Shown here one piece after another: positions 1 to 64,000 of a stretch of 64,000 bases of DNA. The first letter of the stretch is position 1, and each line of letters opens with the position of its first letter. Source of the stretch: Ectopseudomonas composti (GTDB lineage: Bacteria > Pseudomonadota > Gammaproteobacteria > Pseudomonadales > Pseudomonadaceae); contig NZ_FOWP01000004.1 in the NCBI RefSeq assembly GCF_900115475.1, positions 124,001 to 188,000 of the forward strand, in the 5' to 3' direction. The notes beneath the pieces were generated by a model. The model saw only the letters and a list, made by a program, of their open reading frames with translations, ran no database searches and was not told the DNA's origin. A program made the position numbers and the translations under genes.

Positions 1-354
1 GTTGGAACCAAAACCGCGTTTGACGAAGCCATCCTGCGTGCCTGCCAGTGTGTTGCTCTGGGTCATGCCACTGACGAATTTCATCGCATCGTCCAGCGAT
101 CTGACCTGAAAGTCCTCGATGGTCTGTGGCGTAACCACCTGTACCGACTGGGCTTCATCCTTGAGTGCCACTGAAGATTTGCTCGCCGTGCTGGCGCGTT
201 TGGCCTGGTAGCCGTCTTCTTCGACGGCAGGCTTGGCGAGCACTTCCTGGCTGGGTAACTCCAGCTCCTGGGCCAGCAGGTGACCGGCTGGAAGCAGGCA
301 AAAGGTGAGCAGGGCGGCGCCTTGGCCACTCAAGAAGAGGCGGGTTGGTTTCAT
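1..354 (-). CDS. TonB-dependent siderophore receptor, N-terminal part (runs off window)
   Basis: The first 118 codons of a gene read leftwards and cut by the window edge. The frame starts MKPTRLFLSGQGAALLTF and shows a signal peptide ending near LLAQE. A short region with the YQAKRAST-SKSS pattern of siderophore receptors follows, then the start of a plug domain (QSVQVVTPQTIEDFQVRSLDDA). Known family role: an outer-membrane barrel that imports ferric siderophores using TonB energy. A Fur-box-like sequence lies 25 bases upstream of the start, which fits iron repression. The ligand cannot be told because the barrel is outside the window. The family call is firm and the specificity is unknown. 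Confidence 0.85.
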   Translation of the reverse strand, partial: MKPTRLFLSGQGAALLTFCLLPAGHLLAQELELPSQEVLAKPAVEEDGYQAKRASTASKSSVALKDEAQSVQVVTPQTIEDFQVRSLDDAMKFVSGMTQSNTLAGTQDGFVKRGFGSN

Positions 355-378
355 TTGACACTCAAGTGCAAGGGTTTT

Positions 379-393
379 TGAGAATCATTATTT
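379..393 (-). promoter_or_regulatory. Fur box upstream of the siderophore receptor
   Basis: The 15 bases TGAGAATCATTATTT match the 7-1-7 Fur consensus (TGATAATCATTATCA) at 12 positions. The site lies between the divergent receptor gene (start at 354) and guaB (promoter at 435-463), much closer to the receptor. I infer Fur repression of the receptor. Confidence 0.7.
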
Positions 394-434
394 TATGTGT
401 TTGAAAGCGAGATTGCCTAGGGACACACTTTGCA

Positions 435-1967
<1,533 letters not shown>

Positions 1968-1968
<1 letters not shown>

Positions 1969-2108
1969 AAAATCGATTTGACGCTGCTGCGCTTGGGCAT
2001 GCTGCGTTGGAGAAAAACTCGAAATGCTCATTTGCTTCAGCAAACTCCGCTTTCTCGTTTCTCTCCGCCTTGCCTGTCCGGCGCTCGCTACGCGGCAAAT
2101 CGATTTTT
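1968..2108. repeat. Palindromic intergenic element, copy 1
   Basis: A 141 bp imperfect palindrome that begins on the last base of the guaB stop codon. The outer arms AAAAATCGATTTG (1968-1980) and CAAATCGATTTTT (2096-2108) are perfectly complementary over 13 bases. An inner TTTGC-TTCA-GCAAA hairpin sits at the centre. The core (AATGCTCATTT ... AAACTCCGCTT) is shared with the element at 29203-29344, although the arms differ in sequence. I do not know a name for this family. Confidence 0.8.
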
Positions 2109-2123
2109 GCAATGTTATGAATA

Positions 2124-2147
2124 ACGGGGCTGTTCGATCAGCCCCGT
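2124..2147 (+). terminator. Hairpin between guaB and guaA
   Basis: ACGGGGCTG-TTCGAT-CAGCCCCGT forms a perfect 9-bp stem with a 6-base loop, followed by only a weak T-rich tail (GTCATTTG). It could attenuate guaB read-through or stabilise the guaA message. It begins 31 bases ahead of the guaA start. Confidence 0.5.
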
Positions 2148-2177
2148 GTCATTTGTGAACACCTACGAGAGACGGCC

Positions 2178-3755
2178 ATGGCCCACGACATTCACGCCCA
2201 CCGCATCCTCATTCTGGACTTCGGTTCCCAGTACACCCAGCTGATCGCCCGTCGCGTGCGTGAGATCGGCGTCTATTGCGAACTGCACCCCTGGGACATG
2301 AGCGACGAGGACATCCGTGCCTTCGCCCCGCGCGGCATCATCCTCGCCGGTGGCCCGGAGTCGGTGCACGAAGCCAATAGCCCGCGCGCGCCGCAAGCGG
2401 TGTTCGACATGAATGTGCCGGTGCTGGGCATCTGCTACGGCATGCAGACCATGGCCGAGCAACTCGGCGGCAAGGTGGAAGGTTCCGACCTGCGTGAATT
2501 CGGCTACGCCCGCGTCGACGTGGTCGGCAAGAGCCAGCTGCTGGCCGGCATCGAAGACCATGTCGACGCCGATGGCGTGCTTGGCCTCGACGTGTGGATG
2601 AGCCACGGCGACAAGGTCACCCGCCTGCCGGAAGGCTTCCACATTCTCGCCAGTACCCCGAGCTGCCCGATCGCCGCCATGTGCGACGACACTCGCCACT
2701 ACTACGGCGTGCAGTTCCACCCGGAAGTGACCCACACCAAGCAGGGCGGTCGCATCCTGTCGCGCTTCGTGCTGGAAGTCAGCGGCTGCGAAGCCCTGTG
2801 GACCCCAGCCAACATCGTTGAAGACGCCATTGCCGCCGTGCGCGCCCAGGTTGGCGATGCCAACGTGCTGCTCGGCCTGTCCGGCGGCGTGGACTCCTCG
2901 GTGGTTGCGGCCCTGCTGCACAAGGCCATCGGCGACCAGCTGACCTGCGTGTTCGTCGACAACGGCCTGCTGCGCCTGCACGAAGGTGATCAGGTCATGG
3001 CCATGTTCGCCGAGAACATGGGCGTCAAGGTGATCCGTGCCAACGCCGAAGAGCAGTTCCTCGGCAACCTGGCCGGCGAAGCCGATCCGGAGAAGAAGCG
3101 CAAGATCATCGGCCGCACCTTCATCGACGTGTTCGATGCGCAGGCCAGCCAGCTGGATAACATCCAGTTCCTCGCCCAGGGCACCATCTACCCGGACGTG
3201 ATCGAGTCCGCTGGCGCCAAGAGCGGCAAGGCCCACGTGATCAAGAGCCACCACAACGTCGGTGGCCTGCCCGAGGAAATGAACCTCAAGCTGGTCGAGC
3301 CGCTGCGTGAACTGTTCAAGGACGAAGTGCGCAAGATCGGCCTGGAGCTGGGCCTGCCCTACGACATGGTCTACCGCCACCCGTTCCCGGGCCCAGGCCT
3401 GGGCGTGCGCATCCTCGGCGAAGTGAAGAAGGAATACGCCGACATCCTGCGCCGCGCCGACCATATCTTCATCGAAGAGCTGCGCAAGGCTGACTGGTAC
3501 CACAAGACCAGCCAGGCCTTCGTGGTGTTCCAGCCGGTGAAATCGGTCGGTGTGGTTGGTGATGGCCGCCGCTACGCCTGGGTCGTCGCCCTGCGCGCCG
3601 TGGAAACCGTGGACTTCATGACTGCTCGCTGGGCGCACCTGCCTTACGAGCTGCTGGAGACCGTCAGCGGCCGCATCATCAACGAAATCGACGGTATCTC
3701 GCGCGTCACCTACGACGTGTCGAGCAAGCCGCCGGCGACTATTGAGTGGGAGTGA
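2178..3755 (+). CDS. guaA: GMP synthase (glutamine-hydrolysing)
   Basis: Converts XMP to GMP with ATP and glutamine. The 525 residues match the usual length. The N-terminal class I glutamine amidotransferase has Cys86 in GICYGMQ and His/Glu in QFHPEVTHT. The ATP-pyrophosphatase loop is [12 protein letters not shown], near residue 230-240. The C-terminal dimerisation domain ends in the typical PPATIEWE. A purine-rich ribosome-binding stretch (GAGAGACGG) precedes the ATG. It forms the guanine branch with guaB and is closed by a strong terminator. Confidence 0.98.
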
Positions 3756-3775
3756 TCCCGCAGCGCTGAATGAAG

Positions 3776-3799
3776 AAACCGGCTTAGGCCGGTTTTTTT
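3776..3799 (+). terminator. Rho-independent terminator after guaA
   Basis: AAACCGGC-TTAG-GCCGGTTT, an 8-bp stem with a 4-base loop, runs directly into a T-tract. It ends the guaA unit and also faces the convergent gene at 3815. Confidence 0.85.
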
Positions 3800-3814
3800 A
3801 TGCCCGTGTGCTTT

Positions 3815-4330
3815 TCAGCGATGCAGCAACGGTAGCGTAACCAAAAGAGTGAACAGGCTCAGGCTCAGAAAACTAATCAGCAGCAGGCGTCTGTCATTAC
3901 GGATCTGGCTGGTGAGTATCGCTTTGCGCTGGCGCCAGTCGCAGGCGATCGTGATCCATCGTTTATCCAGCAGCTGCTGCCAATCCTCTTCGCTCAGCCA
4001 GCAGGCGACGTGGTGTGCCGGTAGGTCCAGTGCGGGGAACAATTCCTCGCAGGTCAACGGCCCCAGGGATATCTGAAAGCGTTGCCCATGACGCTCGCAA
4101 TCCAGCTCAAGGTGGACTTGCGGCCGGCTATCCGTGACGTGAATGTCTTCGGGGTCGGGTGTGAAGACTTCGTAGGACGTGACTTGCGCTGTGCCTGGGC
4201 GTAGAAACGATCTGCGGATTTTTTCCCAGAGCAGTCGCGCGAGTTTGTAGAAGCCCCAGGCAGAGAAGGCGAAAAGTAGCAGGCTGATCAGCCACAGTAG
4301 GCCGCCGAGCACGATGAAGAGCACGACCAT
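3815..4330 (-). CDS. Small two-pass membrane protein of unknown function
   Basis: 171 residues. A strongly hydrophobic segment (about residues 2-28) is followed by a basic stretch (WEKIRRSFLR), a soluble middle region of about 100 residues rich in acidic residues, and a second hydrophobic helix at about 147-168. It most likely sits in the inner membrane with the soluble part between two helices. It lies 2 bases downstream of the gene at 4333-4803 on the same strand, so the two are probably co-translated. I recognise no catalytic motif. Confidence 0.7.
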   Translation of the reverse strand: MVVLFIVLGGLLWLISLLLFAFSAWGFYKLARLLWEKIRRSFLRPGTAQVTSYEVFTPDPEDIHVTDSRPQVHLELDCERHGQRFQISLGPLTCEELFPALDLPAHHVACWLSEEDWQQLLDKRWITIACDWRQRKAILTSQIRNDRRLLLISFLSLSLFTLLVTLPLLHR

Positions 4331-4332
4331 GC

Positions 4333-4803
4333 TCAGAACCCTTTAAGTAGTGTCGGCGAGGCTTCCCAGATGAGGTAGCCCATGATCATCAGCATGACCG
4401 CGGCGAAGGGCGAGGCGGCGCTTGGGGCTTCGGGGCTGGCATCGGCCGGGTTCGCTTTGGGCACGTAGAGCCGAAAGGTGCCGGCCTGCTGGTCGAGTTC
4501 GACATGCTCCTGGTTGAGCACGAGATGTTCCACTTCGTAGGTGCGCTGTTCGTACTCGTATCGCAGGCGATAGACGGGCTTGAGACTGACCATTGTGGTT
4601 TTGCCCACGCTGATGCGTGCGTTGATCCACTTCTGATCAATGATCGCCGCTTTTACGATGTCGTGTGGGCGGCTCAGCCGGTAGCAATCAGTCCAGATCA
4701 TCTCCCCAAACGCAGCCATGAGCCCGATCCACATGAGCAGGAGCATGGGGGTTATCGCCACCATCATGATGGCCAAGGGGGTGTCGAAGAAGAAACTGTC
4801 CAT
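4333..4803 (-). CDS. Small membrane protein, DUF3592-like, unknown function
   Basis: 156 residues, with hydrophobic helices at about 10-35 and 132-150. Between them is a beta-rich soluble segment with the pattern KPVYRLRYEYEQRTYEVEHLV, which recalls DUF3592-type proteins. The topology resembles the downstream partner at 3815-4330, two bases away, suggesting one inner-membrane complex. No enzyme motif is visible. The family assignment is by resemblance only. Confidence 0.65.
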   Translation of the reverse strand: MDSFFFDTPLAIMMVAITPMLLLMWIGLMAAFGEMIWTDCYRLSRPHDIVKAAIIDQKWINARISVGKTTMVSLKPVYRLRYEYEQRTYEVEHLVLNQEHVELDQQAGTFRLYVPKANPADASPEAPSAASPFAAVMLMIMGYLIWEASPTLLKGF

Positions 4804-4983
4804 GTTCTGGTGAGCGTTCCTGTGGAGTGCCCGGCGATTCTATCTCGTTAGGTGTCGCCTTATCTGGGGGCTAGCTCGCATCAGTCGCCGCGGCAATTTG
4901 TCTTGCCAGGGTGCTCGTCTGGTGAGTGATGAAAATGAGAAGATACCGCAATTGAGTATGCCTGCAGATTGCCGAGGATGAAG

Positions 4984-6357
4984 ATGTCGTTTACCCGTAG
5001 ACAAGTGCTCGCCGGTCTGGCTGGCCTGGGTATTGCCGGGCTGGGCGCTGGTGGTGTGCGCTATTGGTTGGGGCGCCCGGAGAATGTGGCGACCCATGAT
5101 TACGAGCTGATCGCCGCGCCGCTGGACCTGGAACTGGTGCAGGGGCATATCACGCCTGCCTGGGGTTATGGCGGGCAGGCGCCGGGTGTCGAGTTGCGCT
5201 GCCGCCAGGGCGAGCGTTTGCGGGTGCGCTTCATCAACAAGCTGGACGTGCAAAGCACCATCCATTGGCACGGCATTCGTCTGCCACTGGAAATGGACGG
5301 TGTGCCTTACGTCTCCCAGGCGCCGGTACTGCCGGGCGAGTACTTCGACTATGACTTCATCTGCCACGATGCTGGCAGCTTCTGGTACCACCCGCACACC
5401 ACCAGCGCCGAGCAATTGGGGCGTGGTCTGGTCGGGCCGTTGATCGTCGAGGAGCGTGAGCCGACAGGCTTTCGCCATGAGCGCACGCTGAGCCTGAAGA
5501 CCTGGCATGTCGACGAGCAGGGCGCCTTCACGCCTTTCACGGTGCCGCGTCAGGCAGCGCGCGAGGGAACCCGCGGGCGCCTGACCACGATCAATGGCGA
5601 GCCGAATCCGACGCTGGAGTTGCCGGCCGGGCAGGTGGTGCGTCTGCGCCTGATCAATCTCGACAACACCGTCACCTATCGCCTTAACCTACCGGATGGT
5701 GAGGCGCGTATCTATGCCTTGGACGGTAACCCGGTGCAGCCACGGCCGTTGGGTAAGGAATACTGGTTGGGGCCGGGCATGCGCATCGATCTGGCGCTCA
5801 AGGTTCCGGCTGCTGGAGAGGAATTGTCCCTGCGCAATGGCCCGCTGCGGCTGGCTACCCTCAAGGGCGGCGCGAGCAGCGAGGCGCTTGGCGACTGGCC
5901 GCCGGCGTTACCGGGCAACCCGGTTGCCGAGCCGGATCTGACGCGTGCCGAGACGCTGCGCTTCAACTTCGAATGGGCAGCGGCGCTGGCTTCGCCAGCC
6001 GATGAAGCCGCCGGGCGTTACAAATATTGGCAGATCAATGGCCAGGCCTGGGACATCAACGACAAGACCTGTGCAGACCGCCCGATCGCCACGTTGAAGA
6101 AGGATGGCCACTACATATTCGTGCTGCGCAACATGGCGCAGTATCAGCACCCGATCCATCTGCACGGCATGACCTTCAAGGTGCTGGGCTCGGATCGGCG
6201 CAAGATCATTCCGTATTTCACCGATACCTACTTGCTGGGCAAGAACGAGACCGCGCGCATTGCCCTCGTCGCTGATAATCCTGGTGTGTGGATGTTCCAC
6301 TGCCACGTCATCGACCATATGGAAACGGGGCTGATGGCGGCCATCGAAGTGGTGTAG
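4984..6357 (+). CDS. Tat-exported multicopper oxidase
   Basis: 457 residues from the chosen start. Begins MSFTRRQVLAG with a twin-arginine signal, so it is exported folded to the periplasm. Cupredoxin domains carry the expected copper-ligand motifs: HWHG, WYHPHT, HPIHLHG and the C-terminal HCHVIDHMETG, where Met is the probable axial type-1 ligand. It therefore should couple one-electron substrate oxidation to oxygen reduction. It lacks the long Met-rich insert of CueO, so cuprous oxidase activity is not implied. Starts at TTG 4969 or ATG 4978 are possible, but GAGGA at 4974-4978 is best placed for ATG 4984. The natural substrate is unknown. Confidence 0.88.
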   Translation: MSFTRRQVLAGLAGLGIAGLGAGGVRYWLGRPENVATHDYELIAAPLDLELVQGHITPAWGYGGQAPGVELRCRQGERLRVRFINKLDVQSTIHWHGIRLPLEMDGVPYVSQAPVLPGEYFDYDFICHDAGSFWYHPHTTSAEQLGRGLVGPLIVEEREPTGFRHERTLSLKTWHVDEQGAFTPFTVPRQAAREGTRGRLTTINGEPNPTLELPAGQVVRLRLINLDNTVTYRLNLPDGEARIYALDGNPVQPRPLGKEYWLGPGMRIDLALKVPAAGEELSLRNGPLRLATLKGGASSEALGDWPPALPGNPVAEPDLTRAETLRFNFEWAAALASPADEAAGRYKYWQINGQAWDINDKTCADRPIATLKKDGHYIFVLRNMAQYQHPIHLHGMTFKVLGSDRRKIIPYFTDTYLLGKNETARIALVADNPGVWMFHCHVIDHMETGLMAAIEVV

Positions 6358-6413
6358 GGTGAGCGCCGTTTTCAGGCCTGCCTTGATGGCGGGTTGCCCT
6401 ACGGACTGATGCA

Positions 6414-6890
6414 ATGAAAAGACCGCAGATCATCGACCGCTCGCGTGACGAGCACTTCATGCGCCTGGCGCTGGCGCAGGCGTGCCTGGGCGCGGAGCAG
6501 GGCGAGGTGCCGGTTGGCGCTGTGCTGGTGCAGGACGGCGACGTGGTGGGGCAGGGCTTCAATTGCCCGATCCTGCGTCACGATCCCAGTGCCCATGCCG
6601 AGATGGTGGCGATCCGCGCGGCGGCGGAAAGTGTGCAGAACTACCGACTGCCAGGCAGCACCCTGTATGTCACGTTGGAGCCCTGCAGCATGTGCGCTGG
6701 TCTGATCGTGCATGCGCGCATCGCTCGGGTGGTGTTCGCCGCCAGCGAGCCGCGTGCCGGGGTGGCGATCAGTCAGGGGCAGTTCTTCGATCAGGGCTTT
6801 CTCAATCACCGCGTGCTGGTGGAGGGGGGCTTGCTGGCCGAGGAGAGCGGGGCGCTGCTGAAAGATTTCTTCAGGGCTCGGCGAAGCTGA
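6414..6890 (+). CDS. tadA: tRNA-specific adenosine deaminase
   Basis: Deaminates A34 of tRNA-Arg(ACG) to inosine, allowing wobble decoding. The 158 residues fit the family. Zinc and catalytic motifs are His61-Ala-Glu63 (SAHAEM) and PCSMC with Cys91 and Cys94. The PVGAVLV strand typical of the cytidine-deaminase fold precedes them. It is followed after 15 bases by a small exported protein in the same direction. Confidence 0.95.
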   Translation: MKRPQIIDRSRDEHFMRLALAQACLGAEQGEVPVGAVLVQDGDVVGQGFNCPILRHDPSAHAEMVAIRAAAESVQNYRLPGSTLYVTLEPCSMCAGLIVHARIARVVFAASEPRAGVAISQGQFFDQGFLNHRVLVEGGLLAEESGALLKDFFRARRS

Positions 6891-6905
6891 GCGGGATAAC
6901 AGGGA

Positions 6906-7379
6906 ATGAGCATGAACAAATGGATGTTGAGTGTGCTGGCGGTCCTGACTGCGCCGGCGCTCGCGGAGCAAGCCGAGGTGTATCTGGTCGCCAGCGTGCA
7001 GCTGGGCGGCTCCAATCTGGCGCAGAGCATCTTCCTGCACGAGCCGCAGATCACTACGTTGGAAGAATGCCAGGAGGCTGTGCGGGTCGGTCAGCGTGAT
7101 CGCGACTGGCAGCGTTATCACCACATCTTCATGCGCGATCGCTTTCAGGGCTTTACCGGCCATCTGGATTACCGCTGCGTGCTCAGCACCCAGCGTTTCA
7201 GCGCCTGGCACGACCGCGCCCGCTACAACCATCCCTACCTGATCAGCATCGACGAGCAGGCCAATCTGCAGGTGGAGCGGATATCGAGCCAGGCGCAGTG
7301 TGCCACTCGGCTCAAGGGCCTGACGCCGGCGCGGCTGGCGATCAGTCGCTGTGCGGTGGGCAATCAGAGCGTGTTGTAG
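6906..7379 (+). CDS. Small exported protein of unknown function
   Basis: 157 residues with an N-terminal signal peptide (MNKWMLSVLAVLTAPALAEQ), so probably periplasmic. Four cysteines (in EECQEA, YRCVL, AQCAT, SRCAV) could form two disulfides. It has no recognisable enzyme motif. It follows tadA closely and converges on mltF with a 4-base gap. The translation start could be either Met1 or Met3. Confidence 0.7.
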   Translation: MSMNKWMLSVLAVLTAPALAEQAEVYLVASVQLGGSNLAQSIFLHEPQITTLEECQEAVRVGQRDRDWQRYHHIFMRDRFQGFTGHLDYRCVLSTQRFSAWHDRARYNHPYLISIDEQANLQVERISSQAQCATRLKGLTPARLAISRCAVGNQSVL

Positions 7380-7383
7380 GGGC

Positions 7384-12914
<5,531 letters not shown>

Positions 12915-12918
12915 AAGC

Positions 12919-12936
12919 GGCCGCGTAGCGGCCTTC
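12919..12936 (+). terminator. Possible terminator hairpin after purL
   Basis: GGCCGC-GTA-GCGGCC, preceded by A-rich and followed by TTCT, lies 5 bases after the purL stop. The stem is strong but the T-tract is poor. The same hairpin type occurs next to the repeat at 28351-28431, so it may be part of the repeat instead. Confidence 0.4.
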
Positions 12937-12941
12937 TGCTG

Positions 12942-12988
12942 ACCCTCTCCTGCTTGCGGGAGAGGGTGCCCGAAGGGCGGGAGAGGGC
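12942..12988. repeat. REP-like CCCTCTCC / GGAGAGGG repeat, copy A
   Basis: An ACCCTCTCC...GGGAGAGGGT hairpin, then GCCC-GAA-GGGC, then another GGGAGAGGG. The same modules appear in reverse order and orientation at 28351-28399, including a neighbouring GGCCGC...GCGGCC hairpin. Repeats of this general look are widespread between genes in Pseudomonas and relatives. Confidence 0.7.
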
Positions 12989-13078
12989 AAAAGCGGCCGT
13001 GCACCGATCCAGCTTGAGCTTGCAGATGTCACACCGTAGATATCAGCAGGGTGGGAGAGTGTGTATAGCCAACGCAGA

Positions 13079-13205
13079 ACCCTCTCCCCCGACCCCCGCC
13101 CTGCGCCCCAGCCCTTCGCAGAGCTCAGGGCGCTTCAGCGGGCGAAGCAGTGGCAGTGCTTCGCTATTTCCGCTTACGCCCCGCAAGCGGGAGAGGGGAG
13201 CAGGG
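13079..13205. repeat. Degenerate REP-like block, copy C
   Basis: Bounded by ACCCTCTCCC on the left and GCGGGAGAGGGG on the right, with about 100 bases between that contain GCGAAGCA...TGCTTCGC as a perfect 8-bp inverted repeat. It appears to be a third, expanded member of the repeat type seen at 12942 and 28351. Confidence 0.5.
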
Positions 13206-13281
13206 CGCGTAGCCCGGATACAATCCGGGAAACTGCTGCCATACCTTCACCCGGATCCATCCGGACCGCACAGGCCCAACC

Positions 13282-13551
13282 ATGGCCGATGATCCTCTCC
13301 CAATCCTCCCCGAAGTTCGTCTGGTCCAACTCGGTGAAACGCATCATCTGTGCCGCTGCGGGCATTCCCCCGAAATGCCTGACTGCCCACCCGACTGCCC
13401 CCAATCCCTGATCCTGCGTCCCGAGCGCGAGCAGCGTCTGTTGCTGTGCCGCTGTGGCCGATCCGCAAGCCTGCCCTACTGCGATGGCAGCCACAGCCCA
13501 CCAGCCGTTGGTCTTGCCGACAAATGGCGGCGCTTTTTCAGTGGTTGTTGA
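13282..13551 (+). CDS. Tandem CDGSH-type iron-sulfur protein
   Basis: 89 residues with two [2Fe-2S]-binding repeats. The second is canonical: Cys56, Cys58, Cys67 and His71 in CRCGRSASLPYCDGSH. The first has Cys24, Cys26 and Cys35 at the same spacing, but the fourth ligand position (residue 39) is Cys, not His, and the CDGS turn reads CPPD. Family role: small redox-active or cluster-transfer proteins of the mitoNEET type; the bacterial partners are unknown. It stands alone between repeats and an YqfO-like gene. Confidence 0.85.
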   Translation: MADDPLPILPEVRLVQLGETHHLCRCGHSPEMPDCPPDCPQSLILRPEREQRLLLCRCGRSASLPYCDGSHSPPAVGLADKWRRFFSGC

Positions 13552-13707
13552 GAACGTCACGCCCGTCGCCTGAGTCGAAAGCAACGAACCGTTTTAACGC
13601 GACGTGTGGATTTGTGCGGGCGATCTCAAGACAACTCCATGGCAAAGTGACATCATATTGGCGTCATGGATTGTCTGTTGTTCGGTTGCCCATTTGCGGA
13701 GAACTTG

Positions 13708-14025
13708 ATGTACAAACTGTGTTTCTACGTGCCGGAAGCCCATCTGGAACCGGTAAAAAAGGCGGTGTTCGCAGCTGGTGGCGGGCGTATCGGCCTTTAC
13801 GACAACTGCTGCTGGCAGGTGCTGGGTCATGGCCAGTTCCGCGCTCTGGACGGTAGCCAGCCATTTATCGGCCAAGTCGGTAGCGTCGAGCAGGTTGCCG
13901 AGTGGAAAGTGGAAATGGTCGTTGCCGACGAGCTGATCCATGACGCCGTCAAGGCGCTGAAGAAGAGCCATCCCTACGAAACACCTGCCTTCGATGTCTG
14001 GCGTTTGTCCGACCTGCAGTTTTGA
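13708..14025 (+). CDS. YqfO/NIF3-type C-terminal domain protein
   Basis: 105 residues starting MYKLCFYVPEAHLEPVKKAVF, with a GGGRIGLYDNCCWQ motif and ending HPYETPAFDVWRL. This matches the free-standing form of the CutA-like domain inserted in NIF3/YqfO proteins, of unknown biochemical function. I place the start at 13708, behind GGAG, because the 14 codons upstream do not resemble the family. A strong bidirectional terminator follows immediately. Confidence 0.85.
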   Translation: MYKLCFYVPEAHLEPVKKAVFAAGGGRIGLYDNCCWQVLGHGQFRALDGSQPFIGQVGSVEQVAEWKVEMVVADELIHDAVKALKKSHPYETPAFDVWRLSDLQF

Positions 14026-14034
14026 GTCGATATG

Positions 14035-14059
14035 AAAAAGGCGCCGATGGCGCCTTTTT
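14035..14059. terminator. Bidirectional terminator between yqfO-like and L,D-transpeptidase genes
   Basis: AAAAAGGCGCC-GAT-GGCGCCTTTTT, a perfect 11-bp stem with a 3-base loop. It gives a T-tract on both strands and serves both convergent genes. Confidence 0.9.
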
Positions 14060-14070
14060 CAATGCAGGGT

Positions 14071-14574
14071 TCAGGGTCTGATTTCGATCAGCGTGCCGTC
14101 CTTGACCAGGCTCCACACCTCACGCATGTCGTCGTTCTTCATGGCGATGCAGCCCTCGGTCCAGTCCAGCGTGTGGAAGAACCACTCCGGGTATTCCTCG
14201 TCCAGCGGCGTGCCGTGGATCATGATCATGCTGCCCGGCGGCACCCCGGCTTCCTTGGCCTTGGCCAGGTCGCGGGCGTTGGGGTAGGAGATGTGCAGCG
14301 ACAGTTGGTACTTGTCGCTCGGCTTGCGCCAGTCGATCCAGTAGAAACCTTCCGGTGTACGCAGGTCGCCTTCACGCTGCTTGGCGCCATCGGGCTGTTT
14401 GCCCAGGGAAATACGATAGGACTTGATGGTCTCGCCGCGTTGTTGCAGGTGCAGCTTGCGTTCCGACTTGAGCACCAGCACCTTGTCCACGGTGCGGCTG
14501 CTGGTCGCTGGCGTGGTGCTGGCCAGGGCGTTGAAGCTGAGAGTCAGGCAAAGCAGGGGCAACAACCAACGCAT
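14071..14574 (-). CDS. L,D-transpeptidase (YkuD/ErfK family), exported
   Basis: 167 residues. The signal peptide MRWLLPLLCLTLSFNALAS targets the periplasm. The YkuD domain has His120 in IMIHGTPLD and the catalytic Cys142 in WTEGCIAM. Family chemistry: 3-3 crosslinking of peptidoglycan stem peptides or attachment of proteins to them. The start at ATG 14574 was picked because it begins the signal peptide; the frame is open further upstream. It lies 17 bases downstream of a NUDIX gene on the same strand. Confidence 0.9.
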   Translation of the reverse strand: MRWLLPLLCLTLSFNALASTTPATSSRTVDKVLVLKSERKLHLQQRGETIKSYRISLGKQPDGAKQREGDLRTPEGFYWIDWRKPSDKYQLSLHISYPNARDLAKAKEAGVPPGSMIMIHGTPLDEEYPEWFFHTLDWTEGCIAMKNDDMREVWSLVKDGTLIEIRP

Positions 14575-14591
14575 CGGGAACGTCCGCAGGG

Positions 14592-15146
14592 TCAACGGGG
14601 TGTGTAGTGGGCACGCAGCGCTTCGAGTGGCTCGTTGCGTACCGGAAAGAGATTCTGCCGACGGTCGGCGAAGAAGCATTCTAAGGTACGGCCTATGGTC
14701 GGGAAAGCCAGCTCTGACCAGGGGATCTGCGATTCCTCGAACAGCCGTACCTCCAGGCTCTCCTCGCCCACGGCGAAATCCAGATCGACCAGCTCGGCAC
14801 GGAACAGCATGTACACCTGGCTGATGTGCGGCAGGTCGAACAGGGTATAGAGATTGAGGTCGCGCACGCGGGCGCAGGCTTCTTCGAGGGTTTCACGGGC
14901 GGCGGCCTGTTCGGTGGTCTCGCCGTTTTCCATGAAGCCGGCCGGCAGCGTCCAGTAGCCACGGCGCGGCTCGATGGCGCGGCGGCACAGCAGGACCTGA
15001 TCGCGCCACACGGGCAGGCAGCCGGCGACGATACGCGGGTTTTCGTAGTGCACGGTGGCGCAGTGGCCGCAGACATGGCGCATGCGGTTGTCGCCTGCCG
15101 GGATCATGCGGGTGACCGGGTTGCCGCACTGGCTGCAGAATTTCAT
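14592..15146 (-). CDS. NUDIX hydrolase with N-terminal zinc ribbon
   Basis: 184 residues. A zinc ribbon at the start has Cys4, Cys7, Cys26 and Cys29. The NUDIX box at about 70-92 reads GFMENGE...RETLEEACA, with Ala/Cys where Gly is usual near the end. The ribbon plus NUDIX arrangement recalls NADH pyrophosphatases (NudC type), but the protein is shorter and the substrate is not certain. The start MKFCSQCGNP was chosen over upstream codons as it begins the ribbon. Probably co-transcribed with the L,D-transpeptidase. Confidence 0.87.
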   Translation of the reverse strand: MKFCSQCGNPVTRMIPAGDNRMRHVCGHCATVHYENPRIVAGCLPVWRDQVLLCRRAIEPRRGYWTLPAGFMENGETTEQAAARETLEEACARVRDLNLYTLFDLPHISQVYMLFRAELVDLDFAVGEESLEVRLFEESQIPWSELAFPTIGRTLECFFADRRQNLFPVRNEPLEALRAHYTPR

Positions 15147-15295
15147 GCCTGCTCCTCTTTTTCTGGCGCTATCTTGGCGGTCGGCATCTTGGCCGGCAAG
15201 TGCCCGATTGAGGCCGGCTTGCCCTGTCGCCGGGGTTGGGCGGCCGGCCTCTTTCATGCCATGATGCCTGGCAAAACAAGACTCCGAGTATGCCC

Positions 15296-15901
15296 ATGCT
15301 GGACGAGTTGCTCCATCGCGTGCGCGGCTACAGCCCGCGCCCTCTGGAGACCGAGCGCAGCTTCCCCGAGGCGGCGGTGCTGGTCCCGATTACCCGCAGT
15401 GATGAACCTGAACTGGTGCTGACCCTGCGCGCCAGTGGTTTGTCGACCCACGGTGGCGAGGTCGCCTTTCCCGGTGGCCGGCGCGACCCGGAAGATCGCG
15501 ACCTGGTGGATACCGCGTTGCGTGAGGCGGAGGAGGAGATTGGTCTGCCGCCTGGGCTGGTCGAGGTGGTCGGGCCGCTCAGCAGCCTGGTGTCACGCCA
15601 CGGCATTCAGGTCACGCCTTACGTCGGCCTGGTGCCGGATTATGTCGAGTACAAGGCCAACGACGCCGAGATCGCCTCGGTGTTCTCGGTGCCGCTGGAG
15701 TTCTTCCGCTCCGACCCTCGCGAGATGACCCATCGCATCGATTATCTCGGGCAGAGCTGGTACGTGCCGTCCTACACCTATGGCGAATACCGCATCTGGG
15801 GGCTCACCGCGATCATGGTGGTGGAGCTGGTCAACCTACTCTTCGACGATGCGCAGATTGCCTTGCACCAGCCGCCTGAACACTTCATACACCTGCGCTG
15901 A
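15296..15901 (+). CDS. NUDIX CoA pyrophosphatase-like protein
   Basis: 201 residues. It has the extended CoA-type motif LTLRASGLSTHGGEVAFPGG just before the NUDIX box (RREAEEEIG type: ALREAEEEIGLP). Family role: cleaves CoA or its derivatives to phosphopantetheine and 3',5'-ADP, or other nucleotide derivatives. ATG 15290 is also possible, but GAG at 15286-15288 suits ATG 15296 better. Divergent from the other NUDIX gene and followed after 21 bases by a carbonic-anhydrase-like gene. Confidence 0.87.
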   Translation: MLDELLHRVRGYSPRPLETERSFPEAAVLVPITRSDEPELVLTLRASGLSTHGGEVAFPGGRRDPEDRDLVDTALREAEEEIGLPPGLVEVVGPLSSLVSRHGIQVTPYVGLVPDYVEYKANDAEIASVFSVPLEFFRSDPREMTHRIDYLGQSWYVPSYTYGEYRIWGLTAIMVVELVNLLFDDAQIALHQPPEHFIHLR

Positions 15902-15922
15902 TAGCGCCGAGGACTGACGAGC

Positions 15923-16450
15923 ATGAAATACCGCCTGGGAAGCTCCCGTGTCGACGCCCATCCCGAGAGCTGGGTCGCGCCAAGCGCCGACCTGATCGGC
16001 AAGGTCCGTCTGGAGGCTGGGGCCAGCGTCTGGTTCGGCGCCGTGCTGCGCGGCGACAACGAACTGATCCATATCGGCGAGAACAGCAATGTGCAGGACG
16101 GCAGCGTCATGCATACCGACATGGGCTTTCCGTTGACCCTGGGCAAGGGCGTCACCGTCGGCCACAACGTGATGATGCACGGCTGCAGCGTGGACGATTA
16201 CAGCCTGATCGGCATTAACGCGGTGATCCTCAACGGCGCCAAGATCGGCAAGTACTGCATCATCGGCGCCAACAGCCTGATCCCGGAAGGCAAGGTCATC
16301 CCCGATGGCAGCCTGGTGATGGGCAGTCCGGGCAAGGTGGTGCGCGAGCTCACCGAGCCGCAGAAGAAGATGCTGGAGGCCAGCGCCGCCCATTACGTTC
16401 ATAATGCGCAGCGCTATGCCCGTGAGCTGGTACCTGATGACGATGAATGA
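15923..16450 (+). CDS. Gamma-class carbonic anhydrase-like hexapeptide-repeat protein
   Basis: 175 residues of left-handed beta-helix repeats ((I/V)GxN-type: [37 protein letters not shown]). Candidate zinc-binding histidines are in MHTD and GHNVMMHGC. It matches the YrdA/PaaY family, whose members bind metal. True carbonic anhydrase activity is variable in this family, so I do not assert it. The 3' end overlaps the start of the DUF1289 gene by 8 bases. Confidence 0.88.
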
Positions 16451-16640
16451 TGTAGAAAAGCCGGTGCGTTCACCTTGCGTGCATGTCTGCGCACTGGACG
16501 AACAGGATGTCTGTATCGGCTGTCAGCGTACCGCCGCCGAAATCACCCGCTGGGGCCGCATGGACAATGCCGAGCGCCGCGAGGTACTGCAACACTGCCT
16601 GGAGCGCGCTCGCGCTGCGGGCCTTCTAATGACTTCCTGA
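16443..16640 (+). CDS. DUF1289 family small cysteine protein
   Basis: About 65 residues: [19 protein letters not shown], then [15 protein letters not shown], followed by DNAERREVL. The four cysteines in the SPCxxxC...CxGCxR arrangement define DUF1289 and suggest metal or Fe-S binding. The function is unknown. It starts within the stop region of the preceding gene (ATG 16443, alternative 16437), so translation is probably coupled. purT starts 21 bases later. Confidence 0.85.
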
Positions 16641-16661
16641 TTCACTGTTCGAGGAACACTC

Positions 16662-17843
16662 ATGCCCCGTATTGGAACCCCTCTGTCGTCTTCCGCGACC
16701 CGTGTACTGCTGTGTGGCTGCGGCGAACTTGGCAAGGAAGTGGTGATCGAGCTGCAACGCCTGGGCTGTGAAGTCATCGGTGTCGATCGCTATGCCAATG
16801 CGCCGGCCATGCAGGTGGCACACCGCAGTCATGTCATCGACATGCTCGATGGCGCAGCCCTGCGCGCAGTGATCGAGAAGGAACAACCGCACTACATCGT
16901 GCCCGAGATCGAGGCTATCGCCACCGCCACCCTGGTCGAGCTGGAAGCCGAAGGCTTCAACGTGGTGCCGACCGCGCGTGCTGCACAGCTGACCATGAAC
17001 CGCGAAGGCATTCGTCGTCTGGCGGCCGAAGAGCTGGGCCTGCCGACCTCGCCGTACCATTTCTCCGACACCTTCGAGGACTACAGCGCAGCGGTGAAAT
17101 CGGTTGGCTACCCCTGCGTGGTCAAGCCGATCATGAGCTCCTCCGGCAAGGGCCAGAGCGTGCTCAAAAGCGATGCCGACCTGCAGCGTGCCTGGGACTA
17201 TGCCCAGGAAGGTGGTCGTGCCGGCAAGGGCCGGGTGATCGTCGAGGGGTTCATCGACTTCGACTACGAAATTACCTTGCTCACCGTGCGTCATGTCGCT
17301 GGCACCAGCTTCTGCGCGCCGATTGGCCATCGCCAGGAGAATGGCGACTACCAGGAGTCCTGGCAGCCGCAAGCCATGAGCCCGAAGGCGCTGGCCGAGT
17401 CCGAGCGCGTGGCGCTGGCGGTGACCGAGGCACTTGGTGGTCGTGGTCTGTTCGGTGTGGAGTTGTTCGTCAAGGGCGATCAGGTGTGGTTCAGCGAAGT
17501 CTCGCCGCGCCCGCACGATACGGGCCTGGTGACGCTGATCTCCCAGGAGCTTTCCGAGTTCGCCCTGCATGCGCGCGCCATCCTTGGCCTGCCGATTCCA
17601 GTGATCCGTCAGATGGGGCCGTCGGCTTCGGCGGTGATTCTGGTGGAGGGCAATTCGCAGCAGGCCAGTTTCGCCAACCTCGGCGCCGCGCTGAGCGAGG
17701 AAGACACCGCGCTGCGGCTGTTCGGCAAGCCTGAAGTCAAAGGCCAGCGCCGCATGGGCGTGGCGCTGGCGCGTGACGAATCCATCGAGGCGGCGCGTGC
17801 CAAGGCGCTACGCAGCGCGCAGGCGGTTCGCGTCCAGCTGTGA
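16662..17843 (+). CDS. purT: Formate-dependent phosphoribosylglycinamide formyltransferase
   Basis: Transfers formate to GAR using ATP, the folate-independent third step of purine synthesis. 393 residues, matching the family. ATP-grasp fold, with [13 protein letters not shown] at the N-terminus, [15 protein letters not shown] as the ATP loop, and [10 protein letters not shown] near the metal site. GAGGA precedes the ATG. It joins purL, guaA and guaB as the fourth purine gene in the window. The stop overlaps the GTG start of the SGNH hydrolase. Confidence 0.97.
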
Positions 17844-18574
17844 GTCGGCATGCGCTGTGGTGGTTGGTGGCTGTGCCGCTGCTGCCATTGGCGCTGCCTC
17901 TGGCCCTGCATACCCGGCGCACGGCATTGCGTCTGCCGGTTGCGCAGGGTGAGCCGAGCGGCATCGCCGCTGCGCATTTGCCGGGTGAGCCACTGCGCCT
18001 GCTGCTGATCGGTGAGTCGACCGTGGCAGGCGTCGGGGTCGCCCACTTCGATCAGTCGTTGGCGAGTTGCCTGGCTGTAGCTATGGCCGAGCGCCTGGGG
18101 CGGCCGGTACGCTGGCGCGCCTGCGGCGAGAATGGCATCACCGCGCCTCAGGCCCAGGAGCGTCTGCTGCCGCGGGTATTGGCGGAGTCGGCAGACCTGG
18201 CCCTGCTGGTGTTTGGCGTCAATGACACCACCCATCTCACCGCGAGCAGGCGTTGGCTGCAGTCTCTGGCCGGGATGGCCGATGCGCTGGGCGAGCGGGG
18301 CTGTCGCGTGGCGTTCAGTGCCGTGCCGCCGTTGCAGCATTTCAGCGCTTTGCCCTGGTTGTTGCGGCAGTTGATGGGCTGGCGGGCCAGTTTGCTGGAT
18401 CGCGAGTTGCGGGGGCTGGCGCAGCGCCTAGGTGCACTGCACTGTGCGCTGGATCTGCCGTTCGAGGCGCATTATCTGGCCGAGGATGGCTATCACCCGT
18501 CGGCATCAGGCTATCGGCGCTGGGCCGAAGGTCTGGCCGAGCGTGTCACTCCGTTGCGGCAGTATCCACTTTGA
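17840..18574 (+). CDS. SGNH/GDSL-type hydrolase with N-terminal membrane anchor or signal
   Basis: 244 residues. The hydrophobic N-terminus ([18 protein letters not shown]) looks like a signal or anchor. SGNH blocks: [11 protein letters not shown] (catalytic Ser in GES rather than GDS), GENG, GVNDT, and [10 protein letters not shown] with the Asp-His pair. This predicts an esterase or deacylase acting outside the cytoplasm. GTG start overlapping the purT stop by 4 bases. Its 3' end overlaps the convergent corC-like gene by 29 bases. The substrate is unknown. Confidence 0.82.
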
Positions 18575-19832
18575 GCTTTTCCACCTGCCACACGCGAACG
18601 CTCTTCACCCGGTTTTCCGCTGCCTGGAGAATCTCCAGGCGATAGGGGCCGATCTTCAGGCATACGCTGCTGTCCGGAATAGTTTCCAGTGCTTCGGTGA
18701 TCAGGCCGCTAAGGGTCTTGGGGCCGTCGCTAGGCAGGTGCCAGCCGAGCGTCTTGTTCACCTCGCGAATGTAGGCGGCGCCGTCGATGACCTGCGTGCC
18801 ATCTTCCTGTGGGTGGATGTCGGGGCTGCGCAGGCTGTCCTGATTGCTGAAGTCGCCGACGATCTCTTCGAGGATGTCTTCCAGGGTGACGATGCCGATC
18901 ACGTCGCCGTACTCGTCGACGACGATACCGATGCGCCGCTTCTGCTTCTGGAAGTTGATCAGCTGAGTCGCCAGGGGCGTGTTTTCCGGAATGAAATAAG
19001 GCTCGTTGCAGGCTGCCAGCAAGCTGTCCTTGGTGAGCTGGTTGTGGCTCAGCAGGCGGGCGATCTGGCGCATGTGCACCACGCCTTCGATCTGGTTGAT
19101 GTCGCCACGGAACACCGGCAGGCGCGTGTGTGAGGTGCTGCGTAGCTGGCCGATGATGATTTCCAGGTCGTCGTCGAGATCGATACCGGTCACTTCGTTG
19201 CGCGGGATCATGATGTCGTCGACCGTGACTCGCTCCAGATCGAGGATGCCCAGCAGCATGCTTTGGCGATTCATCGGCAGCTCCGAACCTGACTCGCGCA
19301 CTACGCTGCGTAGTTCCTCGGTGGACAGGCTGTCGCTGGCGCGCTGTGCCGTGTCGACGCCCAGCAGGCGCAGTAAGCCATTGCTGATCGCGCTGGTCAG
19401 CCAGACCACCGGATAGAGTATCCGCAGCAGCAGGATGAGCACTCGGCTGGCGGGAAATGCGACCAGCTCGGGGCGCAGGGCAGCCAGGGTCTTTGGCGTT
19501 ATTTCGCCGAAGATCAGCACGACGATGGTCAGGCCTGCAGTGGCGATGGCGATGCCGGCTTCGCCCCAGAGATTCACCGCCAGCACCGTGGCGATGGAGG
19601 CGGCGAGAATGTTGACCACGTTGTTGCCGACCAAGATGGTGCCGAGCAGGCGGTCCGGGCGGTCGAGCAGGCGGGTGACGCGTTTGGCGCCGCTATGCCC
19701 TTCCTTGGCCAGATGCTTGAGCCGGTAGCGATTGAGGCTGAGCATGCCGGTCTCGGAGCTGGAGAAGAACGCCGAGCAAAGAATGAGGAAGACCAGCAAG
19801 CCGAGCAGATAGCCCGAATGAATGTCGTTCAC
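18546..19832 (-). CDS. CorC/HlyC-family (DUF21-CBS) membrane protein, YfjD-like
   Basis: 428 residues. An N-terminal DUF21 transmembrane domain (about 1-180, FFSSSETGMLSLNRYRLKHL and FGEITPKTLA signatures) is followed by a CBS pair (about 190-335, MIPRNEV and VVDEYGDVIGIVTLEDILEEI) and a C-terminal CorC_HlyC domain. Family members take part in magnesium or cobalt handling. It is the downstream partner of the CcsA-like gene (10-base gap), the same neighbourhood as ypjD-yfjD next to ffh in E. coli. Confidence 0.9.
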   Translation of the reverse strand: MNDIHSGYLLGLLVFLILCSAFFSSSETGMLSLNRYRLKHLAKEGHSGAKRVTRLLDRPDRLLGTILVGNNVVNILAASIATVLAVNLWGEAGIAIATAGLTIVVLIFGEITPKTLAALRPELVAFPASRVLILLLRILYPVVWLTSAISNGLLRLLGVDTAQRASDSLSTEELRSVVRESGSELPMNRQSMLLGILDLERVTVDDIMIPRNEVTGIDLDDDLEIIIGQLRSTSHTRLPVFRGDINQIEGVVHMRQIARLLSHNQLTKDSLLAACNEPYFIPENTPLATQLINFQKQKRRIGIVVDEYGDVIGIVTLEDILEEIVGDFSNQDSLRSPDIHPQEDGTQVIDGAAYIREVNKTLGWHLPSDGPKTLSGLITEALETIPDSSVCLKIGPYRLEILQAAENRVKSVRVWQVEKLKVDTAATE

Positions 19833-19842
19833 GGCGTCTGCC

Positions 19843-20643
19843 TCAGATGTGCAGGATGAATTCGCGAACCAGCTTGCTGCCGAAATAGGCCAGCATCAGC
19901 AGGCAGAACCCGGCGAGGGTCCAGCGAATGGCCTTGTGACCGCGCCAGCCAAGCTGGTGACGGCCCCACAGCAGAACGGCGAAAACCACCCAGGCGAAGC
20001 AGGAGAGGATGGTCTTGTGCGCCAGGTGCTGGGCGAACAGGTCGTCGATGTACAGCGCGCCTGACAGCAGCGACAACGACAGCAGCAACCAGCCCGCGAA
20101 CAGGAAGCCGAACAGCAGGCTTTCCATGGTCTGCAGCGGCGGGAAGTTGCGGATCAGCCCGGATGGGTGCTTGTGCTTGAGCTGATGGTCCTGCAACAGC
20201 AGCAGGATCGATTGGAACACGGCGATGGTGAGCATGCCGTAAGCCATGATCGAGAACAGAATGTGAGCGAGGATGCCGGGGTGCTCATCGATCGGGTTGA
20301 TGGTGCCGCTGGGCATGAACTCCGCTGCCAGCACGGTCAGCGTGCCGAGCGGGAAGAGCAGTAGCAGCAGGTTCTCCACCGGGATGCGCAGGCAGGCCAG
20401 CAGGATCAGGCCAATGACCGCCCAGGCGATCAGGCTGGCCGCATTGAAGAAGTCCAGATTGAGGCCGTGCACGTCATACAGCTGATAGAACAGGCTGATG
20501 CCGTGCAGGCTCAAGGCGAGCACACCGAGTAACGCCAGCAGGCGTTTGTCAGCGATGCTGCGCTGTGTCAGGCGCAGACCTTGGTAAGCGGCGGCGCCGG
20601 CATAGAGGAGGGCGGCGGCGAGGCTGGGCAGCAGAGGGTGCAT
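19843..20643 (-). CDS. ypjD: CcsA/CcmC-like inner-membrane protein (YpjD)
   Basis: 266 residues with about eight hydrophobic segments. Conserved histidines and the segment DEHPGILAHILFSIMAYGML match the cytochrome c assembly (CcsA) fold. The related E. coli YpjD has no proven role in cytochrome maturation. ATG 20643 (MHPLLPSLAAALLY) is preferred over an upstream Met that adds a non-hydrophobic tail. It is divergent from ffh and heads the unit that continues into the corC-like gene. Confidence 0.87.
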   Translation of the reverse strand: MHPLLPSLAAALLYAGAAAYQGLRLTQRSIADKRLLALLGVLALSLHGISLFYQLYDVHGLNLDFFNAASLIAWAVIGLILLACLRIPVENLLLLLFPLGTLTVLAAEFMPSGTINPIDEHPGILAHILFSIMAYGMLTIAVFQSILLLLQDHQLKHKHPSGLIRNFPPLQTMESLLFGFLFAGWLLLSLSLLSGALYIDDLFAQHLAHKTILSCFAWVVFAVLLWGRHQLGWRGHKAIRWTLAGFCLLMLAYFGSKLVREFILHI

Positions 20644-20740
20644 AAATCCGTGTAAGGCGAGCCCGAAAGGCGCTGAGTGTGGCACAGAAGGGCGTCAGCA
20701 CGAAAGACTGCCGGCGGTGTCGGCAGCCGGGCGACTTCGC

Positions 20741-20746
20741 TATAAT
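20741..20746 (+). promoter_or_regulatory. -10 element of the ffh promoter
   Basis: A perfect TATAAT lies 55 bases before the ffh ATG. No convincing -35 is seen at the matching distance (TGTCGG), so an activator or extended contacts may compensate. Confidence 0.5.
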
Positions 20747-20801
20747 CCGCCGCCTGTCGCACACCCGGCGCGCCGGGTCGCACCTATTCAAAGGAACGCG
20801 C

Positions 20802-22181
20802 ATGTTCGAAAATCTTACCGATCGCCTGTCCCAGACGCTGCGTAACGTCACGGGCAAGGCCAAGCTGACCGAAGACAACATCAAGGATACGCTGCGCGAA
20901 GTGCGCATGGCCCTGCTCGAGGCCGACGTGGCCCTGCCGGTGGTCAAGGACTTCGTCGGCAAGGTCAAGGATCGTGCCGTTGGTACCGAGGTCTCCAAGA
21001 GCCTGACGCCGGGCCAGGCTTTCGTGAAGATCGTCCGTGCCGAGCTGGAAGAGCTGATGGGCGCGGCCAACGAAGATCTGGCGCTCAATGCCGTGCCGCC
21101 TGCCGTGGTGCTCATGGCGGGTCTGCAGGGGGCGGGTAAGACCACCACCGCCGGCAAGCTGGCCAAGTTCCTCAAGGAGCGCAAGAAGAAGTCGGTGTTG
21201 CTGGTGTCGGCCGACGTCTACCGTCCGGCCGCAATCAAGCAGCTGGAAACCCTGGCTGGCGATCTGGGTGTTACCTTCTTCCCCTCCGATGCCAGCCAGA
21301 AGCCGGTGGATATCGCCAATGCGGCGATCCGCGAAGCCAAGCTGAAGTTCATCGACGTGGTCATTCTCGATACCGCCGGCCGTCTGGCCGTGGATACCGA
21401 GATGATGGCCGAGATCCAGGCGCTGCACGCAGCGGTCAAGCCGGTCGAGACGCTGTTCGTGGTCGACGCCATGACCGGCCAGGACGCCGCCAACACCGCC
21501 AAGGCCTTTGGTGAGGCGCTGCCGCTGACCGGTGTGGTGCTGACCAAGGTCGACGGTGATGCGCGTGGCGGTGCCGCGTTGTCGGTGCGCCATATCACCG
21601 GCAAGCCGATCAAGTTCATCGGTATGGGCGAGAAGAGCGATGCACTCGAGCCCTTCCACCCGGACCGTATCGCGTCGCGCATCCTTGGCATGGGCGACGT
21701 GCTCAGCCTGATCGAGCAGGCCGAGCAGACCCTCGATCGCGAGAAGGCCGAGAAGCTCACCAAGAAGCTGAAGAAGGGCAAGGGCTTCGACCTCGAAGAC
21801 TTCCGTGACCAGTTGCTGCAGATGAAGAACATGGGTGGTCTTGGCGGGTTGATGGACAAACTGCCGTCCATCGGTGGTGTCAACCTGTCGCAGATGGGCA
21901 ACGCTCAGGGCGCAGCCGAGAAGCAGTTCAAGCAGATGGAGGCGATCATCAACTCGATGACGCCTGCCGAGCGCCGTGACCCGGACATCATCAGCGGCTC
22001 GCGCAAGCGCCGCATCGCATTGGGCTCCGGCACCCAGGTGCAGGACATCGGCCGGCTGATCAAACAGCACAAGCAGATGCAGAAAATGATGAAGAAATTC
22101 ACCGCCAAGGGCGGCATGGCCAAGATGATGCGCGGTATGGGTGGCATGCTTCCGGGCGGCGGCGGAATGCCGAAATTCTGA
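20802..22181 (+). CDS. ffh: Signal recognition particle protein Ffh
   Basis: 459 residues. GTPase that binds signal sequences and 4.5S RNA for co-translational membrane targeting. N domain about 1-90, then the G domain with P-loop AGLQGAGKTTTAGKL, DTAGRL, TKVDGDARGGA. The methionine-rich M domain (from about 300) has MKNMGGLGGLMDKLP and ends in MRGMGGMLPGGGGMP. ATG 20802 follows AAAGGAACGCG. It is placed before the rpsP-rimM-trmD-rplS unit, as is common in this group. Confidence 0.98.
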   Translation: MFENLTDRLSQTLRNVTGKAKLTEDNIKDTLREVRMALLEADVALPVVKDFVGKVKDRAVGTEVSKSLTPGQAFVKIVRAELEELMGAANEDLALNAVPPAVVLMAGLQGAGKTTTAGKLAKFLKERKKKSVLLVSADVYRPAAIKQLETLAGDLGVTFFPSDASQKPVDIANAAIREAKLKFIDVVILDTAGRLAVDTEMMAEIQALHAAVKPVETLFVVDAMTGQDAANTAKAFGEALPLTGVVLTKVDGDARGGAALSVRHITGKPIKFIGMGEKSDALEPFHPDRIASRILGMGDVLSLIEQAEQTLDREKAEKLTKKLKKGKGFDLEDFRDQLLQMKNMGGLGGLMDKLPSIGGVNLSQMGNAQGAAEKQFKQMEAIINSMTPAERRDPDIISGSRKRRIALGSGTQVQDIGRLIKQHKQMQKMMKKFTAKGGMAKMMRGMGGMLPGGGGMPKF

Positions 22182-22220
22182 GGTCTGCGCCCCGGTCGAT
22201 GGCCTGGTGGAAAAAGAGAT

Positions 22221-22248
22221 TTGCAAACCGCCGCATAATCCTTAAAAT
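22221..22248 (+). promoter_or_regulatory. Probable promoter of rpsP-rimM-trmD-rplS
   Basis: TTGCAA (22221-22226), a 16-base spacer, and TAAAAT (22243-22248), about 75 bases before the rpsP start. A GC-rich segment with GGCC-TTTCGG-GCC symmetry follows and could form a leader hairpin. Confidence 0.55.
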
Positions 22249-22322
22249 ATGCGGCCTTTCGGGCCTAGGCCCATTTTTGATGTGTGCCTCAAGTTAGCAC
22301 CGACTACAGGAACGATGTTCTC

Positions 22323-22574
22323 ATGGTAACTATTCGTCTCGCTCGTGGCGGCTCCAAAAAGCGCCCCTTCTACCACCTGACCGTGACCAACAGCCGCAAT
22401 GCGCGCGACGGTCGCTTCGTAGAGCGTATCGGTTTCTTCAACCCGATCGCCGCGGGTGCTGAAGTCAAGCTGTCCGTCAACCAAGAGCGTGCTGCTTACT
22501 GGCTGAGCCAGGGCGCGCAGCCGTCTGAGCGCGTTGCTCAGCTGCTCAAGGAAGCTGCCAAGGCTGCTGCCTAA
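22323..22574 (+). CDS. rpsP: 30S ribosomal protein S16
   Basis: 83 residues starting [19 protein letters not shown], the invariant S16 N-terminus, with [14 protein letters not shown]. Structural component of the small subunit. First gene of the rpsP-rimM-trmD-rplS operon. The family start is ATG 22323, not the in-frame codons upstream. Confidence 0.98.
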
Positions 22575-22582
22575 GCATCTTT

Positions 22583-23119
22583 ATGAGTACGACGCCGGCC
22601 GTCGCCGAGGATTTGATTGTCCTTGGCAAGATTGTTTCGGTGCACGGCGTCAAGGGTGAAGTGAAGGTGTACTCCTTTACCGATCCCATCGATAACGTGC
22701 TCGATTACCAAAACTGGACGCTCAAGCGTGACGGTGAGGTAAAGAAAGTGGAATTGGCCAGCGGCCGCCTGCAAGGCAAGGTGCTGGTAGCCAAGTTGAA
22801 AGGTCTGGATGATCGCGAAATTGCGCGTACCTACGCCGGTTTCGAGATCTGTGTGCCGCGTAGCGAGCTGCCAGAGCTGCAAGATGGTGAATTCTACTGG
22901 TACCAGTTGCAGGGCTTGAAGGTCATTGATCAGGCAGAGCAGTTGCTCGGTGTGATCGACCACTTGTTCGAAACCGGTGCCAACGATGTGATGGTGGTCA
23001 AGCCCTGCGCGGGCAGTCTGGATGATCGCGAGCGTCTGTTGCCCTACACGGAGCAATGCGTGCTTTCGATCGACCTGGCAGCCGGCGAGATGCGGGTCGA
23101 CTGGGATGCGGATTTCTAA
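22583..23119 (+). CDS. rimM: 16S rRNA processing protein RimM
   Basis: 178 residues. Assists maturation of the 30S head and binds S19. The N-terminal domain has [20 protein letters not shown], and a PRC-barrel C-terminal domain contains [10 protein letters not shown] and [13 protein letters not shown]. It begins 8 bases after rpsP and ends 5 bases before trmD. Confidence 0.97.
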
Positions 23120-23124
23120 GGCTC

Positions 23125-23868
23125 ATGCGCGTAGAAGTCATCACCCTGTTCCCGGAAATGTTTGCCGCCATCGGCGAGTACGGCATCACCAGTCGTGCGG
23201 TCAAGCAGGAGCTGCTCAAGCTCACGTGCTGGAATCCGCGGGACTACACGACGGATCGACACCATACGGTGGATGATCGCCCTTTCGGCGGTGGTCCGGG
23301 GATGGTGATGAAGATCAAGCCTCTTGAGGACGCCTTGGCCAGTGCCAAGCAGGTCGCGGGAGAGACGGCGAAGGTGATTTACCTGTCGCCGCAGGGTCGA
23401 CGTCTGAATCAGGCGGCGGTCCGCGAGCTGGCGCAGGAGGATGCACTGATCCTGATCGCTGGTCGTTATGAAGGCATCGACGAGCGTTTCATCGAAGCGC
23501 ATGTCGATGAGGAATGGTCGATTGGCGACTACGTCCTGTCCGGCGGTGAGCTGCCGGCCATGGTGCTGATCGACGCGGTGACGCGCCTTTTGCCTGGTGC
23601 ATTGGGTCATGCCGATTCGGCCGAGGAGGACTCCTTTACGGATGGCTTGCTCGACTGCCCGCACTACACCCGCCCGGAGGTGTATGCGGATAAACGTGTT
23701 CCTGAGGTGTTGCTTAGCGGCAACCACGAACACATCCGGCGCTGGCGTTTGCAGCAGTCCCTTGGTCGGACCTGGCAACGTCGCGCTGATCTTCTGGATA
23801 GCCGCTCGCTTTCTGGAGAAGAGAAAAAGCTGCTGGAGGAATACATCCGCCAGCGGGACGATAGTTAA
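23125..23868 (+). CDS. trmD: tRNA (guanine-N1-)-methyltransferase
   Basis: 247 residues. Methylates G37 of tRNAs with S-adenosylmethionine, preventing frameshifts. SPOUT-class trefoil-knot motifs: [23 protein letters not shown], and [14 protein letters not shown]. It starts [13 protein letters not shown] at 23125; the open frame upstream overlaps rimM and is not part of it. Confidence 0.98.
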
Positions 23869-23910
23869 CGTATCGATGATGGGCCGGGAGGCTTGTCTTA
23901 GGAGCGCAGC

Positions 23911-24261
23911 ATGACCAACAAGATTATCCAGATGCTCGAAGCTGAGCAGATGAACAAAGAAATCCCGACTTTCGCCCCGGGTGACACCGTAGTCGTTCAA
24001 GTGAAAGTAAAGGAAGGCGACCGTCAGCGTCTGCAGGCTTTCGAAGGCGTTGTTATCGCCAAGCGTAACCGCGGCCTGAACAGCGCTTTCACCGTGCGCA
24101 AGATCTCCAGCGGTGTTGGCGTTGAGCGTACTTTCCAGACCTACTCGCCGCTGGTCGACAGCCTGAGCGTCAAGCGTCGCGGTGACGTACGCAAAGCCAA
24201 GCTGTACTACCTCCGCGATCTGTCCGGCAAAGCCGCACGCATCAAGGAAAAGCTGTCCTAA
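23911..24261 (+). CDS. rplS: 50S ribosomal protein L19
   Basis: 116 residues with [20 protein letters not shown] and [15 protein letters not shown], typical of L19. Located at the interface of the ribosomal subunits. Good AGGAG ribosome-binding site. Last gene of the operon, followed by a strong terminator. Confidence 0.98.
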
Positions 24262-24277
24262 GTTCGGACGCTTCTCT

Positions 24278-24307
24278 GACAAAAGCAGCCTACGGGCTGC
24301 TTTTGTC
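24278..24307 (+). terminator. Terminator after rplS
   Basis: GACAAAAGCAGCC-TACG-GGCTGCTTTTGTC, a perfect 13-bp stem with a 4-base loop and a T-rich 3' arm. It closes the rpsP-rplS operon 17 bases after the stop. Confidence 0.9.
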
Positions 24308-24342
24308 GTTTCTGGCCTCCAGTAATCATCAATGGCAGTGGC

Positions 24343-24756
24343 ATGACCCCAAGAGAGCAAGAGATTCAGCGACGCACCGCGTTGTCGGAAACCCGGGTGA
24401 CCAAGGCGGTGTTTCCGCCGACTACCAATCATCACAACACGCTGTTCGGTGGCACGGCGCTGGCCTGGATGGACGAAGTGTCGTTCATCGCCGCCACGCG
24501 CTTCTGTCGTTTGCCCTTGGTGACGGTGTCCAGTGATCGCATCGATTTCAAGCATGCGATACCGGCGGGCTCCATCGTCGAGTTGGTCGGCCGGGTGATC
24601 AAGGTCGGCAACACCAGCCTCAAGGTGGAGGTCGAGGTATTCGTCGAGGGGCTGTATCAGGAGGGGCGCGAGCGGGCGATCAGTGGCAGTTTCAGCTTCG
24701 TCGCCGTCGACGAACAGCAAAAGCCCGTGCCGGTATTGCCGGGCTTCGCTCAGTAA
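24343..24756 (+). CDS. Acyl-CoA thioesterase, hot-dog fold (YciA-like)
   Basis: 137 residues. The hot-dog signature includes FPPTTNHHNTLFGGTALAWMDEVSFIAA, with Asn/His and the helix Asp typical of acyl-CoA hydrolases of the YciA/BACH type, and VSSDRIDFKHAIPAGSIVELVGRV. Predicted to hydrolyse acyl-CoA thioesters in the cytoplasm. The chain-length preference is unknown. Stands alone after the rplS terminator. Confidence 0.88.
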   Translation: MTPREQEIQRRTALSETRVTKAVFPPTTNHHNTLFGGTALAWMDEVSFIAATRFCRLPLVTVSSDRIDFKHAIPAGSIVELVGRVIKVGNTSLKVEVEVFVEGLYQEGRERAISGSFSFVAVDEQQKPVPVLPGFAQ

Positions 24757-24760
24757 GCGT

Positions 24761-25441
24761 TCAAGGAAGCAGGCTGATTTTCAGGCTGGCCTGTGACAGG
24801 TCGATGTTGTGCAGGCTCAGGCTGCCGACGCTCTGGCTGGTGGGGGCATCCTTGACGCGGATATTGTCGAAGCGCAGTTCGCCGATGGAGCTGGGCAGGT
24901 TGACGTTGAACGAGCCGTCGCTGTTCAGCGTCGAGCGCAGCTTGCCGGTGTCGTAGCGCACATCGCGCAGGCTGGTTTCGGCATCCAGGTTGTCGAGTAC
25001 CGGCATCACCAGCTTGGCCAGTTGCTTGACCGTGCCGAGGCCGTCGCCGCTTTCCGCGCGCAGCAGCAAGCCTTGCAGGGCATCGTCGAGACCCTGCGCG
25101 CTGACTGAGCTCATTTCGTTGTCGCTCAGCGACTGCATGCCGCGCGGTGTTTCATCCTGGCTGATGGTGCTGGGCGGTTGCAGTCGCTGGATGTCGGCGC
25201 TGGCCATTTGAAATGGCGTCATCAGCGCCGCCACCAGTGTGGCAGCCAGGCGTAGGTTGCTCTGCTTCTTCAGCGCCTTGCTCAGTTGTTTCTGGGTCAG
25301 CAGCCCTTGTTCCACCAACACTTCGCCGAGGCGCTTGTGGCTGGTGAGCTGTACCTGGATGGCAGCATCCAGCTGCGTGGAAGTGATCAGTCCCTTGTTG
25401 ATCAGAATCTGGCCGAGTCGCGAGTTGACGTGTTGGGACAT
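24761..25441 (-). CDS. Free-standing MshEN (c-di-GMP receptor-like) protein with exported C-terminal region
   Basis: 226 residues. The N-terminus holds two 24-residue motifs, residues 8-31 and 37-60, separated by exactly 5 residues. Each follows RLGxxLxxxGLxTxxQLxxAxxxQ. This is the MshEN layout known to bind cyclic di-GMP in type II secretion/MSHA ATPases, but no ATPase follows. A hydrophobic stretch (about 65-82, ending MASA) then looks like an internal signal or anchor. A segment LSDNEMSSVSAQG like that of Pseudomonas surface proteins comes next, and a beta-rich tail. Function unknown; the architecture suggests a c-di-GMP-sensing envelope protein. Confidence 0.7.
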   Translation of the reverse strand: MSQHVNSRLGQILINKGLITSTQLDAAIQVQLTSHKRLGEVLVEQGLLTQKQLSKALKKQSNLRLAATLVAALMTPFQMASADIQRLQPPSTISQDETPRGMQSLSDNEMSSVSAQGLDDALQGLLLRAESGDGLGTVKQLAKLVMPVLDNLDAETSLRDVRYDTGKLRSTLNSDGSFNVNLPSSIGELRFDNIRVKDAPTSQSVGSLSLHNIDLSQASLKISLLP

Positions 25442-25534
25442 GAAAGGCTACCAGGAGGGTGATGGCATGGTGGAATCATCGTCCCGCCCGGTCCGCCTGT
25501 CACCCAGCCAAAGATAGGCTGGCCGCTCGGGCCT

Positions 25535-27376
25535 TCATGTGGCTGCGGGTTCTTCCTGCACAGTGGCCTCGGCCGTTGTTTCTTCTGTTTCGATTAGTGC
25601 CATCAAGGTCCAGCCGTTTCCGGGGGTGAGGGTCAGGGGTTGCGTGGCGACATGCAGCCAGCCATTCGGCGCACGTGCCAGCAGCAGTGTGGCGCGTTTG
25701 CCGTAGCGGGCGTTGTAGGCGTTCCAGTCGAAGGCCTGGGTCAGGGTGGTGCTGCGCACTTCGTCACCACGTGCCAGGCGGCTGGCGAACTGTGGATAGC
25801 TCAAGGGCTGGCCGCCCAGCGGCAGCCCGCGCACCTCGTCACTACTGCGGTGTTTGTCGCTGCGTCGCCCGTCGGCGCTGGTGGGTAAGGTAAAGCGCCG
25901 GTTGCCGGGGAAGTCGTGACGAAAATGCATGCAGGCCAGCGCGTTGAGTTCTGCCGAGGGCGCCAGTGCCAGCAGGTGGCCCAGGCCAACCAGATCCAGG
26001 TGCGCCTCGGCATGTTGCGAGGTCGGGTTGCCGAAGTAGGTGGGCAGGCCGGACATGCGCGCCGCACGAATATTCTCCCAGCTGGAGTCGGTCAGCAGGA
26101 CCTGGCTGCCCAGACCCTGGATGGCTTTGCCTACCGCTCGCGCAACCGGGTTCGCACCGACGATCAGAAAGCCGCTGGGGGAGGGTTCGGCAACCTTGAG
26201 CAGGCGCGCCAATGGGCGCGCGGTCGCGCTCTGCAAAACCACGGTGCCAATGATGACCAGAAAGGTGAGCGGCACCAGCAGCTGAGCCTGTTCATTGCCC
26301 TGTTGCTCCAGGCGCAAGGCGAAGATCGCCGAGACCGCGGCAGCGACGATACCGCGGGGTGCGATCCAGGCCAGAAGGGCGCGCTCACGCCAGTTGAGGC
26401 TGGAACCCAAGGTGCAGACGGCGATATTCAGTGGGCGTGCGATCAGCTGGATGACCGCGAGCAAGGCTAGCGTTGCCGGGCCCAGTGCCAGCAACGCCTG
26501 CAGGTCGAGGCGGGCGGCGAGAATGATGAACAGACCGGAGATCAGCAGTACGCTGAGGTTCTCCTTGAAGTGCAGAATCGGCCTGATATCCACGCCGCGC
26601 ATGTTGGCCAGCCACATGCCCATCACCGTCACGGCGAGCAGGCCGGACTCATGCACCATCAGGTTGGCTGCGATGAACACGCCCAGTACCGCCGCGAGGG
26701 AGGCGAAGTTGTGCAGGTACTCCGGCAACCAGCGCCGCCGCAGGACGATACCGAAGGCCCAGCCTGCGCCTGCGCCCAGCAGGCTGCCACAGGCGATTAC
26801 CGCGGCGAAGGTGCTCAGGCTCTCGCTCAAGGCGTTGCCTTCTGCGTAGCTGACGATGAAGGCGAAGGTCACCACGGCGAGCAGGGCGCCGATGGGATCG
26901 ATGACGATGCCTTCCCAGCGCAGGATGTTCGCCACTGACGAGGTGGGTCGGACCACGCGCAGCATGGGGGCGATCACGGTGGGGCCGGTGACTAGGGTGA
27001 GTGTGCCGAACAGCAGTGCCAGGTCCCAGGAGAAACCCAACAGGTAATGACTGGCGATGGTGATGACTGCCCAGGTGAGCAGTGCGCCGATGGTCACCAG
27101 GCGCTGCACCACCTTGCCGATTTCGCGCCATTCCGACAGGTGCAGGGTCAGGCTGCCTTCGAACAGGATCAGTGCCACGGCAAGGGAAATGAACGGAAAC
27201 AGCAGTGGGCCGAACAGTTCCTGCGGATCGAGCATGCCCAGCAGCGGGCCGGCAAGAATGCCGCCGAACAGCAGAAACAGGATGGCTGGCAGGCGCAGGC
27301 GCCAGGCCAGCCATTGACTGGCCAGGGCCAGCAGACCGATGCCGCCCAGGCTTAGCAGGATATGTGTTTCGCTCAT
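25535..27376 (-). CDS. CPA-family cation:proton antiporter with C-terminal NAD-binding-like domain
   Basis: 613 residues. About twelve transmembrane segments (1-400) contain the NhaP/CPA-type motifs LFEGSLTLHL, TLVTGPTVIAPMLR and GIVIDPIGALLAV, with the Asp of the ion site in IDP. After about residue 405 a soluble region (GFLIVGANPVARAVGKAIQGLG) resembles a RCK/TrkA nucleotide-binding fold, suggesting ligand gating. It exchanges Na+ or K+ for protons across the inner membrane; the cation is not determined. GGGAGA precedes the ATG. Divergent from xerD by 63 bases. Confidence 0.88.
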   Translation of the reverse strand: MSETHILLSLGGIGLLALASQWLAWRLRLPAILFLLFGGILAGPLLGMLDPQELFGPLLFPFISLAVALILFEGSLTLHLSEWREIGKVVQRLVTIGALLTWAVITIASHYLLGFSWDLALLFGTLTLVTGPTVIAPMLRVVRPTSSVANILRWEGIVIDPIGALLAVVTFAFIVSYAEGNALSESLSTFAAVIACGSLLGAGAGWAFGIVLRRRWLPEYLHNFASLAAVLGVFIAANLMVHESGLLAVTVMGMWLANMRGVDIRPILHFKENLSVLLISGLFIILAARLDLQALLALGPATLALLAVIQLIARPLNIAVCTLGSSLNWRERALLAWIAPRGIVAAAVSAIFALRLEQQGNEQAQLLVPLTFLVIIGTVVLQSATARPLARLLKVAEPSPSGFLIVGANPVARAVGKAIQGLGSQVLLTDSSWENIRAARMSGLPTYFGNPTSQHAEAHLDLVGLGHLLALAPSAELNALACMHFRHDFPGNRRFTLPTSADGRRSDKHRSSDEVRGLPLGGQPLSYPQFASRLARGDEVRSTTLTQAFDWNAYNARYGKRATLLLARAPNGWLHVATQPLTLTPGNGWTLMALIETEETTAEATVQEEPAAT

Positions 27377-27439
27377 TGGATCTCCCTATCGCGGTGGGGC
27401 TGTGGAACACTGGCGTGCATATTTCGTCATGGACCTTCG

Positions 27440-28336
27440 ATGGCAACGTTAACTCATCCTCTGATCGAGCGCTTCCTCGAAGCCCTGTGGTTGGAAAAGG
27501 GGCTCTCGGCCCACACTCAGGCCGCCTATCGCAGTGATCTGGAGCACTTCAACGCTTGGCTCGACGCGCGCAACTTGGCACTGCAGCATATCGCTCGTGA
27601 TGCCATTCTCGATCACCTGGCCTGGCGGCTCGAGCAGGGCTATCAGGCGCGCTCCACTGCGCGTTTTCTCTCGGGGTTGCGTGGCTTCTACCGTTTTCTG
27701 CTGCGTGAAACGCTGATCAACGAAGACCCGACACTGCAGATCGAACTGCCGCAAATCGGTCGGCCATTGCCCAAGTCGTTGTCCGAAGCGGATGTCGAAG
27801 CGCTGCTGCAGGCGCCGGACCTGGATGACCCTATCGGCCTGCGTGATCGCGCCATGCTCGAGGTGCTTTACGCCTGTGGTTTGCGGGTCAGTGAGCTGGT
27901 CGGTCTGACGCTGGAGCAGGTCAATCTGCGTCAGGGCGTGCTGCGCGTGTTCGGCAAGGGCAGCAAGGAGCGTCTGGTGCCGTTGGGTGAAGAGGCCATC
28001 GCCTGGATCGAGCGCTACATGCGCGAGGCGCGCCCATTGCTGCTGGGCGGCAAACCCAGCGATGTGCTGTTTCCCAGTCTGCGCGGCGAGCAGATGACCC
28101 GACAGACCTTCTGGCACCGCATCAAGCACCAGGCGCAGGTTGCGGGTATCAGCAAGGCGTTGTCGCCGCACACGCTGCGCCATGCTTTTGCCACACATCT
28201 GCTCAATCATGGCGCTGACCTGCGCGTGGTGCAGATGCTGCTTGGACACAGTGACCTGTCTACCACGCAAATCTATACCCACATCGCGCGCGCGCGCCTG
28301 CAGGAGCTGCATGCGCAGCACCACCCGCGCGGTTGA
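27440..28336 (+). CDS. xerD: Tyrosine recombinase XerD
   Basis: 298 residues. With XerC resolves chromosome dimers at dif under FtsK control. SAM-like N-terminal domain (about 1-100), then the catalytic domain with Arg in CGLRVSEL, Lys in GKGSKERLVP, His-x-x-Arg in SPHTLRHAFATHLL, His in LLGHSDLSTTQIYTH and the Tyr nucleophile there. ATG 27440 gives the normal family N-terminus. Precedes dsbC and hom, the usual Pseudomonas order. Confidence 0.96.
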   Translation: MATLTHPLIERFLEALWLEKGLSAHTQAAYRSDLEHFNAWLDARNLALQHIARDAILDHLAWRLEQGYQARSTARFLSGLRGFYRFLLRETLINEDPTLQIELPQIGRPLPKSLSEADVEALLQAPDLDDPIGLRDRAMLEVLYACGLRVSELVGLTLEQVNLRQGVLRVFGKGSKERLVPLGEEAIAWIERYMREARPLLLGGKPSDVLFPSLRGEQMTRQTFWHRIKHQAQVAGISKALSPHTLRHAFATHLLNHGADLRVVQMLLGHSDLSTTQIYTHIARARLQELHAQHHPRG

Positions 28337-28350
28337 GCTGCCGGTCGTAC

Positions 28351-28431
28351 CCCCTCTCCCGCCCTTCGGGCACCCTCTCCCATGAATGGGAGAGGGTCAT
28401 CGGAAGGCCGCGGAGCGGCCGCTATTTATGG
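28351..28431. repeat. REP-like repeat, copy B (inverted relative to copy A)
   Basis: CCCTCTCCC, GCCC-TTC-GGGC, then ACCCTCTCCCA-TGAA-TGGGAGAGGGT (perfect 11-bp stem), then a GGCCGC-GGA-GCGGCC hairpin. The same modules occur at 12919-12988 in the opposite order. It lies between xerD and dsbC. Confidence 0.7.
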
Positions 28432-28477
28432 TAGGCTGTGGCGATTTTCACTGGTCCGTCGTTCGACAGGAGTGTTC

Positions 28478-29203
28478 ATGTCCCTGACCCGTATTTCCCT
28501 TGCTCTGGCGGTCGCGCTGGGCAGTAGCGTCGCTCTGGCTGCCGACCCCGATCAGGTCATTCGTCAGTCGCTCAAATCGCTCGACGCCAACCTGCCGATC
28601 GAGGCCATTGCCGAGAGTCCGATGACCGGTATTTACCAGGTGCAGCTGGAGGGGGGGCGTCAGCTCTACACCAGCGCCGATGGTCAGTTCCTGATCCAGG
28701 GCTATCTATTCCAAGTCAAGGACGGCAAGGCCGTGAACCTGACCGAGATCGAAGAAAGCCGCGCGGTGGCTCAACAGATCAACGCTATTCCGGCCAAGGA
28801 AATGGTGGTGTTCGCGCCGAAGGCGCCGAAGACCCATATCACCGTGTTCACCGACACCGACTGTGGCTACTGCCAGAAGCTGCACAGCGAAGTGCCGGAG
28901 CTCAACCGGCTGGGCGTCGAAGTGCGTTATGTCGCCTTCCCGCGTCAGGGCATGAACAGCCCGGCGGCCAAGGAGCTGGTCAGCGTCTGGTGCGCCAAGG
29001 ATCAGCAGGAAGCGATGAATCGCGCCAAGACCCGCCAGAGCGTAGCTGAGGCGACCTGTGATAACCCGGTGGCCAAGCAGTACCAGCTCGGCCAGATGAT
29101 CGGGGTCAACGGCACGCCGGCCATTGTCCTGGCCAACGGCAAGATGATTCCGGGTTACCAGCCGGCGCCGCAGCTGGCCAAGATTGCGCTGGAGTCGAAC
29201 TAA
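28478..29203 (+). CDS. dsbC: Thiol:disulfide interchange protein DsbC
   Basis: 241 residues. Periplasmic disulfide isomerase. Signal peptide about 1-21 (ALAADPDQ). N-terminal dimerisation domain to about 75, then a thioredoxin-like domain with the active site Cys129-Gly-Tyr-Cys132. A second Cys pair (VWCAKD and EATCDN) corresponds to the structural disulfide of DsbC. cis-Pro in GTPAIV. AGGAG before ATG 28478; the frame upstream is repeat sequence. Confidence 0.95.
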   Translation: MSLTRISLALAVALGSSVALAADPDQVIRQSLKSLDANLPIEAIAESPMTGIYQVQLEGGRQLYTSADGQFLIQGYLFQVKDGKAVNLTEIEESRAVAQQINAIPAKEMVVFAPKAPKTHITVFTDTDCGYCQKLHSEVPELNRLGVEVRYVAFPRQGMNSPAAKELVSVWCAKDQQEAMNRAKTRQSVAEATCDNPVAKQYQLGQMIGVNGTPAIVLANGKMIPGYQPAPQLAKIALESN

Positions 29204-29344
29204 GAACCTATCCACGACCTGCTGCGCGTCGGCTCTGCTGCGTTAAAAACAGGCTCGGAATGCTCATTTACAATTCGTAAACTGCGCTTCCTCGCCTGTT
29301 TTTGCCTTGCATAGCTCTAGCTCGCGAGGTCGTGAATAGGTTCT
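29203..29344. repeat. Palindromic intergenic element, copy 2
   Basis: 142 bp starting on the last base of the dsbC stop codon. The outer arms at 29203-29220 and 29327-29344 pair over 17 of 18 bases. Inner arms AAAAACAGGC and GCCTGTTTTT pair perfectly, and the centre is TTTAC-AATTC-GTAAA. It shares the core AATGCTCATTT...AAACTGCGCTT with the element at 1968-2108, while the arms are unrelated in sequence. Confidence 0.8.
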
Positions 29345-29369
29345 GTGCACCGTGGATTGACTAACAAAC

Positions 29370-29394
29370 AGCCGCTTCGTAAGGTGCGGCTCTT
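29370..29394 (+). terminator. Possible weak terminator upstream of hom
   Basis: AGCCGC-N10-GCGGCT followed by CTTTAT. Short stem, long loop, modest T content. It could end dsbC transcription or be part of the hom leader. Confidence 0.3.
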
Positions 29395-29451
29395 TATCTG
29401 CGGCCGGGGCATGCTCCGGCCGTTTCGTGCAGTGCGGATGGGGAATTGAGT

Positions 29452-30756
29452 GTGAAGCCGGTCAAAGTGGGCATCTGTGGGTTGGGCACCGTCGGTGGCG
29501 GTACTTTGAATGTACTCAAGCGTAATGCCGAGGAGATTACTCGGCGCGCCGGTCGCGGCATCGAGATTGCCCAGATCGCCATTCGTTCGCCCAAGCCGCA
29601 GTACGACACCACCGGCATTGCCATGACCAGCGATGTGTTCGAACTGGTCAACAACCCTGAGATCGACATCGTCATCGAGCTGATCGGCGGCTATACCCTG
29701 GCCAAGGAGCTGGTACTCAAGGCCATCGAAAATGGCAAGCATGTCGTCACTGCCAACAAAGCGCTGATCGCCGTGCACGGTAACGAGATTTTCGCCAAGG
29801 CGCGCGAGAAGGGCGTGATCGTCGCGTTCGAAGCCGCCGTGGCTGGCGGTATTCCGGTGATCAAGGCGATCCGTGAAGGCCTGTCGGCCAACCGTATCAA
29901 CTGGCTGGCGGGCATCATCAATGGCACCGGCAACTTCATCCTCACCGAAATGCGCGAGAAGGGTCGTGCTTTCGAGGACGTGCTCAAGGAAGCGCAGGCA
30001 CTGGGTTATGCTGAGGCCGATCCGACCTTCGACGTTGAGGGTATCGACGCGGCGCACAAGCTGACCATCCTGGCGTCCATCGCTTTCGGCATCCCGCTGC
30101 AGTTCGACAAGGCCTACACCGAAGGCATCACCAAGCTGACCACCGCTGACGTGAACTACGCCGAGGCGCTGGGCTATCGCATCAAGCATCTGGGTGTGGC
30201 TCGCCGCACCGAGGCGGGTATCGAGCTGCGCGTGCACCCGACGCTGATTCCGGCCGATCGCCTGATCGCCAACGTCAACGGCGTAATGAACGCGGTGATG
30301 GTCAATGGCGATGCGGTTGGCAGCACCCTGTACTACGGCGCTGGCGCCGGCATGGAGCCAACTGCTTCGGCGGTGGTGGCCGACCTGGTGGACGTGGTGC
30401 GTGCGCTGACCACCGATCCGACCAACCGCGTACCGCACCTGGCCTTCCAGCCGGATTCGCTGTCCGATCATCCGATCCTGCCCATCGAAGAGTGCGAGAG
30501 CGCCTACTACCTGCGCATCCAGGCCAAGGATCATCCGGGCGTACTGGCGCAAGTGGCGAGCATCCTCTCCGAGCGCGGCATCAACATCGAGTCGATCATG
30601 CAGAAGGAAGTCGAGGAGCAGGACGGCTTGGTGCCGATGATCCTCGTGACCCATCGCGTGGTCGAGGCGCGTATCATCGAGGCCATCGCCGCCATGGAAG
30701 CGCTGGATGGCGTGACCTCGCCGGTCATGCGTCTGCGCGTCGAACAGCTCAACTAA
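29452..30756 (+). CDS. hom: Homoserine dehydrogenase
   Basis: 434 residues. Reduces aspartate semialdehyde to homoserine, the branch point to threonine and methionine. Rossmann motif VGICGLGTVGGGTLNVL, catalytic region with GTGNFILTEM and YAEADPTFDVEGIDAAHK, and a C-terminal ACT domain (about 350-430, LRIQAKDHPGVLAQVASIL) for feedback control. I use GTG 29452 (MKPVKVGICG) rather than the TTG two codons earlier, because it matches the family N-terminus. thrC follows after 57 bases. Confidence 0.96.
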   Translation: MKPVKVGICGLGTVGGGTLNVLKRNAEEITRRAGRGIEIAQIAIRSPKPQYDTTGIAMTSDVFELVNNPEIDIVIELIGGYTLAKELVLKAIENGKHVVTANKALIAVHGNEIFAKAREKGVIVAFEAAVAGGIPVIKAIREGLSANRINWLAGIINGTGNFILTEMREKGRAFEDVLKEAQALGYAEADPTFDVEGIDAAHKLTILASIAFGIPLQFDKAYTEGITKLTTADVNYAEALGYRIKHLGVARRTEAGIELRVHPTLIPADRLIANVNGVMNAVMVNGDAVGSTLYYGAGAGMEPTASAVVADLVDVVRALTTDPTNRVPHLAFQPDSLSDHPILPIEECESAYYLRIQAKDHPGVLAQVASILSERGINIESIMQKEVEEQDGLVPMILVTHRVVEARIIEAIAAMEALDGVTSPVMRLRVEQLN

Positions 30757-30813
30757 TCCCGTGTCCACCCGTAGGCGCAGGCTTGCGGGTGCAGTCGAAC
30801 GAAGGTTTATCCC

Positions 30814-32223
30814 ATGCGCTATATCAGTACCCGCGGCCAGGCGCCGGCCCTGAATTTCGAAGATGTGCTGCTGGCTGGCCTGGCCAGCGATGGCGGCCTC
30901 TACGTGCCGGAAAATCTGCCGCGCTTCACCGTCGAGGAAATCGCTTCCTGGGCGGGCCTGCCGTACCACGAGCTGGCTTTCCGGGTGATGCGCCCGTTCG
31001 TTGCCGGCTCCATCGCTGACGCCGATTTCAAGAAGATCCTCGAAGAAACCTACAGTGTATTCGAGCACAACGCTGTCGCGCCGCTGCGCCAGCTCAACGG
31101 CAACGAGTGGGTGCTGGAGCTGTTCCACGGCCCGACCCTGGCGTTCAAGGATTTCGCCCTGCAACTGCTCGGTCGCCTGCTCGATCACGTGCTGGCCAAG
31201 CGCGGCGAGCGCGTGGTGATCATGGGCGCCACCTCTGGTGATACCGGCTCGGCGGCCATCGAAGGCTGCAAGGCCTGCGACAACGTCGACATCTTCATCA
31301 TGCACCCGCACAACCGCGTGTCCGAGGTGCAGCGCCGGCAGATGACCACCATCCTCGGTGAGAACATCCACAACATCGCCATCGAAGGTAACTTCGATGA
31401 CTGCCAGGAGATGGTCAAGGCCAGCTTCGCCGACCAAGGCTTCCTCAAGGGCACGCGTCTGGTGGCAGTCAACTCGATCAACTGGGCGCGGATCATGGCC
31501 CAGATCGTCTACTACTTCCACGCTGCGCTGCAGCTCGGCGCGCCGGCGCGTTCCATCGCTTTCTCGGTGCCGACCGGTAACTTTGGCGACATTTTCGCCG
31601 GCTACCTGGCGCGCAACATGGGCCTGCCGGTCAGCCAGCTGATCGTCGCCACCAACCGCAATGACATCCTGCACCGCTTCATGAGCGGCAATCAGTACGT
31701 CAAAGAGACCTTGCACGCGACGCTGTCGCCGTCGATGGACATCATGGTTTCGTCCAACTTCGAGCGCCTGCTGTTCGACCTGCATGGCCGCAATGGCGCC
31801 GCCATCGCCAGTCTGATGGACAGCTTCAAGCAGGGTGGCGGTTTCAGTGTCGACGAAGATCGCTGGGTCGAGGCGCGCAAGCTGTTCGACTCGCTGGCGG
31901 TGAATGACGAACAGACCTGTGAAACCATTACCGAGGTGTACGAGGAGTGCGGCGAGCTGCTCGACCCGCATACCGCAATCGGCGTGCGTGCCGCGCGTGA
32001 GTGCCGTCGCAGCCTGTCGACGCCGATGGTGGTGCTGGGTACCGCGCATCCGGTGAAGTTCCCCGAGGCGGTGGAAAAGGCCGGTATCGACGCCGTTCCG
32101 GCGTTGCCGGCGCATCTGACTGATCTGTTCCAGCGCGAAGAGCGCTGCACGGTACTGGCCAACGACCTGAAGGCCGTACAGCAGTTCGTCGCGGCTCATG
32201 GCAATCGCGGCAAGCCGCTCTGA
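30814..32223 (+). CDS. thrC: Threonine synthase
   Basis: 469 residues. PLP enzyme making threonine from phosphohomoserine. The PLP lysine is in HGPTLAFKDFALQLL, with the phosphate-binding loop SGDTGSAAIEG and SVPTGNFGDIFAGYLA. The long form is the one usual in proteobacteria. GAAGG precedes the ATG. Forms the hom-thrC unit and ends in a strong hairpin. Confidence 0.97.
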   Translation: MRYISTRGQAPALNFEDVLLAGLASDGGLYVPENLPRFTVEEIASWAGLPYHELAFRVMRPFVAGSIADADFKKILEETYSVFEHNAVAPLRQLNGNEWVLELFHGPTLAFKDFALQLLGRLLDHVLAKRGERVVIMGATSGDTGSAAIEGCKACDNVDIFIMHPHNRVSEVQRRQMTTILGENIHNIAIEGNFDDCQEMVKASFADQGFLKGTRLVAVNSINWARIMAQIVYYFHAALQLGAPARSIAFSVPTGNFGDIFAGYLARNMGLPVSQLIVATNRNDILHRFMSGNQYVKETLHATLSPSMDIMVSSNFERLLFDLHGRNGAAIASLMDSFKQGGGFSVDEDRWVEARKLFDSLAVNDEQTCETITEVYEECGELLDPHTAIGVRAARECRRSLSTPMVVLGTAHPVKFPEAVEKAGIDAVPALPAHLTDLFQREERCTVLANDLKAVQQFVAAHGNRGKPL

Positions 32224-32237
32224 GGTATCCGCTTCGA

Positions 32238-32270
32238 CGAAACCGGCGCCCCAGTGGCGCCGGTTTCGTT
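32238..32270 (+). terminator. Terminator after thrC
   Basis: CGAAACCGGCGCC-CCAGT-GGCGCCGGTTTCG, a perfect 13-bp stem with a 5-base loop followed by TT. It faces the convergent small membrane-protein gene at 32281. Confidence 0.8.
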
Positions 32271-32280
32271 TGTGCCTGGT

Positions 32281-32532
32281 TTAGAGGGTGAAGATCAGCG
32301 CCAGTAGCGCCATCAGTATGATCAGTACCAGCCAGATCAGGGCATTGAGGCGGCTGGCGCGAAGGATGGCGGCGCCGCGCAGGTGCACGGGCGGGTTGTC
32401 CTCCAGGTACTGGTCGATGCGGTGTTCGGCTTCCTTCTGGTCATCTCCGAGGTATTCGCTCAGCAGGTCGATGGCTGCCTGGCGTTGATTGGCATGCACA
32501 AGCTGGCGCACGGCAGGTGGAAGTTCGTTCAT
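32281..32532 (-). CDS. Small C-tail-anchored membrane protein of unknown function
   Basis: 83 residues. A soluble helical N-terminal part (about 1-60, with QRQAAIDLLSEYLGDDQKEAEHRIDQYL) is followed by one strong transmembrane helix at the very C-terminus (about 61-82). This predicts a cytoplasmic helical domain tethered to the inner membrane. I do not recognise the family. Convergent with thrC and divergent from the stress island. Confidence 0.7.
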   Translation of the reverse strand: MNELPPAVRQLVHANQRQAAIDLLSEYLGDDQKEAEHRIDQYLEDNPPVHLRGAAILRASRLNALIWLVLIILMALLALIFTL

Positions 32533-32783
32533 GGCGCTACCTGTCTCCTGGGCTGGCTGAGCGGGGTCATAAGTGCGACCCGGTTAGCGTTTTTTTCCGT
32601 GCGCAGCGAAGGCGCCTGAGGTTTAATTCGACACTTCGCGAATGGATGCGTTTGGCCGAATCAAGGACGAGCCTGGGTGCCTGCCTCTTTTCTTTCCATC
32701 CCTATCTGTTCTTCGGCTGTTCTTCGGCTGTTTTGCGCTGAGGATTGCGCCTGCGTGTTCATCTGACGAACGGCATCACATTT

Positions 32784-32795
32784 ATCACATGTGAT
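32784..32795. promoter_or_regulatory. Operator-like palindrome 1 before the stress island
   Basis: ATCACATGTGAT, a perfect 12-base palindrome 41 bases before the DUF2170 start. It shares the ACATGT core with the next palindrome. Probably a regulator-binding site; no matching regulator gene is adjacent. Confidence 0.5.
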
Positions 32796-32799
32796 TACT

Positions 32800-32817
32800 T
32801 TACATGCTCACATGTAA
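32800..32817. promoter_or_regulatory. Operator-like palindrome 2 before the stress island
   Basis: TTACATG-CTCA-CATGTAA, perfect 7-base arms around four bases, 16 bases downstream of the start of the first palindrome. It overlaps the only plausible -35 region, so binding here would be expected to repress. Confidence 0.5.
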
Positions 32818-32835
32818 GGGTCTAGGCTGCGATTC

Positions 32836-33456
32836 ATGGACAACAAATCATCAGCCCATTACCAGCGTCTTTATCGTCAGCGTCTGCGTGAGCAGGGGTT
32901 GGTCAAGAAGGAAGTCTGGATATTGCCCGAGCATGCACCGCTTTTGGTCGCGTTCGAGCGCAAACTGCGCCAGCCACAGTCACTGCTGGCTTCGATGGAG
33001 AAGGAGGAGGGTATGAGCATGCCTCAAGTTTGGACCGCCCAAGCGTTGCATGAAGCGCTGGCGGCAACGGAACTGTTCCAAAGCGGGCAGGCCGGCATCG
33101 AGCTGATTCAAGGCGCCGACGCCAGCCTGCACATCACCATGCGTGAATACGGTGACCTGCCGCTGTTCATCGCCGTATTCGGCGAGCAGATCATCGTCGA
33201 AGCGCTGCTCTGGCCGGCGGCGGACGTCAAGGATATTGCGGCTTTCAACGAAGAAGTGTTGCGCACCCACAAGCTGTTCCCGCTGTCGTCCATCGGCCTG
33301 GAAAAAATGGTCGACGGGCGTGACTGCTACACCATGTTCGGTGCGCTGAGTTCGTCCTCGACCTTGTCTGACGTAGTGTTCGAGATCGAGCTGCTGGCGG
33401 ACAACGTGATCAAGGCCACCGAAGCCTATGAAGGCTTTCTCAAGACCAGCGCCTGA
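32836..33456 (+). CDS. DUF2170 (YjfI-like) protein
   Basis: 206 residues. The first 65 residues are basic and helical (HYQRLYRQRLREQGLVKKEVWILPEH), resembling a DNA-binding or adaptor segment. The rest matches DUF2170/YjfI, for example LPLFIAVFGEQIIVEALLWP. Molecular role unknown; in E. coli the homologue precedes the PspA paralogue YjfJ, as here. The ribosome-binding site is weak: AAGG lies about 16 bases before the ATG. First gene of the stress island, 14 bases before pspA. Confidence 0.8.
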   Translation: MDNKSSAHYQRLYRQRLREQGLVKKEVWILPEHAPLLVAFERKLRQPQSLLASMEKEEGMSMPQVWTAQALHEALAATELFQSGQAGIELIQGADASLHITMREYGDLPLFIAVFGEQIIVEALLWPAADVKDIAAFNEEVLRTHKLFPLSSIGLEKMVDGRDCYTMFGALSSSSTLSDVVFEIELLADNVIKATEAYEGFLKTSA

Positions 33457-33470
33457 GAGGAGATAAGACG

Positions 33471-34166
33471 ATGAATGTCTGGAGCAAAATGCTGACGGCG
33501 CTGCGTGGCGGCGCCAACGAAGTGGGTGAAGCGGTAGTCGATAGCCAGGCCCTGCGCATCCTCGATCAGGAAATCCGCGACGCCGATGTCGAGCTGCGCA
33601 AGTCCAAGGAAGCGCTGGCCGAGATCATGGCCAAGCAGAAACTGGCCAGCGACAAGGTCAACAAAAGTGCAGCGAGCATCGGCGAGTACGAACAGTACGC
33701 GCTGAAGGCGCTGGAAGCCGGCAACGAAACCCTGGCCAAGGAAGTGGCCGAGAAGATCGCCAATCTGGAAATCGAGCAGGCCAGTGAGCGCGAGCAGGCC
33801 GAAGGCTTCGCCGCCAGCGTGGCGCAACTGCGCAAGGCCGTGACCCAGGCCGAGGGCAATATCAAGCGCCTCAAGCAGCAGGTGGATACGGTCAAGGCCA
33901 CCGAAAGCGTGCAGAAGGCGCAGATGGCCGTGGCCCAGCGCTACGGTGGCTCCCAGGCCAAGCTACAGACGGCGGTCGAGTCGCTCGAGCGGATCAAGCA
34001 GAAGCAGGCCGAGCGCGCGGCGAAGATGGAGGCCTCGGCTGAACTGGCTGCCACCAGCGCACCAGACGATTCGTTGGAAGCCAAGCTGCGCGCAGCCGGT
34101 ATCAAGGCTGATAACGCCAGTGCCGACAGCGTGCTGGCGCGCTTGAAGGACAAATCCAAGGCTTGA
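33471..34166 (+). CDS. PspA/IM30 family protein
   Basis: 231 residues, almost all coiled coil. N-terminus MNVWSKMLTALRGGANEVGEAVVD, then IRDADVELRKSKEALAEIMAKQK and long heptads, the ESCRT-III-like PspA fold that binds and remodels stressed inner membrane. Closer to the YjfJ branch than to classic PspA, and no pspF, pspB or pspC gene is nearby. Strong ribosome-binding site (GAGGAG). Followed by a UUCG hairpin and the YqiJ-like gene. Confidence 0.9.
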   Translation: MNVWSKMLTALRGGANEVGEAVVDSQALRILDQEIRDADVELRKSKEALAEIMAKQKLASDKVNKSAASIGEYEQYALKALEAGNETLAKEVAEKIANLEIEQASEREQAEGFAASVAQLRKAVTQAEGNIKRLKQQVDTVKATESVQKAQMAVAQRYGGSQAKLQTAVESLERIKQKQAERAAKMEASAELAATSAPDDSLEAKLRAAGIKADNASADSVLARLKDKSKA

Positions 34167-34182
34167 TCCTGGTGTGAAAGAC

Positions 34183-34204
34183 ACGGGGCGTTCGCGCCCC
34201 GTTT
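34183..34204 (+). terminator. UUCG-capped hairpin between pspA-like and yqiJ-like genes
   Basis: ACGGGGCG-TTCG-CGCCCCGT, a perfect 8-bp stem with an exceptionally stable tetraloop, then only GTTTCCC... A partial terminator or an mRNA-stability element could lower expression of the genes after pspA. Confidence 0.45.
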
Positions 34205-34226
34205 CCCTGATTCGGGAAAGGAAAAA

Positions 34227-34868
34227 ATGGAACTCTTCCTGCAGACTTCGCTGTCATTCCCCACTGCCATCTACAGCTTTCTGCTGTGTGTGGCGGTCAT
34301 CTATTGGCTGGTCGTCGCAGCTGGCCTGCTCGAGGTCGACCTGCTCGACGTCGAAGCCGACTCCATGATGGAAGGCAGTGGCCAGACCGAAGGCCTCGCC
34401 GGCCTGCTCTACAAGCTCAAGCTCGATGGTGTGCCGGTTACCCTGGTGCTGACGCTGCTGTTCTTCTTTGCTTGGTTCGCCTGCTATTTCATCGAGCTGT
34501 GGCTGCTGCGTCACCTGCCGCTGGGCATTCTGCGCTACCCGCTGGGGCTGGTGGTCATCGCTGGCGCCTTCGTGCTGGCTGCACCGCTGTGTGCGGCGAT
34601 TTGCCGACCGCTGCGCCCGCTGTTTCACAAGGTCGAGGCGATCAGCAGCAAATCGGTGCTGGGGCAAGTGGCGGTGGTGCGCAGTGGTCGCGTTACCGAC
34701 AGTCATGGCGAGGCTGTATTGGAGGATGGCGGCGCGGGTTTGATCCTGCGGGTACGTGCCGCCGAAGCAGCTGGATTCAAGCGTGGTGACCGCGTGGTGC
34801 TTCTGGAGTATCTGGCAGCCGAGCATGCCTATCGAGTGATTACCGAAGAAGAGTTCCGCGGCGTTTAG
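34227..34868 (+). CDS. YqiJ-like membrane protein with OB-fold tail (DUF1449)
   Basis: 213 residues. Three hydrophobic segments (about 13-35, 70-90, 105-130) are followed by a soluble beta-rich domain (about 145-213: SKSVLGQVAVVRSGRVTDSHGEAVLED...GDRVVLLEY) of the NfeD/OB type. Proteins of this class pair with flotillins, and here the flotillin gene follows directly. It probably forms an inner-membrane complex with it. AAAGGAAA precedes the ATG. Confidence 0.85.
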   Translation: MELFLQTSLSFPTAIYSFLLCVAVIYWLVVAAGLLEVDLLDVEADSMMEGSGQTEGLAGLLYKLKLDGVPVTLVLTLLFFFAWFACYFIELWLLRHLPLGILRYPLGLVVIAGAFVLAAPLCAAICRPLRPLFHKVEAISSKSVLGQVAVVRSGRVTDSHGEAVLEDGGAGLILRVRAAEAAGFKRGDRVVLLEYLAAEHAYRVITEEEFRGV

Positions 34869-34946
34869 CCAACCAATCGTACGTAACAGAGGGCTGGCAG
34901 GGTATGCCGAACCTGCCTGCACAATTAGTAAAGGAGTAGAGCTGTA

Positions 34947-36992
34947 ATGGAAAACGTTATTCCCTTCATCATCGGAGCGGGGCTGGTCGTCCTCTTCGTG
35001 ATCGCCCTGATCGCCCTGTTCAAGGCCTTCTATATCAAGGTTCCGCAAGGCACTGCGCTGATCGTCAACGACATGAGCTCGACGCCCAAGGTGCACTTCA
35101 CCGGATCTCTGGTGTACCCGGTGATTCACCTCAAGGAGTTCATGAAGATCTCCCTGATCACCCTGGAGGTCGACCGCCGTGCCAAGGACGGGCTGATCTG
35201 CCGCGACAACATGCGTGCCGACATCACCGTGGCCTTCTACCTGCGCGTCAACGAGACCCAGGAAGACGTGCTCAAGGTCGCCAAGGCCATCGGTGTGGAG
35301 CGTGCCTCCGATCGCGCCGCGGTGAACGAGCTGTTCAACGCCAAGTTCTCCGAAGCACTGAAGACCGTCGGCAAGCAATTCGATTTCGTTCAGCTGTTCG
35401 AGAATCGCCAAGACTTCCGTGATCGTATCGTCGAGGTGATTGGCAACGATCTCAATGGTTATGTGCTCGAAGATGTGGCCATCGACTATCTGGAGCAGAC
35501 CTCAAAGGCGTCCCTGGATCCGAGCAACATCCTCGATGCTGAAGGTATCCGCAAAATCACCGAGCTGACTGCCGCACAGAACGTCATCACCAACGAACTG
35601 GAGCGTAACGAAGAGCTGGCGATCAAGAAGAAGAACGTCGAGACCCGCGAGGCGACCCTGTCGCTGGAGCGTCAGCAGGCCGATGCCGAGGCTCGCCAGA
35701 AACGCGAGATCGAGACTATTCAGGCCCGTGAGGAAGCGGAAACCCTGAAGGTGCGCGAGGAAGAGCGTCTGAAGGCCGAGCAGGCGCGTATCCAGACTCA
35801 GCAGGAGCTGGACATCCGCGCCGAGAATCACCAGCGCGAAGTGGAAGTGGCTCAGCAGAACCGCCAGCGTGCCGTGGTCATCGAGGTGGAAAAAGTCACC
35901 CGTGCCAAGGACCTGGAAGTGGTCTCCCGCGAGCGCGAAGTCGAGTTGCAGCGCATCGAGAAGGAAAAGGCGCTGGAGGAAGAGCGCAAGAATATCGCTG
36001 GCGTGATTCGCGAGCGCGTCGCGGTCGAGAAGACCGTGGCTCAGGAAGAAGAACGCATCAAGGAAGTGCGTGAAGTGTCCGAGGCCGAGCGCATGAAGCA
36101 GGTCACCGTGCTCAATGCGCAAGCCGAAGCCGAGCAGGAACTGGTGCGCCAGGTCAAGCAGGCCGAAGCCGACGAAACCCGCTCCAAGCACAAGGCTGTG
36201 GAAATCAACAACCTGGCCCAGGCCGAGCTGGAAGCGGCGGCCAAGAGCGCCGAGGCCAAGAAGAAAATGGCCGAAGGGATCGAAGCCGAGCGCGCCGCAC
36301 CAGGCCTGGCCGATGCACGTGTGCGTGAAGTCACCGCTGCCGCCAAGGAGAAGGAAGGGCTGGCCGAGGCCCGCGTGCAGGCCGAGCGCCTGATCGCCGA
36401 AGCCAAGGGCGAGCAGGAAAAAGGTCTGGCGCTGGCACGTGTCACCGAAGCGCAAGCGGCTGCCAAGGAAAAAGACGGCCTGGCCGACGCCAAGGTGCTG
36501 GAAGAGAAACTCGGCGCCCAGGCGCGCGGCGAAGAGCAACTCGGCACTGCCAAGGCCAAGGCCACCCAGGACCTGGGCATGGCCGAGGCGCAGGTGCTGC
36601 TGGAGCGTCTGAACGCCGAAGCCGAAGGTCTGGGCAAGAAGTTCGGTGCTCTCGACGCGCTCAGCGACAATGCTCGCCAGCACGAAGAGTTCCGCATGCA
36701 GCTGGAGAAGAGCTTCGAGGAAGCCATGGCTGCCATCGCCGCCAACAAGGAAATCGCCAAGGATCAGGCCGAGGTGCTGGCCACCGCGCTGGCCAAGGCG
36801 AAGATCGAGATCGTCGGCGGCGAAGGCGACTTCTTCAACTCTTTCGCCAAGTCGCTATCGGTGGGCAAGGCCATCGAAGGTGTGGTCGGCAAGAGCCCGG
36901 TGGTGCAGGACGTACTGTCGCGCCTGCTGGCTGGCAAGGCCGCACCGGCCGCACCGGTCGTCGCACCGAGCACAGGCCCGGAGCAGGCCTGA
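34947..36992 (+). CDS. Flotillin family protein (YqiK-like)
   Basis: 681 residues. One N-terminal membrane helix (about 5-25), an SPFH/band-7 domain (about 28-220), then a long Ala/Glu-rich coiled coil (about 225-560) with repeating EAKGEQEKGLALARVTEA-type units, and a flotillin C-terminal region. It scaffolds lipid-ordered membrane patches. AAGGAG lies 9 bases before the ATG. Neighbours YqiJ and PspA point to membrane-integrity control. Confidence 0.92.
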   Translation: MENVIPFIIGAGLVVLFVIALIALFKAFYIKVPQGTALIVNDMSSTPKVHFTGSLVYPVIHLKEFMKISLITLEVDRRAKDGLICRDNMRADITVAFYLRVNETQEDVLKVAKAIGVERASDRAAVNELFNAKFSEALKTVGKQFDFVQLFENRQDFRDRIVEVIGNDLNGYVLEDVAIDYLEQTSKASLDPSNILDAEGIRKITELTAAQNVITNELERNEELAIKKKNVETREATLSLERQQADAEARQKREIETIQAREEAETLKVREEERLKAEQARIQTQQELDIRAENHQREVEVAQQNRQRAVVIEVEKVTRAKDLEVVSREREVELQRIEKEKALEEERKNIAGVIRERVAVEKTVAQEEERIKEVREVSEAERMKQVTVLNAQAEAEQELVRQVKQAEADETRSKHKAVEINNLAQAELEAAAKSAEAKKKMAEGIEAERAAPGLADARVREVTAAAKEKEGLAEARVQAERLIAEAKGEQEKGLALARVTEAQAAAKEKDGLADAKVLEEKLGAQARGEEQLGTAKAKATQDLGMAEAQVLLERLNAEAEGLGKKFGALDALSDNARQHEEFRMQLEKSFEEAMAAIAANKEIAKDQAEVLATALAKAKIEIVGGEGDFFNSFAKSLSVGKAIEGVVGKSPVVQDVLSRLLAGKAAPAAPVVAPSTGPEQA

Positions 36993-37003
36993 GCGCCCTG
37001 TCT

Positions 37004-37025
37004 GTAGGGTGGGCTTCAGCCCACC
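37004..37025. repeat. Short GGTGGGCTTCAGCCCACC repeat unit, copy 1
   Basis: A 22-base unit GTAG followed by GGTGGGC-TTCA-GCCCACC, a perfect 7-bp hairpin. An identical unit lies at 37379-37400, so the two flank the TerB-like gene. Such units are common between Pseudomonas genes. Confidence 0.7.
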
Positions 37026-37097
37026 ATTGCAGAGTGGTAGTGACTTCAGCCACGCCGCTACATGACCACCTACTTTCGACCAAACAGGGAATACGTG

Positions 37098-37337
37098 ATG
37101 TCAGAGCCAAGAGATTATCTGGAGATGACCTTCCGTTCGATCCAGTGCTTCAGCAAAGACGGGCGCCTGGACGCGCAGGAGCTCAAGAGCTTGCTGGAAA
37201 TCGCCGAGCGCGATGGTGTGATCGACGATAACGAGGTGCGGGTGCTGCGCAAGATCATCGCCCAGGTGCGCCCCGAAGAGATTGACTCGGCGCTGCGCGA
37301 CAAGATCGCCATCGTCGAGAAGAAGATCGGCGCATAG
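37098..37337 (+). CDS. Small TerB/EF-hand-like helical protein
   Basis: 79 residues. Two matching segments 18 residues apart, D21-G-R-L-D-x-x-E28 and D39-G-V-I-D-x-x-E46, lie between amphipathic helices. This resembles half of a TerB domain or a degenerate EF-hand pair and suggests metal binding. ATG 37098 follows CAGGGA. Placed between the flotillin and the giant ATPase and flanked by identical short repeats. Function unknown. Confidence 0.75.
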   Translation: MSEPRDYLEMTFRSIQCFSKDGRLDAQELKSLLEIAERDGVIDDNEVRVLRKIIAQVRPEEIDSALRDKIAIVEKKIGA

Positions 37338-37378
37338 CAGCTGGCTGCGCTTGCTCACCCTGCGAACGCTCCCTGCTT

Positions 37379-37400
37379 GTAGGGTGGGCTTCAGCCCACC
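37379..37400. repeat. Short GGTGGGCTTCAGCCCACC repeat unit, copy 2
   Basis: Identical over all 22 bases to the unit at 37004-37025 and in the same orientation. It lies in the 189-base gap before the giant ATPase gene. Confidence 0.7.
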
Positions 37401-37526
37401 AAGTTGGCCTTGAATGGTGAGCCAAAGCGGAGAGCCACCCGGCCCCTGCGCGGATGCCGCCCAGCCCAACCTGCCAGCCCTTCTCCAGAGGGGCGCTTTA
37501 GACGCAGCAGATTCAGGATGACTACG

Positions 37527-40500
37527 ATGTCGGACGCACACACACAGGACGTATTGGACAAGGCCGTCGCCGAAGGTGGCGCCTACGAGGTGCTGCACAG
37601 GCGCCTGCAGGAGCAGGGCCAGCGCCTGCGCAGTTTGACCGAAGCGCTCAATGGTCAGCGTCTGGCCGAGTTTGGCAGTAGCGCGATGGAGGCCATCGGG
37701 CGGGTGCGCATCCGCACCGAGAACAACTGCATCGCCCGCGATATCGTCCAGGTCGGCGAGTGCCTGCTGTTCGGCTACAACGTGTTCATCGGCCTGAAGA
37801 AGGAAACCCACGTCGCCGACGTGTTCTCCCTCTACCGACTGGTGGAAAACGCCGAAGGCTACGACGCCGAGCCGGTACCGCTGAACGGCAGCTTCCTGGC
37901 CCAGGCCAGCTTCGTCGCAGACTTCAACGAGCTGTATACCTACTACAAGAACACCCGCCTGCTGCAACTGGCCATTCGTGACGGCAAGCTGCTGGCGAGC
38001 TTCCAGATCGGTGAGCGAATCACCGACATCCGCGTGTTCCGTTGGTCGATCTCCACCGACGGCAAGGATGTCCGCTACATCGATAACCGCGGTGAGCGCG
38101 ATATCGCGCTGCCGGCGCCGTTCGACTTCGAATGGCAGAAGACTACCCGCGAGATGGTGGTCATGGGCCGCCATCCGCACGTCAACATCCTCGACACCGT
38201 GTTCATCGAAACCGTCGGTGGCGACCTGACCATCAAGGTCGAGAACAACACCCAGGACGGCCAGGGTATCTACCGCGAAGCGGTGGTCGACAAGACCCAG
38301 TCGCTGGACGACGCACAGATCGAATACGCCCGCCTGGGCAGCCTGATCCTGCTCAAGGTGCTGCCGTACCGCGAAGAGCAGTGGCGTTACCTGGTATTCA
38401 ACAGCCTGACCCGCCAGGTCGAGCGTATCGATGCCATCGGCCTGGCCTGCGTACAGCTGCCGGAAGACCACGGCATCATCTTTCCCGGTGGTTATTACCT
38501 GCAGAACGGCGAGCACAAGACCTTCGAACAATCGATGGTCGGTATGCGCTTCAAGCGCTCGGTGCGCTCGCCCAACGGCGAGGACGTGCAGTACATCTTC
38601 TATCACCCGGAAGAAGGCCGCGCGGCGCTGTTCACTTACAACATGATCAACCGCCAGTTGCACAACCCGATCTTCGGCCACGGCTACGCACGCCTGGAAG
38701 ACGGGCGCATGGTGATCTTCTCCGCCGAGGGCAGCGAGCCGACCCGCATCCACCCGATGCAGATCTGGCAGACGCCGTTCGAGAGCGAGGATTACGCCGC
38801 CCGCCAACCGGCGCGCAGCGGTTTCTTCGGGCGTATTGGCAACGCCGAACTGGTGCGCGGCGTATCCGATCTGCTCAACCTCAGCCGTGAGATCGACAGT
38901 CGTGAAGTGTCGGTGGAACGCTACACCCAGCTGTGTCAGAACACCCGCCGCCTGTTCGACGTCTACCACTGGCTGGGCGACGCCCAATGCGCCGAGCTGG
39001 CGCCGCTGCTGCGTGAAGTGGCGGCCACTTCCGAGTTGGTATTGGATGAGTTCGAGAAGGTCGAGAGCATTCGCCAGCAGTCCAGCCGGGCCATGGCCGA
39101 GGCCGAGTCGCGGCAGAAGAGCCTGCTCTCGGGCCTGCTGGTGGACAGCTGGGATGAGGTGCAGCACTTCGTCGAGGCGCTCAACGCCATCACCGCGCAG
39201 CGCGGCCAGTTGCTGACCATCCGCGACTACCGCTACATCGACGTGGCGCGTATCGACGCCATGGAAACCGAGCTGCTCGAAGCCCAGGAGCGCGTGGCCA
39301 CGGCCACCTCCGCCTTCCTCGCCAGCGACGCCGCGCTGCAGCCCTACGTGCAGCGCCTGAGCGAACTGGACGGCCTGGCGCAGAAGGCCGAGACCGTCAC
39401 CCAACTGAATGAGCCGCTGGTCGAGATGCAGGAGATGGCCGGCAACCTCGATATGCTGTCGAGCCTGATGGCCTCGCTGAAGATCGACGATGCCACCCAG
39501 CGCACGCGCATCGTCGAGTCGATTTCCGAAGTCTACGCTCGGCTCAACCAGGCCAAAGCGCGTGCCGAGCAGCGGCGCAAGGGCCTGGGTTCGGCCGAGA
39601 CCGTGGCGCAGTTCGGCGCCCAGTTCAAACTGTTCAGCCAGGGCATCACCAACGCCCTGGCGCTGGCCCAGGACCCGGAGAAGTGCGACGAGCAGTCGTC
39701 GCGCCTGCTGGTGCAGCTCGAAGAGCTGGAAAGCCAGTTCGGCGACCAGGAGCAGTTCCTCAGCGACATCCTCGGCAAGCGCGAAGAACTGCTGGAAACC
39801 TTCGAGGCACACAAGCAGAGCCTGCTCGACGAGCGTCAGCGGCGCGCTCAGGGTGTGCTCGATGCTGCCCAGCGCATCCTCGACAGCCTGAGCCGGCGCA
39901 CCGCGCGCCTGACCCAGATGGAGGAACTCAACGCCTTCTTCGCCGCCGACCCGCTGATTCTCAAGCTGCGCGAAATGGCCGAACGCCTGCGCGAGCTCAA
40001 GGACAGCGTCAAGGCCGACGATGTCGAGGCGCGTTTGAAGGCTGCCCGTGACCAGGCGGTGCGCGCCCTGCGTGACAAGAGCGAGCTGTTCGAAGAGGGC
40101 GGCAACGTCATCAAGCTCGGCCCGCGCCACCGTTTCAGCGTTAACACCCAGGAACTCGATCTGACCCTGATGCCGCGCGGCGACGGCCTGTATCTGCACC
40201 TGACCGGTACCGACTTTCTCGAACCGCTGCGCGATGAGATCCTGGAGGGCTTGCGCGACTACTGGCAGGTGTCGCTGGAGTCCGAATCGCCTGCGCTGTA
40301 TCGCGCAGAATACCTCGCCGGGCTGGTGCTGGACGCCGCACTGGGTGGGCGTGAAGGGTTGACCCTGGATCTGCTCAAGACCCATCTGGCGCAGCCGGAT
40401 GACCTGACCCGCTTGATCCGCGACTTTGCCGCGCCGCGCTACAAGGATGCCTACGAGAAGGGTATTCATGACCACGATGCCGCGCTGATCCTGATCCAAC

Positions 40501-42764
40501 TGCTGCCGCTGCGCGAAAGTGCTGGGCTGCTGCGTTACGCGCCAGCCGCGCGGGGCTTTGCCGCGTTGTTCTGGAACCGCTGGGGGCAGGATATCGAGGC
40601 CGAGCTGTGGCCGGAGCGTGCGCGCAGCAGCCTGCACCTGCGGCAGATGTTCGGCAGTGAAGGCGGCGTGCAGCGCCTGCAGGAAGAGATCGCAGTAGCC
40701 ATGCAGCGCTTCCTCGCTCAGCACCCGTTGGCGGTGACTGCGGCGCAGCGCCAGGCAGCCGCGGCCTACCTGGTCGAGGAGCTGGCGGCCAAGCCCATCG
40801 AGTTCACCTTCAGCAAGTACGCCCGGCAACTGCTCGACACCCTGCAGCAGCGTATGCAGGCCAGTCATGTCTGGGACGACTACCGCGCTGCCTTGGACAA
40901 CCTGCGCGGCCGGCCGGTGCAGCGCTGGTCGCTGGCGCAGACCTGGCTCGAAGGCCTGTGCGCGCAGGACGCCGCCATGGCCGAGCTGGCCGACTATGTG
41001 CCCGAGGCGATCGCCATCAGTCTGCTGGACGACGACTTCCCGCGCCGCTTCACCGAGGTCGACCTACGTTTCACCGTCAGCGGCCTGCTCGGCGACCATC
41101 CGCGTGTGCAGGACGGCGCCCTGGTGCTGGCCATCGACGATTACTTTGCTCGCCTGCAGCAGCATCTGGACGACTTCGTACCGCAGTTGCAGCGCTACCA
41201 GACGCTGCGCCAGGAGGTCATCAACCGCGAGCGCCAGGCCCTGCGCCTGAGCGAGTTCAAGCCACGGCCGCTGTCGTCCTTCGTGCGTAACAAGCTGATC
41301 AACGACGTGTACCTGGGTTTCATCGGCGATAACCTGGCCAAGCAGATGGGCACCGCCGGCGAGAACAAGCGCACCGACCTGATGGGCCTGTTGATGCTGA
41401 TTTCGCCGCCCGGCTACGGCAAGACCACGCTGATGGAATACGTGGCGCATCGCCTGGGGCTGATCTTCATGAAGATCAACGGCCCGGCGCTCGGCCACGA
41501 GGTGCGTTCCATCGACCCGGCGCAGGCGCCGGACGCTACCTCGCGCCAGGAACTGGAGAAACTTAACCTGGCGCTGGAAATGGGCAACAACGTGATGCTC
41601 TATGTCGATGACATCCAGCACACCCACCCGGAATTTCTGCAGAAATTCATCTCGCTGTGCGACGGCACACGGCGCATCGAAGGCGTGTGGAAGGGCAAGA
41701 CCAAGACCTACGACATGCGTGGCAAGAAGTTCTGCGTGGTGATGAGCGGCAACCCGTACACCGAGTCCGGCGATGTGTTCAAGATCCCCGATATGCTCGC
41801 CAACCGGGCCGACATCTACAACCTCGGTGATACCCTGGGTGGCATGCAGGAAGCCTTCGCGCTGTCCTACATCGAGAACAGCCTGACTTCCAACCCGGTG
41901 CTGGCGCCGCTGGCCACTCGCGACATGGCCGACGTCTACCGTTTCGTCGCCAAGGCCGAGGGCAAGCCGTTCTCGGCCAACGAGCTGAGCCACACCTACA
42001 GCACTGCCGAGATCAACGAGATCAGTTCTACCCTGCAGCGTTTGATGCAGGTGCGTGACGTGGTCGGTCGGGTCAACCAGCAGTACATCGTCAGCGCTGC
42101 GCAGGCCGACAGCTACCGCACCGAGCCGCCGTTCAAGCTGCAGGGCAGCTACCGCAACATGAACAAGATGGCCGAGAAGATCAGCGCGGTGATGAACGAC
42201 GCCGAGCTACTGCAACTGATCGCCGATCACTACCAGGGCGAGTCGCAACTGCTCACTACCGGTGCTGAGGAAAACCTGCTCAAGCTCGCCGAGCTGCGTG
42301 GCAACCAGACGCCCGAACAGGTCGAGCGCTGGGCACAGATCAAGCGTGACTTTATGCGCAACAAGGCCATGGGTGGCAGCGACAGCGATGTCGGTGGCCG
42401 CATGGTTGCGCAGCTCAATGATCTGGTGGAGAGCGTGCGTGGTCTGGGCGCGGGCAAGCCGGCCGTTGAGTCGCCGAGTATTCCTTGGGAGCAACTGCTG
42501 GCCGGGCTGGACAACCTCGGCAAGCTGCGTCCGCAGGTGGAGGTGGTTGCGCCGCCGCAGTCGGGCACGCAAAAATTGCTCGAGAACCTGGCCGATAGCC
42601 TGGAGAACAGCTTCCTGCCGCTGATCAAGGCGATGGACAAGAAGATCGATATCGACTTGCGTACCCACAATCGCATGCTGGAAATCTCCACCCAACTGCG
42701 CGACCTTGGCACGTTGCTTGGGCAGGAGCAGCGCAGTGACGTCTCGGATAACGAGGCGCCGTGA
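37527..42764 (+). CDS. Giant AAA ATPase, DUF3686 / 'DNA repair ATPase' type
   Basis: About 1745 residues. An N-terminal helical part is followed by a long beta-rich region (about 50-440) and extensive coiled coil (about 450-880). Near 1290 comes an AAA module with Walker A PPGYGKTTLMEY, Walker B VMLYVDDIQ (about 1355) and a sensor-like VVMSGNPYTESGD. The annotation 'DNA repair ATPase' used for this family is not backed by evidence I know. The genomic link is to PspA/flotillin membrane stress. ATG 37527 is chosen because AGGAT sits 7 bases upstream; ATG 37518 is the alternative. The stop overlaps the rhomboid gene start. Confidence 0.87.
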   Translation: MSDAHTQDVLDKAVAEGGAYEVLHRRLQEQGQRLRSLTEALNGQRLAEFGSSAMEAIGRVRIRTENNCIARDIVQVGECLLFGYNVFIGLKKETHVADVFSLYRLVENAEGYDAEPVPLNGSFLAQASFVADFNELYTYYKNTRLLQLAIRDGKLLASFQIGERITDIRVFRWSISTDGKDVRYIDNRGERDIALPAPFDFEWQKTTREMVVMGRHPHVNILDTVFIETVGGDLTIKVENNTQDGQGIYREAVVDKTQSLDDAQIEYARLGSLILLKVLPYREEQWRYLVFNSLTRQVERIDAIGLACVQLPEDHGIIFPGGYYLQNGEHKTFEQSMVGMRFKRSVRSPNGEDVQYIFYHPEEGRAALFTYNMINRQLHNPIFGHGYARLEDGRMVIFSAEGSEPTRIHPMQIWQTPFESEDYAARQPARSGFFGRIGNAELVRGVSDLLNLSREIDSREVSVERYTQLCQNTRRLFDVYHWLGDAQCAELAPLLREVAATSELVLDEFEKVESIRQQSSRAMAEAESRQKSLLSGLLVDSWDEVQHFVEALNAITAQRGQLLTIRDYRYIDVARIDAMETELLEAQERVATATSAFLASDAALQPYVQRLSELDGLAQKAETVTQLNEPLVEMQEMAGNLDMLSSLMASLKIDDATQRTRIVESISEVYARLNQAKARAEQRRKGLGSAETVAQFGAQFKLFSQGITNALALAQDPEKCDEQSSRLLVQLEELESQFGDQEQFLSDILGKREELLETFEAHKQSLLDERQRRAQGVLDAAQRILDSLSRRTARLTQMEELNAFFAADPLILKLREMAERLRELKDSVKADDVEARLKAARDQAVRALRDKSELFEEGGNVIKLGPRHRFSVNTQELDLTLMPRGDGLYLHLTGTDFLEPLRDEILEGLRDYWQVSLESESPALYRAEYLAGLVLDAALGGREGLTLDLLKTHLAQPDDLTRLIRDFAAPRYKDAYEKGIHDHDAALILIQLLPLRESAGLLRYAPAARGFAALFWNRWGQDIEAELWPERARSSLHLRQMFGSEGGVQRLQEEIAVAMQRFLAQHPLAVTAAQRQAAAAYLVEELAAKPIEFTFSKYARQLLDTLQQRMQASHVWDDYRAALDNLRGRPVQRWSLAQTWLEGLCAQDAAMAELADYVPEAIAISLLDDDFPRRFTEVDLRFTVSGLLGDHPRVQDGALVLAIDDYFARLQQHLDDFVPQLQRYQTLRQEVINRERQALRLSEFKPRPLSSFVRNKLINDVYLGFIGDNLAKQMGTAGENKRTDLMGLLMLISPPGYGKTTLMEYVAHRLGLIFMKINGPALGHEVRSIDPAQAPDATSRQELEKLNLALEMGNNVMLYVDDIQHTHPEFLQKFISLCDGTRRIEGVWKGKTKTYDMRGKKFCVVMSGNPYTESGDVFKIPDMLANRADIYNLGDTLGGMQEAFALSYIENSLTSNPVLAPLATRDMADVYRFVAKAEGKPFSANELSHTYSTAEINEISSTLQRLMQVRDVVGRVNQQYIVSAAQADSYRTEPPFKLQGSYRNMNKMAEKISAVMNDAELLQLIADHYQGESQLLTTGAEENLLKLAELRGNQTPEQVERWAQIKRDFMRNKAMGGSDSDVGGRMVAQLNDLVESVRGLGAGKPAVESPSIPWEQLLAGLDNLGKLRPQVEVVAPPQSGTQKLLENLADSLENSFLPLIKAMDKKIDIDLRTHNRMLEISTQLRDLGTLLGQEQRSDVSDNEAP

Positions 42765-43309
42765 GACGAGGTTGGTTCGCCGAGCTGCGTCCGCTGCTGG
42801 TGATCAGCGGCGTGATGCTGCTGGTGCAACTGGTCAATGGCGCCCTCGGAGGCGCCTTGAATGTCTGGGGACTGGTGCCTCGGCATATCGAGGCGCTGCC
42901 CGGCATTCTTTTTGCGCCCTGGCTGCATGGCAGCTGGGCGCATCTACTGAGCAACCTCAGTGGCCTGTTGGTACTCGGCAGCCTGGTGCTGCTGCGTTCG
43001 CGCCGCGATTTCTTCTTCGCCAGTGCCTTCATCATCATCGGCAGTGGCGTGCTGGTCTGGCTGTTTGGCCGCACCGGCCTGCATGTCGGCGCCAGTGGCT
43101 GGTTGTTCGGCTTCTGGGGACTGTTGTTGGCAAGGGCCTGGTTCGAGCGCAGCCTGCTTGACCTGTTGCTCGCCGTGCTGGTGTTCTTCCTCTACGGTGG
43201 TTGGTTCTTTGGCCTGCTGCCGCGCGCTGGGGTTTCCTTCGAATACCACCTGGCGGGGGCTTTTTGTGGCGTTTTATATGCCGCGTTGAGCCGCCGCACA
43301 CATCGATAA
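42761..43309 (+). CDS. Rhomboid family intramembrane serine protease
   Basis: 182 residues with about six hydrophobic helices. Rhomboid motifs are complete: HGSWAHLLSN (His56, His61, Asn65), GASG with the catalytic Ser112, and EYHLAG with His163. It should cleave transmembrane segments within the inner membrane. GTG start overlapping the stop of the giant ATPase by 4 bases, so the two are translationally coupled. The PLD-like gene follows after 12 bases. The substrate is unknown. Confidence 0.88.
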   Translation: MRRGWFAELRPLLVISGVMLLVQLVNGALGGALNVWGLVPRHIEALPGILFAPWLHGSWAHLLSNLSGLLVLGSLVLLRSRRDFFFASAFIIIGSGVLVWLFGRTGLHVGASGWLFGFWGLLLARAWFERSLLDLLLAVLVFFLYGGWFFGLLPRAGVSFEYHLAGAFCGVLYAALSRRTHR

Positions 43310-43321
43310 AAGGGACTTTAT

Positions 43322-44011
43322 ATGGATTTCAACCGCCTCGATCAGCAACTGCGTGACAGCCTGGTCGACTTGCGCCTGAGCAATGAGGAGCGTGACGAGC
43401 TGCGCCAGCTGGGCAGTGAATTGAGCAGCGATCAGGTGCGTTTCATGCGCAACCGCGCCTTCGCTCTGGCCCGTGAATTGATGCGTGAGCCGGAGAACGT
43501 CGAGCCGGCGCTGAAGTGGCTGGAACAGGTGATCAAGACCCTCGACAGCGTCGGCAGCGCGCCGCGTGTGGAGCACGCCAGCGCGCACTTCAGTCCGGGC
43601 GAGAGCTGCCGGCGCAAGATCCGCGAGCTGTGCCGCCAGGCACGCAAGAGCGTGGATATCTGCGTCTACACCATCTCCGACGATCAGCTCAGCGAGGAGA
43701 TACTCGCCTGCCATGAGCGCGGCATCGCCGTACGGGTGATCAGCGACAACGAAAAGCAGTTCGATGTCGGTAGTGATATCCAGTGGCTGCGTGACAAAGG
43801 CGTGCCGCTGCGCATCGATGCGGGGCCCTATCACATGCACCACAAATTCGCCCTGTTCGATGGCCGCCTGCTGCTCAACGGCAGTTTCAACTGGACGCGC
43901 AGTGCCAGCACCAGCAACGAGGAAAACCTGCTGGTGATTGACCATCCGCAATTGCTGGCGACTTACAGTCGTGAATTCGAAGCGCTCTGGGCACGTTACG
44001 CAGGCAACTGA
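43322..44011 (+). CDS. Single-HKD phospholipase D/Nuc-type protein
   Basis: 229 residues. N-terminal helical region (about 1-80) of unknown kind, then a PLD fold with one HKD motif: His173, Lys175, Asp180 in HMHHKFALFD, followed by NGSFNWTRSA. One motif per chain means dimerisation is needed, as in the nuclease Nuc and in mitochondrial PLD6. Activity could be on DNA, RNA or phospholipid. AAGGGA before the ATG. Its stop overlaps the helicase start (TGATG). Confidence 0.87.
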   Translation: MDFNRLDQQLRDSLVDLRLSNEERDELRQLGSELSSDQVRFMRNRAFALARELMREPENVEPALKWLEQVIKTLDSVGSAPRVEHASAHFSPGESCRRKIRELCRQARKSVDICVYTISDDQLSEEILACHERGIAVRVISDNEKQFDVGSDIQWLRDKGVPLRIDAGPYHMHHKFALFDGRLLLNGSFNWTRSASTSNEENLLVIDHPQLLATYSREFEALWARYAGN

Positions 44012-46722
44012 TGACCCATCCTCACTCCCACCAGCTCCTCGGCTTCTATCGCAGTTGCTATCTGGCCAACAGTCGCGACCTGGACCTGGATAACCTCGGC
44101 AAGCTACCCGCCAATCGCTGGGCATGGCTCGATGGTCGCGAGGAGCTGGCCAGTGGCGGCGTGCCGCTATTGCCGTTGTCGGCCGAGCTGGGGAGTGCGC
44201 TGGCCGAGGCCCAGGCGCTGTATCAGCGTGAACTGCAACTGGTCTATGGCGTGTTGCCAATCTGCGGTCGTCTGCAGCTGGAAACCGGCGCCTCACAGGC
44301 GATTTGCGGTCCGTTGTTCTACTACGAAGCGAGCCTGCAACCAACGGCGGATGGGCAGAGTCACTTGCTCGCCATCGACCCGCAGCAGGTGCATGGCAAC
44401 TGGCGTCTGTTGCGCCGCCTATTCGATGAAAGCGGCAACGATAGCCTCGATGGCCTGCCACTGCCGTCGGCAATACTGGATGCTGCCTCGCTGGGACAGT
44501 TGCTCGCCTGGGTGGCACGCAATACACAGGTGCGTGAGGTCAGCGAGGCAGCAGGGTTCCCGCAATTGATGGGTGATGAGGCGTTGGCCAAGGCCCAGCG
44601 CCGTCGCAGTTTGTCGCTGCAGGCAGGGGCCTTCGTTGCGCTGGTGCCGCGCGGCAGCGGTAGCCGTGGTATCGCCCATGAGTTGCAGCTGTTGCAGGAG
44701 GCCAAGCGCCTGTCGCCCGCTTTGTTGCAGCTACTGGGAGAGACACCGCCTGTGCGGCAGGCCGGCTCGACCAGCACGCCGCAGCGCCTGCCTGCTCAGC
44801 TCAGTACGGCCCAGTGCCGAGCCTTGGAAAATGCCGCACGTTATCCACTGAGCCAGATTTCCGGTCCACCAGGTACCGGCAAAAGCTACAGCCTGGCGGC
44901 CCTGGCGCTGGATCGCTACCTGCAGGGTGAGAGCGTGCTGCTGGTCAGTCGCAGCGCCCAGGCGGTGCGAGTGATCGCGCACAAGCTGCGCGAGGATTTC
45001 GGTCTGCGTGACGGCGTGCTCGAAGGTGATGGTCAGAGCCTGCGCCAGTCCCTGCGCGAACGTCTGGAGCGGCTGTTGCAAGGCGAGATTTCCGACGTCT
45101 CCGAGCAGTTCGAGGTACGCCAGCGCAGCGAACTCGAAGTGCTGACGCAGGCTGAGCTGCGCCTGTCGACGGACTTTCGCAAGCGCTGCGAGCAGGCCAT
45201 ACGCTGGAGCCGCCTGCTGCTACGCGCCGAGCGCGGCAGCCTGGCCTTCTGGCAACGCTGGCTGCAGGTGCCCTGGGTGCGCAACCGTATCGGCAGCAGC
45301 GTGCGCCCCTGGGCGTTGCTCGACGAGTTGCGTGATTGCCAGCAGCGCCGCCAGCTTCTCAGTCGCGAGCATCTGAACAGCCATCGCAGCCTGGCACTCA
45401 AGCGCCTATTGGTCAGCGACCGTGCGCTGTTCGTGCGTTATAACCAGGCCATCCGTGCGCGCAATTCACAGCGCCAGTTGGCCCTGTTCGAGGACATCGA
45501 CCCGGCGCGCCTGTTGGCCGCCTTCCCGATCTGGGTGGTGACCCTGGACGAATTGCATCGCCTGCTGCCATTGCGCCCTGAGCTGTTCGACGTGATGGTC
45601 ATGGACGAGGCTACCCAGTGCGACATCGCCTCGGCGCTACCGGCCTTTCAGCGCTGCAAGCGCGCGGTGGTGACCGGTGATGCGCGTCAGTTGCGGCACA
45701 TCTCCTTTCTCTCCCGCGTGCGCGAAACGCAGTTGTTGCAACGCGCCGGCCTGCAGACCGAGGAGCGCGAGGCCTGGAGCTACCGTGACAACAGCGTGCT
45801 CGATCTGGTCGGTCTGCAACTGGCCAGCCAAGAGGCGGTGGTGTTTCTCGACGAGCACTTTCGCAGCCGTCCAGCGCTGATCCGCTTCAGCAATGAGCTG
45901 TTCTACGATCAGCGCCTGCGAGTGATGAAGGAGCGCCCGGGCGGTGAGGTCTGCGACAGCCTGCAGTTGCTGCGCATCGAAGGGCAGCGCGGACGCAACG
46001 GTGTCAATGAGGCGGAAGTGGAGCGGGTGCTGGAGTTGGTTGCGGCGCATTTGGCCGAATATCGCGGCAGTCCGCTCAAGCCGAGCATCGGTGTGCTGTC
46101 ACCGTTTCGCGATCAGGTCGAGCGCATCCGTACGCGCATGGGCGAAACGCTGCCGCTGGAGCAACTGCGAGAATTCCGTCTGCTGGTGGATACGCCGTAT
46201 GGCTTTCAGGGCGAAGAACGCGACCTGATGATCCTCAGCTTCGCCATCGACCGCGATTCCAGTCAGGCAGCCAGCTACCTCAATCGTGCCGATCTGTTCA
46301 ATGTCGCCGTCACCCGTGCCCGCGAGCGCCAGTTGTTGCTGTTCAGCGGCGACGAGCGCCAACTGCCCGCCACGCATCTGTTGCGCCGCTACCTGGAATT
46401 CCTGCACAAGCCTGCTGTGAGTGGGCAGGCGGGGGCCGTGGAAGTCGCCCGCCAGAACCTGTGTCAGGCGCTCGAAGGGCAGGGTGTCAGCGTGTGGAGC
46501 CACTATCCAGTGGCCGGACAGATACTGGATCTGTTCTGCCGCCGTGGTGACAAATGCCTGGCTATCGACCTGATCGGCTTTCCGGGGGAGGGCGAGGGCT
46601 TCCTCGAACTGGAACGCTATCTGGTGCTGGCGCGGGCAGGGCTGGAAACCTTGCCGCTGAGTTTTGGCCTCTGGCACGAGGCGCCGGAGCAGGCGCTACA
46701 GGCGGTGCTGGACCGGCTCTGA
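44011..46722 (+). CDS. Superfamily 1 helicase with C-terminal nuclease-like domain
   Basis: 903 residues. An N-terminal region (1-260) of unknown fold precedes Walker A GPPGTGKS at 285-292. Motif II is VMDEATQCD (about 532), motif III TGDARQL, and motifs V/VI DTPYGFQGEERDLMIL and NVAVTRARERQLLLF, typical of the Upf1/DNA2-like group. The last 80 residues (HYPVAGQILDLFCRRGDKCLAIDLIG) resemble the Vsr/DUF559-type endonuclease fold, but the usual Lys is not evident, so this domain may be inactive. Start overlaps the HKD gene stop, implying one functional unit. Confidence 0.87.
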   Translation: MTHPHSHQLLGFYRSCYLANSRDLDLDNLGKLPANRWAWLDGREELASGGVPLLPLSAELGSALAEAQALYQRELQLVYGVLPICGRLQLETGASQAICGPLFYYEASLQPTADGQSHLLAIDPQQVHGNWRLLRRLFDESGNDSLDGLPLPSAILDAASLGQLLAWVARNTQVREVSEAAGFPQLMGDEALAKAQRRRSLSLQAGAFVALVPRGSGSRGIAHELQLLQEAKRLSPALLQLLGETPPVRQAGSTSTPQRLPAQLSTAQCRALENAARYPLSQISGPPGTGKSYSLAALALDRYLQGESVLLVSRSAQAVRVIAHKLREDFGLRDGVLEGDGQSLRQSLRERLERLLQGEISDVSEQFEVRQRSELEVLTQAELRLSTDFRKRCEQAIRWSRLLLRAERGSLAFWQRWLQVPWVRNRIGSSVRPWALLDELRDCQQRRQLLSREHLNSHRSLALKRLLVSDRALFVRYNQAIRARNSQRQLALFEDIDPARLLAAFPIWVVTLDELHRLLPLRPELFDVMVMDEATQCDIASALPAFQRCKRAVVTGDARQLRHISFLSRVRETQLLQRAGLQTEEREAWSYRDNSVLDLVGLQLASQEAVVFLDEHFRSRPALIRFSNELFYDQRLRVMKERPGGEVCDSLQLLRIEGQRGRNGVNEAEVERVLELVAAHLAEYRGSPLKPSIGVLSPFRDQVERIRTRMGETLPLEQLREFRLLVDTPYGFQGEERDLMILSFAIDRDSSQAASYLNRADLFNVAVTRARERQLLLFSGDERQLPATHLLRRYLEFLHKPAVSGQAGAVEVARQNLCQALEGQGVSVWSHYPVAGQILDLFCRRGDKCLAIDLIGFPGEGEGFLELERYLVLARAGLETLPLSFGLWHEAPEQALQAVLDRL

Positions 46723-46729
46723 GAGTTAT

Positions 46730-48460
46730 TCATCCCACTCCCTGGATGTGAATTTGCCCCCAGCTGCGCCAGGACTGGTCGTCGTTCAGACACTCCTGCA
46801 GTTGCGTTTGCAGGCGCTGATAGCGTTGCGCATCCGTCTCCTTCAGCGCCGCGATGGAGTGGTGCAGGTGCTGCAGGTTGGAGGTGCCACAGCTGCCGAT
46901 CAGCGTGTGCAGGTCGATGCAGGCGAGCGCCTCTTCCAGCAGACCGGCATCGAGATAAGCCGTCATCAGCGGCTGCTTCATGTCGTCATCGACAAGCTCG
47001 CGGGTCAACATGTCCCTGGCTTGCTCGAGCTCGCCCATGTCGATCAGAGCCTGCATGATTTCGTTGTAGTGATACCGCGCGTCTTCTGGCGCGATATCCT
47101 CGTCTGTCTCCAGTTGCTGGCGCAGCTGCAGCAGTAGATCCCTGGCCGCCGTGGGTTGACCCAGCTTATCCAGTAGCTGGCTGTAGAGGATGCGTTCGCT
47201 CAGGCTGTCCTCGGGGTCGAGTTCGGCGTGCAGCCGTTCGGCCTCTTCGAGGAAATTGCGCAACGACCAGGTGTCGCGCTGAGCAGGCGCGCGACTGGCT
47301 TGCTCACGTAGCAGGTGCTGCAGATGATCAAGGCGCATGCCTGGCCATGAGGCCTTGCCTTGTTCGCCGGCGTGTAGGCGCTCGGCCTGGCGCCGCAGGC
47401 TGGTCGCCCATGACGCGTTGCTCTGCGCGTGCTCCTCGGCCAGGCTCAATACCAGCCAGTGCTGGACCGAGGCATCCAGGCGCTGCATTTCTCGATCCAG
47501 TAGTTGCTGGGCCTGGGTGATGTCGCCACGTCGTGCATGCCAGCTGACATGGCACTGCAGCAGTTGCGACGTCAGACCGTCCTTCTGCGTTGCAAGCAGG
47601 CGCTGCAAGAGCTCGGGACGCTGGGCCTTGATGAAATGCTCGAAGAGCTGCGGCGCATCGATCAGGTAGGTTTTCGAGATGTCTGTCGCAGCAAGCAGTT
47701 CCAATGCCTCGTCATAGCGTCCGTGGGCCGCCAGCAGCTCCACGATGCTGTATCCGGGCAGATCGCTGCGCTGGGCAAGTTGCAGCAGGTGTGGATAGCG
47801 TTGCAGGTCGGCCAGTGTTTGCAGCAGTGGGCGCCAGCTGAAATCGGGTTCGTTATTGCTGTCGAGCTGTGTCTCGACCCTGGCCAGTACTTCATCGGCC
47901 TGCTCTGGCTGGTCACACGCCTGTCGCAGGCGAGCGAGATCCAGCAGTTGCCCTTCACTGATCTGCAGATTCAGGTCCAGGGCATCCAGTGCTTTGCGAG
48001 CCTCTTGCGTTTTACCCTCGGCCAATAGCAGCGTGCTGTGCGTCAGCGGTGACTTGGAAGCGGTAACGTCGAAACGTTTCTGCAGCTGGAGAGCCTTGTC
48101 GGTATCGCCTCTGTTCACCAACTCCTGCAGCATCGTCTGCAGGGCCTGCTCACGGTAAGCGGAGTCAAGTTTCCAGAGCAGCTCAAGCGCCTCTTCTTCG
48201 CGATCCAGCAGCATCAATCTTGAGCAGAGTGAGACGTGGGCGAGTTGCCAGGCGTCGCCCCAAAGCTGTGCGGCCAGCTGCAGGGCGAGGTCGGGGGCGC
48301 TGCCTTGCAGCACGAATATGCGGTTGAGTTGAGTGGCCTCGGTGGGGGTGAGGCGAGCTGTGCCGCCCTGCAGCTCGAGTTTGGGTTCTTCAGGCGCATG
48401 GGACACGTGAAGAACGAACAGAATAACGACGACAGCGATGACTCCAACGAACAGCTCCAC
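46730..48460 (-). CDS. Membrane-anchored helical-repeat (TPR-like) protein
   Basis: 576 residues. One N-terminal membrane helix (VGVIAVVVILFVLHV) is followed by about 540 residues of helical hairpins (for example EEALELLWKLDSAYREQALQTML and QEARKALDALDLNL), suggesting TPR-like scaffolding. Orientation of the tail is not certain. GTG start with AAGGA placed 8 bases upstream. It converges on the helicase gene with a 7-base gap. No enzymatic motif and no family name that I can give. Confidence 0.75.
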   Translation of the reverse strand: MELFVGVIAVVVILFVLHVSHAPEEPKLELQGGTARLTPTEATQLNRIFVLQGSAPDLALQLAAQLWGDAWQLAHVSLCSRLMLLDREEEALELLWKLDSAYREQALQTMLQELVNRGDTDKALQLQKRFDVTASKSPLTHSTLLLAEGKTQEARKALDALDLNLQISEGQLLDLARLRQACDQPEQADEVLARVETQLDSNNEPDFSWRPLLQTLADLQRYPHLLQLAQRSDLPGYSIVELLAAHGRYDEALELLAATDISKTYLIDAPQLFEHFIKAQRPELLQRLLATQKDGLTSQLLQCHVSWHARRGDITQAQQLLDREMQRLDASVQHWLVLSLAEEHAQSNASWATSLRRQAERLHAGEQGKASWPGMRLDHLQHLLREQASRAPAQRDTWSLRNFLEEAERLHAELDPEDSLSERILYSQLLDKLGQPTAARDLLLQLRQQLETDEDIAPEDARYHYNEIMQALIDMGELEQARDMLTRELVDDDMKQPLMTAYLDAGLLEEALACIDLHTLIGSCGTSNLQHLHHSIAALKETDAQRYQRLQTQLQECLNDDQSWRSWGQIHIQGVG

Positions 48461-48703
48461 GACGACTTCCTTATCAGCTAACGATCCCCGGCCGGCCTGT
48501 TGCTCATGCTAGGCCGAGGCGTTTTATACGGATTGTCAGGCCGGCTTACAACCGCATTGCACAGCATTTGCCAACCGGTTTGAGGGTGAGGCGCATGTTC
48601 CCGGCAGCGGGGAGCGTGGCAAGCTAATCTCGCGGGATGGCTTGACGAACGAAACGAGGGTGGCCTAGGTCTTCTGATAGACCATCAATGTGCCGGGGGG
48701 CTC

Positions 48704-50143
48704 ATGACACTGCGCAACGCTGTTCAACTGATTACCTATCCCGACCGCCTGGGGCGCAACCTGGGGGAACTCCACCAATTCCTGGATCGGCACCTGGGGG
48801 ATGCCCTGGGCGGGGTGCATATCCTGCCGCTGTATCCGTCCAATGCCGATGGCGGCTTCTCGCCGCTTACCCACATGGAGGTGGATCCGCGCTACGGCGA
48901 CTGGGCGGATGTCGAGCGCATCTCCGCACGCTTCGATCTGTGCGTCGATCTGGTGATCAGTCACATCGCGGACGAGTCACCGGAGTTTCTGGATTTTGTG
49001 GCCCACGGTCAGGATTCGCCCTACGCCGATCTGTTCGTTCAGGTAGACAGCTTCGGCGAAATCACCCATGACGATCTGGCCAAGATCCATATCCGCAAGG
49101 AAAAGGAGCCGTTTCGCGAGGTACGCCTGGCCAATGGCGAGAGCTGTAGGGTCTGGTGCACCTTCACCGAGCGACAGATCGACCTCAATTACGATTCGCC
49201 GAAAACCTACCAACTGATGGAACAGTACATGGCCTTTCTCGCTGCACGCGGGGTCAAGCTGTTCCGTCTGGATGCCTTTGGCTACACCACCAAGCGTATC
49301 GGCACCAGCTGCTTTCTGGTGGAGCCGAACGTGTACCGCATCCTCGAGTGGTTCCGCGAAACCGGGGCCAAGTACGAGGCTGAGATGCTGCCGGAGGTGC
49401 ATGACCACATCAGCTACCAGTACGCCATCTCACGGCGGCACATGCGCCCCTACGGCTTCGCCCTGCCGCCTCTGGTATTGCACGCATTGCTCAGTGGCAG
49501 CAGCCGCTACCTGAAGAACTGGTTGCGCATGTGCCCGCGCAACCAGATCACCGTGCTCGATACCCATGACGGCATCTGTATCCCGGATGTCGAAGGCATG
49601 CTGCCTGAGGCGCAGATCCAGTATCTGATAGACGAGGTCTCGACACGCAGCGCCGACCCCATCATGCGCCGCTCGGCGGTGAACGTGCACAGCGTCGGTG
49701 CCATCTATCAGCTGACCTGCACCTTCTACGAGGCATTGATGCGTAACGACGAGGCTTACATCGCCGCACGTGCGCTGCAGTTCTTCGTGCCCGGTATCCC
49801 GCAGGTCTACTATGTTGGCCTGTTGGGCGGTTGCAACGATTTCGATCTGCTCGAGCAGACCGGCGAGGCGCGCGACGTCAACCGCCATTACTACAGCCTG
49901 GAGGAGGCCGAGCAGGCCTTGCAGCAACCGCTGGTGCAGCGCTTGCTGGCGCTGATGCGGTTTCGTTGCCAGCACCCGGCCTTTGATGGTCGCTTCGAGC
50001 TGAATTATTCAGCTGACGATCAACTGCTGCTGGCCTGGCGCCATGGTGAACACTACTGCCGTCTGCATCTCGATTTGAGCAGCTTGCAAGCGATCATCGA
50101 TTACACCGATGAGCAACTGAAGGTCAGCCGCATGACCTGCTGA
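48704..50143 (+). CDS. GH13_18 sugar phosphorylase (sucrose phosphorylase-like)
   Basis: 479 residues. Alpha-amylase-type barrel of the sucrose-phosphorylase subfamily: nucleophile Asp190 in FRLDAFGYTTK, acid/base Glu231 in MLPEVHDH, transition-state stabiliser Asp289 in VLDTHDG. It is predicted to phosphorolyse an alpha-glucoside to glucose 1-phosphate. Related bacterial enzymes act on sucrose, glucosylglycerol or glucosylglycerate, and the sequence alone does not decide. No sugar transporter is nearby, which favours an internal compatible solute as substrate. G-rich ribosome-binding site before the ATG. Confidence 0.83.
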   Translation: MTLRNAVQLITYPDRLGRNLGELHQFLDRHLGDALGGVHILPLYPSNADGGFSPLTHMEVDPRYGDWADVERISARFDLCVDLVISHIADESPEFLDFVAHGQDSPYADLFVQVDSFGEITHDDLAKIHIRKEKEPFREVRLANGESCRVWCTFTERQIDLNYDSPKTYQLMEQYMAFLAARGVKLFRLDAFGYTTKRIGTSCFLVEPNVYRILEWFRETGAKYEAEMLPEVHDHISYQYAISRRHMRPYGFALPPLVLHALLSGSSRYLKNWLRMCPRNQITVLDTHDGICIPDVEGMLPEAQIQYLIDEVSTRSADPIMRRSAVNVHSVGAIYQLTCTFYEALMRNDEAYIAARALQFFVPGIPQVYYVGLLGGCNDFDLLEQTGEARDVNRHYYSLEEAEQALQQPLVQRLLALMRFRCQHPAFDGRFELNYSADDQLLLAWRHGEHYCRLHLDLSSLQAIIDYTDEQLKVSRMTC

Positions 50144-50207
50144 AGGTCGGCGGGGGCCATGCTTTCGCGGTAGACTTGCGCTCTTTCGACCAGTCAAGAA
50201 GCCCGCC

Positions 50208-50747
50208 ATGGCCCTGCCATCGACCACCTACAAGATCGAACTGAACCTCACCGACATGGATCGCAGCGTTTATGAAAACCTGCGTTTCACCGTCGCCCGG
50301 CATCCCTCTGAGACCGAAGAGCGCCTGGCTGCGCGGCTGATCGCCTATGCGCTGTTCTACCACGAGCAACTGGCGTTCGGTCGCGGTCTGTCGGATGTCG
50401 ATGAGCCGGCGCTGTGGGAGAAGAGCCTGGATGATCGGGTGCTGCACTGGATCGAAGTGGGCCAGCCTGACAGCGAGCGCATCACCTGGTGTTCGCGGCG
50501 CACCGAGAAGTTCAGCCTGGTGGCCTACGGCAACCTGCGCGTATGGCAGGGCAAATGCCTTGATCCAGTGCGTACGCTGAAGAACATCAATGTGGTCGCT
50601 CTTGGCCAGGAGGCACTGGCCGATCTGGCGCTGGACATGCCACGTTCGCTGAACTGGAGCGTGATGATCAGCGATGGCGAGCTGTTCGTCACCGACGAGC
50701 GCGGCCAGCACGAGATCCCCATTGAGTGGCTGGCTGGCGAGCGCTGA
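50208..50747 (+). CDS. yaeQ: YaeQ family protein
   Basis: 179 residues starting MALPSTTYKIELNLTDMDRSVYENLRFTVARHPSET, the standard YaeQ beginning, with LIAYALFYHEQLAFGRGLSD. The fold is related to PDDEXK nucleases, but no nuclease activity is established and the function is unsettled. Located just before recJ, as I remember in other Pseudomonas. Confidence 0.92.
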   Translation: MALPSTTYKIELNLTDMDRSVYENLRFTVARHPSETEERLAARLIAYALFYHEQLAFGRGLSDVDEPALWEKSLDDRVLHWIEVGQPDSERITWCSRRTEKFSLVAYGNLRVWQGKCLDPVRTLKNINVVALGQEALADLALDMPRSLNWSVMISDGELFVTDERGQHEIPIEWLAGER

Positions 50748-50751
50748 AGCC

Positions 50752-50804
50752 GTAGGGCGGGTGCAACCCGCCAGATCACCCGTGGCGGGTTGCACCCGCC
50801 CTAC
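50752..50804. repeat. Perfect inverted repeat between yaeQ and recJ
   Basis: Arms of 21 bases (50752-50772 and 50784-50804), built on GTAGGGCGGGTGCAACCCGCC, are exact reverse complements around an 11-base spacer. Each arm is itself hairpin-prone (GCGGGT-GCA-ACCCGC). It resembles the GGTGGGC units near 37000 in layout and ends 15 bases before the recJ start. Confidence 0.75.
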
Positions 50805-50819
50805 ACGAAAAGACTCAAG

Positions 50820-52529
50820 ATGCGTATCGAAGCCCGACCCTTACCCGCACAACTGCCTGACCTGGGCAACCTGCCGCCGTTGTTGACCCGTCTTTACGCC
50901 GCCCGTGGCGTGCAGTCCGTCGAGGAGCTGGACAAGGGCCTGGCGCGGTTGATCCCGTACCAGCAGCTCAAGGGTATCGATGCTGCGGTCGAGTTGCTGG
51001 TCGAGGCGCTGGCGCAGCGTCAGCGCATCCTCATCGTTGGCGACTTCGACGCCGACGGCGCCACCGCCAGTACGGTCGGCGTGCTCGGTCTGCGCCTGCT
51101 CGGTGCGGCGCACGTCGATTACCTGGTGCCGAACCGCTTCGAGTATGGCTACGGTCTGACCCCGGAGATCGTAGCCGTGGCTCTCGAACGCCAGCCCGAT
51201 CTGCTGCTCACCGTGGACAACGGCATTTCCAGCGTCGATGGCGTGGCTGCAGCCAAGGCAGCAGGTTTGACGGTGTTGGTCACCGATCACCACCTGCCTG
51301 GGCCGGAATTGCCGGCGGCCGATGCCATCGTCAATCCCAATCAGCCAGGTTGCGACTTTCCGAGCAAGGCCATGGCCGGCGTTGGCGTGATGTTTTACGT
51401 GTTGCTGGCGCTGCGCGCTCGCCTACGCGAGACCGGCTGGTTCGCCAGCCGCACGGAGCCGAACTTGGGTGAGCTGCTCGATCTGGTGGCGCTGGGCAGC
51501 GTCGCCGACGTGGTGCCGCTGGATGCCAACAACCGCATTCTGGTGCATCAGGGCCTGGCGCGGATTCGTGCCGGTCGTGCGCGGCCGGGGCTGCGGGCGA
51601 TTCTCGAAGTGGCTGGGCGTGATCATCGGCGTATCACTTCCACCGATCTGGGCTTCATCCTCGGTCCACGCTTGAATGCCGCCGGTCGTCTTGACGACAT
51701 GAGTTTGGGCATCGAATGCCTGCTCTGCGACGACGAGGCGCTCGCCCGCGATATGGCGGTGCAGCTCGACCAGCTCAATCAGGATCGCAAGGCCATCGAG
51801 CAAGGCATGCAGCGCGAGGCGCTGGCCCAGCTCAAGGACCTGTCCCTGGACGACATGCCGTTCGGCCTGTGCCTGTTCGAACCGGACTGGCACCAGGGCG
51901 TGATCGGCATCCTCGCCTCGCGCCTGAAGGAGCGTTACCACCGCCCGGCCATCGCCTTCGCCGATGCCGGTGATGGGCTGCTCAAGGGCTCGGCGCGTTC
52001 GGTGCCGGGGCTGCATATCCGTGATGCGCTGGACGCCGTGGCCGCCAAGCATCCGGGGCTGATCAGCAAGTTCGGCGGGCATGCCATGGCCGCTGGCCTG
52101 TCGCTACCGCAGGAGAATTTCGGTGCGTTCTCCGTCGCCTTCGACGCCGAGGTACGCCGCCAGTTGTGCGAGGACGACCTGACCGGTCGACTGCTGTCCG
52201 ATGGCCAGCTCGACGCCACCGAATTCCACCTGGAACTGGCCCGTGCCCTGCGCAACGCCGGCCCCTGGGGCCAGCATTTCCCTGAGCCGCTGTTCCATGG
52301 CGTGTTTCAGATCGTCAATCAGCGCATCGTCGGTGAGCGCCACCTGAAGCTGGTGCTCAAGACCGAGTGCGGCAGCGTGCAGCTCGACGGCATCGCCTTC
52401 AACATCGACCGCGACGTCTGGCCCAACCCCACGCTGCGCTGGGCCGAGCTGGCGTACAAGCTCGACCTCAACGAGTTCCGCGGTAACGAGACCGTGCAGC
52501 TGATGGTGGCGCACATCGCTCCGCGCTAG
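50820..52529 (+). CDS. recJ: Single-stranded-DNA-specific exonuclease RecJ
   Basis: 569 residues. 5'-3' exonuclease on single-stranded DNA for recombination, mismatch and base-excision repair. DHH-family motifs: VGDFDADGATAS (Asp75, Asp77, Asp79), TVDNGISS, TDHHLPGPELP, GSVADVVPLD; DHHA1 signature GGHAMAAGLSLP. ATG 50820 gives the usual MRIEARPLP start. The last four bases (CTAG) are shared with the stop of the convergent DapA-like gene. Confidence 0.97.
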   Translation: MRIEARPLPAQLPDLGNLPPLLTRLYAARGVQSVEELDKGLARLIPYQQLKGIDAAVELLVEALAQRQRILIVGDFDADGATASTVGVLGLRLLGAAHVDYLVPNRFEYGYGLTPEIVAVALERQPDLLLTVDNGISSVDGVAAAKAAGLTVLVTDHHLPGPELPAADAIVNPNQPGCDFPSKAMAGVGVMFYVLLALRARLRETGWFASRTEPNLGELLDLVALGSVADVVPLDANNRILVHQGLARIRAGRARPGLRAILEVAGRDHRRITSTDLGFILGPRLNAAGRLDDMSLGIECLLCDDEALARDMAVQLDQLNQDRKAIEQGMQREALAQLKDLSLDDMPFGLCLFEPDWHQGVIGILASRLKERYHRPAIAFADAGDGLLKGSARSVPGLHIRDALDAVAAKHPGLISKFGGHAMAAGLSLPQENFGAFSVAFDAEVRRQLCEDDLTGRLLSDGQLDATEFHLELARALRNAGPWGQHFPEPLFHGVFQIVNQRIVGERHLKLVLKTECGSVQLDGIAFNIDRDVWPNPTLRWAELAYKLDLNEFRGNETVQLMVAHIAPR

Positions 52530-53392
52530 CACGTAAGCCTGGCCAGCACCTCCCGCAGTCGCTCGCGTGTTGCCGCCGTGCAGGGCAGCAGTGGTGCCCT
52601 CGTTTCTTCGCCGATCAGGCCCTGAAGTGCCAGCGCTGCCTTGATCGCTGATGGGTTGGCTTCGGCAAAGGCGGCCTGCATCCAGGGCAGCAACTGGTAG
52701 TGCAACTGACGGGCACCCTGCAGATCACCGCCGGCCACACACTGCTGCATGCGCACGTACAGATCGGCGCGGATATGTGCCGATGCCGAGATAGCACCGG
52801 CGCCACCCAGGCACAGGGTGTTGAATATCTGCGTGTCCTCGCCGGCCAGCACCTGCACCTGGCCTTCGGCGATCAGCGTCATGGTAGTTTCGGCATCCCC
52901 CGCGCAGTCCTTGATGGCCTGGATATTGGAATGGCTGACGATGCGGCGCAGCGTGTCGCGCTCGATACATATTCCGGTGCGATAGGGAATGTCGTAGAGC
53001 ACCAGCGGCACCTCGGCTGCATCTGCCAGCGTGGTGAAGAAGTGCTCCAGCCCGGCCTGGGTGGGACGGATGTAGTAAGGTGCCGGCACCAGTAGGCCGG
53101 CCAGCGGGCGGCGCTGGATTTCCCGTTGCAGGTCGAGCAGGGCGCTCAGTTGGTTACCGGCCAGGCCCATGATCACTCGGTCTGGGGGTACCAACTGAAG
53201 CACGGCATCCAGCACGGCGAGTTGCTCACTATGGCTGAGCGCTGCAGCCTCACCGGTGGTGCCGCAGACCACAAAGCCGGCGACCCCATCTTCCAGCAGC
53301 TTGCTCAGCAGACGATCGAGACTGGCGAAATCGATCTCACCGTTACGAAAAGGGGTGACCAGCGCCACCCAGATACCCTGAAAATTGGACAT
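52526..53392 (-). CDS. DapA-like 4-hydroxy-tetrahydrodipicolinate synthase family protein
   Basis: 288 residues. Class I aldolase barrel with residues at the E. coli DapA positions: Thr45-Thr46 in GTTGE, Tyr107, Tyr133, Arg138 in YDIPYRTG, and Schiff-base Lys161 in AIKDCAGD. Retention of Arg138 favours true lysine-pathway chemistry (pyruvate plus aspartate semialdehyde). Its place beside amine-type catabolic genes, however, allows another pyruvate aldolase or dehydratase role. AAGGAG before the ATG. Probably a second copy, since Pseudomonas usually carries dapA elsewhere. Confidence 0.8.
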   Translation of the reverse strand: MSNFQGIWVALVTPFRNGEIDFASLDRLLSKLLEDGVAGFVVCGTTGEAAALSHSEQLAVLDAVLQLVPPDRVIMGLAGNQLSALLDLQREIQRRPLAGLLVPAPYYIRPTQAGLEHFFTTLADAAEVPLVLYDIPYRTGICIERDTLRRIVSHSNIQAIKDCAGDAETTMTLIAEGQVQVLAGEDTQIFNTLCLGGAGAISASAHIRADLYVRMQQCVAGGDLQGARQLHYQLLPWMQAAFAEANPSAIKAALALQGLIGEETRAPLLPCTAATRERLREVLARLTC

Positions 53393-53711
53393 GCAGAACT
53401 CCTTGAGACTGACCGTCTGGTCGCCGTCAGGGAGGATGCGGGAATCGAGCGGAAGGGGAGATACAACCTGGCGCTTGTCCTGTCAGCCCATCTGACGGGA
53501 CAGCGCCCCGGTCAAATGAGCGACTGTTTCTTGGATTTCTTGGCAACGACGACGCACGCGCACTGGCAGGCAGTGAAGCCTGGAAGCAGTGGCAGAGTGT
53601 CGAAGGTGGCGTACATGGAAGGCCCGTTGCCTGAATCGTTCGGCGATGGTGCGGGGTCGAGTCCGAGGCTGTCAAGCACGGGGTGGTTGCCCCGTGCCGG
53701 ACAATTGCTGA
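53393..53711. other. Gene-free stretch between DapA-like and aldehyde dehydrogenase genes
   Basis: No credible gene. It contains a hairpin near the upstream gene end (53676-53697) and a small GTCAG...CTGAC symmetry around 53485. It probably holds the promoter of the DapA-like gene on the minus strand, but I see no clear -35/-10 or -24/-12 pair. Confidence 0.5.
53676..53697 (-). terminator. Possible terminator after the first aldehyde dehydrogenase
   Basis: GCACGGGG-TGGTTG-CCCCGTGC, a perfect 8-bp stem, begins 14 bases after the stop of the minus-strand aldehyde dehydrogenase. The T-tract is weak (TTGACAG on the minus strand). Confidence 0.4.
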
Positions 53712-55136
53712 TCAGTGCTTGAACATGACGTGGCGAATGACGGTGTAGTCTTCCAGGCCATACATGGACATGTCCTTGCCATAACCCGAGAGCTTTACGC
53801 CGCCATGGGGCATCTCGCTGACCAGCATGAAGTGGGTGTTGACCCAGGTGCAGCCGTACTGCAACCGGGCGGCCAGGCGATGGGCACGACCCACATCACG
53901 CGTCCATACCGATGAGGCGAGGCCGTAGCTGGAGTCGTTGGCCCAGGACAGCACCTGAGCTTCGTCGTCGAAGCGGGTGACCGACACGACCGGGCCGAAC
54001 ACCTCTCGCTGGACGATCTCGTCATCCTGGCGGGCTCCGGCTAATACGGTGGGCTTGAAGAAGTAACCCGCTCTATCGGCTCGTTTACCCCCGGTGACGA
54101 CTTGGATGTGGGGTTGGGCCTTGGCCCGCTCGACGAAACCTTCGACGCGCTGCAGATGCTGCTCGGTGATCAGTGGGCCGAGTTCGACGCCTTCTTCGTC
54201 CTGCAGACCCAGCTTGAGCGTGCTTACTGCCTCGCCGAGTTTGCTGACGAAGCGCTCGTAGATATCACGATGGGCGTAGATACGGCAGGCGGCGGTGCAG
54301 TCCTGGCCGGCATTGTAGAAACCAAAGCTGCGGATGCCTTCTACTGCGGCGTCTACATCGGCATCGTCGAAGATGATGACCGGTGCCTTGCCACCCAACT
54401 CCATGTGCATCCGCTTCACGCTGTCAGCGGTGCCGGCGATGATGCGGCTGCCGGTGTTCACCGAGCCGGTCAGAGAAACCATGCGCACTTTGGGGTGGCT
54501 GGTCAGCGGTTCACCGACACTGGGGCCACGGCCGAATACGATGTTGACGACGCCAGCTGGGAAAATCTCGGCCAGCAGCTGGCCCAGGTGCAGAGCGGTC
54601 AATGGCGTCTGCTCCGAGGGTTTGAGCACGACTGTGTTACCAGCGGCCAGTGCCGGGGCGAGCTTCCAGGCGAGCATCATCAGCGGGTAGTTCCAGGGCG
54701 CGATGGAGGCGACCACGCCAACCGGATCGCGACGGATCATCGAAGTGTGCCCTGGCAGGTACTCACCGGCCGCTGAACCCTGCAGGCAACGCGCCGCGCC
54801 GGCAAAGAAACGGAATACGTCGGCGACGGCCGGCAGTTCATCATTGAGCGCAGCGTTATAAGGTTTACCGCAGTTCTGTGATTCCAGGCGGGCCAGTTGC
54901 TCGGCATTGGCATCGATAGCATCGGCCAGTGCCAGCAGCAGCGCCGAGCGCTGCCCTGGAGTGGTTTGCGACCAGCCTTCGAACGCCGCGTCCGCTGCGA
55001 GTACGGCAGCATCAACCTGGGCGATGCTGGCCTCTGGAATTTCCATCAGGGCGCTACCCAGCGAGGGGTTGAAGATGGTTTGAACGTCACCTTCTCCAGC
55101 GACCAGTTGGCCATTTATCAAGAGTTTGATTTGCAT
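53712..55136 (-). CDS. Aldehyde dehydrogenase, gamma-aminobutyraldehyde dehydrogenase-like
   Basis: 474 residues, the same length as E. coli PatD (YdcW). Catalytic Cys280 in [13 protein letters not shown] and general base Glu246 in [10 protein letters not shown] match PatD numbering. NAD site APWNYPL. Likely oxidises 4-aminobutanal (1-pyrroline) from putrescine to GABA, or a similar amino aldehyde. GAGG before the ATG. Downstream end of a minus-strand cluster that includes a second, clearly related aldehyde dehydrogenase at 58422. Confidence 0.87.
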
Positions 55137-55216
55137 GTTATTGGCCTCGTTACAGGGCCGGCGCTGTCAGTACAGATGCCGGCCGGATGTTCTTCGTTAA
55201 GTCGCTCTGGGGGCGG

Positions 55217-55717
55217 TCAGCACCTGGCTTGCAGCAGCGCAGGTAGCCCGGAGATCAGAGCCACTTCGTTTTCCTTCATGCGCACGAAGTAGTGCATCGG
55301 CGGTAGCAGCGTCCATACGAAGCAGCCAGGCAGTGGGCGTACACGCAGGTTCACCTGCCCCTGTTCACTGCTCAGCTCGACCTGCTCGGTATCCAGGTTG
55401 CGCAAGCTTTCGGTCAGCTCGGGAGACTGGTTCAACCAGGCCGCCAGAGCTGTCTGGTCGCTCTTCCAGTGGCGGCCCTTTACCCACTTGGCTCGGCCTT
55501 CTGGCACCGTGCTCATGTTCAGTGCGTAACGCACATCCAGCTTGTAGATACGGCTGAAGAACTGGCGGCGGACGTAGTAGTCCAGGCGCCGTTCGATACC
55601 GACTTGTTCGTCCAGTGCCTGCAAAGGGTCTTCTGCAGAGGGGGCGTGCCCGAACTGCGTGCACAGATGCCGAAAGGCCTGCTGTGCACGGCGCTCTACG
55701 TTGCCGAAGATGTTCAT
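55217..55717 (-). CDS. DUF3156-like protein of unknown function
   Basis: 166 residues, soluble, with a basic first half (GIERRLDYYVRRQFFSRIYKLDVRYAL) and WLNQSPELTESLRNLD in the middle. I recall DUF3156 proteins next to permease genes in Pseudomonas; the family call is by resemblance. It starts one base after the permease stop, so the two are translationally coupled. It may modulate or accompany the transporter. No catalytic motif is seen. Confidence 0.65.
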   Translation of the reverse strand: MNIFGNVERRAQQAFRHLCTQFGHAPSAEDPLQALDEQVGIERRLDYYVRRQFFSRIYKLDVRYALNMSTVPEGRAKWVKGRHWKSDQTALAAWLNQSPELTESLRNLDTEQVELSSEQGQVNLRVRPLPGCFVWTLLPPMHYFVRMKENEVALISGLPALLQARC

Positions 55718-55718
55718 C

Positions 55719-57140
55719 TCAGCATTGTTCCAGCGCTTTTGCAGGCGAAGGAGTGCTGCGTGCCTGATCGGCTTCAGCTGAAGTCAGCTCATACAACTGC
55801 TCCAGAGGTACCGGGCGGAACAGTGGAATGCGCTTGTAACGCAGCCAGCAGATGGCATAGGTCACGATCAACAGCATGAAACCGCCGGAGATCGCATAGA
55901 TGCGCAGCTTCATTTCCGTCTCGGGGTGGATGGTCAGAATCATGTACAGGCAGGCGGCGATACCGATGATCTGCGGCAGCGGGAACAGCGGGGTACGGAA
56001 CGGCCGTTTGATGTCGGGGTAGCGGCGACGCAGGATGATCACGTTGATCTGGGCGATCACGTAGGACAGCAGCCAGGTTACGCAGGATGCCAGGATCAGG
56101 GTGGCGATCAGATCCATGTCGATGCTCAGCAGGAAGGGAATGCACAGCAGTGCGAACACCGCGATGATGCCGACCCAGGGCGTCCGGAACTGTGGGTGTA
56201 CATAGGTGAAGGCCTTGGGCAGCAGACCTTCGCGAGCCAGGCCGTAAAGCATGCGCGGAACGGCGGCGAGGTGGGAGCTGACCGAGCTGGCGCTGGCCAG
56301 CACTGTGATCATTACGATGAAGACCGCGCCGATATGGCCAAACATCGCCCGGGCGCCTTCAACCTGTGGTGCGGTGGAGCTTTCGAGAATATTCAGCGGC
56401 ACGTAATGGGCAATCGCCTGACCAAACAGCATGTCCGCCACGAAGATGGTCAGCAGGCCGAAGATCATGGCTTTGGGGATGGTCTTCTCGGGCTCGATCA
56501 CCTCCTCGGCCATGGGGGCGACATACTCGATGCCGACGAATAACCAGATGCCCAGGGCCAGAGATTGGAATACCACCTCCCAGCCTTTCGGGTTGAAGGG
56601 CACGCTCTGGATTTCACTCACGGTGCCGATGCTCATCAGACCGAGCAGCCCCATGATCGAGGTGCCGATGATCATCGATCCAGTGATGAAAACCTGAACC
56701 GAGCCGAATACGCCAACGCCAACCAGGTTGACCAGCAGGAACAGCACCAGCATGGTGATGGCAACGAGGGTTGCACTGATCGATGGGAACAGGCTCTGCA
56801 CTGCCAGCCCGGCCGTGATCGACTCCATTGCGCCGGCCGCGGAGACCAGCACGATGTAGCCACCCAGCACACTGACGATGGCCATGAAGGGGCCCATGGC
56901 AATCAATGTGTAGTCACCGATCATGCCGGCGCCGGGCATGAATGATGACAGCTCGGCATAGGAGAAGGAGACCAGGATGCTGACGAACATCGCGATCAGC
57001 GCGCTAACCATGAAGGCTGGGCCGACCAGGCCCATGCTGTAGCCGAGGGACACCATGGTGGTGCCCGCAACGACAAGCCCGGTGCAGGTGGCGAAGGCCC
57101 GCCAGAAACCGAGGGTTCTGTTCAATGAAGTGGATGTCAT
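55719..57140 (-). CDS. APC-family amino acid/amine permease
   Basis: 473 residues with about twelve hydrophobic helices. APC pattern at the N-terminus (FATCTGLVVAGTTMVSLGYSMGLVGPAFMVSAL), then SYAELSSFMPGAG and GIEYVAPMAEEVIEPEKTIPKAM. Imports an amino acid, polyamine or amino alcohol across the inner membrane. The substrate is inferred only from the neighbouring amino-aldehyde dehydrogenases. GAGG before the ATG. Overlaps nothing, but lies 13 bases after the alcohol dehydrogenase gene. Confidence 0.87.
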   Translation of the reverse strand: MTSTSLNRTLGFWRAFATCTGLVVAGTTMVSLGYSMGLVGPAFMVSALIAMFVSILVSFSYAELSSFMPGAGMIGDYTLIAMGPFMAIVSVLGGYIVLVSAAGAMESITAGLAVQSLFPSISATLVAITMLVLFLLVNLVGVGVFGSVQVFITGSMIIGTSIMGLLGLMSIGTVSEIQSVPFNPKGWEVVFQSLALGIWLFVGIEYVAPMAEEVIEPEKTIPKAMIFGLLTIFVADMLFGQAIAHYVPLNILESSTAPQVEGARAMFGHIGAVFIVMITVLASASSVSSHLAAVPRMLYGLAREGLLPKAFTYVHPQFRTPWVGIIAVFALLCIPFLLSIDMDLIATLILASCVTWLLSYVIAQINVIILRRRYPDIKRPFRTPLFPLPQIIGIAACLYMILTIHPETEMKLRIYAISGGFMLLIVTYAICWLRYKRIPLFRPVPLEQLYELTSAEADQARSTPSPAKALEQC

Positions 57141-57153
57141 GTCCGTGCCTCGA

Positions 57154-58305
57154 TCAGTATTGGTAAGCCTGGCGGATGATCGCCAGGTAGCTATCGACGT
57201 TCATGGGCTTGGCGTTGCTGCTGTCGGAAATGTTGCTCTTGGATTTTTCGGCGATAGCCAGAAAGTCCTCTTCACGTACACCGGCAACTTCCTTGAAGCG
57301 AGGGATCTTCAGCTCACGACTCATGGCGAACAGGTGTTCCACCGCCGCTTCGGCAGCGGCTGCTGGAGCCAGCGTCGGGTCGATGCCAAGGGCATAGGCG
57401 ACATCGGCATGGCGGCGTAGGTCGGCATCGCGGTTATGGGCAAAGACGAACGGCAGGAAGATGGCGTTGCCGACGCCATGCGGTGTGTCGTACATGCCGC
57501 CGATCGCCTCGGAAATGCAGTGCACGCTGGCGATGTCAGCGTTACCGAAAGCCATGCCAGCGATCAGGCTGGCGATCAGCATCTGCTCGCGGGCTTCGAG
57601 ATTGTCCGGTTCCTGCACGGCGGGTTTGAGATAGCGCGCAATCAGGCGGATGGCATGCAGGGCCAGCCCGTCACTGATGGGGTTCGCCGGCTTACCGGTA
57701 TAGGCTTCGATGGCGTGAGTCAGGGCATCCATGCCGGTCGCTGCGGCGATGGCCGGCGGCAGCGTCGTGGTGATGTCCGAGTCGAGCAGCGCCAGCACCG
57801 GGCCGATGCGGTAGTCCAGCAGGCTCATCTTGAACTGGCGTTTGGTATCGGTGATGACCGAGAAGAAGGTGACTTCGCTGCCTGTTCCGGCAGTGGTCGG
57901 AATGGCCACTACAGGCAGGGCAGGGCCTTGCAGCTGGAACGCGCCCTCATAGTCTTCGACCTTGCCAGGATGGGTGAGCAGCACCGCGATAGCCTTGGCG
58001 GCATCCATGGCGCTGCCGCCGCCGACTGCCAGCAGGCCATCGATGCCTTGACCGCGGAACTGCTCGGCGACCCGATTGACATCCTCGGCGCGCGGATTGG
58101 GTTTGACGTCGGCCACTTCGGCATAGCGGATGCCGGCTGCATCCAGGCTCTGGTAAATGTTTTCCAGCAGGCCGGCCCGTTTGACTCCTGGATCGGTGAT
58201 CAGCAGAACATGGCGCAGGCCAAGCTCGGCCAAATGCTCGCCGGTGCGTGCACGCAGGCCGGGCTCCATGACTATTCGGGTGGGTAACAGAAACTGGAAC
58301 TGCAT
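57154..58305 (-). CDS. Iron-containing (group III) alcohol dehydrogenase
   Basis: 383 residues, typical for the family. NAD-binding GGGSAMDAAKAIAVL, PTTAGTGSEVT, and metal-site residues in GMDALTHAIEAY, YDTPHGVGNAIFLP and FAHNR. Oxidises an alcohol to an aldehyde that the flanking aldehyde dehydrogenases could take further. AGAGGT precedes the ATG. Between the second aldehyde dehydrogenase and the permease on the same strand. Whether iron is the metal in vivo is unknown. Confidence 0.9.
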   Translation of the reverse strand: MQFQFLLPTRIVMEPGLRARTGEHLAELGLRHVLLITDPGVKRAGLLENIYQSLDAAGIRYAEVADVKPNPRAEDVNRVAEQFRGQGIDGLLAVGGGSAMDAAKAIAVLLTHPGKVEDYEGAFQLQGPALPVVAIPTTAGTGSEVTFFSVITDTKRQFKMSLLDYRIGPVLALLDSDITTTLPPAIAAATGMDALTHAIEAYTGKPANPISDGLALHAIRLIARYLKPAVQEPDNLEAREQMLIASLIAGMAFGNADIASVHCISEAIGGMYDTPHGVGNAIFLPFVFAHNRDADLRRHADVAYALGIDPTLAPAAAAEAAVEHLFAMSRELKIPRFKEVAGVREEDFLAIAEKSKSNISDSSNAKPMNVDSYLAIIRQAYQY

Positions 58306-58421
58306 GATGGATACCTCTTGCTCGCAGATGCGCTGACGATTTTTGTTGGTGGCAGGTATGTCAGTGGCCGGCTAAGTCGGCTGACCTCGTTATGGTTATT
58401 TTGTGGGCCGATCCTTGAGCC

Positions 58422-59912
58422 TCAGAGTGGTTTGTGGCGGGCCATGATGTGGCGCACCACGCTGTAATCCTGCAGTGAGTCGCTGGACAGATCCTTGCCA
58501 TAGCCGGAGCGCTTGAGTCCGCCATGAGGCATTTCGCTGGCCAGCATGAAATGGGTGTTGATCCAGGTGCAGCCGTACTGCAGGCGATTGGCCAACTGGA
58601 AGGCCTTGTCCAGATCCCGCGTCCAGACCGAGCTGGCCAGCGCATATTCGGAGTCGTTGGCCCATTCCAGGGCCTGGCGTGGGTCTTCCACGCGGGTGAT
58701 GGTCACGACCGGGCCGAACACTTCGCGTTGGACGATCTCGTCCTGCTGGCGGCAACCCGCGAGCAGCGTAGGCTGATAGTAGAAGCCGGGGCCGGAGTGC
58801 ATGGCAGCGCCGGTAACCCGCTCTATATGGGGTAGGCCAAGCGCGCGTTCGACGAAACTGGCCACCCGGTCGCGTTGGCGGGTGCTGATCAGTGGCCCCA
58901 TTTCGTTGTCGCTGTCCTTCTTGCGCGCGAAACGGATGTTGCCTATCGCATCGCCCAGTGCAGTGGTCAGGCGGTCATGGATGCCTTTCTCGGCATAGAT
59001 GCGGCAAGCCGAGGTGCAGTCCTGCCCGGCGTTGTAGAAACCATGGGTACGGATGCCCTCAACCACGGCATCGAGATCGGCGTCATCGCAGACGATGACG
59101 GGCGCCTTGCCGCCCAGCTCCAAGTGGGTGCGCTTGAGCGTGCGCGATGCGCTCTGGAGGATTTTCTGCCCGGTGATGATGTCGCCGGTCAGTGACACCA
59201 TACGTACCTTCGGGTGGCCGACCAACTGGCTGCCGACACCTTCGCCGCTGCCACAGACGATGTTCAGCACGCCCGGTGGAAGAATCTGCGCCAGTACCGG
59301 CGCCAGCGCGAGAATGGACAGCGGAGTGTGTTCGGATGGTTTGAACACCAGGGTATTGCCGGCCGCGAGAGCGGGGGCGATTTTCCAGGCGGCCATCATT
59401 AGCGGGTAGTTCCACGGTGCTATGGAGGCGATCACGCCGACCGGGTCACGCCTGACCATGCTGGTGTGGCCGGGAATGTATTCGCCGGCGAGCTGGCCCT
59501 GTTGGCAGCGCACGGCGCCTGCGAAAAAGCGAAATACATCAGCTGTGGCCGGAATATCGTCCCGGCGTGCCAGATGCAGCGGCTTGCCGCAGTTGAGTGA
59601 TTCCAGGCGGGCAAGCAGTTCGGCGTTGCTTTCGATTGCCTCGGCAATCGCCAGGAGAAGGCCTGAACGTTGGGCGGGCGTGGTGCGTGACCAGGCAGGA
59701 AAAGCATTATTGGCGGCCAGTACGGCCTGTTCCAGTTGTTCCAGCGAGGCTTCGGCAATGCTGATCAGAACGTCGCCAGTGGCCGGATTGATGATCGGCT
59801 CGACGAAACCCTCACCGCTGACCAGTTGGCCATCGATCAGCTGAGCACTTTGCAGGGGCGGGAGGCTCGCGGACATTCTCGGACTTCTTCTTTTTCTCGT
59901 GTCGTTCTGCAT
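58422..59912 (-). CDS. Aldehyde dehydrogenase, paralogue of the one at 53712
   Basis: 496 residues. Catalytic Cys299 in NAGQDCTSACRIY and Glu265 in [10 protein letters not shown]. Long identical stretches with the 53712 gene (for example [30 protein letters not shown]) show a family duplication. A 20-residue basic N-terminal extension is present. I keep ATG 59912 because GAGGAG lies 6 bases upstream; the internal ATG at 59876 has a poor site. Probably acts on an amino aldehyde and is first of the catabolic genes after the LysR regulator. Confidence 0.88.
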   Translation of the reverse strand: MQNDTRKRRSPRMSASLPPLQSAQLIDGQLVSGEGFVEPIINPATGDVLISIAEASLEQLEQAVLAANNAFPAWSRTTPAQRSGLLLAIAEAIESNAELLARLESLNCGKPLHLARRDDIPATADVFRFFAGAVRCQQGQLAGEYIPGHTSMVRRDPVGVIASIAPWNYPLMMAAWKIAPALAAGNTLVFKPSEHTPLSILALAPVLAQILPPGVLNIVCGSGEGVGSQLVGHPKVRMVSLTGDIITGQKILQSASRTLKRTHLELGGKAPVIVCDDADLDAVVEGIRTHGFYNAGQDCTSACRIYAEKGIHDRLTTALGDAIGNIRFARKKDSDNEMGPLISTRQRDRVASFVERALGLPHIERVTGAAMHSGPGFYYQPTLLAGCRQQDEIVQREVFGPVVTITRVEDPRQALEWANDSEYALASSVWTRDLDKAFQLANRLQYGCTWINTHFMLASEMPHGGLKRSGYGKDLSSDSLQDYSVVRHIMARHKPL

Positions 59913-60010
59913 GACGTCTCCTCGTATGTCGGAGCGCCTGTATTCACGAAAGCGAGACTAGAGTCCGACAGTTGGCTTCACAAATTCTAAATATTGAAAG
60001 TAGCGTTCGA

Positions 60011-60922
60011 TTAAATCGAAACCTTGCGATTTGTCGGCTGTGCCCGTGCCAGCGTCAGGAATGGATCGACCAGTACCGGTCGTGCCGTGCCCCTGCGCCA
60101 GGCCAGCCCGACCTCAAGTGGCTCGTTCAGATCCGCCAGCGGGCGGGCCTCGATGATGTCGCCCTCCAATGACCAGGGGCGATAGGTCATGTCAGGTTGA
60201 ATGGACAGGCCGAGACCCGCCGCAACCAGGCTACGTACGGCTTCCACCGAGGCCGTGCGCAGGCTGACGCGAGGAGTTAGACAGGCACGATGCCAGATGC
60301 GCTGGGTGTGCAGGCCCATTTCATCGGCGTTGAGCTGGATCAGTGGTTCGCTGGCTACATCGGCCAGGGTGATGCTGTCTCGATCCAGTAGTGGGTGACG
60401 CGGTGGTAGCCAAAGGCGGTGCGGAGAGTGCGTCAGCACTTCGGTCTGCAAGGCATGGCGATCTTCGAGGTTGGAGAGGATCAGTACACCGACATCAATC
60501 TCCCCGGCGACCAGCAGATGTTCGATATAGGGGCGCTCGTCTTCGATAACGCGGGTATGCACATTGGGATAGGCGTGCTGAAATCGCGTGATCAGGTCGG
60601 CCAGGTAGTAGCCGGCCACCAGACTCGTCACGCCGATGGTGAGCTGGCCTTTAACCTGGGATGTGCTTTGCTGCAGGCTGCGCTTGGCGTTTTCCACCGT
60701 GGCGAGAATGAGGTGTGCCTGCCGCAGGAACTGGTGGCCCTGGTGAGTGAGGCTCATCCCCTTGGCGTGGCGGTTGAACAGGGTAACGCTGATTTCTTCC
60801 TCCAGTTGCTGAATCGCCTGGGTCAGTGTCGACTGGGAAATGAATACAGCTTGAGCCGCCGCAGATATCGAGCCTGTCTCGGCAACGGCGATGAAATGGC
60901 GAATCTGGCGCAGGGTCATCAT
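60011..60922 (-). CDS. LysR-type transcriptional regulator
   Basis: 303 residues. N-terminal winged helix (LRQIRHFIAVAETGSISAAAQAVFISQSTLTQAIQQLEEEI) and a C-terminal periplasmic-binding-like effector domain. Same strand as, and upstream of, the aldehyde dehydrogenase, with 98 bases between. It probably controls the catabolic cluster, though LysR genes are more often divergent from their targets. A TTCA...TGAA symmetry in that gap (59976-59997) is a weak candidate site. Confidence 0.9.
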   Translation of the reverse strand: MMTLRQIRHFIAVAETGSISAAAQAVFISQSTLTQAIQQLEEEISVTLFNRHAKGMSLTHQGHQFLRQAHLILATVENAKRSLQQSTSQVKGQLTIGVTSLVAGYYLADLITRFQHAYPNVHTRVIEDERPYIEHLLVAGEIDVGVLILSNLEDRHALQTEVLTHSPHRLWLPPRHPLLDRDSITLADVASEPLIQLNADEMGLHTQRIWHRACLTPRVSLRTASVEAVRSLVAAGLGLSIQPDMTYRPWSLEGDIIEARPLADLNEPLEVGLAWRRGTARPVLVDPFLTLARAQPTNRKVSI

Positions 60923-61108
60923 GGCATTGAGAGGTTCTGACAGTTTTGCCCATTATGGTTTATCGAATGTGTTCTTCCTCGTTCTTTTTCATCGAAAGCC
61001 TGACCGTGCAGAGGGGGGATACAGGCAACATCTGGAATTGATCTGCTTGCCGACGCTCTATAAGGGCAGGCATAGAATCGAGAGCATTTGCGCAAGAGGA
61101 ATTTCTTC

Positions 61109-61843
61109 ATGAACACACGTGGCTTGCTCGATCAACTGCTCAAATCTGGCCAGGAGATGCTGCAACAGAAAGGCGCTGGCGGCGCCTCTTCCGGGCTTGG
61201 TGGAGCGCTGGGCGGTCTGCTTGGCGGTGGCGCAGGCAAGGCTGGTGGTAGCGATCTGGGCTCGATGCTCAAGGGAGCCGGTGGCGGTGCTGCGCTGGCC
61301 ATGCTGCTGGGCAACAAACGTGTGCGCAAGGTAGGTGGCAAGGTGGCCATTTATGGTGGTTTGGCTGCGCTCGGGGTGATGGCCTACAAGGCCTACGGCA
61401 ACTGGCAGGCGCAGCAAGCTCAGCAGGGAGGCGCGCAGCCGGTCGAGCCGCAAACTCTGGATCGGTTGCCGGCTCCGCAAGCCGAGCAGCACAGTCGTGC
61501 CATTCTCAAAGCGTTGGTGGCGGCAGCCAAGGCTGACGGCCACGTTGACGAACGTGAGCGCCAACTGATCGAAGAGGAGCTGGGCAAGCTGGCGCAGGAT
61601 GCCGAGCTGCAGAGCTGGCTGCATACCGAGCTGAACAAACCGCTGGACCCGGCCGATGTCGCGCGTGCCGCCAGCACACCGGAAATGGCCGCGGAAATGT
61701 ACCTGGCCAGTGTGCTGATGGTGGACGAAGAACATTTCATGGAGCGCGCCTACCTCGAAGAACTGGCACGCCAGCTGCAGTTGGCGCCCGCGCTGAAGAG
61801 CGAGCTGGAGGCCCAGGTGCGTGTCGAGCTGCAGCGCGTCTGA
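61109..61843 (+). CDS. DUF533 / TerB-like protein (YebE family)
   Basis: 244 residues. The first 75 residues are Gly/Ala-rich and low complexity (GGALGGLLGGGAGKAGG), followed by a hydrophobic segment (VGGKVAIYGGLAALGVMAYKAYGNW) and then a TerB-like helical domain with KADGHVDERERQLIEEELGKLA. DUF533 proteins are membrane-associated and of unknown function; E. coli YebE responds to envelope stress. ATG 61109 follows AAGAGGAA. Divergent from the LysR gene. Confidence 0.87.
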   Translation: MNTRGLLDQLLKSGQEMLQQKGAGGASSGLGGALGGLLGGGAGKAGGSDLGSMLKGAGGGAALAMLLGNKRVRKVGGKVAIYGGLAALGVMAYKAYGNWQAQQAQQGGAQPVEPQTLDRLPAPQAEQHSRAILKALVAAAKADGHVDERERQLIEEELGKLAQDAELQSWLHTELNKPLDPADVARAASTPEMAAEMYLASVLMVDEEHFMERAYLEELARQLQLAPALKSELEAQVRVELQRV

Positions 61844-61936
61844 GGGCTCAGCTCTCAGACCAAAAGATCATTCATCCTCGTGCCCGGCTTGTTTTAGGCT
61901 GTTGGCCAACTACAAGAACGACGCGCGAGGATGCTT

Positions 61937-63589
61937 ATGTCGCAACCGCCTCTGGATGCTTATGACTACCTGATCGTTGGTGCCGGCCCCGCCGGCTGCC
62001 TGCTGGCCAATCGGCTTTCCGCCGACCCTGGCGTCAGCGTGCTGCTGATCGAAGCGGGTGGGCGCGACAACTATCCCTGGATTCATATCCCTGTCGGTTA
62101 CCTCTACTGCATCGGCAATCCGCGCACCGACTGGTGTTACAACACCGAGGCCGATCCCGGTCTGCATGGGCGTTCGCTGAAATACCCGCGTGGCCGTGTG
62201 CTTGGCGGTAGCTCCTCGATCAACGGCATGATCTACATGCGCGGTCAGGCCGCTGACTACGACGGCTGGGATGCTGCGGGCAATCCGGGCTGGGCCTGGC
62301 GTGATGTGTTGCCATTGTTCAAACGTTCGGAGAGTCACTTCGCCGGCACGAGCGAGGTGCACGGCGGTGACGGCGAGTGGCGGGTGGAGAGGCAGCGATT
62401 GTCCTGGGAGATTCTCGAGGCCTTTCGCGAAGCAGCGGCGCAAAGTGGTATCGCCAGCGTCGATGATTTCAACGCTGGGGACAACGAAGGCTGCAGCTAC
62501 TTTCAGGTCAACCAGAAACGCGGGGTGCGCTGGAATGCGTCCAAGGCGTTTTTGCGTGAGATCCGCCAGCGCCCCAATCTGCATGTACTGACGGGCGCCG
62601 AAGCCGAACGACTGGAGCTGGCCGAGGGCCGCGCCAGTGCGCTGCACCTGCGTTGTCAGGGGCGTATGCAGCGTGTCACGGCGCGCCGCGAGATCATCCT
62701 GTGCGCCGGTGCCATCGGTTCGCCGGCGTTGCTGCAGCGTTCCGGCATTGGCCCTCGGCCGCTGCTCGAAAAGCTGGGGATCGGCGTCAGGCACGAGCTG
62801 CCAGGTGTCGGTGGGAATCTGCAGGATCACCTGCAGCTGCGCCTGATCTACCGGGTCGAGGGCGTGAAGACGCTCAATCGCATCGCGGCCACGCCCTGGG
62901 GCAAGCTGGGCATGGGCCTGGAATACCTGCTTAAACGCAGCGGCCCTTTGTCGATGGCGCCCAGTCAGCTCGGCGCCTTCGCCAAGTCCGACCCTGGCCA
63001 GGCGCGCGCCAACCTGCAGTATCACGTACAGCCCTTGTCGCTGGAGCGCTTTGGTGAGCCCTTGCACGACTTCCCGGCCTTCACCGCCTCGGTGTGCAAC
63101 CTGCGCCCGTACAGCCGTGGCAGCGTCGAGATCGCTTCGGTCGATGCCAGCGTTGCCCCGCTGATCCGCCCCAACTACCTCAGTGACGAACGGGATTTGC
63201 ATGTGGCCGCTGATGCCATTCGTCTGACCCGGCGTATCGTCGCCGCGCCTGCATTGGCTGGTTACCGCCCGCAGGAGTACAAGCCCGGCCCGGACTATCG
63301 CAGTGAGGAAGACCTGCAGCGCGCTGCGGGCGAGATCGGCACCACCATCTTCCATCCGGTGGGTACCTGCGCGATGGGGCAAGGGCGTGAGGCGGTGGTC
63401 GATGCGCGCCTGTGTGTGCATGGCATCACGGGTTTGCGCGTGGTCGATGCGTCGATCATGCCGAGCATCACCTCGGGTAACACCTGCTCACCGGTGCTGA
63501 TGATTGCCGAAAAGGCTGCGCAGATGATCGCCGAGGACGCACAGCGTCAGCGGCAAGCGACTGCGGTAGCCGAGGGGGCGCTCAACTGA
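61937..63589 (+). CDS. GMC-family FAD-dependent oxidoreductase (choline/alcohol dehydrogenase-like)
   Basis: 550 residues. FAD motif YLIVGAGPAGCLLANRLS, GMC signature 1 YPRGRVLGGSSSINGMIYMRG (split over about 79-99), signature 2 GAIGSPALLQRSGIGP. Active-site regions HPVGTCAMG and SGNTCSPVLMI at the C-terminus. Oxidises an alcohol to an aldehyde, passing electrons to an acceptor. It is one of many paralogues in Pseudomonas and not necessarily choline-specific. ATG 61937 has GAGGA at a good distance; ATG 61931 does not. The 3' end overlaps the convergent GGDEF gene by 8 bases. Confidence 0.9.
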   Translation: MSQPPLDAYDYLIVGAGPAGCLLANRLSADPGVSVLLIEAGGRDNYPWIHIPVGYLYCIGNPRTDWCYNTEADPGLHGRSLKYPRGRVLGGSSSINGMIYMRGQAADYDGWDAAGNPGWAWRDVLPLFKRSESHFAGTSEVHGGDGEWRVERQRLSWEILEAFREAAAQSGIASVDDFNAGDNEGCSYFQVNQKRGVRWNASKAFLREIRQRPNLHVLTGAEAERLELAEGRASALHLRCQGRMQRVTARREIILCAGAIGSPALLQRSGIGPRPLLEKLGIGVRHELPGVGGNLQDHLQLRLIYRVEGVKTLNRIAATPWGKLGMGLEYLLKRSGPLSMAPSQLGAFAKSDPGQARANLQYHVQPLSLERFGEPLHDFPAFTASVCNLRPYSRGSVEIASVDASVAPLIRPNYLSDERDLHVAADAIRLTRRIVAAPALAGYRPQEYKPGPDYRSEEDLQRAAGEIGTTIFHPVGTCAMGQGREAVVDARLCVHGITGLRVVDASIMPSITSGNTCSPVLMIAEKAAQMIAEDAQRQRQATAVAEGALN

Positions 63590-64000
63590 GATCGGTTTCC
63601 TGGCTGTTGTGGAACACGGCGCGGTTGCGCCCACCGTACTTGGCCCTGTAGAGCGCTTCGTCGGCCAGTTGCAAGACGGCGCTGAGCTCGATGTGATCCA
63701 CAGGCCAAAGTGCGCCGCCGACACTGCAGCCGATGCGTACCTCGCCCACCTCCAGCAGCACCGGCTGGCCGAGGGCGGCGATGGCGCGCTCGGCTACCTG
63801 GCGCGCATGATGCTGCGCATCCTGCCCGGGCACTTGCAGCACCATCAGAAACTCATCGCCGCCCAGGCGCGCGACCATGTCGCCGTCACGCAAGCAGCCT
63901 CGCAGGCGCTGGGCAATCTCCCGTAGTAGATGATCGCCGGCGGTATGGCCGTGGGTGTCATTGACCGGTTTGAAACCGTCGAGGTCGAGGTAGAGCAACG
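63582..64000 (-). CDS. Diguanylate cyclase (GGDEF) C-terminal part, gene enters from right edge
   Basis: 139 codons of an open frame without its start. It reads LLYLDLDGFKPVNDTHGHTAGDHLL, then RLGGDEFLMVL, the intact active-site GGDEF, and ends in ADEALYRAKYGGRNRAVFH. It should make cyclic di-GMP from two GTP; any sensor domain lies outside the window. The I-site RxxD four residues before GGDEF is not evident (region DGDMVARL). Convergent overlap with the GMC gene. Confidence 0.88.
   Translation of the reverse strand, partial: LLYLDLDGFKPVNDTHGHTAGDHLLREIAQRLRGCLRDGDMVARLGGDEFLMVLQVPGQDAQHHARQVAERAIAALGQPVLLEVGEVRIGCSVGGALWPVDHIELSAVLQLADEALYRAKYGGRNRAVFHNSQETDLS

Follow-up and report, generated by a model that had tools for sequence, protein, structure and literature searches.

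The anti-phage system Mokosh encodes a COG1112-type SF1 helicase together with a PLD-family enzyme, and in mitochondria the SLP2-PARL-YME1L complex holds an SPFH-type protein, a rhomboid and an AAA protein on one membrane. In Pseudomonas aeruginosa PA14, RT-PCR placed bacA to bacF in one co-transcribed operon, and BacB to BacF levels in a bacA mutant were 6.1- to 13.5-fold higher, according to the part of the published report available to us (PMC10948618). The CesT/Tir-PspA operons described by Ravi et al. (PMC11237479, also available in part) combine YqiJ and a band-7/flotillin protein with an AAA+ beta-propeller ATPase and, in some Proteobacteria, an HKD hydrolase; the main text of that source as available never uses the word "rhomboid", and no helicase figures in its account of these operons.

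We analyzed a 64,000-nucleotide stretch of DNA from Ectopseudomonas composti (the window; genome size, 5.39 Mb), for which a first-pass annotation had proposed that a giant AAA ATPase, a rhomboid protease, an HKD enzyme and an SF1 helicase form a new coupled system. These four genes are the 3' end of a bac operon (bacABCDEF of P. aeruginosa) rather than a stand-alone cassette or a four-part defence system. The bac-operon identity of the region is well supported, and the locus is a known membrane-stress operon plus an intramembrane protease, with a helicase that is optional and found in few relatives. The arrangement that had been described was confirmed by the open reading frame coordinates: the four genes share one strand and are joined by a 4-base overlap, a 12-base gap and a 1-base overlap (TGATG). 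They close a plus-strand string that runs from bacA to the helicase, with overlapping genes in its distal part and twin palindromes in front of bacA only, and are preceded on the same strand by genes for a DUF2170 protein (bacA), PspA (bacB), two membrane proteins (bacC and bacD) and an 80-residue protein (Table 1). Two further proposals were likewise supported: the ATPase is part of a membrane-stress (PspA) island, and the genes resemble a single transcription unit.

Table 1. Features of the bac operon in the window (positions are those of the window)
Feature	Position	Strand	Basis or remarks
Twin palindromes TYACATGTRA	32785-32794 and 32808-32817		just upstream of bacA
bacA	32836..33456	+	NCBIfam NF050185 biofilm formation regulator BacA, 353.6 bits (equivalog cut-off 300, passed); DUF2170 (CesT/Tir-like)
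bacB, PspA/IM30 family	33471..34166	+	PF04012, 188 bits
bacC, small membrane protein, YqiJ-like by position	34227..34868	+	synteny, hydrophobic segments
bacD, one N-terminal hydrophobic segment (1-34), YqiK/flotillin-like by position	34947..36992	+	synteny
80-aa EF-hand/TerB-like protein	37095..37337	+	weak Pfam matches below cut-off
bacE, DUF3686 giant AAA+ ATPase, 1745 aa	37527..42764	+	PF12458, 691 bits; AAA_5, 28 bits (cut-off 22)
Rhomboid intramembrane protease, 182 aa	42761..43309	+	PF01694, 73.3 bits (cut-off 22.6)
bacF, single-HKD enzyme, 229 aa	43322..44011	+	PLDc_2, 99.4 bits (cut-off 27)
SF1 (UPF1/SEN1-like) helicase, 903 aa	44011..46722	+	AAA_11 and AAA_12 over cut-off

By Pfam and synteny, bacB (PspA), bacE (DUF3686) and bacF (PLD) keep the order of the bac operon in the window. 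The locus of P. aeruginosa PA7 (L119) reads bacB-bacC-bacD-bacE-PLD-yaeQ-recJ with bacA ahead, and therefore, by synteny, the DUF3686 ATPase is bacE and the PLD gene is bacF. While the window resembles PA7 in its gene order before yaeQ-recJ, it has three further genes: the 80-aa gene, one for a rhomboid that separates bacE from bacF, and one for a helicase downstream of bacF; neither a rhomboid nor a helicase was found at the PA7 locus. The window also matches the CesT/Tir-PspA operons of Ravi et al. in core composition and in having an HKD hydrolase, as far as the available part of that source describes them (PMC11237479). Thus, the pairing of the ATPase with an HKD hydrolase is already known from published operons (PMC11237479 and PMC10948618, each as available in part), whereas for the link between rhomboid and PspA operons we found no report in a literature search that was thin on subscription journals. 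A search of the literature on DUF3686 returned no match.

Neither bacC nor bacD had a Pfam match over cut-off, and bacD had no sequence relative in the PDB; a bacC relative in another genome (L152) matched YqiJ_N at 10.7 bits, below the cut-off of 23. Their labels, YqiJ for bacC and YqiK/flotillin for bacD, were taken from the published operon and would fit by position, length and hydrophobic segments. The 80-aa gene sits between bacD and bacE in many mapped loci. For BacE, a PDB search returned RuvB-type P-loops only, and Pfam detected no protease domain; in the bacE tree, the window groups with Pseudomonas chengduensis, P. mendocina FFL34, P. sediminis and their relatives. Between the operon and yaeQ-recJ (46730-50143) lies a variable spot that holds a TPR-like gene, a GGDEF gene, sucrose phosphorylase or nothing, depending on the genome.

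An alignment scan for the PLD protein in named genomes gave 136 relatives, and we analyzed the loci of the best 80 of these 136. Four of them (L116, L131, L134 and L136) were counted by tblastn without gene calling around the PLD gene, and three genomes occur both in this set and in the family search described below (L107/L042, L112/L043 and L114/L048). Among the 80 loci, bacE adjoins bacF in 79, a rhomboid lies between the two in 50, and helicase sequence follows the PLD gene in 18 (14 of them full length). All four genes occur together in 17 loci; a further 33 have the ATPase and rhomboid without the helicase, 28 have the ATPase alone, 1 has the ATPase and helicase, and 1, from Aquimonas (L118), has none of the other three. 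The L116 sequence stops 145 bases past the PLD gene, leaving 79 loci assessable for the helicase, and 61 of these 79 contain no helicase sequence. A fixed four-gene block is rejected by these gene-content counts, and with it the claims that the four genes make up one coupled system and that the last three come and go together: across the best 80 of 136 loci, presence varies gene by gene.

The 79 genomes of the family gave a similar list of partial combinations. DUF3686 occurs in 14 and the rhomboid subfamily in 10, and 6 have a PLD relative at 71% identity or more, each time next to DUF3686. Any SF1 match to the helicase was found in 29 genomes and a long relative in 2, namely the window's own genome and G040, whose copy is interrupted by a stop. 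In the near relative G042, the ATPase, rhomboid and PLD are 94 to 95% identical to those of the window, and a close helicase is absent; a remote SF1 match lies elsewhere in that genome. Three Budviciaceae loci among the best 80 of 136 (L131, L134 and L136) carry ATPase-rhomboid-PLD, and none of nine other DUF3686 loci in a 369-genome sample of the class has a rhomboid or PLD neighbour. At four Lysobacter/Luteimonas loci (L130, L132, L133 and L137; locus positions about 8100-10000), the rhomboid slot between bacE and bacF is occupied by a gene of the TelA family together with a partner, the TelA assignment being by Pfam on L132 and by 77 to 90% identity on the others.

On the bacE tree, the distribution of the helicase needs at least seven changes of presence and that of the rhomboid at least five. 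All four genes have low dN/dS relative to the window (medians over 14 pairs of 0.09 for the helicase, 0.08 for bacE, 0.08 for the rhomboid and 0.06 for the PLD gene). The gene overlaps are also more than chance, because 46 of the 50 loci with both genes offer a start codon that gives the 4-base overlap of bacE and the rhomboid, and because the TGATG junction between the PLD gene and the helicase is present in all 14 full-length helicase loci (both counts from the best 80 of 136) as well as in the window, that is, in 15 of 15 intact copies.

Rhomboid proteases are recognized by a Ser/His dyad (GxSG, H) and an HxxxN motif. The active site annotated for the window (S112 and H163) is indeed intact: H61, N65, S112 and H163 are invariant in all nine aligned rhomboids, the window included. 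Gene context links the subfamily with PspA operons of two kinds, which is new here. A PspA- or DUF3686-operon context surrounds the gene in 10 of the 10 family genomes with a match (79 searched): it adjoins DUF3686 in five (G000, G042, G012, G041 and G029) and directly follows PspA in the other CesT/Tir-PspA operon in five (G017, G030, G040, G052 and G044). By Pfam, the further genes of this second operon type are Ion_trans_2 (an ion channel), DUF2491, DUF350, DUF1190 and GSP_synth (representatives, L053 and L054). In G044, the rhomboid of the second operon is split, and the 329-aa open reading frame that lies between its two pieces (L055, 7986-9701) is probably an insertion.

Beyond the family, the rhomboid of the distant genome G425 is the last gene of a second-type operon. 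Across the 369 class genomes, the subfamily occurs in 72, DUF2170 in 27 and both in 8, and among these 8 the two lie close together in G000 and G425 only, so the rhomboid-PspA link is confined to some lineages; five other rhomboid loci inspected in class genomes have no PspA neighbour. In the rhomboid tree, whose long branches meet and call for caution, the bac rhomboids form one side of a branch with a support of 97, and bac and second-operon rhomboids group together with a support of 93, excluding G425. Rhombosortase was rejected as an identity (TIGR03902, 33.9 bits; equivalog cut-off, 84), and the rhomboid profile had no sequence relative in the PDB at 0.001.

The HKD motif of BacF is intact, as annotated, with H173, K175 and D180 invariant in 37 of 37 sequences, the window included. 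Among solved structures, BacF appears nearest to MitoPLD/Zucchini, the mitochondrial cardiolipin hydrolase, a relationship that is new here. Its profile matched mitochondrial cardiolipin hydrolase best in the PDB (136.7 bits for 9lkx_K and 128.2 bits), followed by the bacterial endonuclease Nuc (70.4 bits) and NucT (51.2 bits), and a single-sequence search returned the same order. The predicted structure (pLDDT, 87.6) has a four-helix N-terminal domain (residues 1 to 80); with this model, Foldseek ranked 4ggj best; by E-value, mouse Zucchini came first and Nuc third, whereas the TM-score put Nuc slightly above mouse Zucchini (TMt, 0.80 versus 0.73). MitoPLD has an N-terminal membrane anchor, a transmembrane segment. 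BacF thus shares the HKD core of MitoPLD (PLD6), its best match in the PDB by sequence and by Foldseek E-value, but it carries the four-helix domain and no transmembrane segment (top 19-residue hydropathy, 0.57). Lipid and nucleic acid cannot be told apart as its substrate by sequence. In L093 and L103 (10001-10684), bacF most resembles the P. straminea/P. daroniae type beside a bacE of the window type, a mismatch that suggests allelic or gene replacement.

The helicase, whose best PDB match is SEN1, is, judging from its junctions, dN/dS and distribution, coupled to BacF, under purifying selection and patchy, and this too is new here. Of the 18 loci with helicase sequence among the best 80 of 136, 14 read full length and 4 are broken or partial: internal deletions affect L060 and L061, the L107 copy is broken, and L109 retains residues 557 to 903 only. 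What the first-pass annotation called a "nuclease-like tail" matches MTES_1575, a restriction-endonuclease-like family, only weakly (15.5 bits in the window and 13.5 to 17.7 bits in five of five sequences; cut-off, 38.2). Within this C-terminal domain, D840 and D853 are conserved in seven of seven sequences, and the lysine two residues past D853 is absent. The AlphaFold model of the helicase has a mean pLDDT of 50.7. A profile search of the 369 class genomes at 1e-60 found four further helicases with a related N terminus and the same C-terminal motif, and a plasmid search at 1e-30 found one distant helicase, on a Persicobacter record. At L143, the locus of one of the four class helicases, a TelA gene (11789-12967) begins 18 bases after the helicase gene.

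Upstream of bacA, the two palindromes are 23 bp apart and are the only two exact matches to TYACATGTRA in the 5.39-Mb genome, again a new finding. The region before the DUF2170 gene was readable in 44 loci, 35 of them bac type, and the pair is present in 34 of these 35 at a spacing of 22 to 26 with at least 9 of 10 matches per site (31 of 32 after the duplicates L042/L107, L043/L112 and L048/L114 were dropped); the exception, L100, has 8-of-10 sites only. The twin palindromes are also conserved in bac operons of other families. None of the nine rows of the second operon type (six distinct) has a pair at a spacing of 22 to 26: L053/L014 and L055 have one exact palindrome, L056 and L057 have one 9-of-10 copy, and L054 and L158 have none above 8 of 10. 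The palindromes are probably the operator of the bac operon and a candidate binding site for BacA. Complete bac-type BacA proteins begin with a conserved segment of ~60 residues before DUF2170 (32836-33018 in the window), which is MazE-like below cut-off in three of four cases and may be a ribbon-helix-helix. In PA7, this segment is in frame, with the palindromes ahead of its ATG. The BacA of PA14 was crystallised with 139 residues, according to the available part of that report (PMC10948618), and the crystallised protein seems to lack the N-terminal segment. We infer that BacA may be an autorepressor acting through this segment.

A sigma54 site has been proposed for the PA14 operon (PMC10948618, as available in part). 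We found no sigma54 consensus with two or fewer mismatches in the 300 bases before bacA, a scan that itself performed at chance level over the window, and GG-N10-GC has no fixed place in the 220 bases (190 in L045) upstream of full-length bacA in 16 loci. Scans for sigma70 sites (0 versus 3.0 expected) and terminators (13 versus 11.1 expected) did no better than shuffled sequence.

The best explanation of these data, to which we give a probability of roughly 0.6, is that the window carries a bac-type CesT/Tir-PspA operon whose role is to maintain the inner membrane under stress and whose distal half consists of these four genes; its effectors would be the rhomboid and the MitoPLD-like enzyme, with the helicase as an option. 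The functions of the rhomboid, BacF and the helicase are predicted from sequence. BacA would repress the operon at the twin palindromes until membrane stress releases it, and PspA and the flotillin-like BacD would then assemble on the membrane. BacE, an AAA+ protein, may remodel these PspA/BacD assemblies as Vps4 does ESCRT-III, and the rhomboid may cut a membrane protein inside the PspA/BacD platform as PARL does beside SLP2. The likeness to SLP2-PARL-YME1L is a functional analogy only, no protease domain having been found in BacE. BacF, predicted to be soluble, would cleave a phosphodiester at the membrane, with cardiolipin as the first candidate, and the helicase would be an add-on made together with BacF and probably acting on nucleic acid.

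BacF could instead be a nuclease and not a lipase, cutting single-stranded RNA or DNA in the manner of Nuc and Zucchini, with the helicase feeding it where present. We regard this idea, which overlaps the other readings, as a serious one that falls somewhat short of even odds: Nuc, NucT and Zucchini, the single-HKD relatives that BacF matched, are nucleases, BacF has no membrane segment, and the helicase is coupled to it in all 15 intact loci (the window and 14 of the best 80 of 136), but most BacF loci in that set lack a helicase, and the constant partners of BacF are those of a membrane operon. Another reading, in which BacF and the helicase are a two-gene nucleic acid defence module of the Mokosh kind, fired when a PspA-type sensor detects a phage-perturbed inner membrane, seems to us quite unlikely. 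Like Mokosh, the window and 14 other intact loci (best 80 of 136) place an SF1 helicase and a PLD-family enzyme side by side, with TGATG coupling in every one; the helicase is patchy, broken or partial in 4 of its 18 loci, and has a C-terminal domain of restriction-like type, in which seven of seven sequences share two acidic residues. PADLOC scored it at 149 bits against MkoC and 88 bits against MkoA (profile positions 583 to 1068 of 1112) and the PLD protein weakly against DrmC, MkoC and MkoB (280 to 421 of 610). These matches to MkoA, MkoB and MkoC are partial, however, and none is full length, the MkoC match being limited to part of the helicase core (669 to 943 of 1136). Moreover, the BacF PLD usually comes without a helicase (61 of 79 assessable loci from the best 80 of 136) and in the setting of a PspA operon, the four distant class helicases have no PLD or rhomboid relative at their loci, phage records gave no match to the helicase at 1e-10, and pattern-based scans of viral contigs found no helicase or PLD relative.

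An alternative that we consider unlikely, though less so than the Mokosh-like module, is that the rhomboid gene, bacF and the helicase gene merely ride on the bac promoter as unrelated passengers and that their overlaps reflect nothing but genome compaction. The gene-by-gene variation among the best 80 of 136 loci, the repeated changes on the bacE tree (at least seven for the helicase and five for the rhomboid) and the different genes found before yaeQ-recJ (GGDEF, TPR-like or sucrose phosphorylase) would all be expected of passengers. Against this stand the adjacency of bacE and bacF in 79 of these 80 loci, the occurrence of the rhomboid in one or the other of two PspA operon types in every family genome that has a match (10 of 10), the conserved overlaps and the low dN/dS of all four genes. 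The most speculative possibility, and in our view a very doubtful one, is a true "phage shock" defence, in which the PspA/flotillin platform would sense membrane damage by phage, the rhomboid would release a signal, and BacF and the helicase, produced as a coupled pair, would destroy nucleic acid or cardiolipin so that infection stops; if true, a single operon would combine nucleases of the Mokosh type with a membrane-stress response.

On the reading that we favor, that of a membrane-maintenance operon, PspA, a bacterial protein related to ESCRT-III, counts a rhomboid protease among its recurring partners in two operon types, and a MitoPLD-like enzyme accompanies the rhomboid. The bac operon would be a bacterial setting that unites four proteins, each with a parallel at the mitochondrial membrane: one flotillin-like, one rhomboid, one AAA and one MitoPLD-like. 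The palindromes give grounds to re-examine the proposed sigma54 promoter and offer a handle on the control of bac, an operon that is linked to biofilm formation and virulence in P. aeruginosa.
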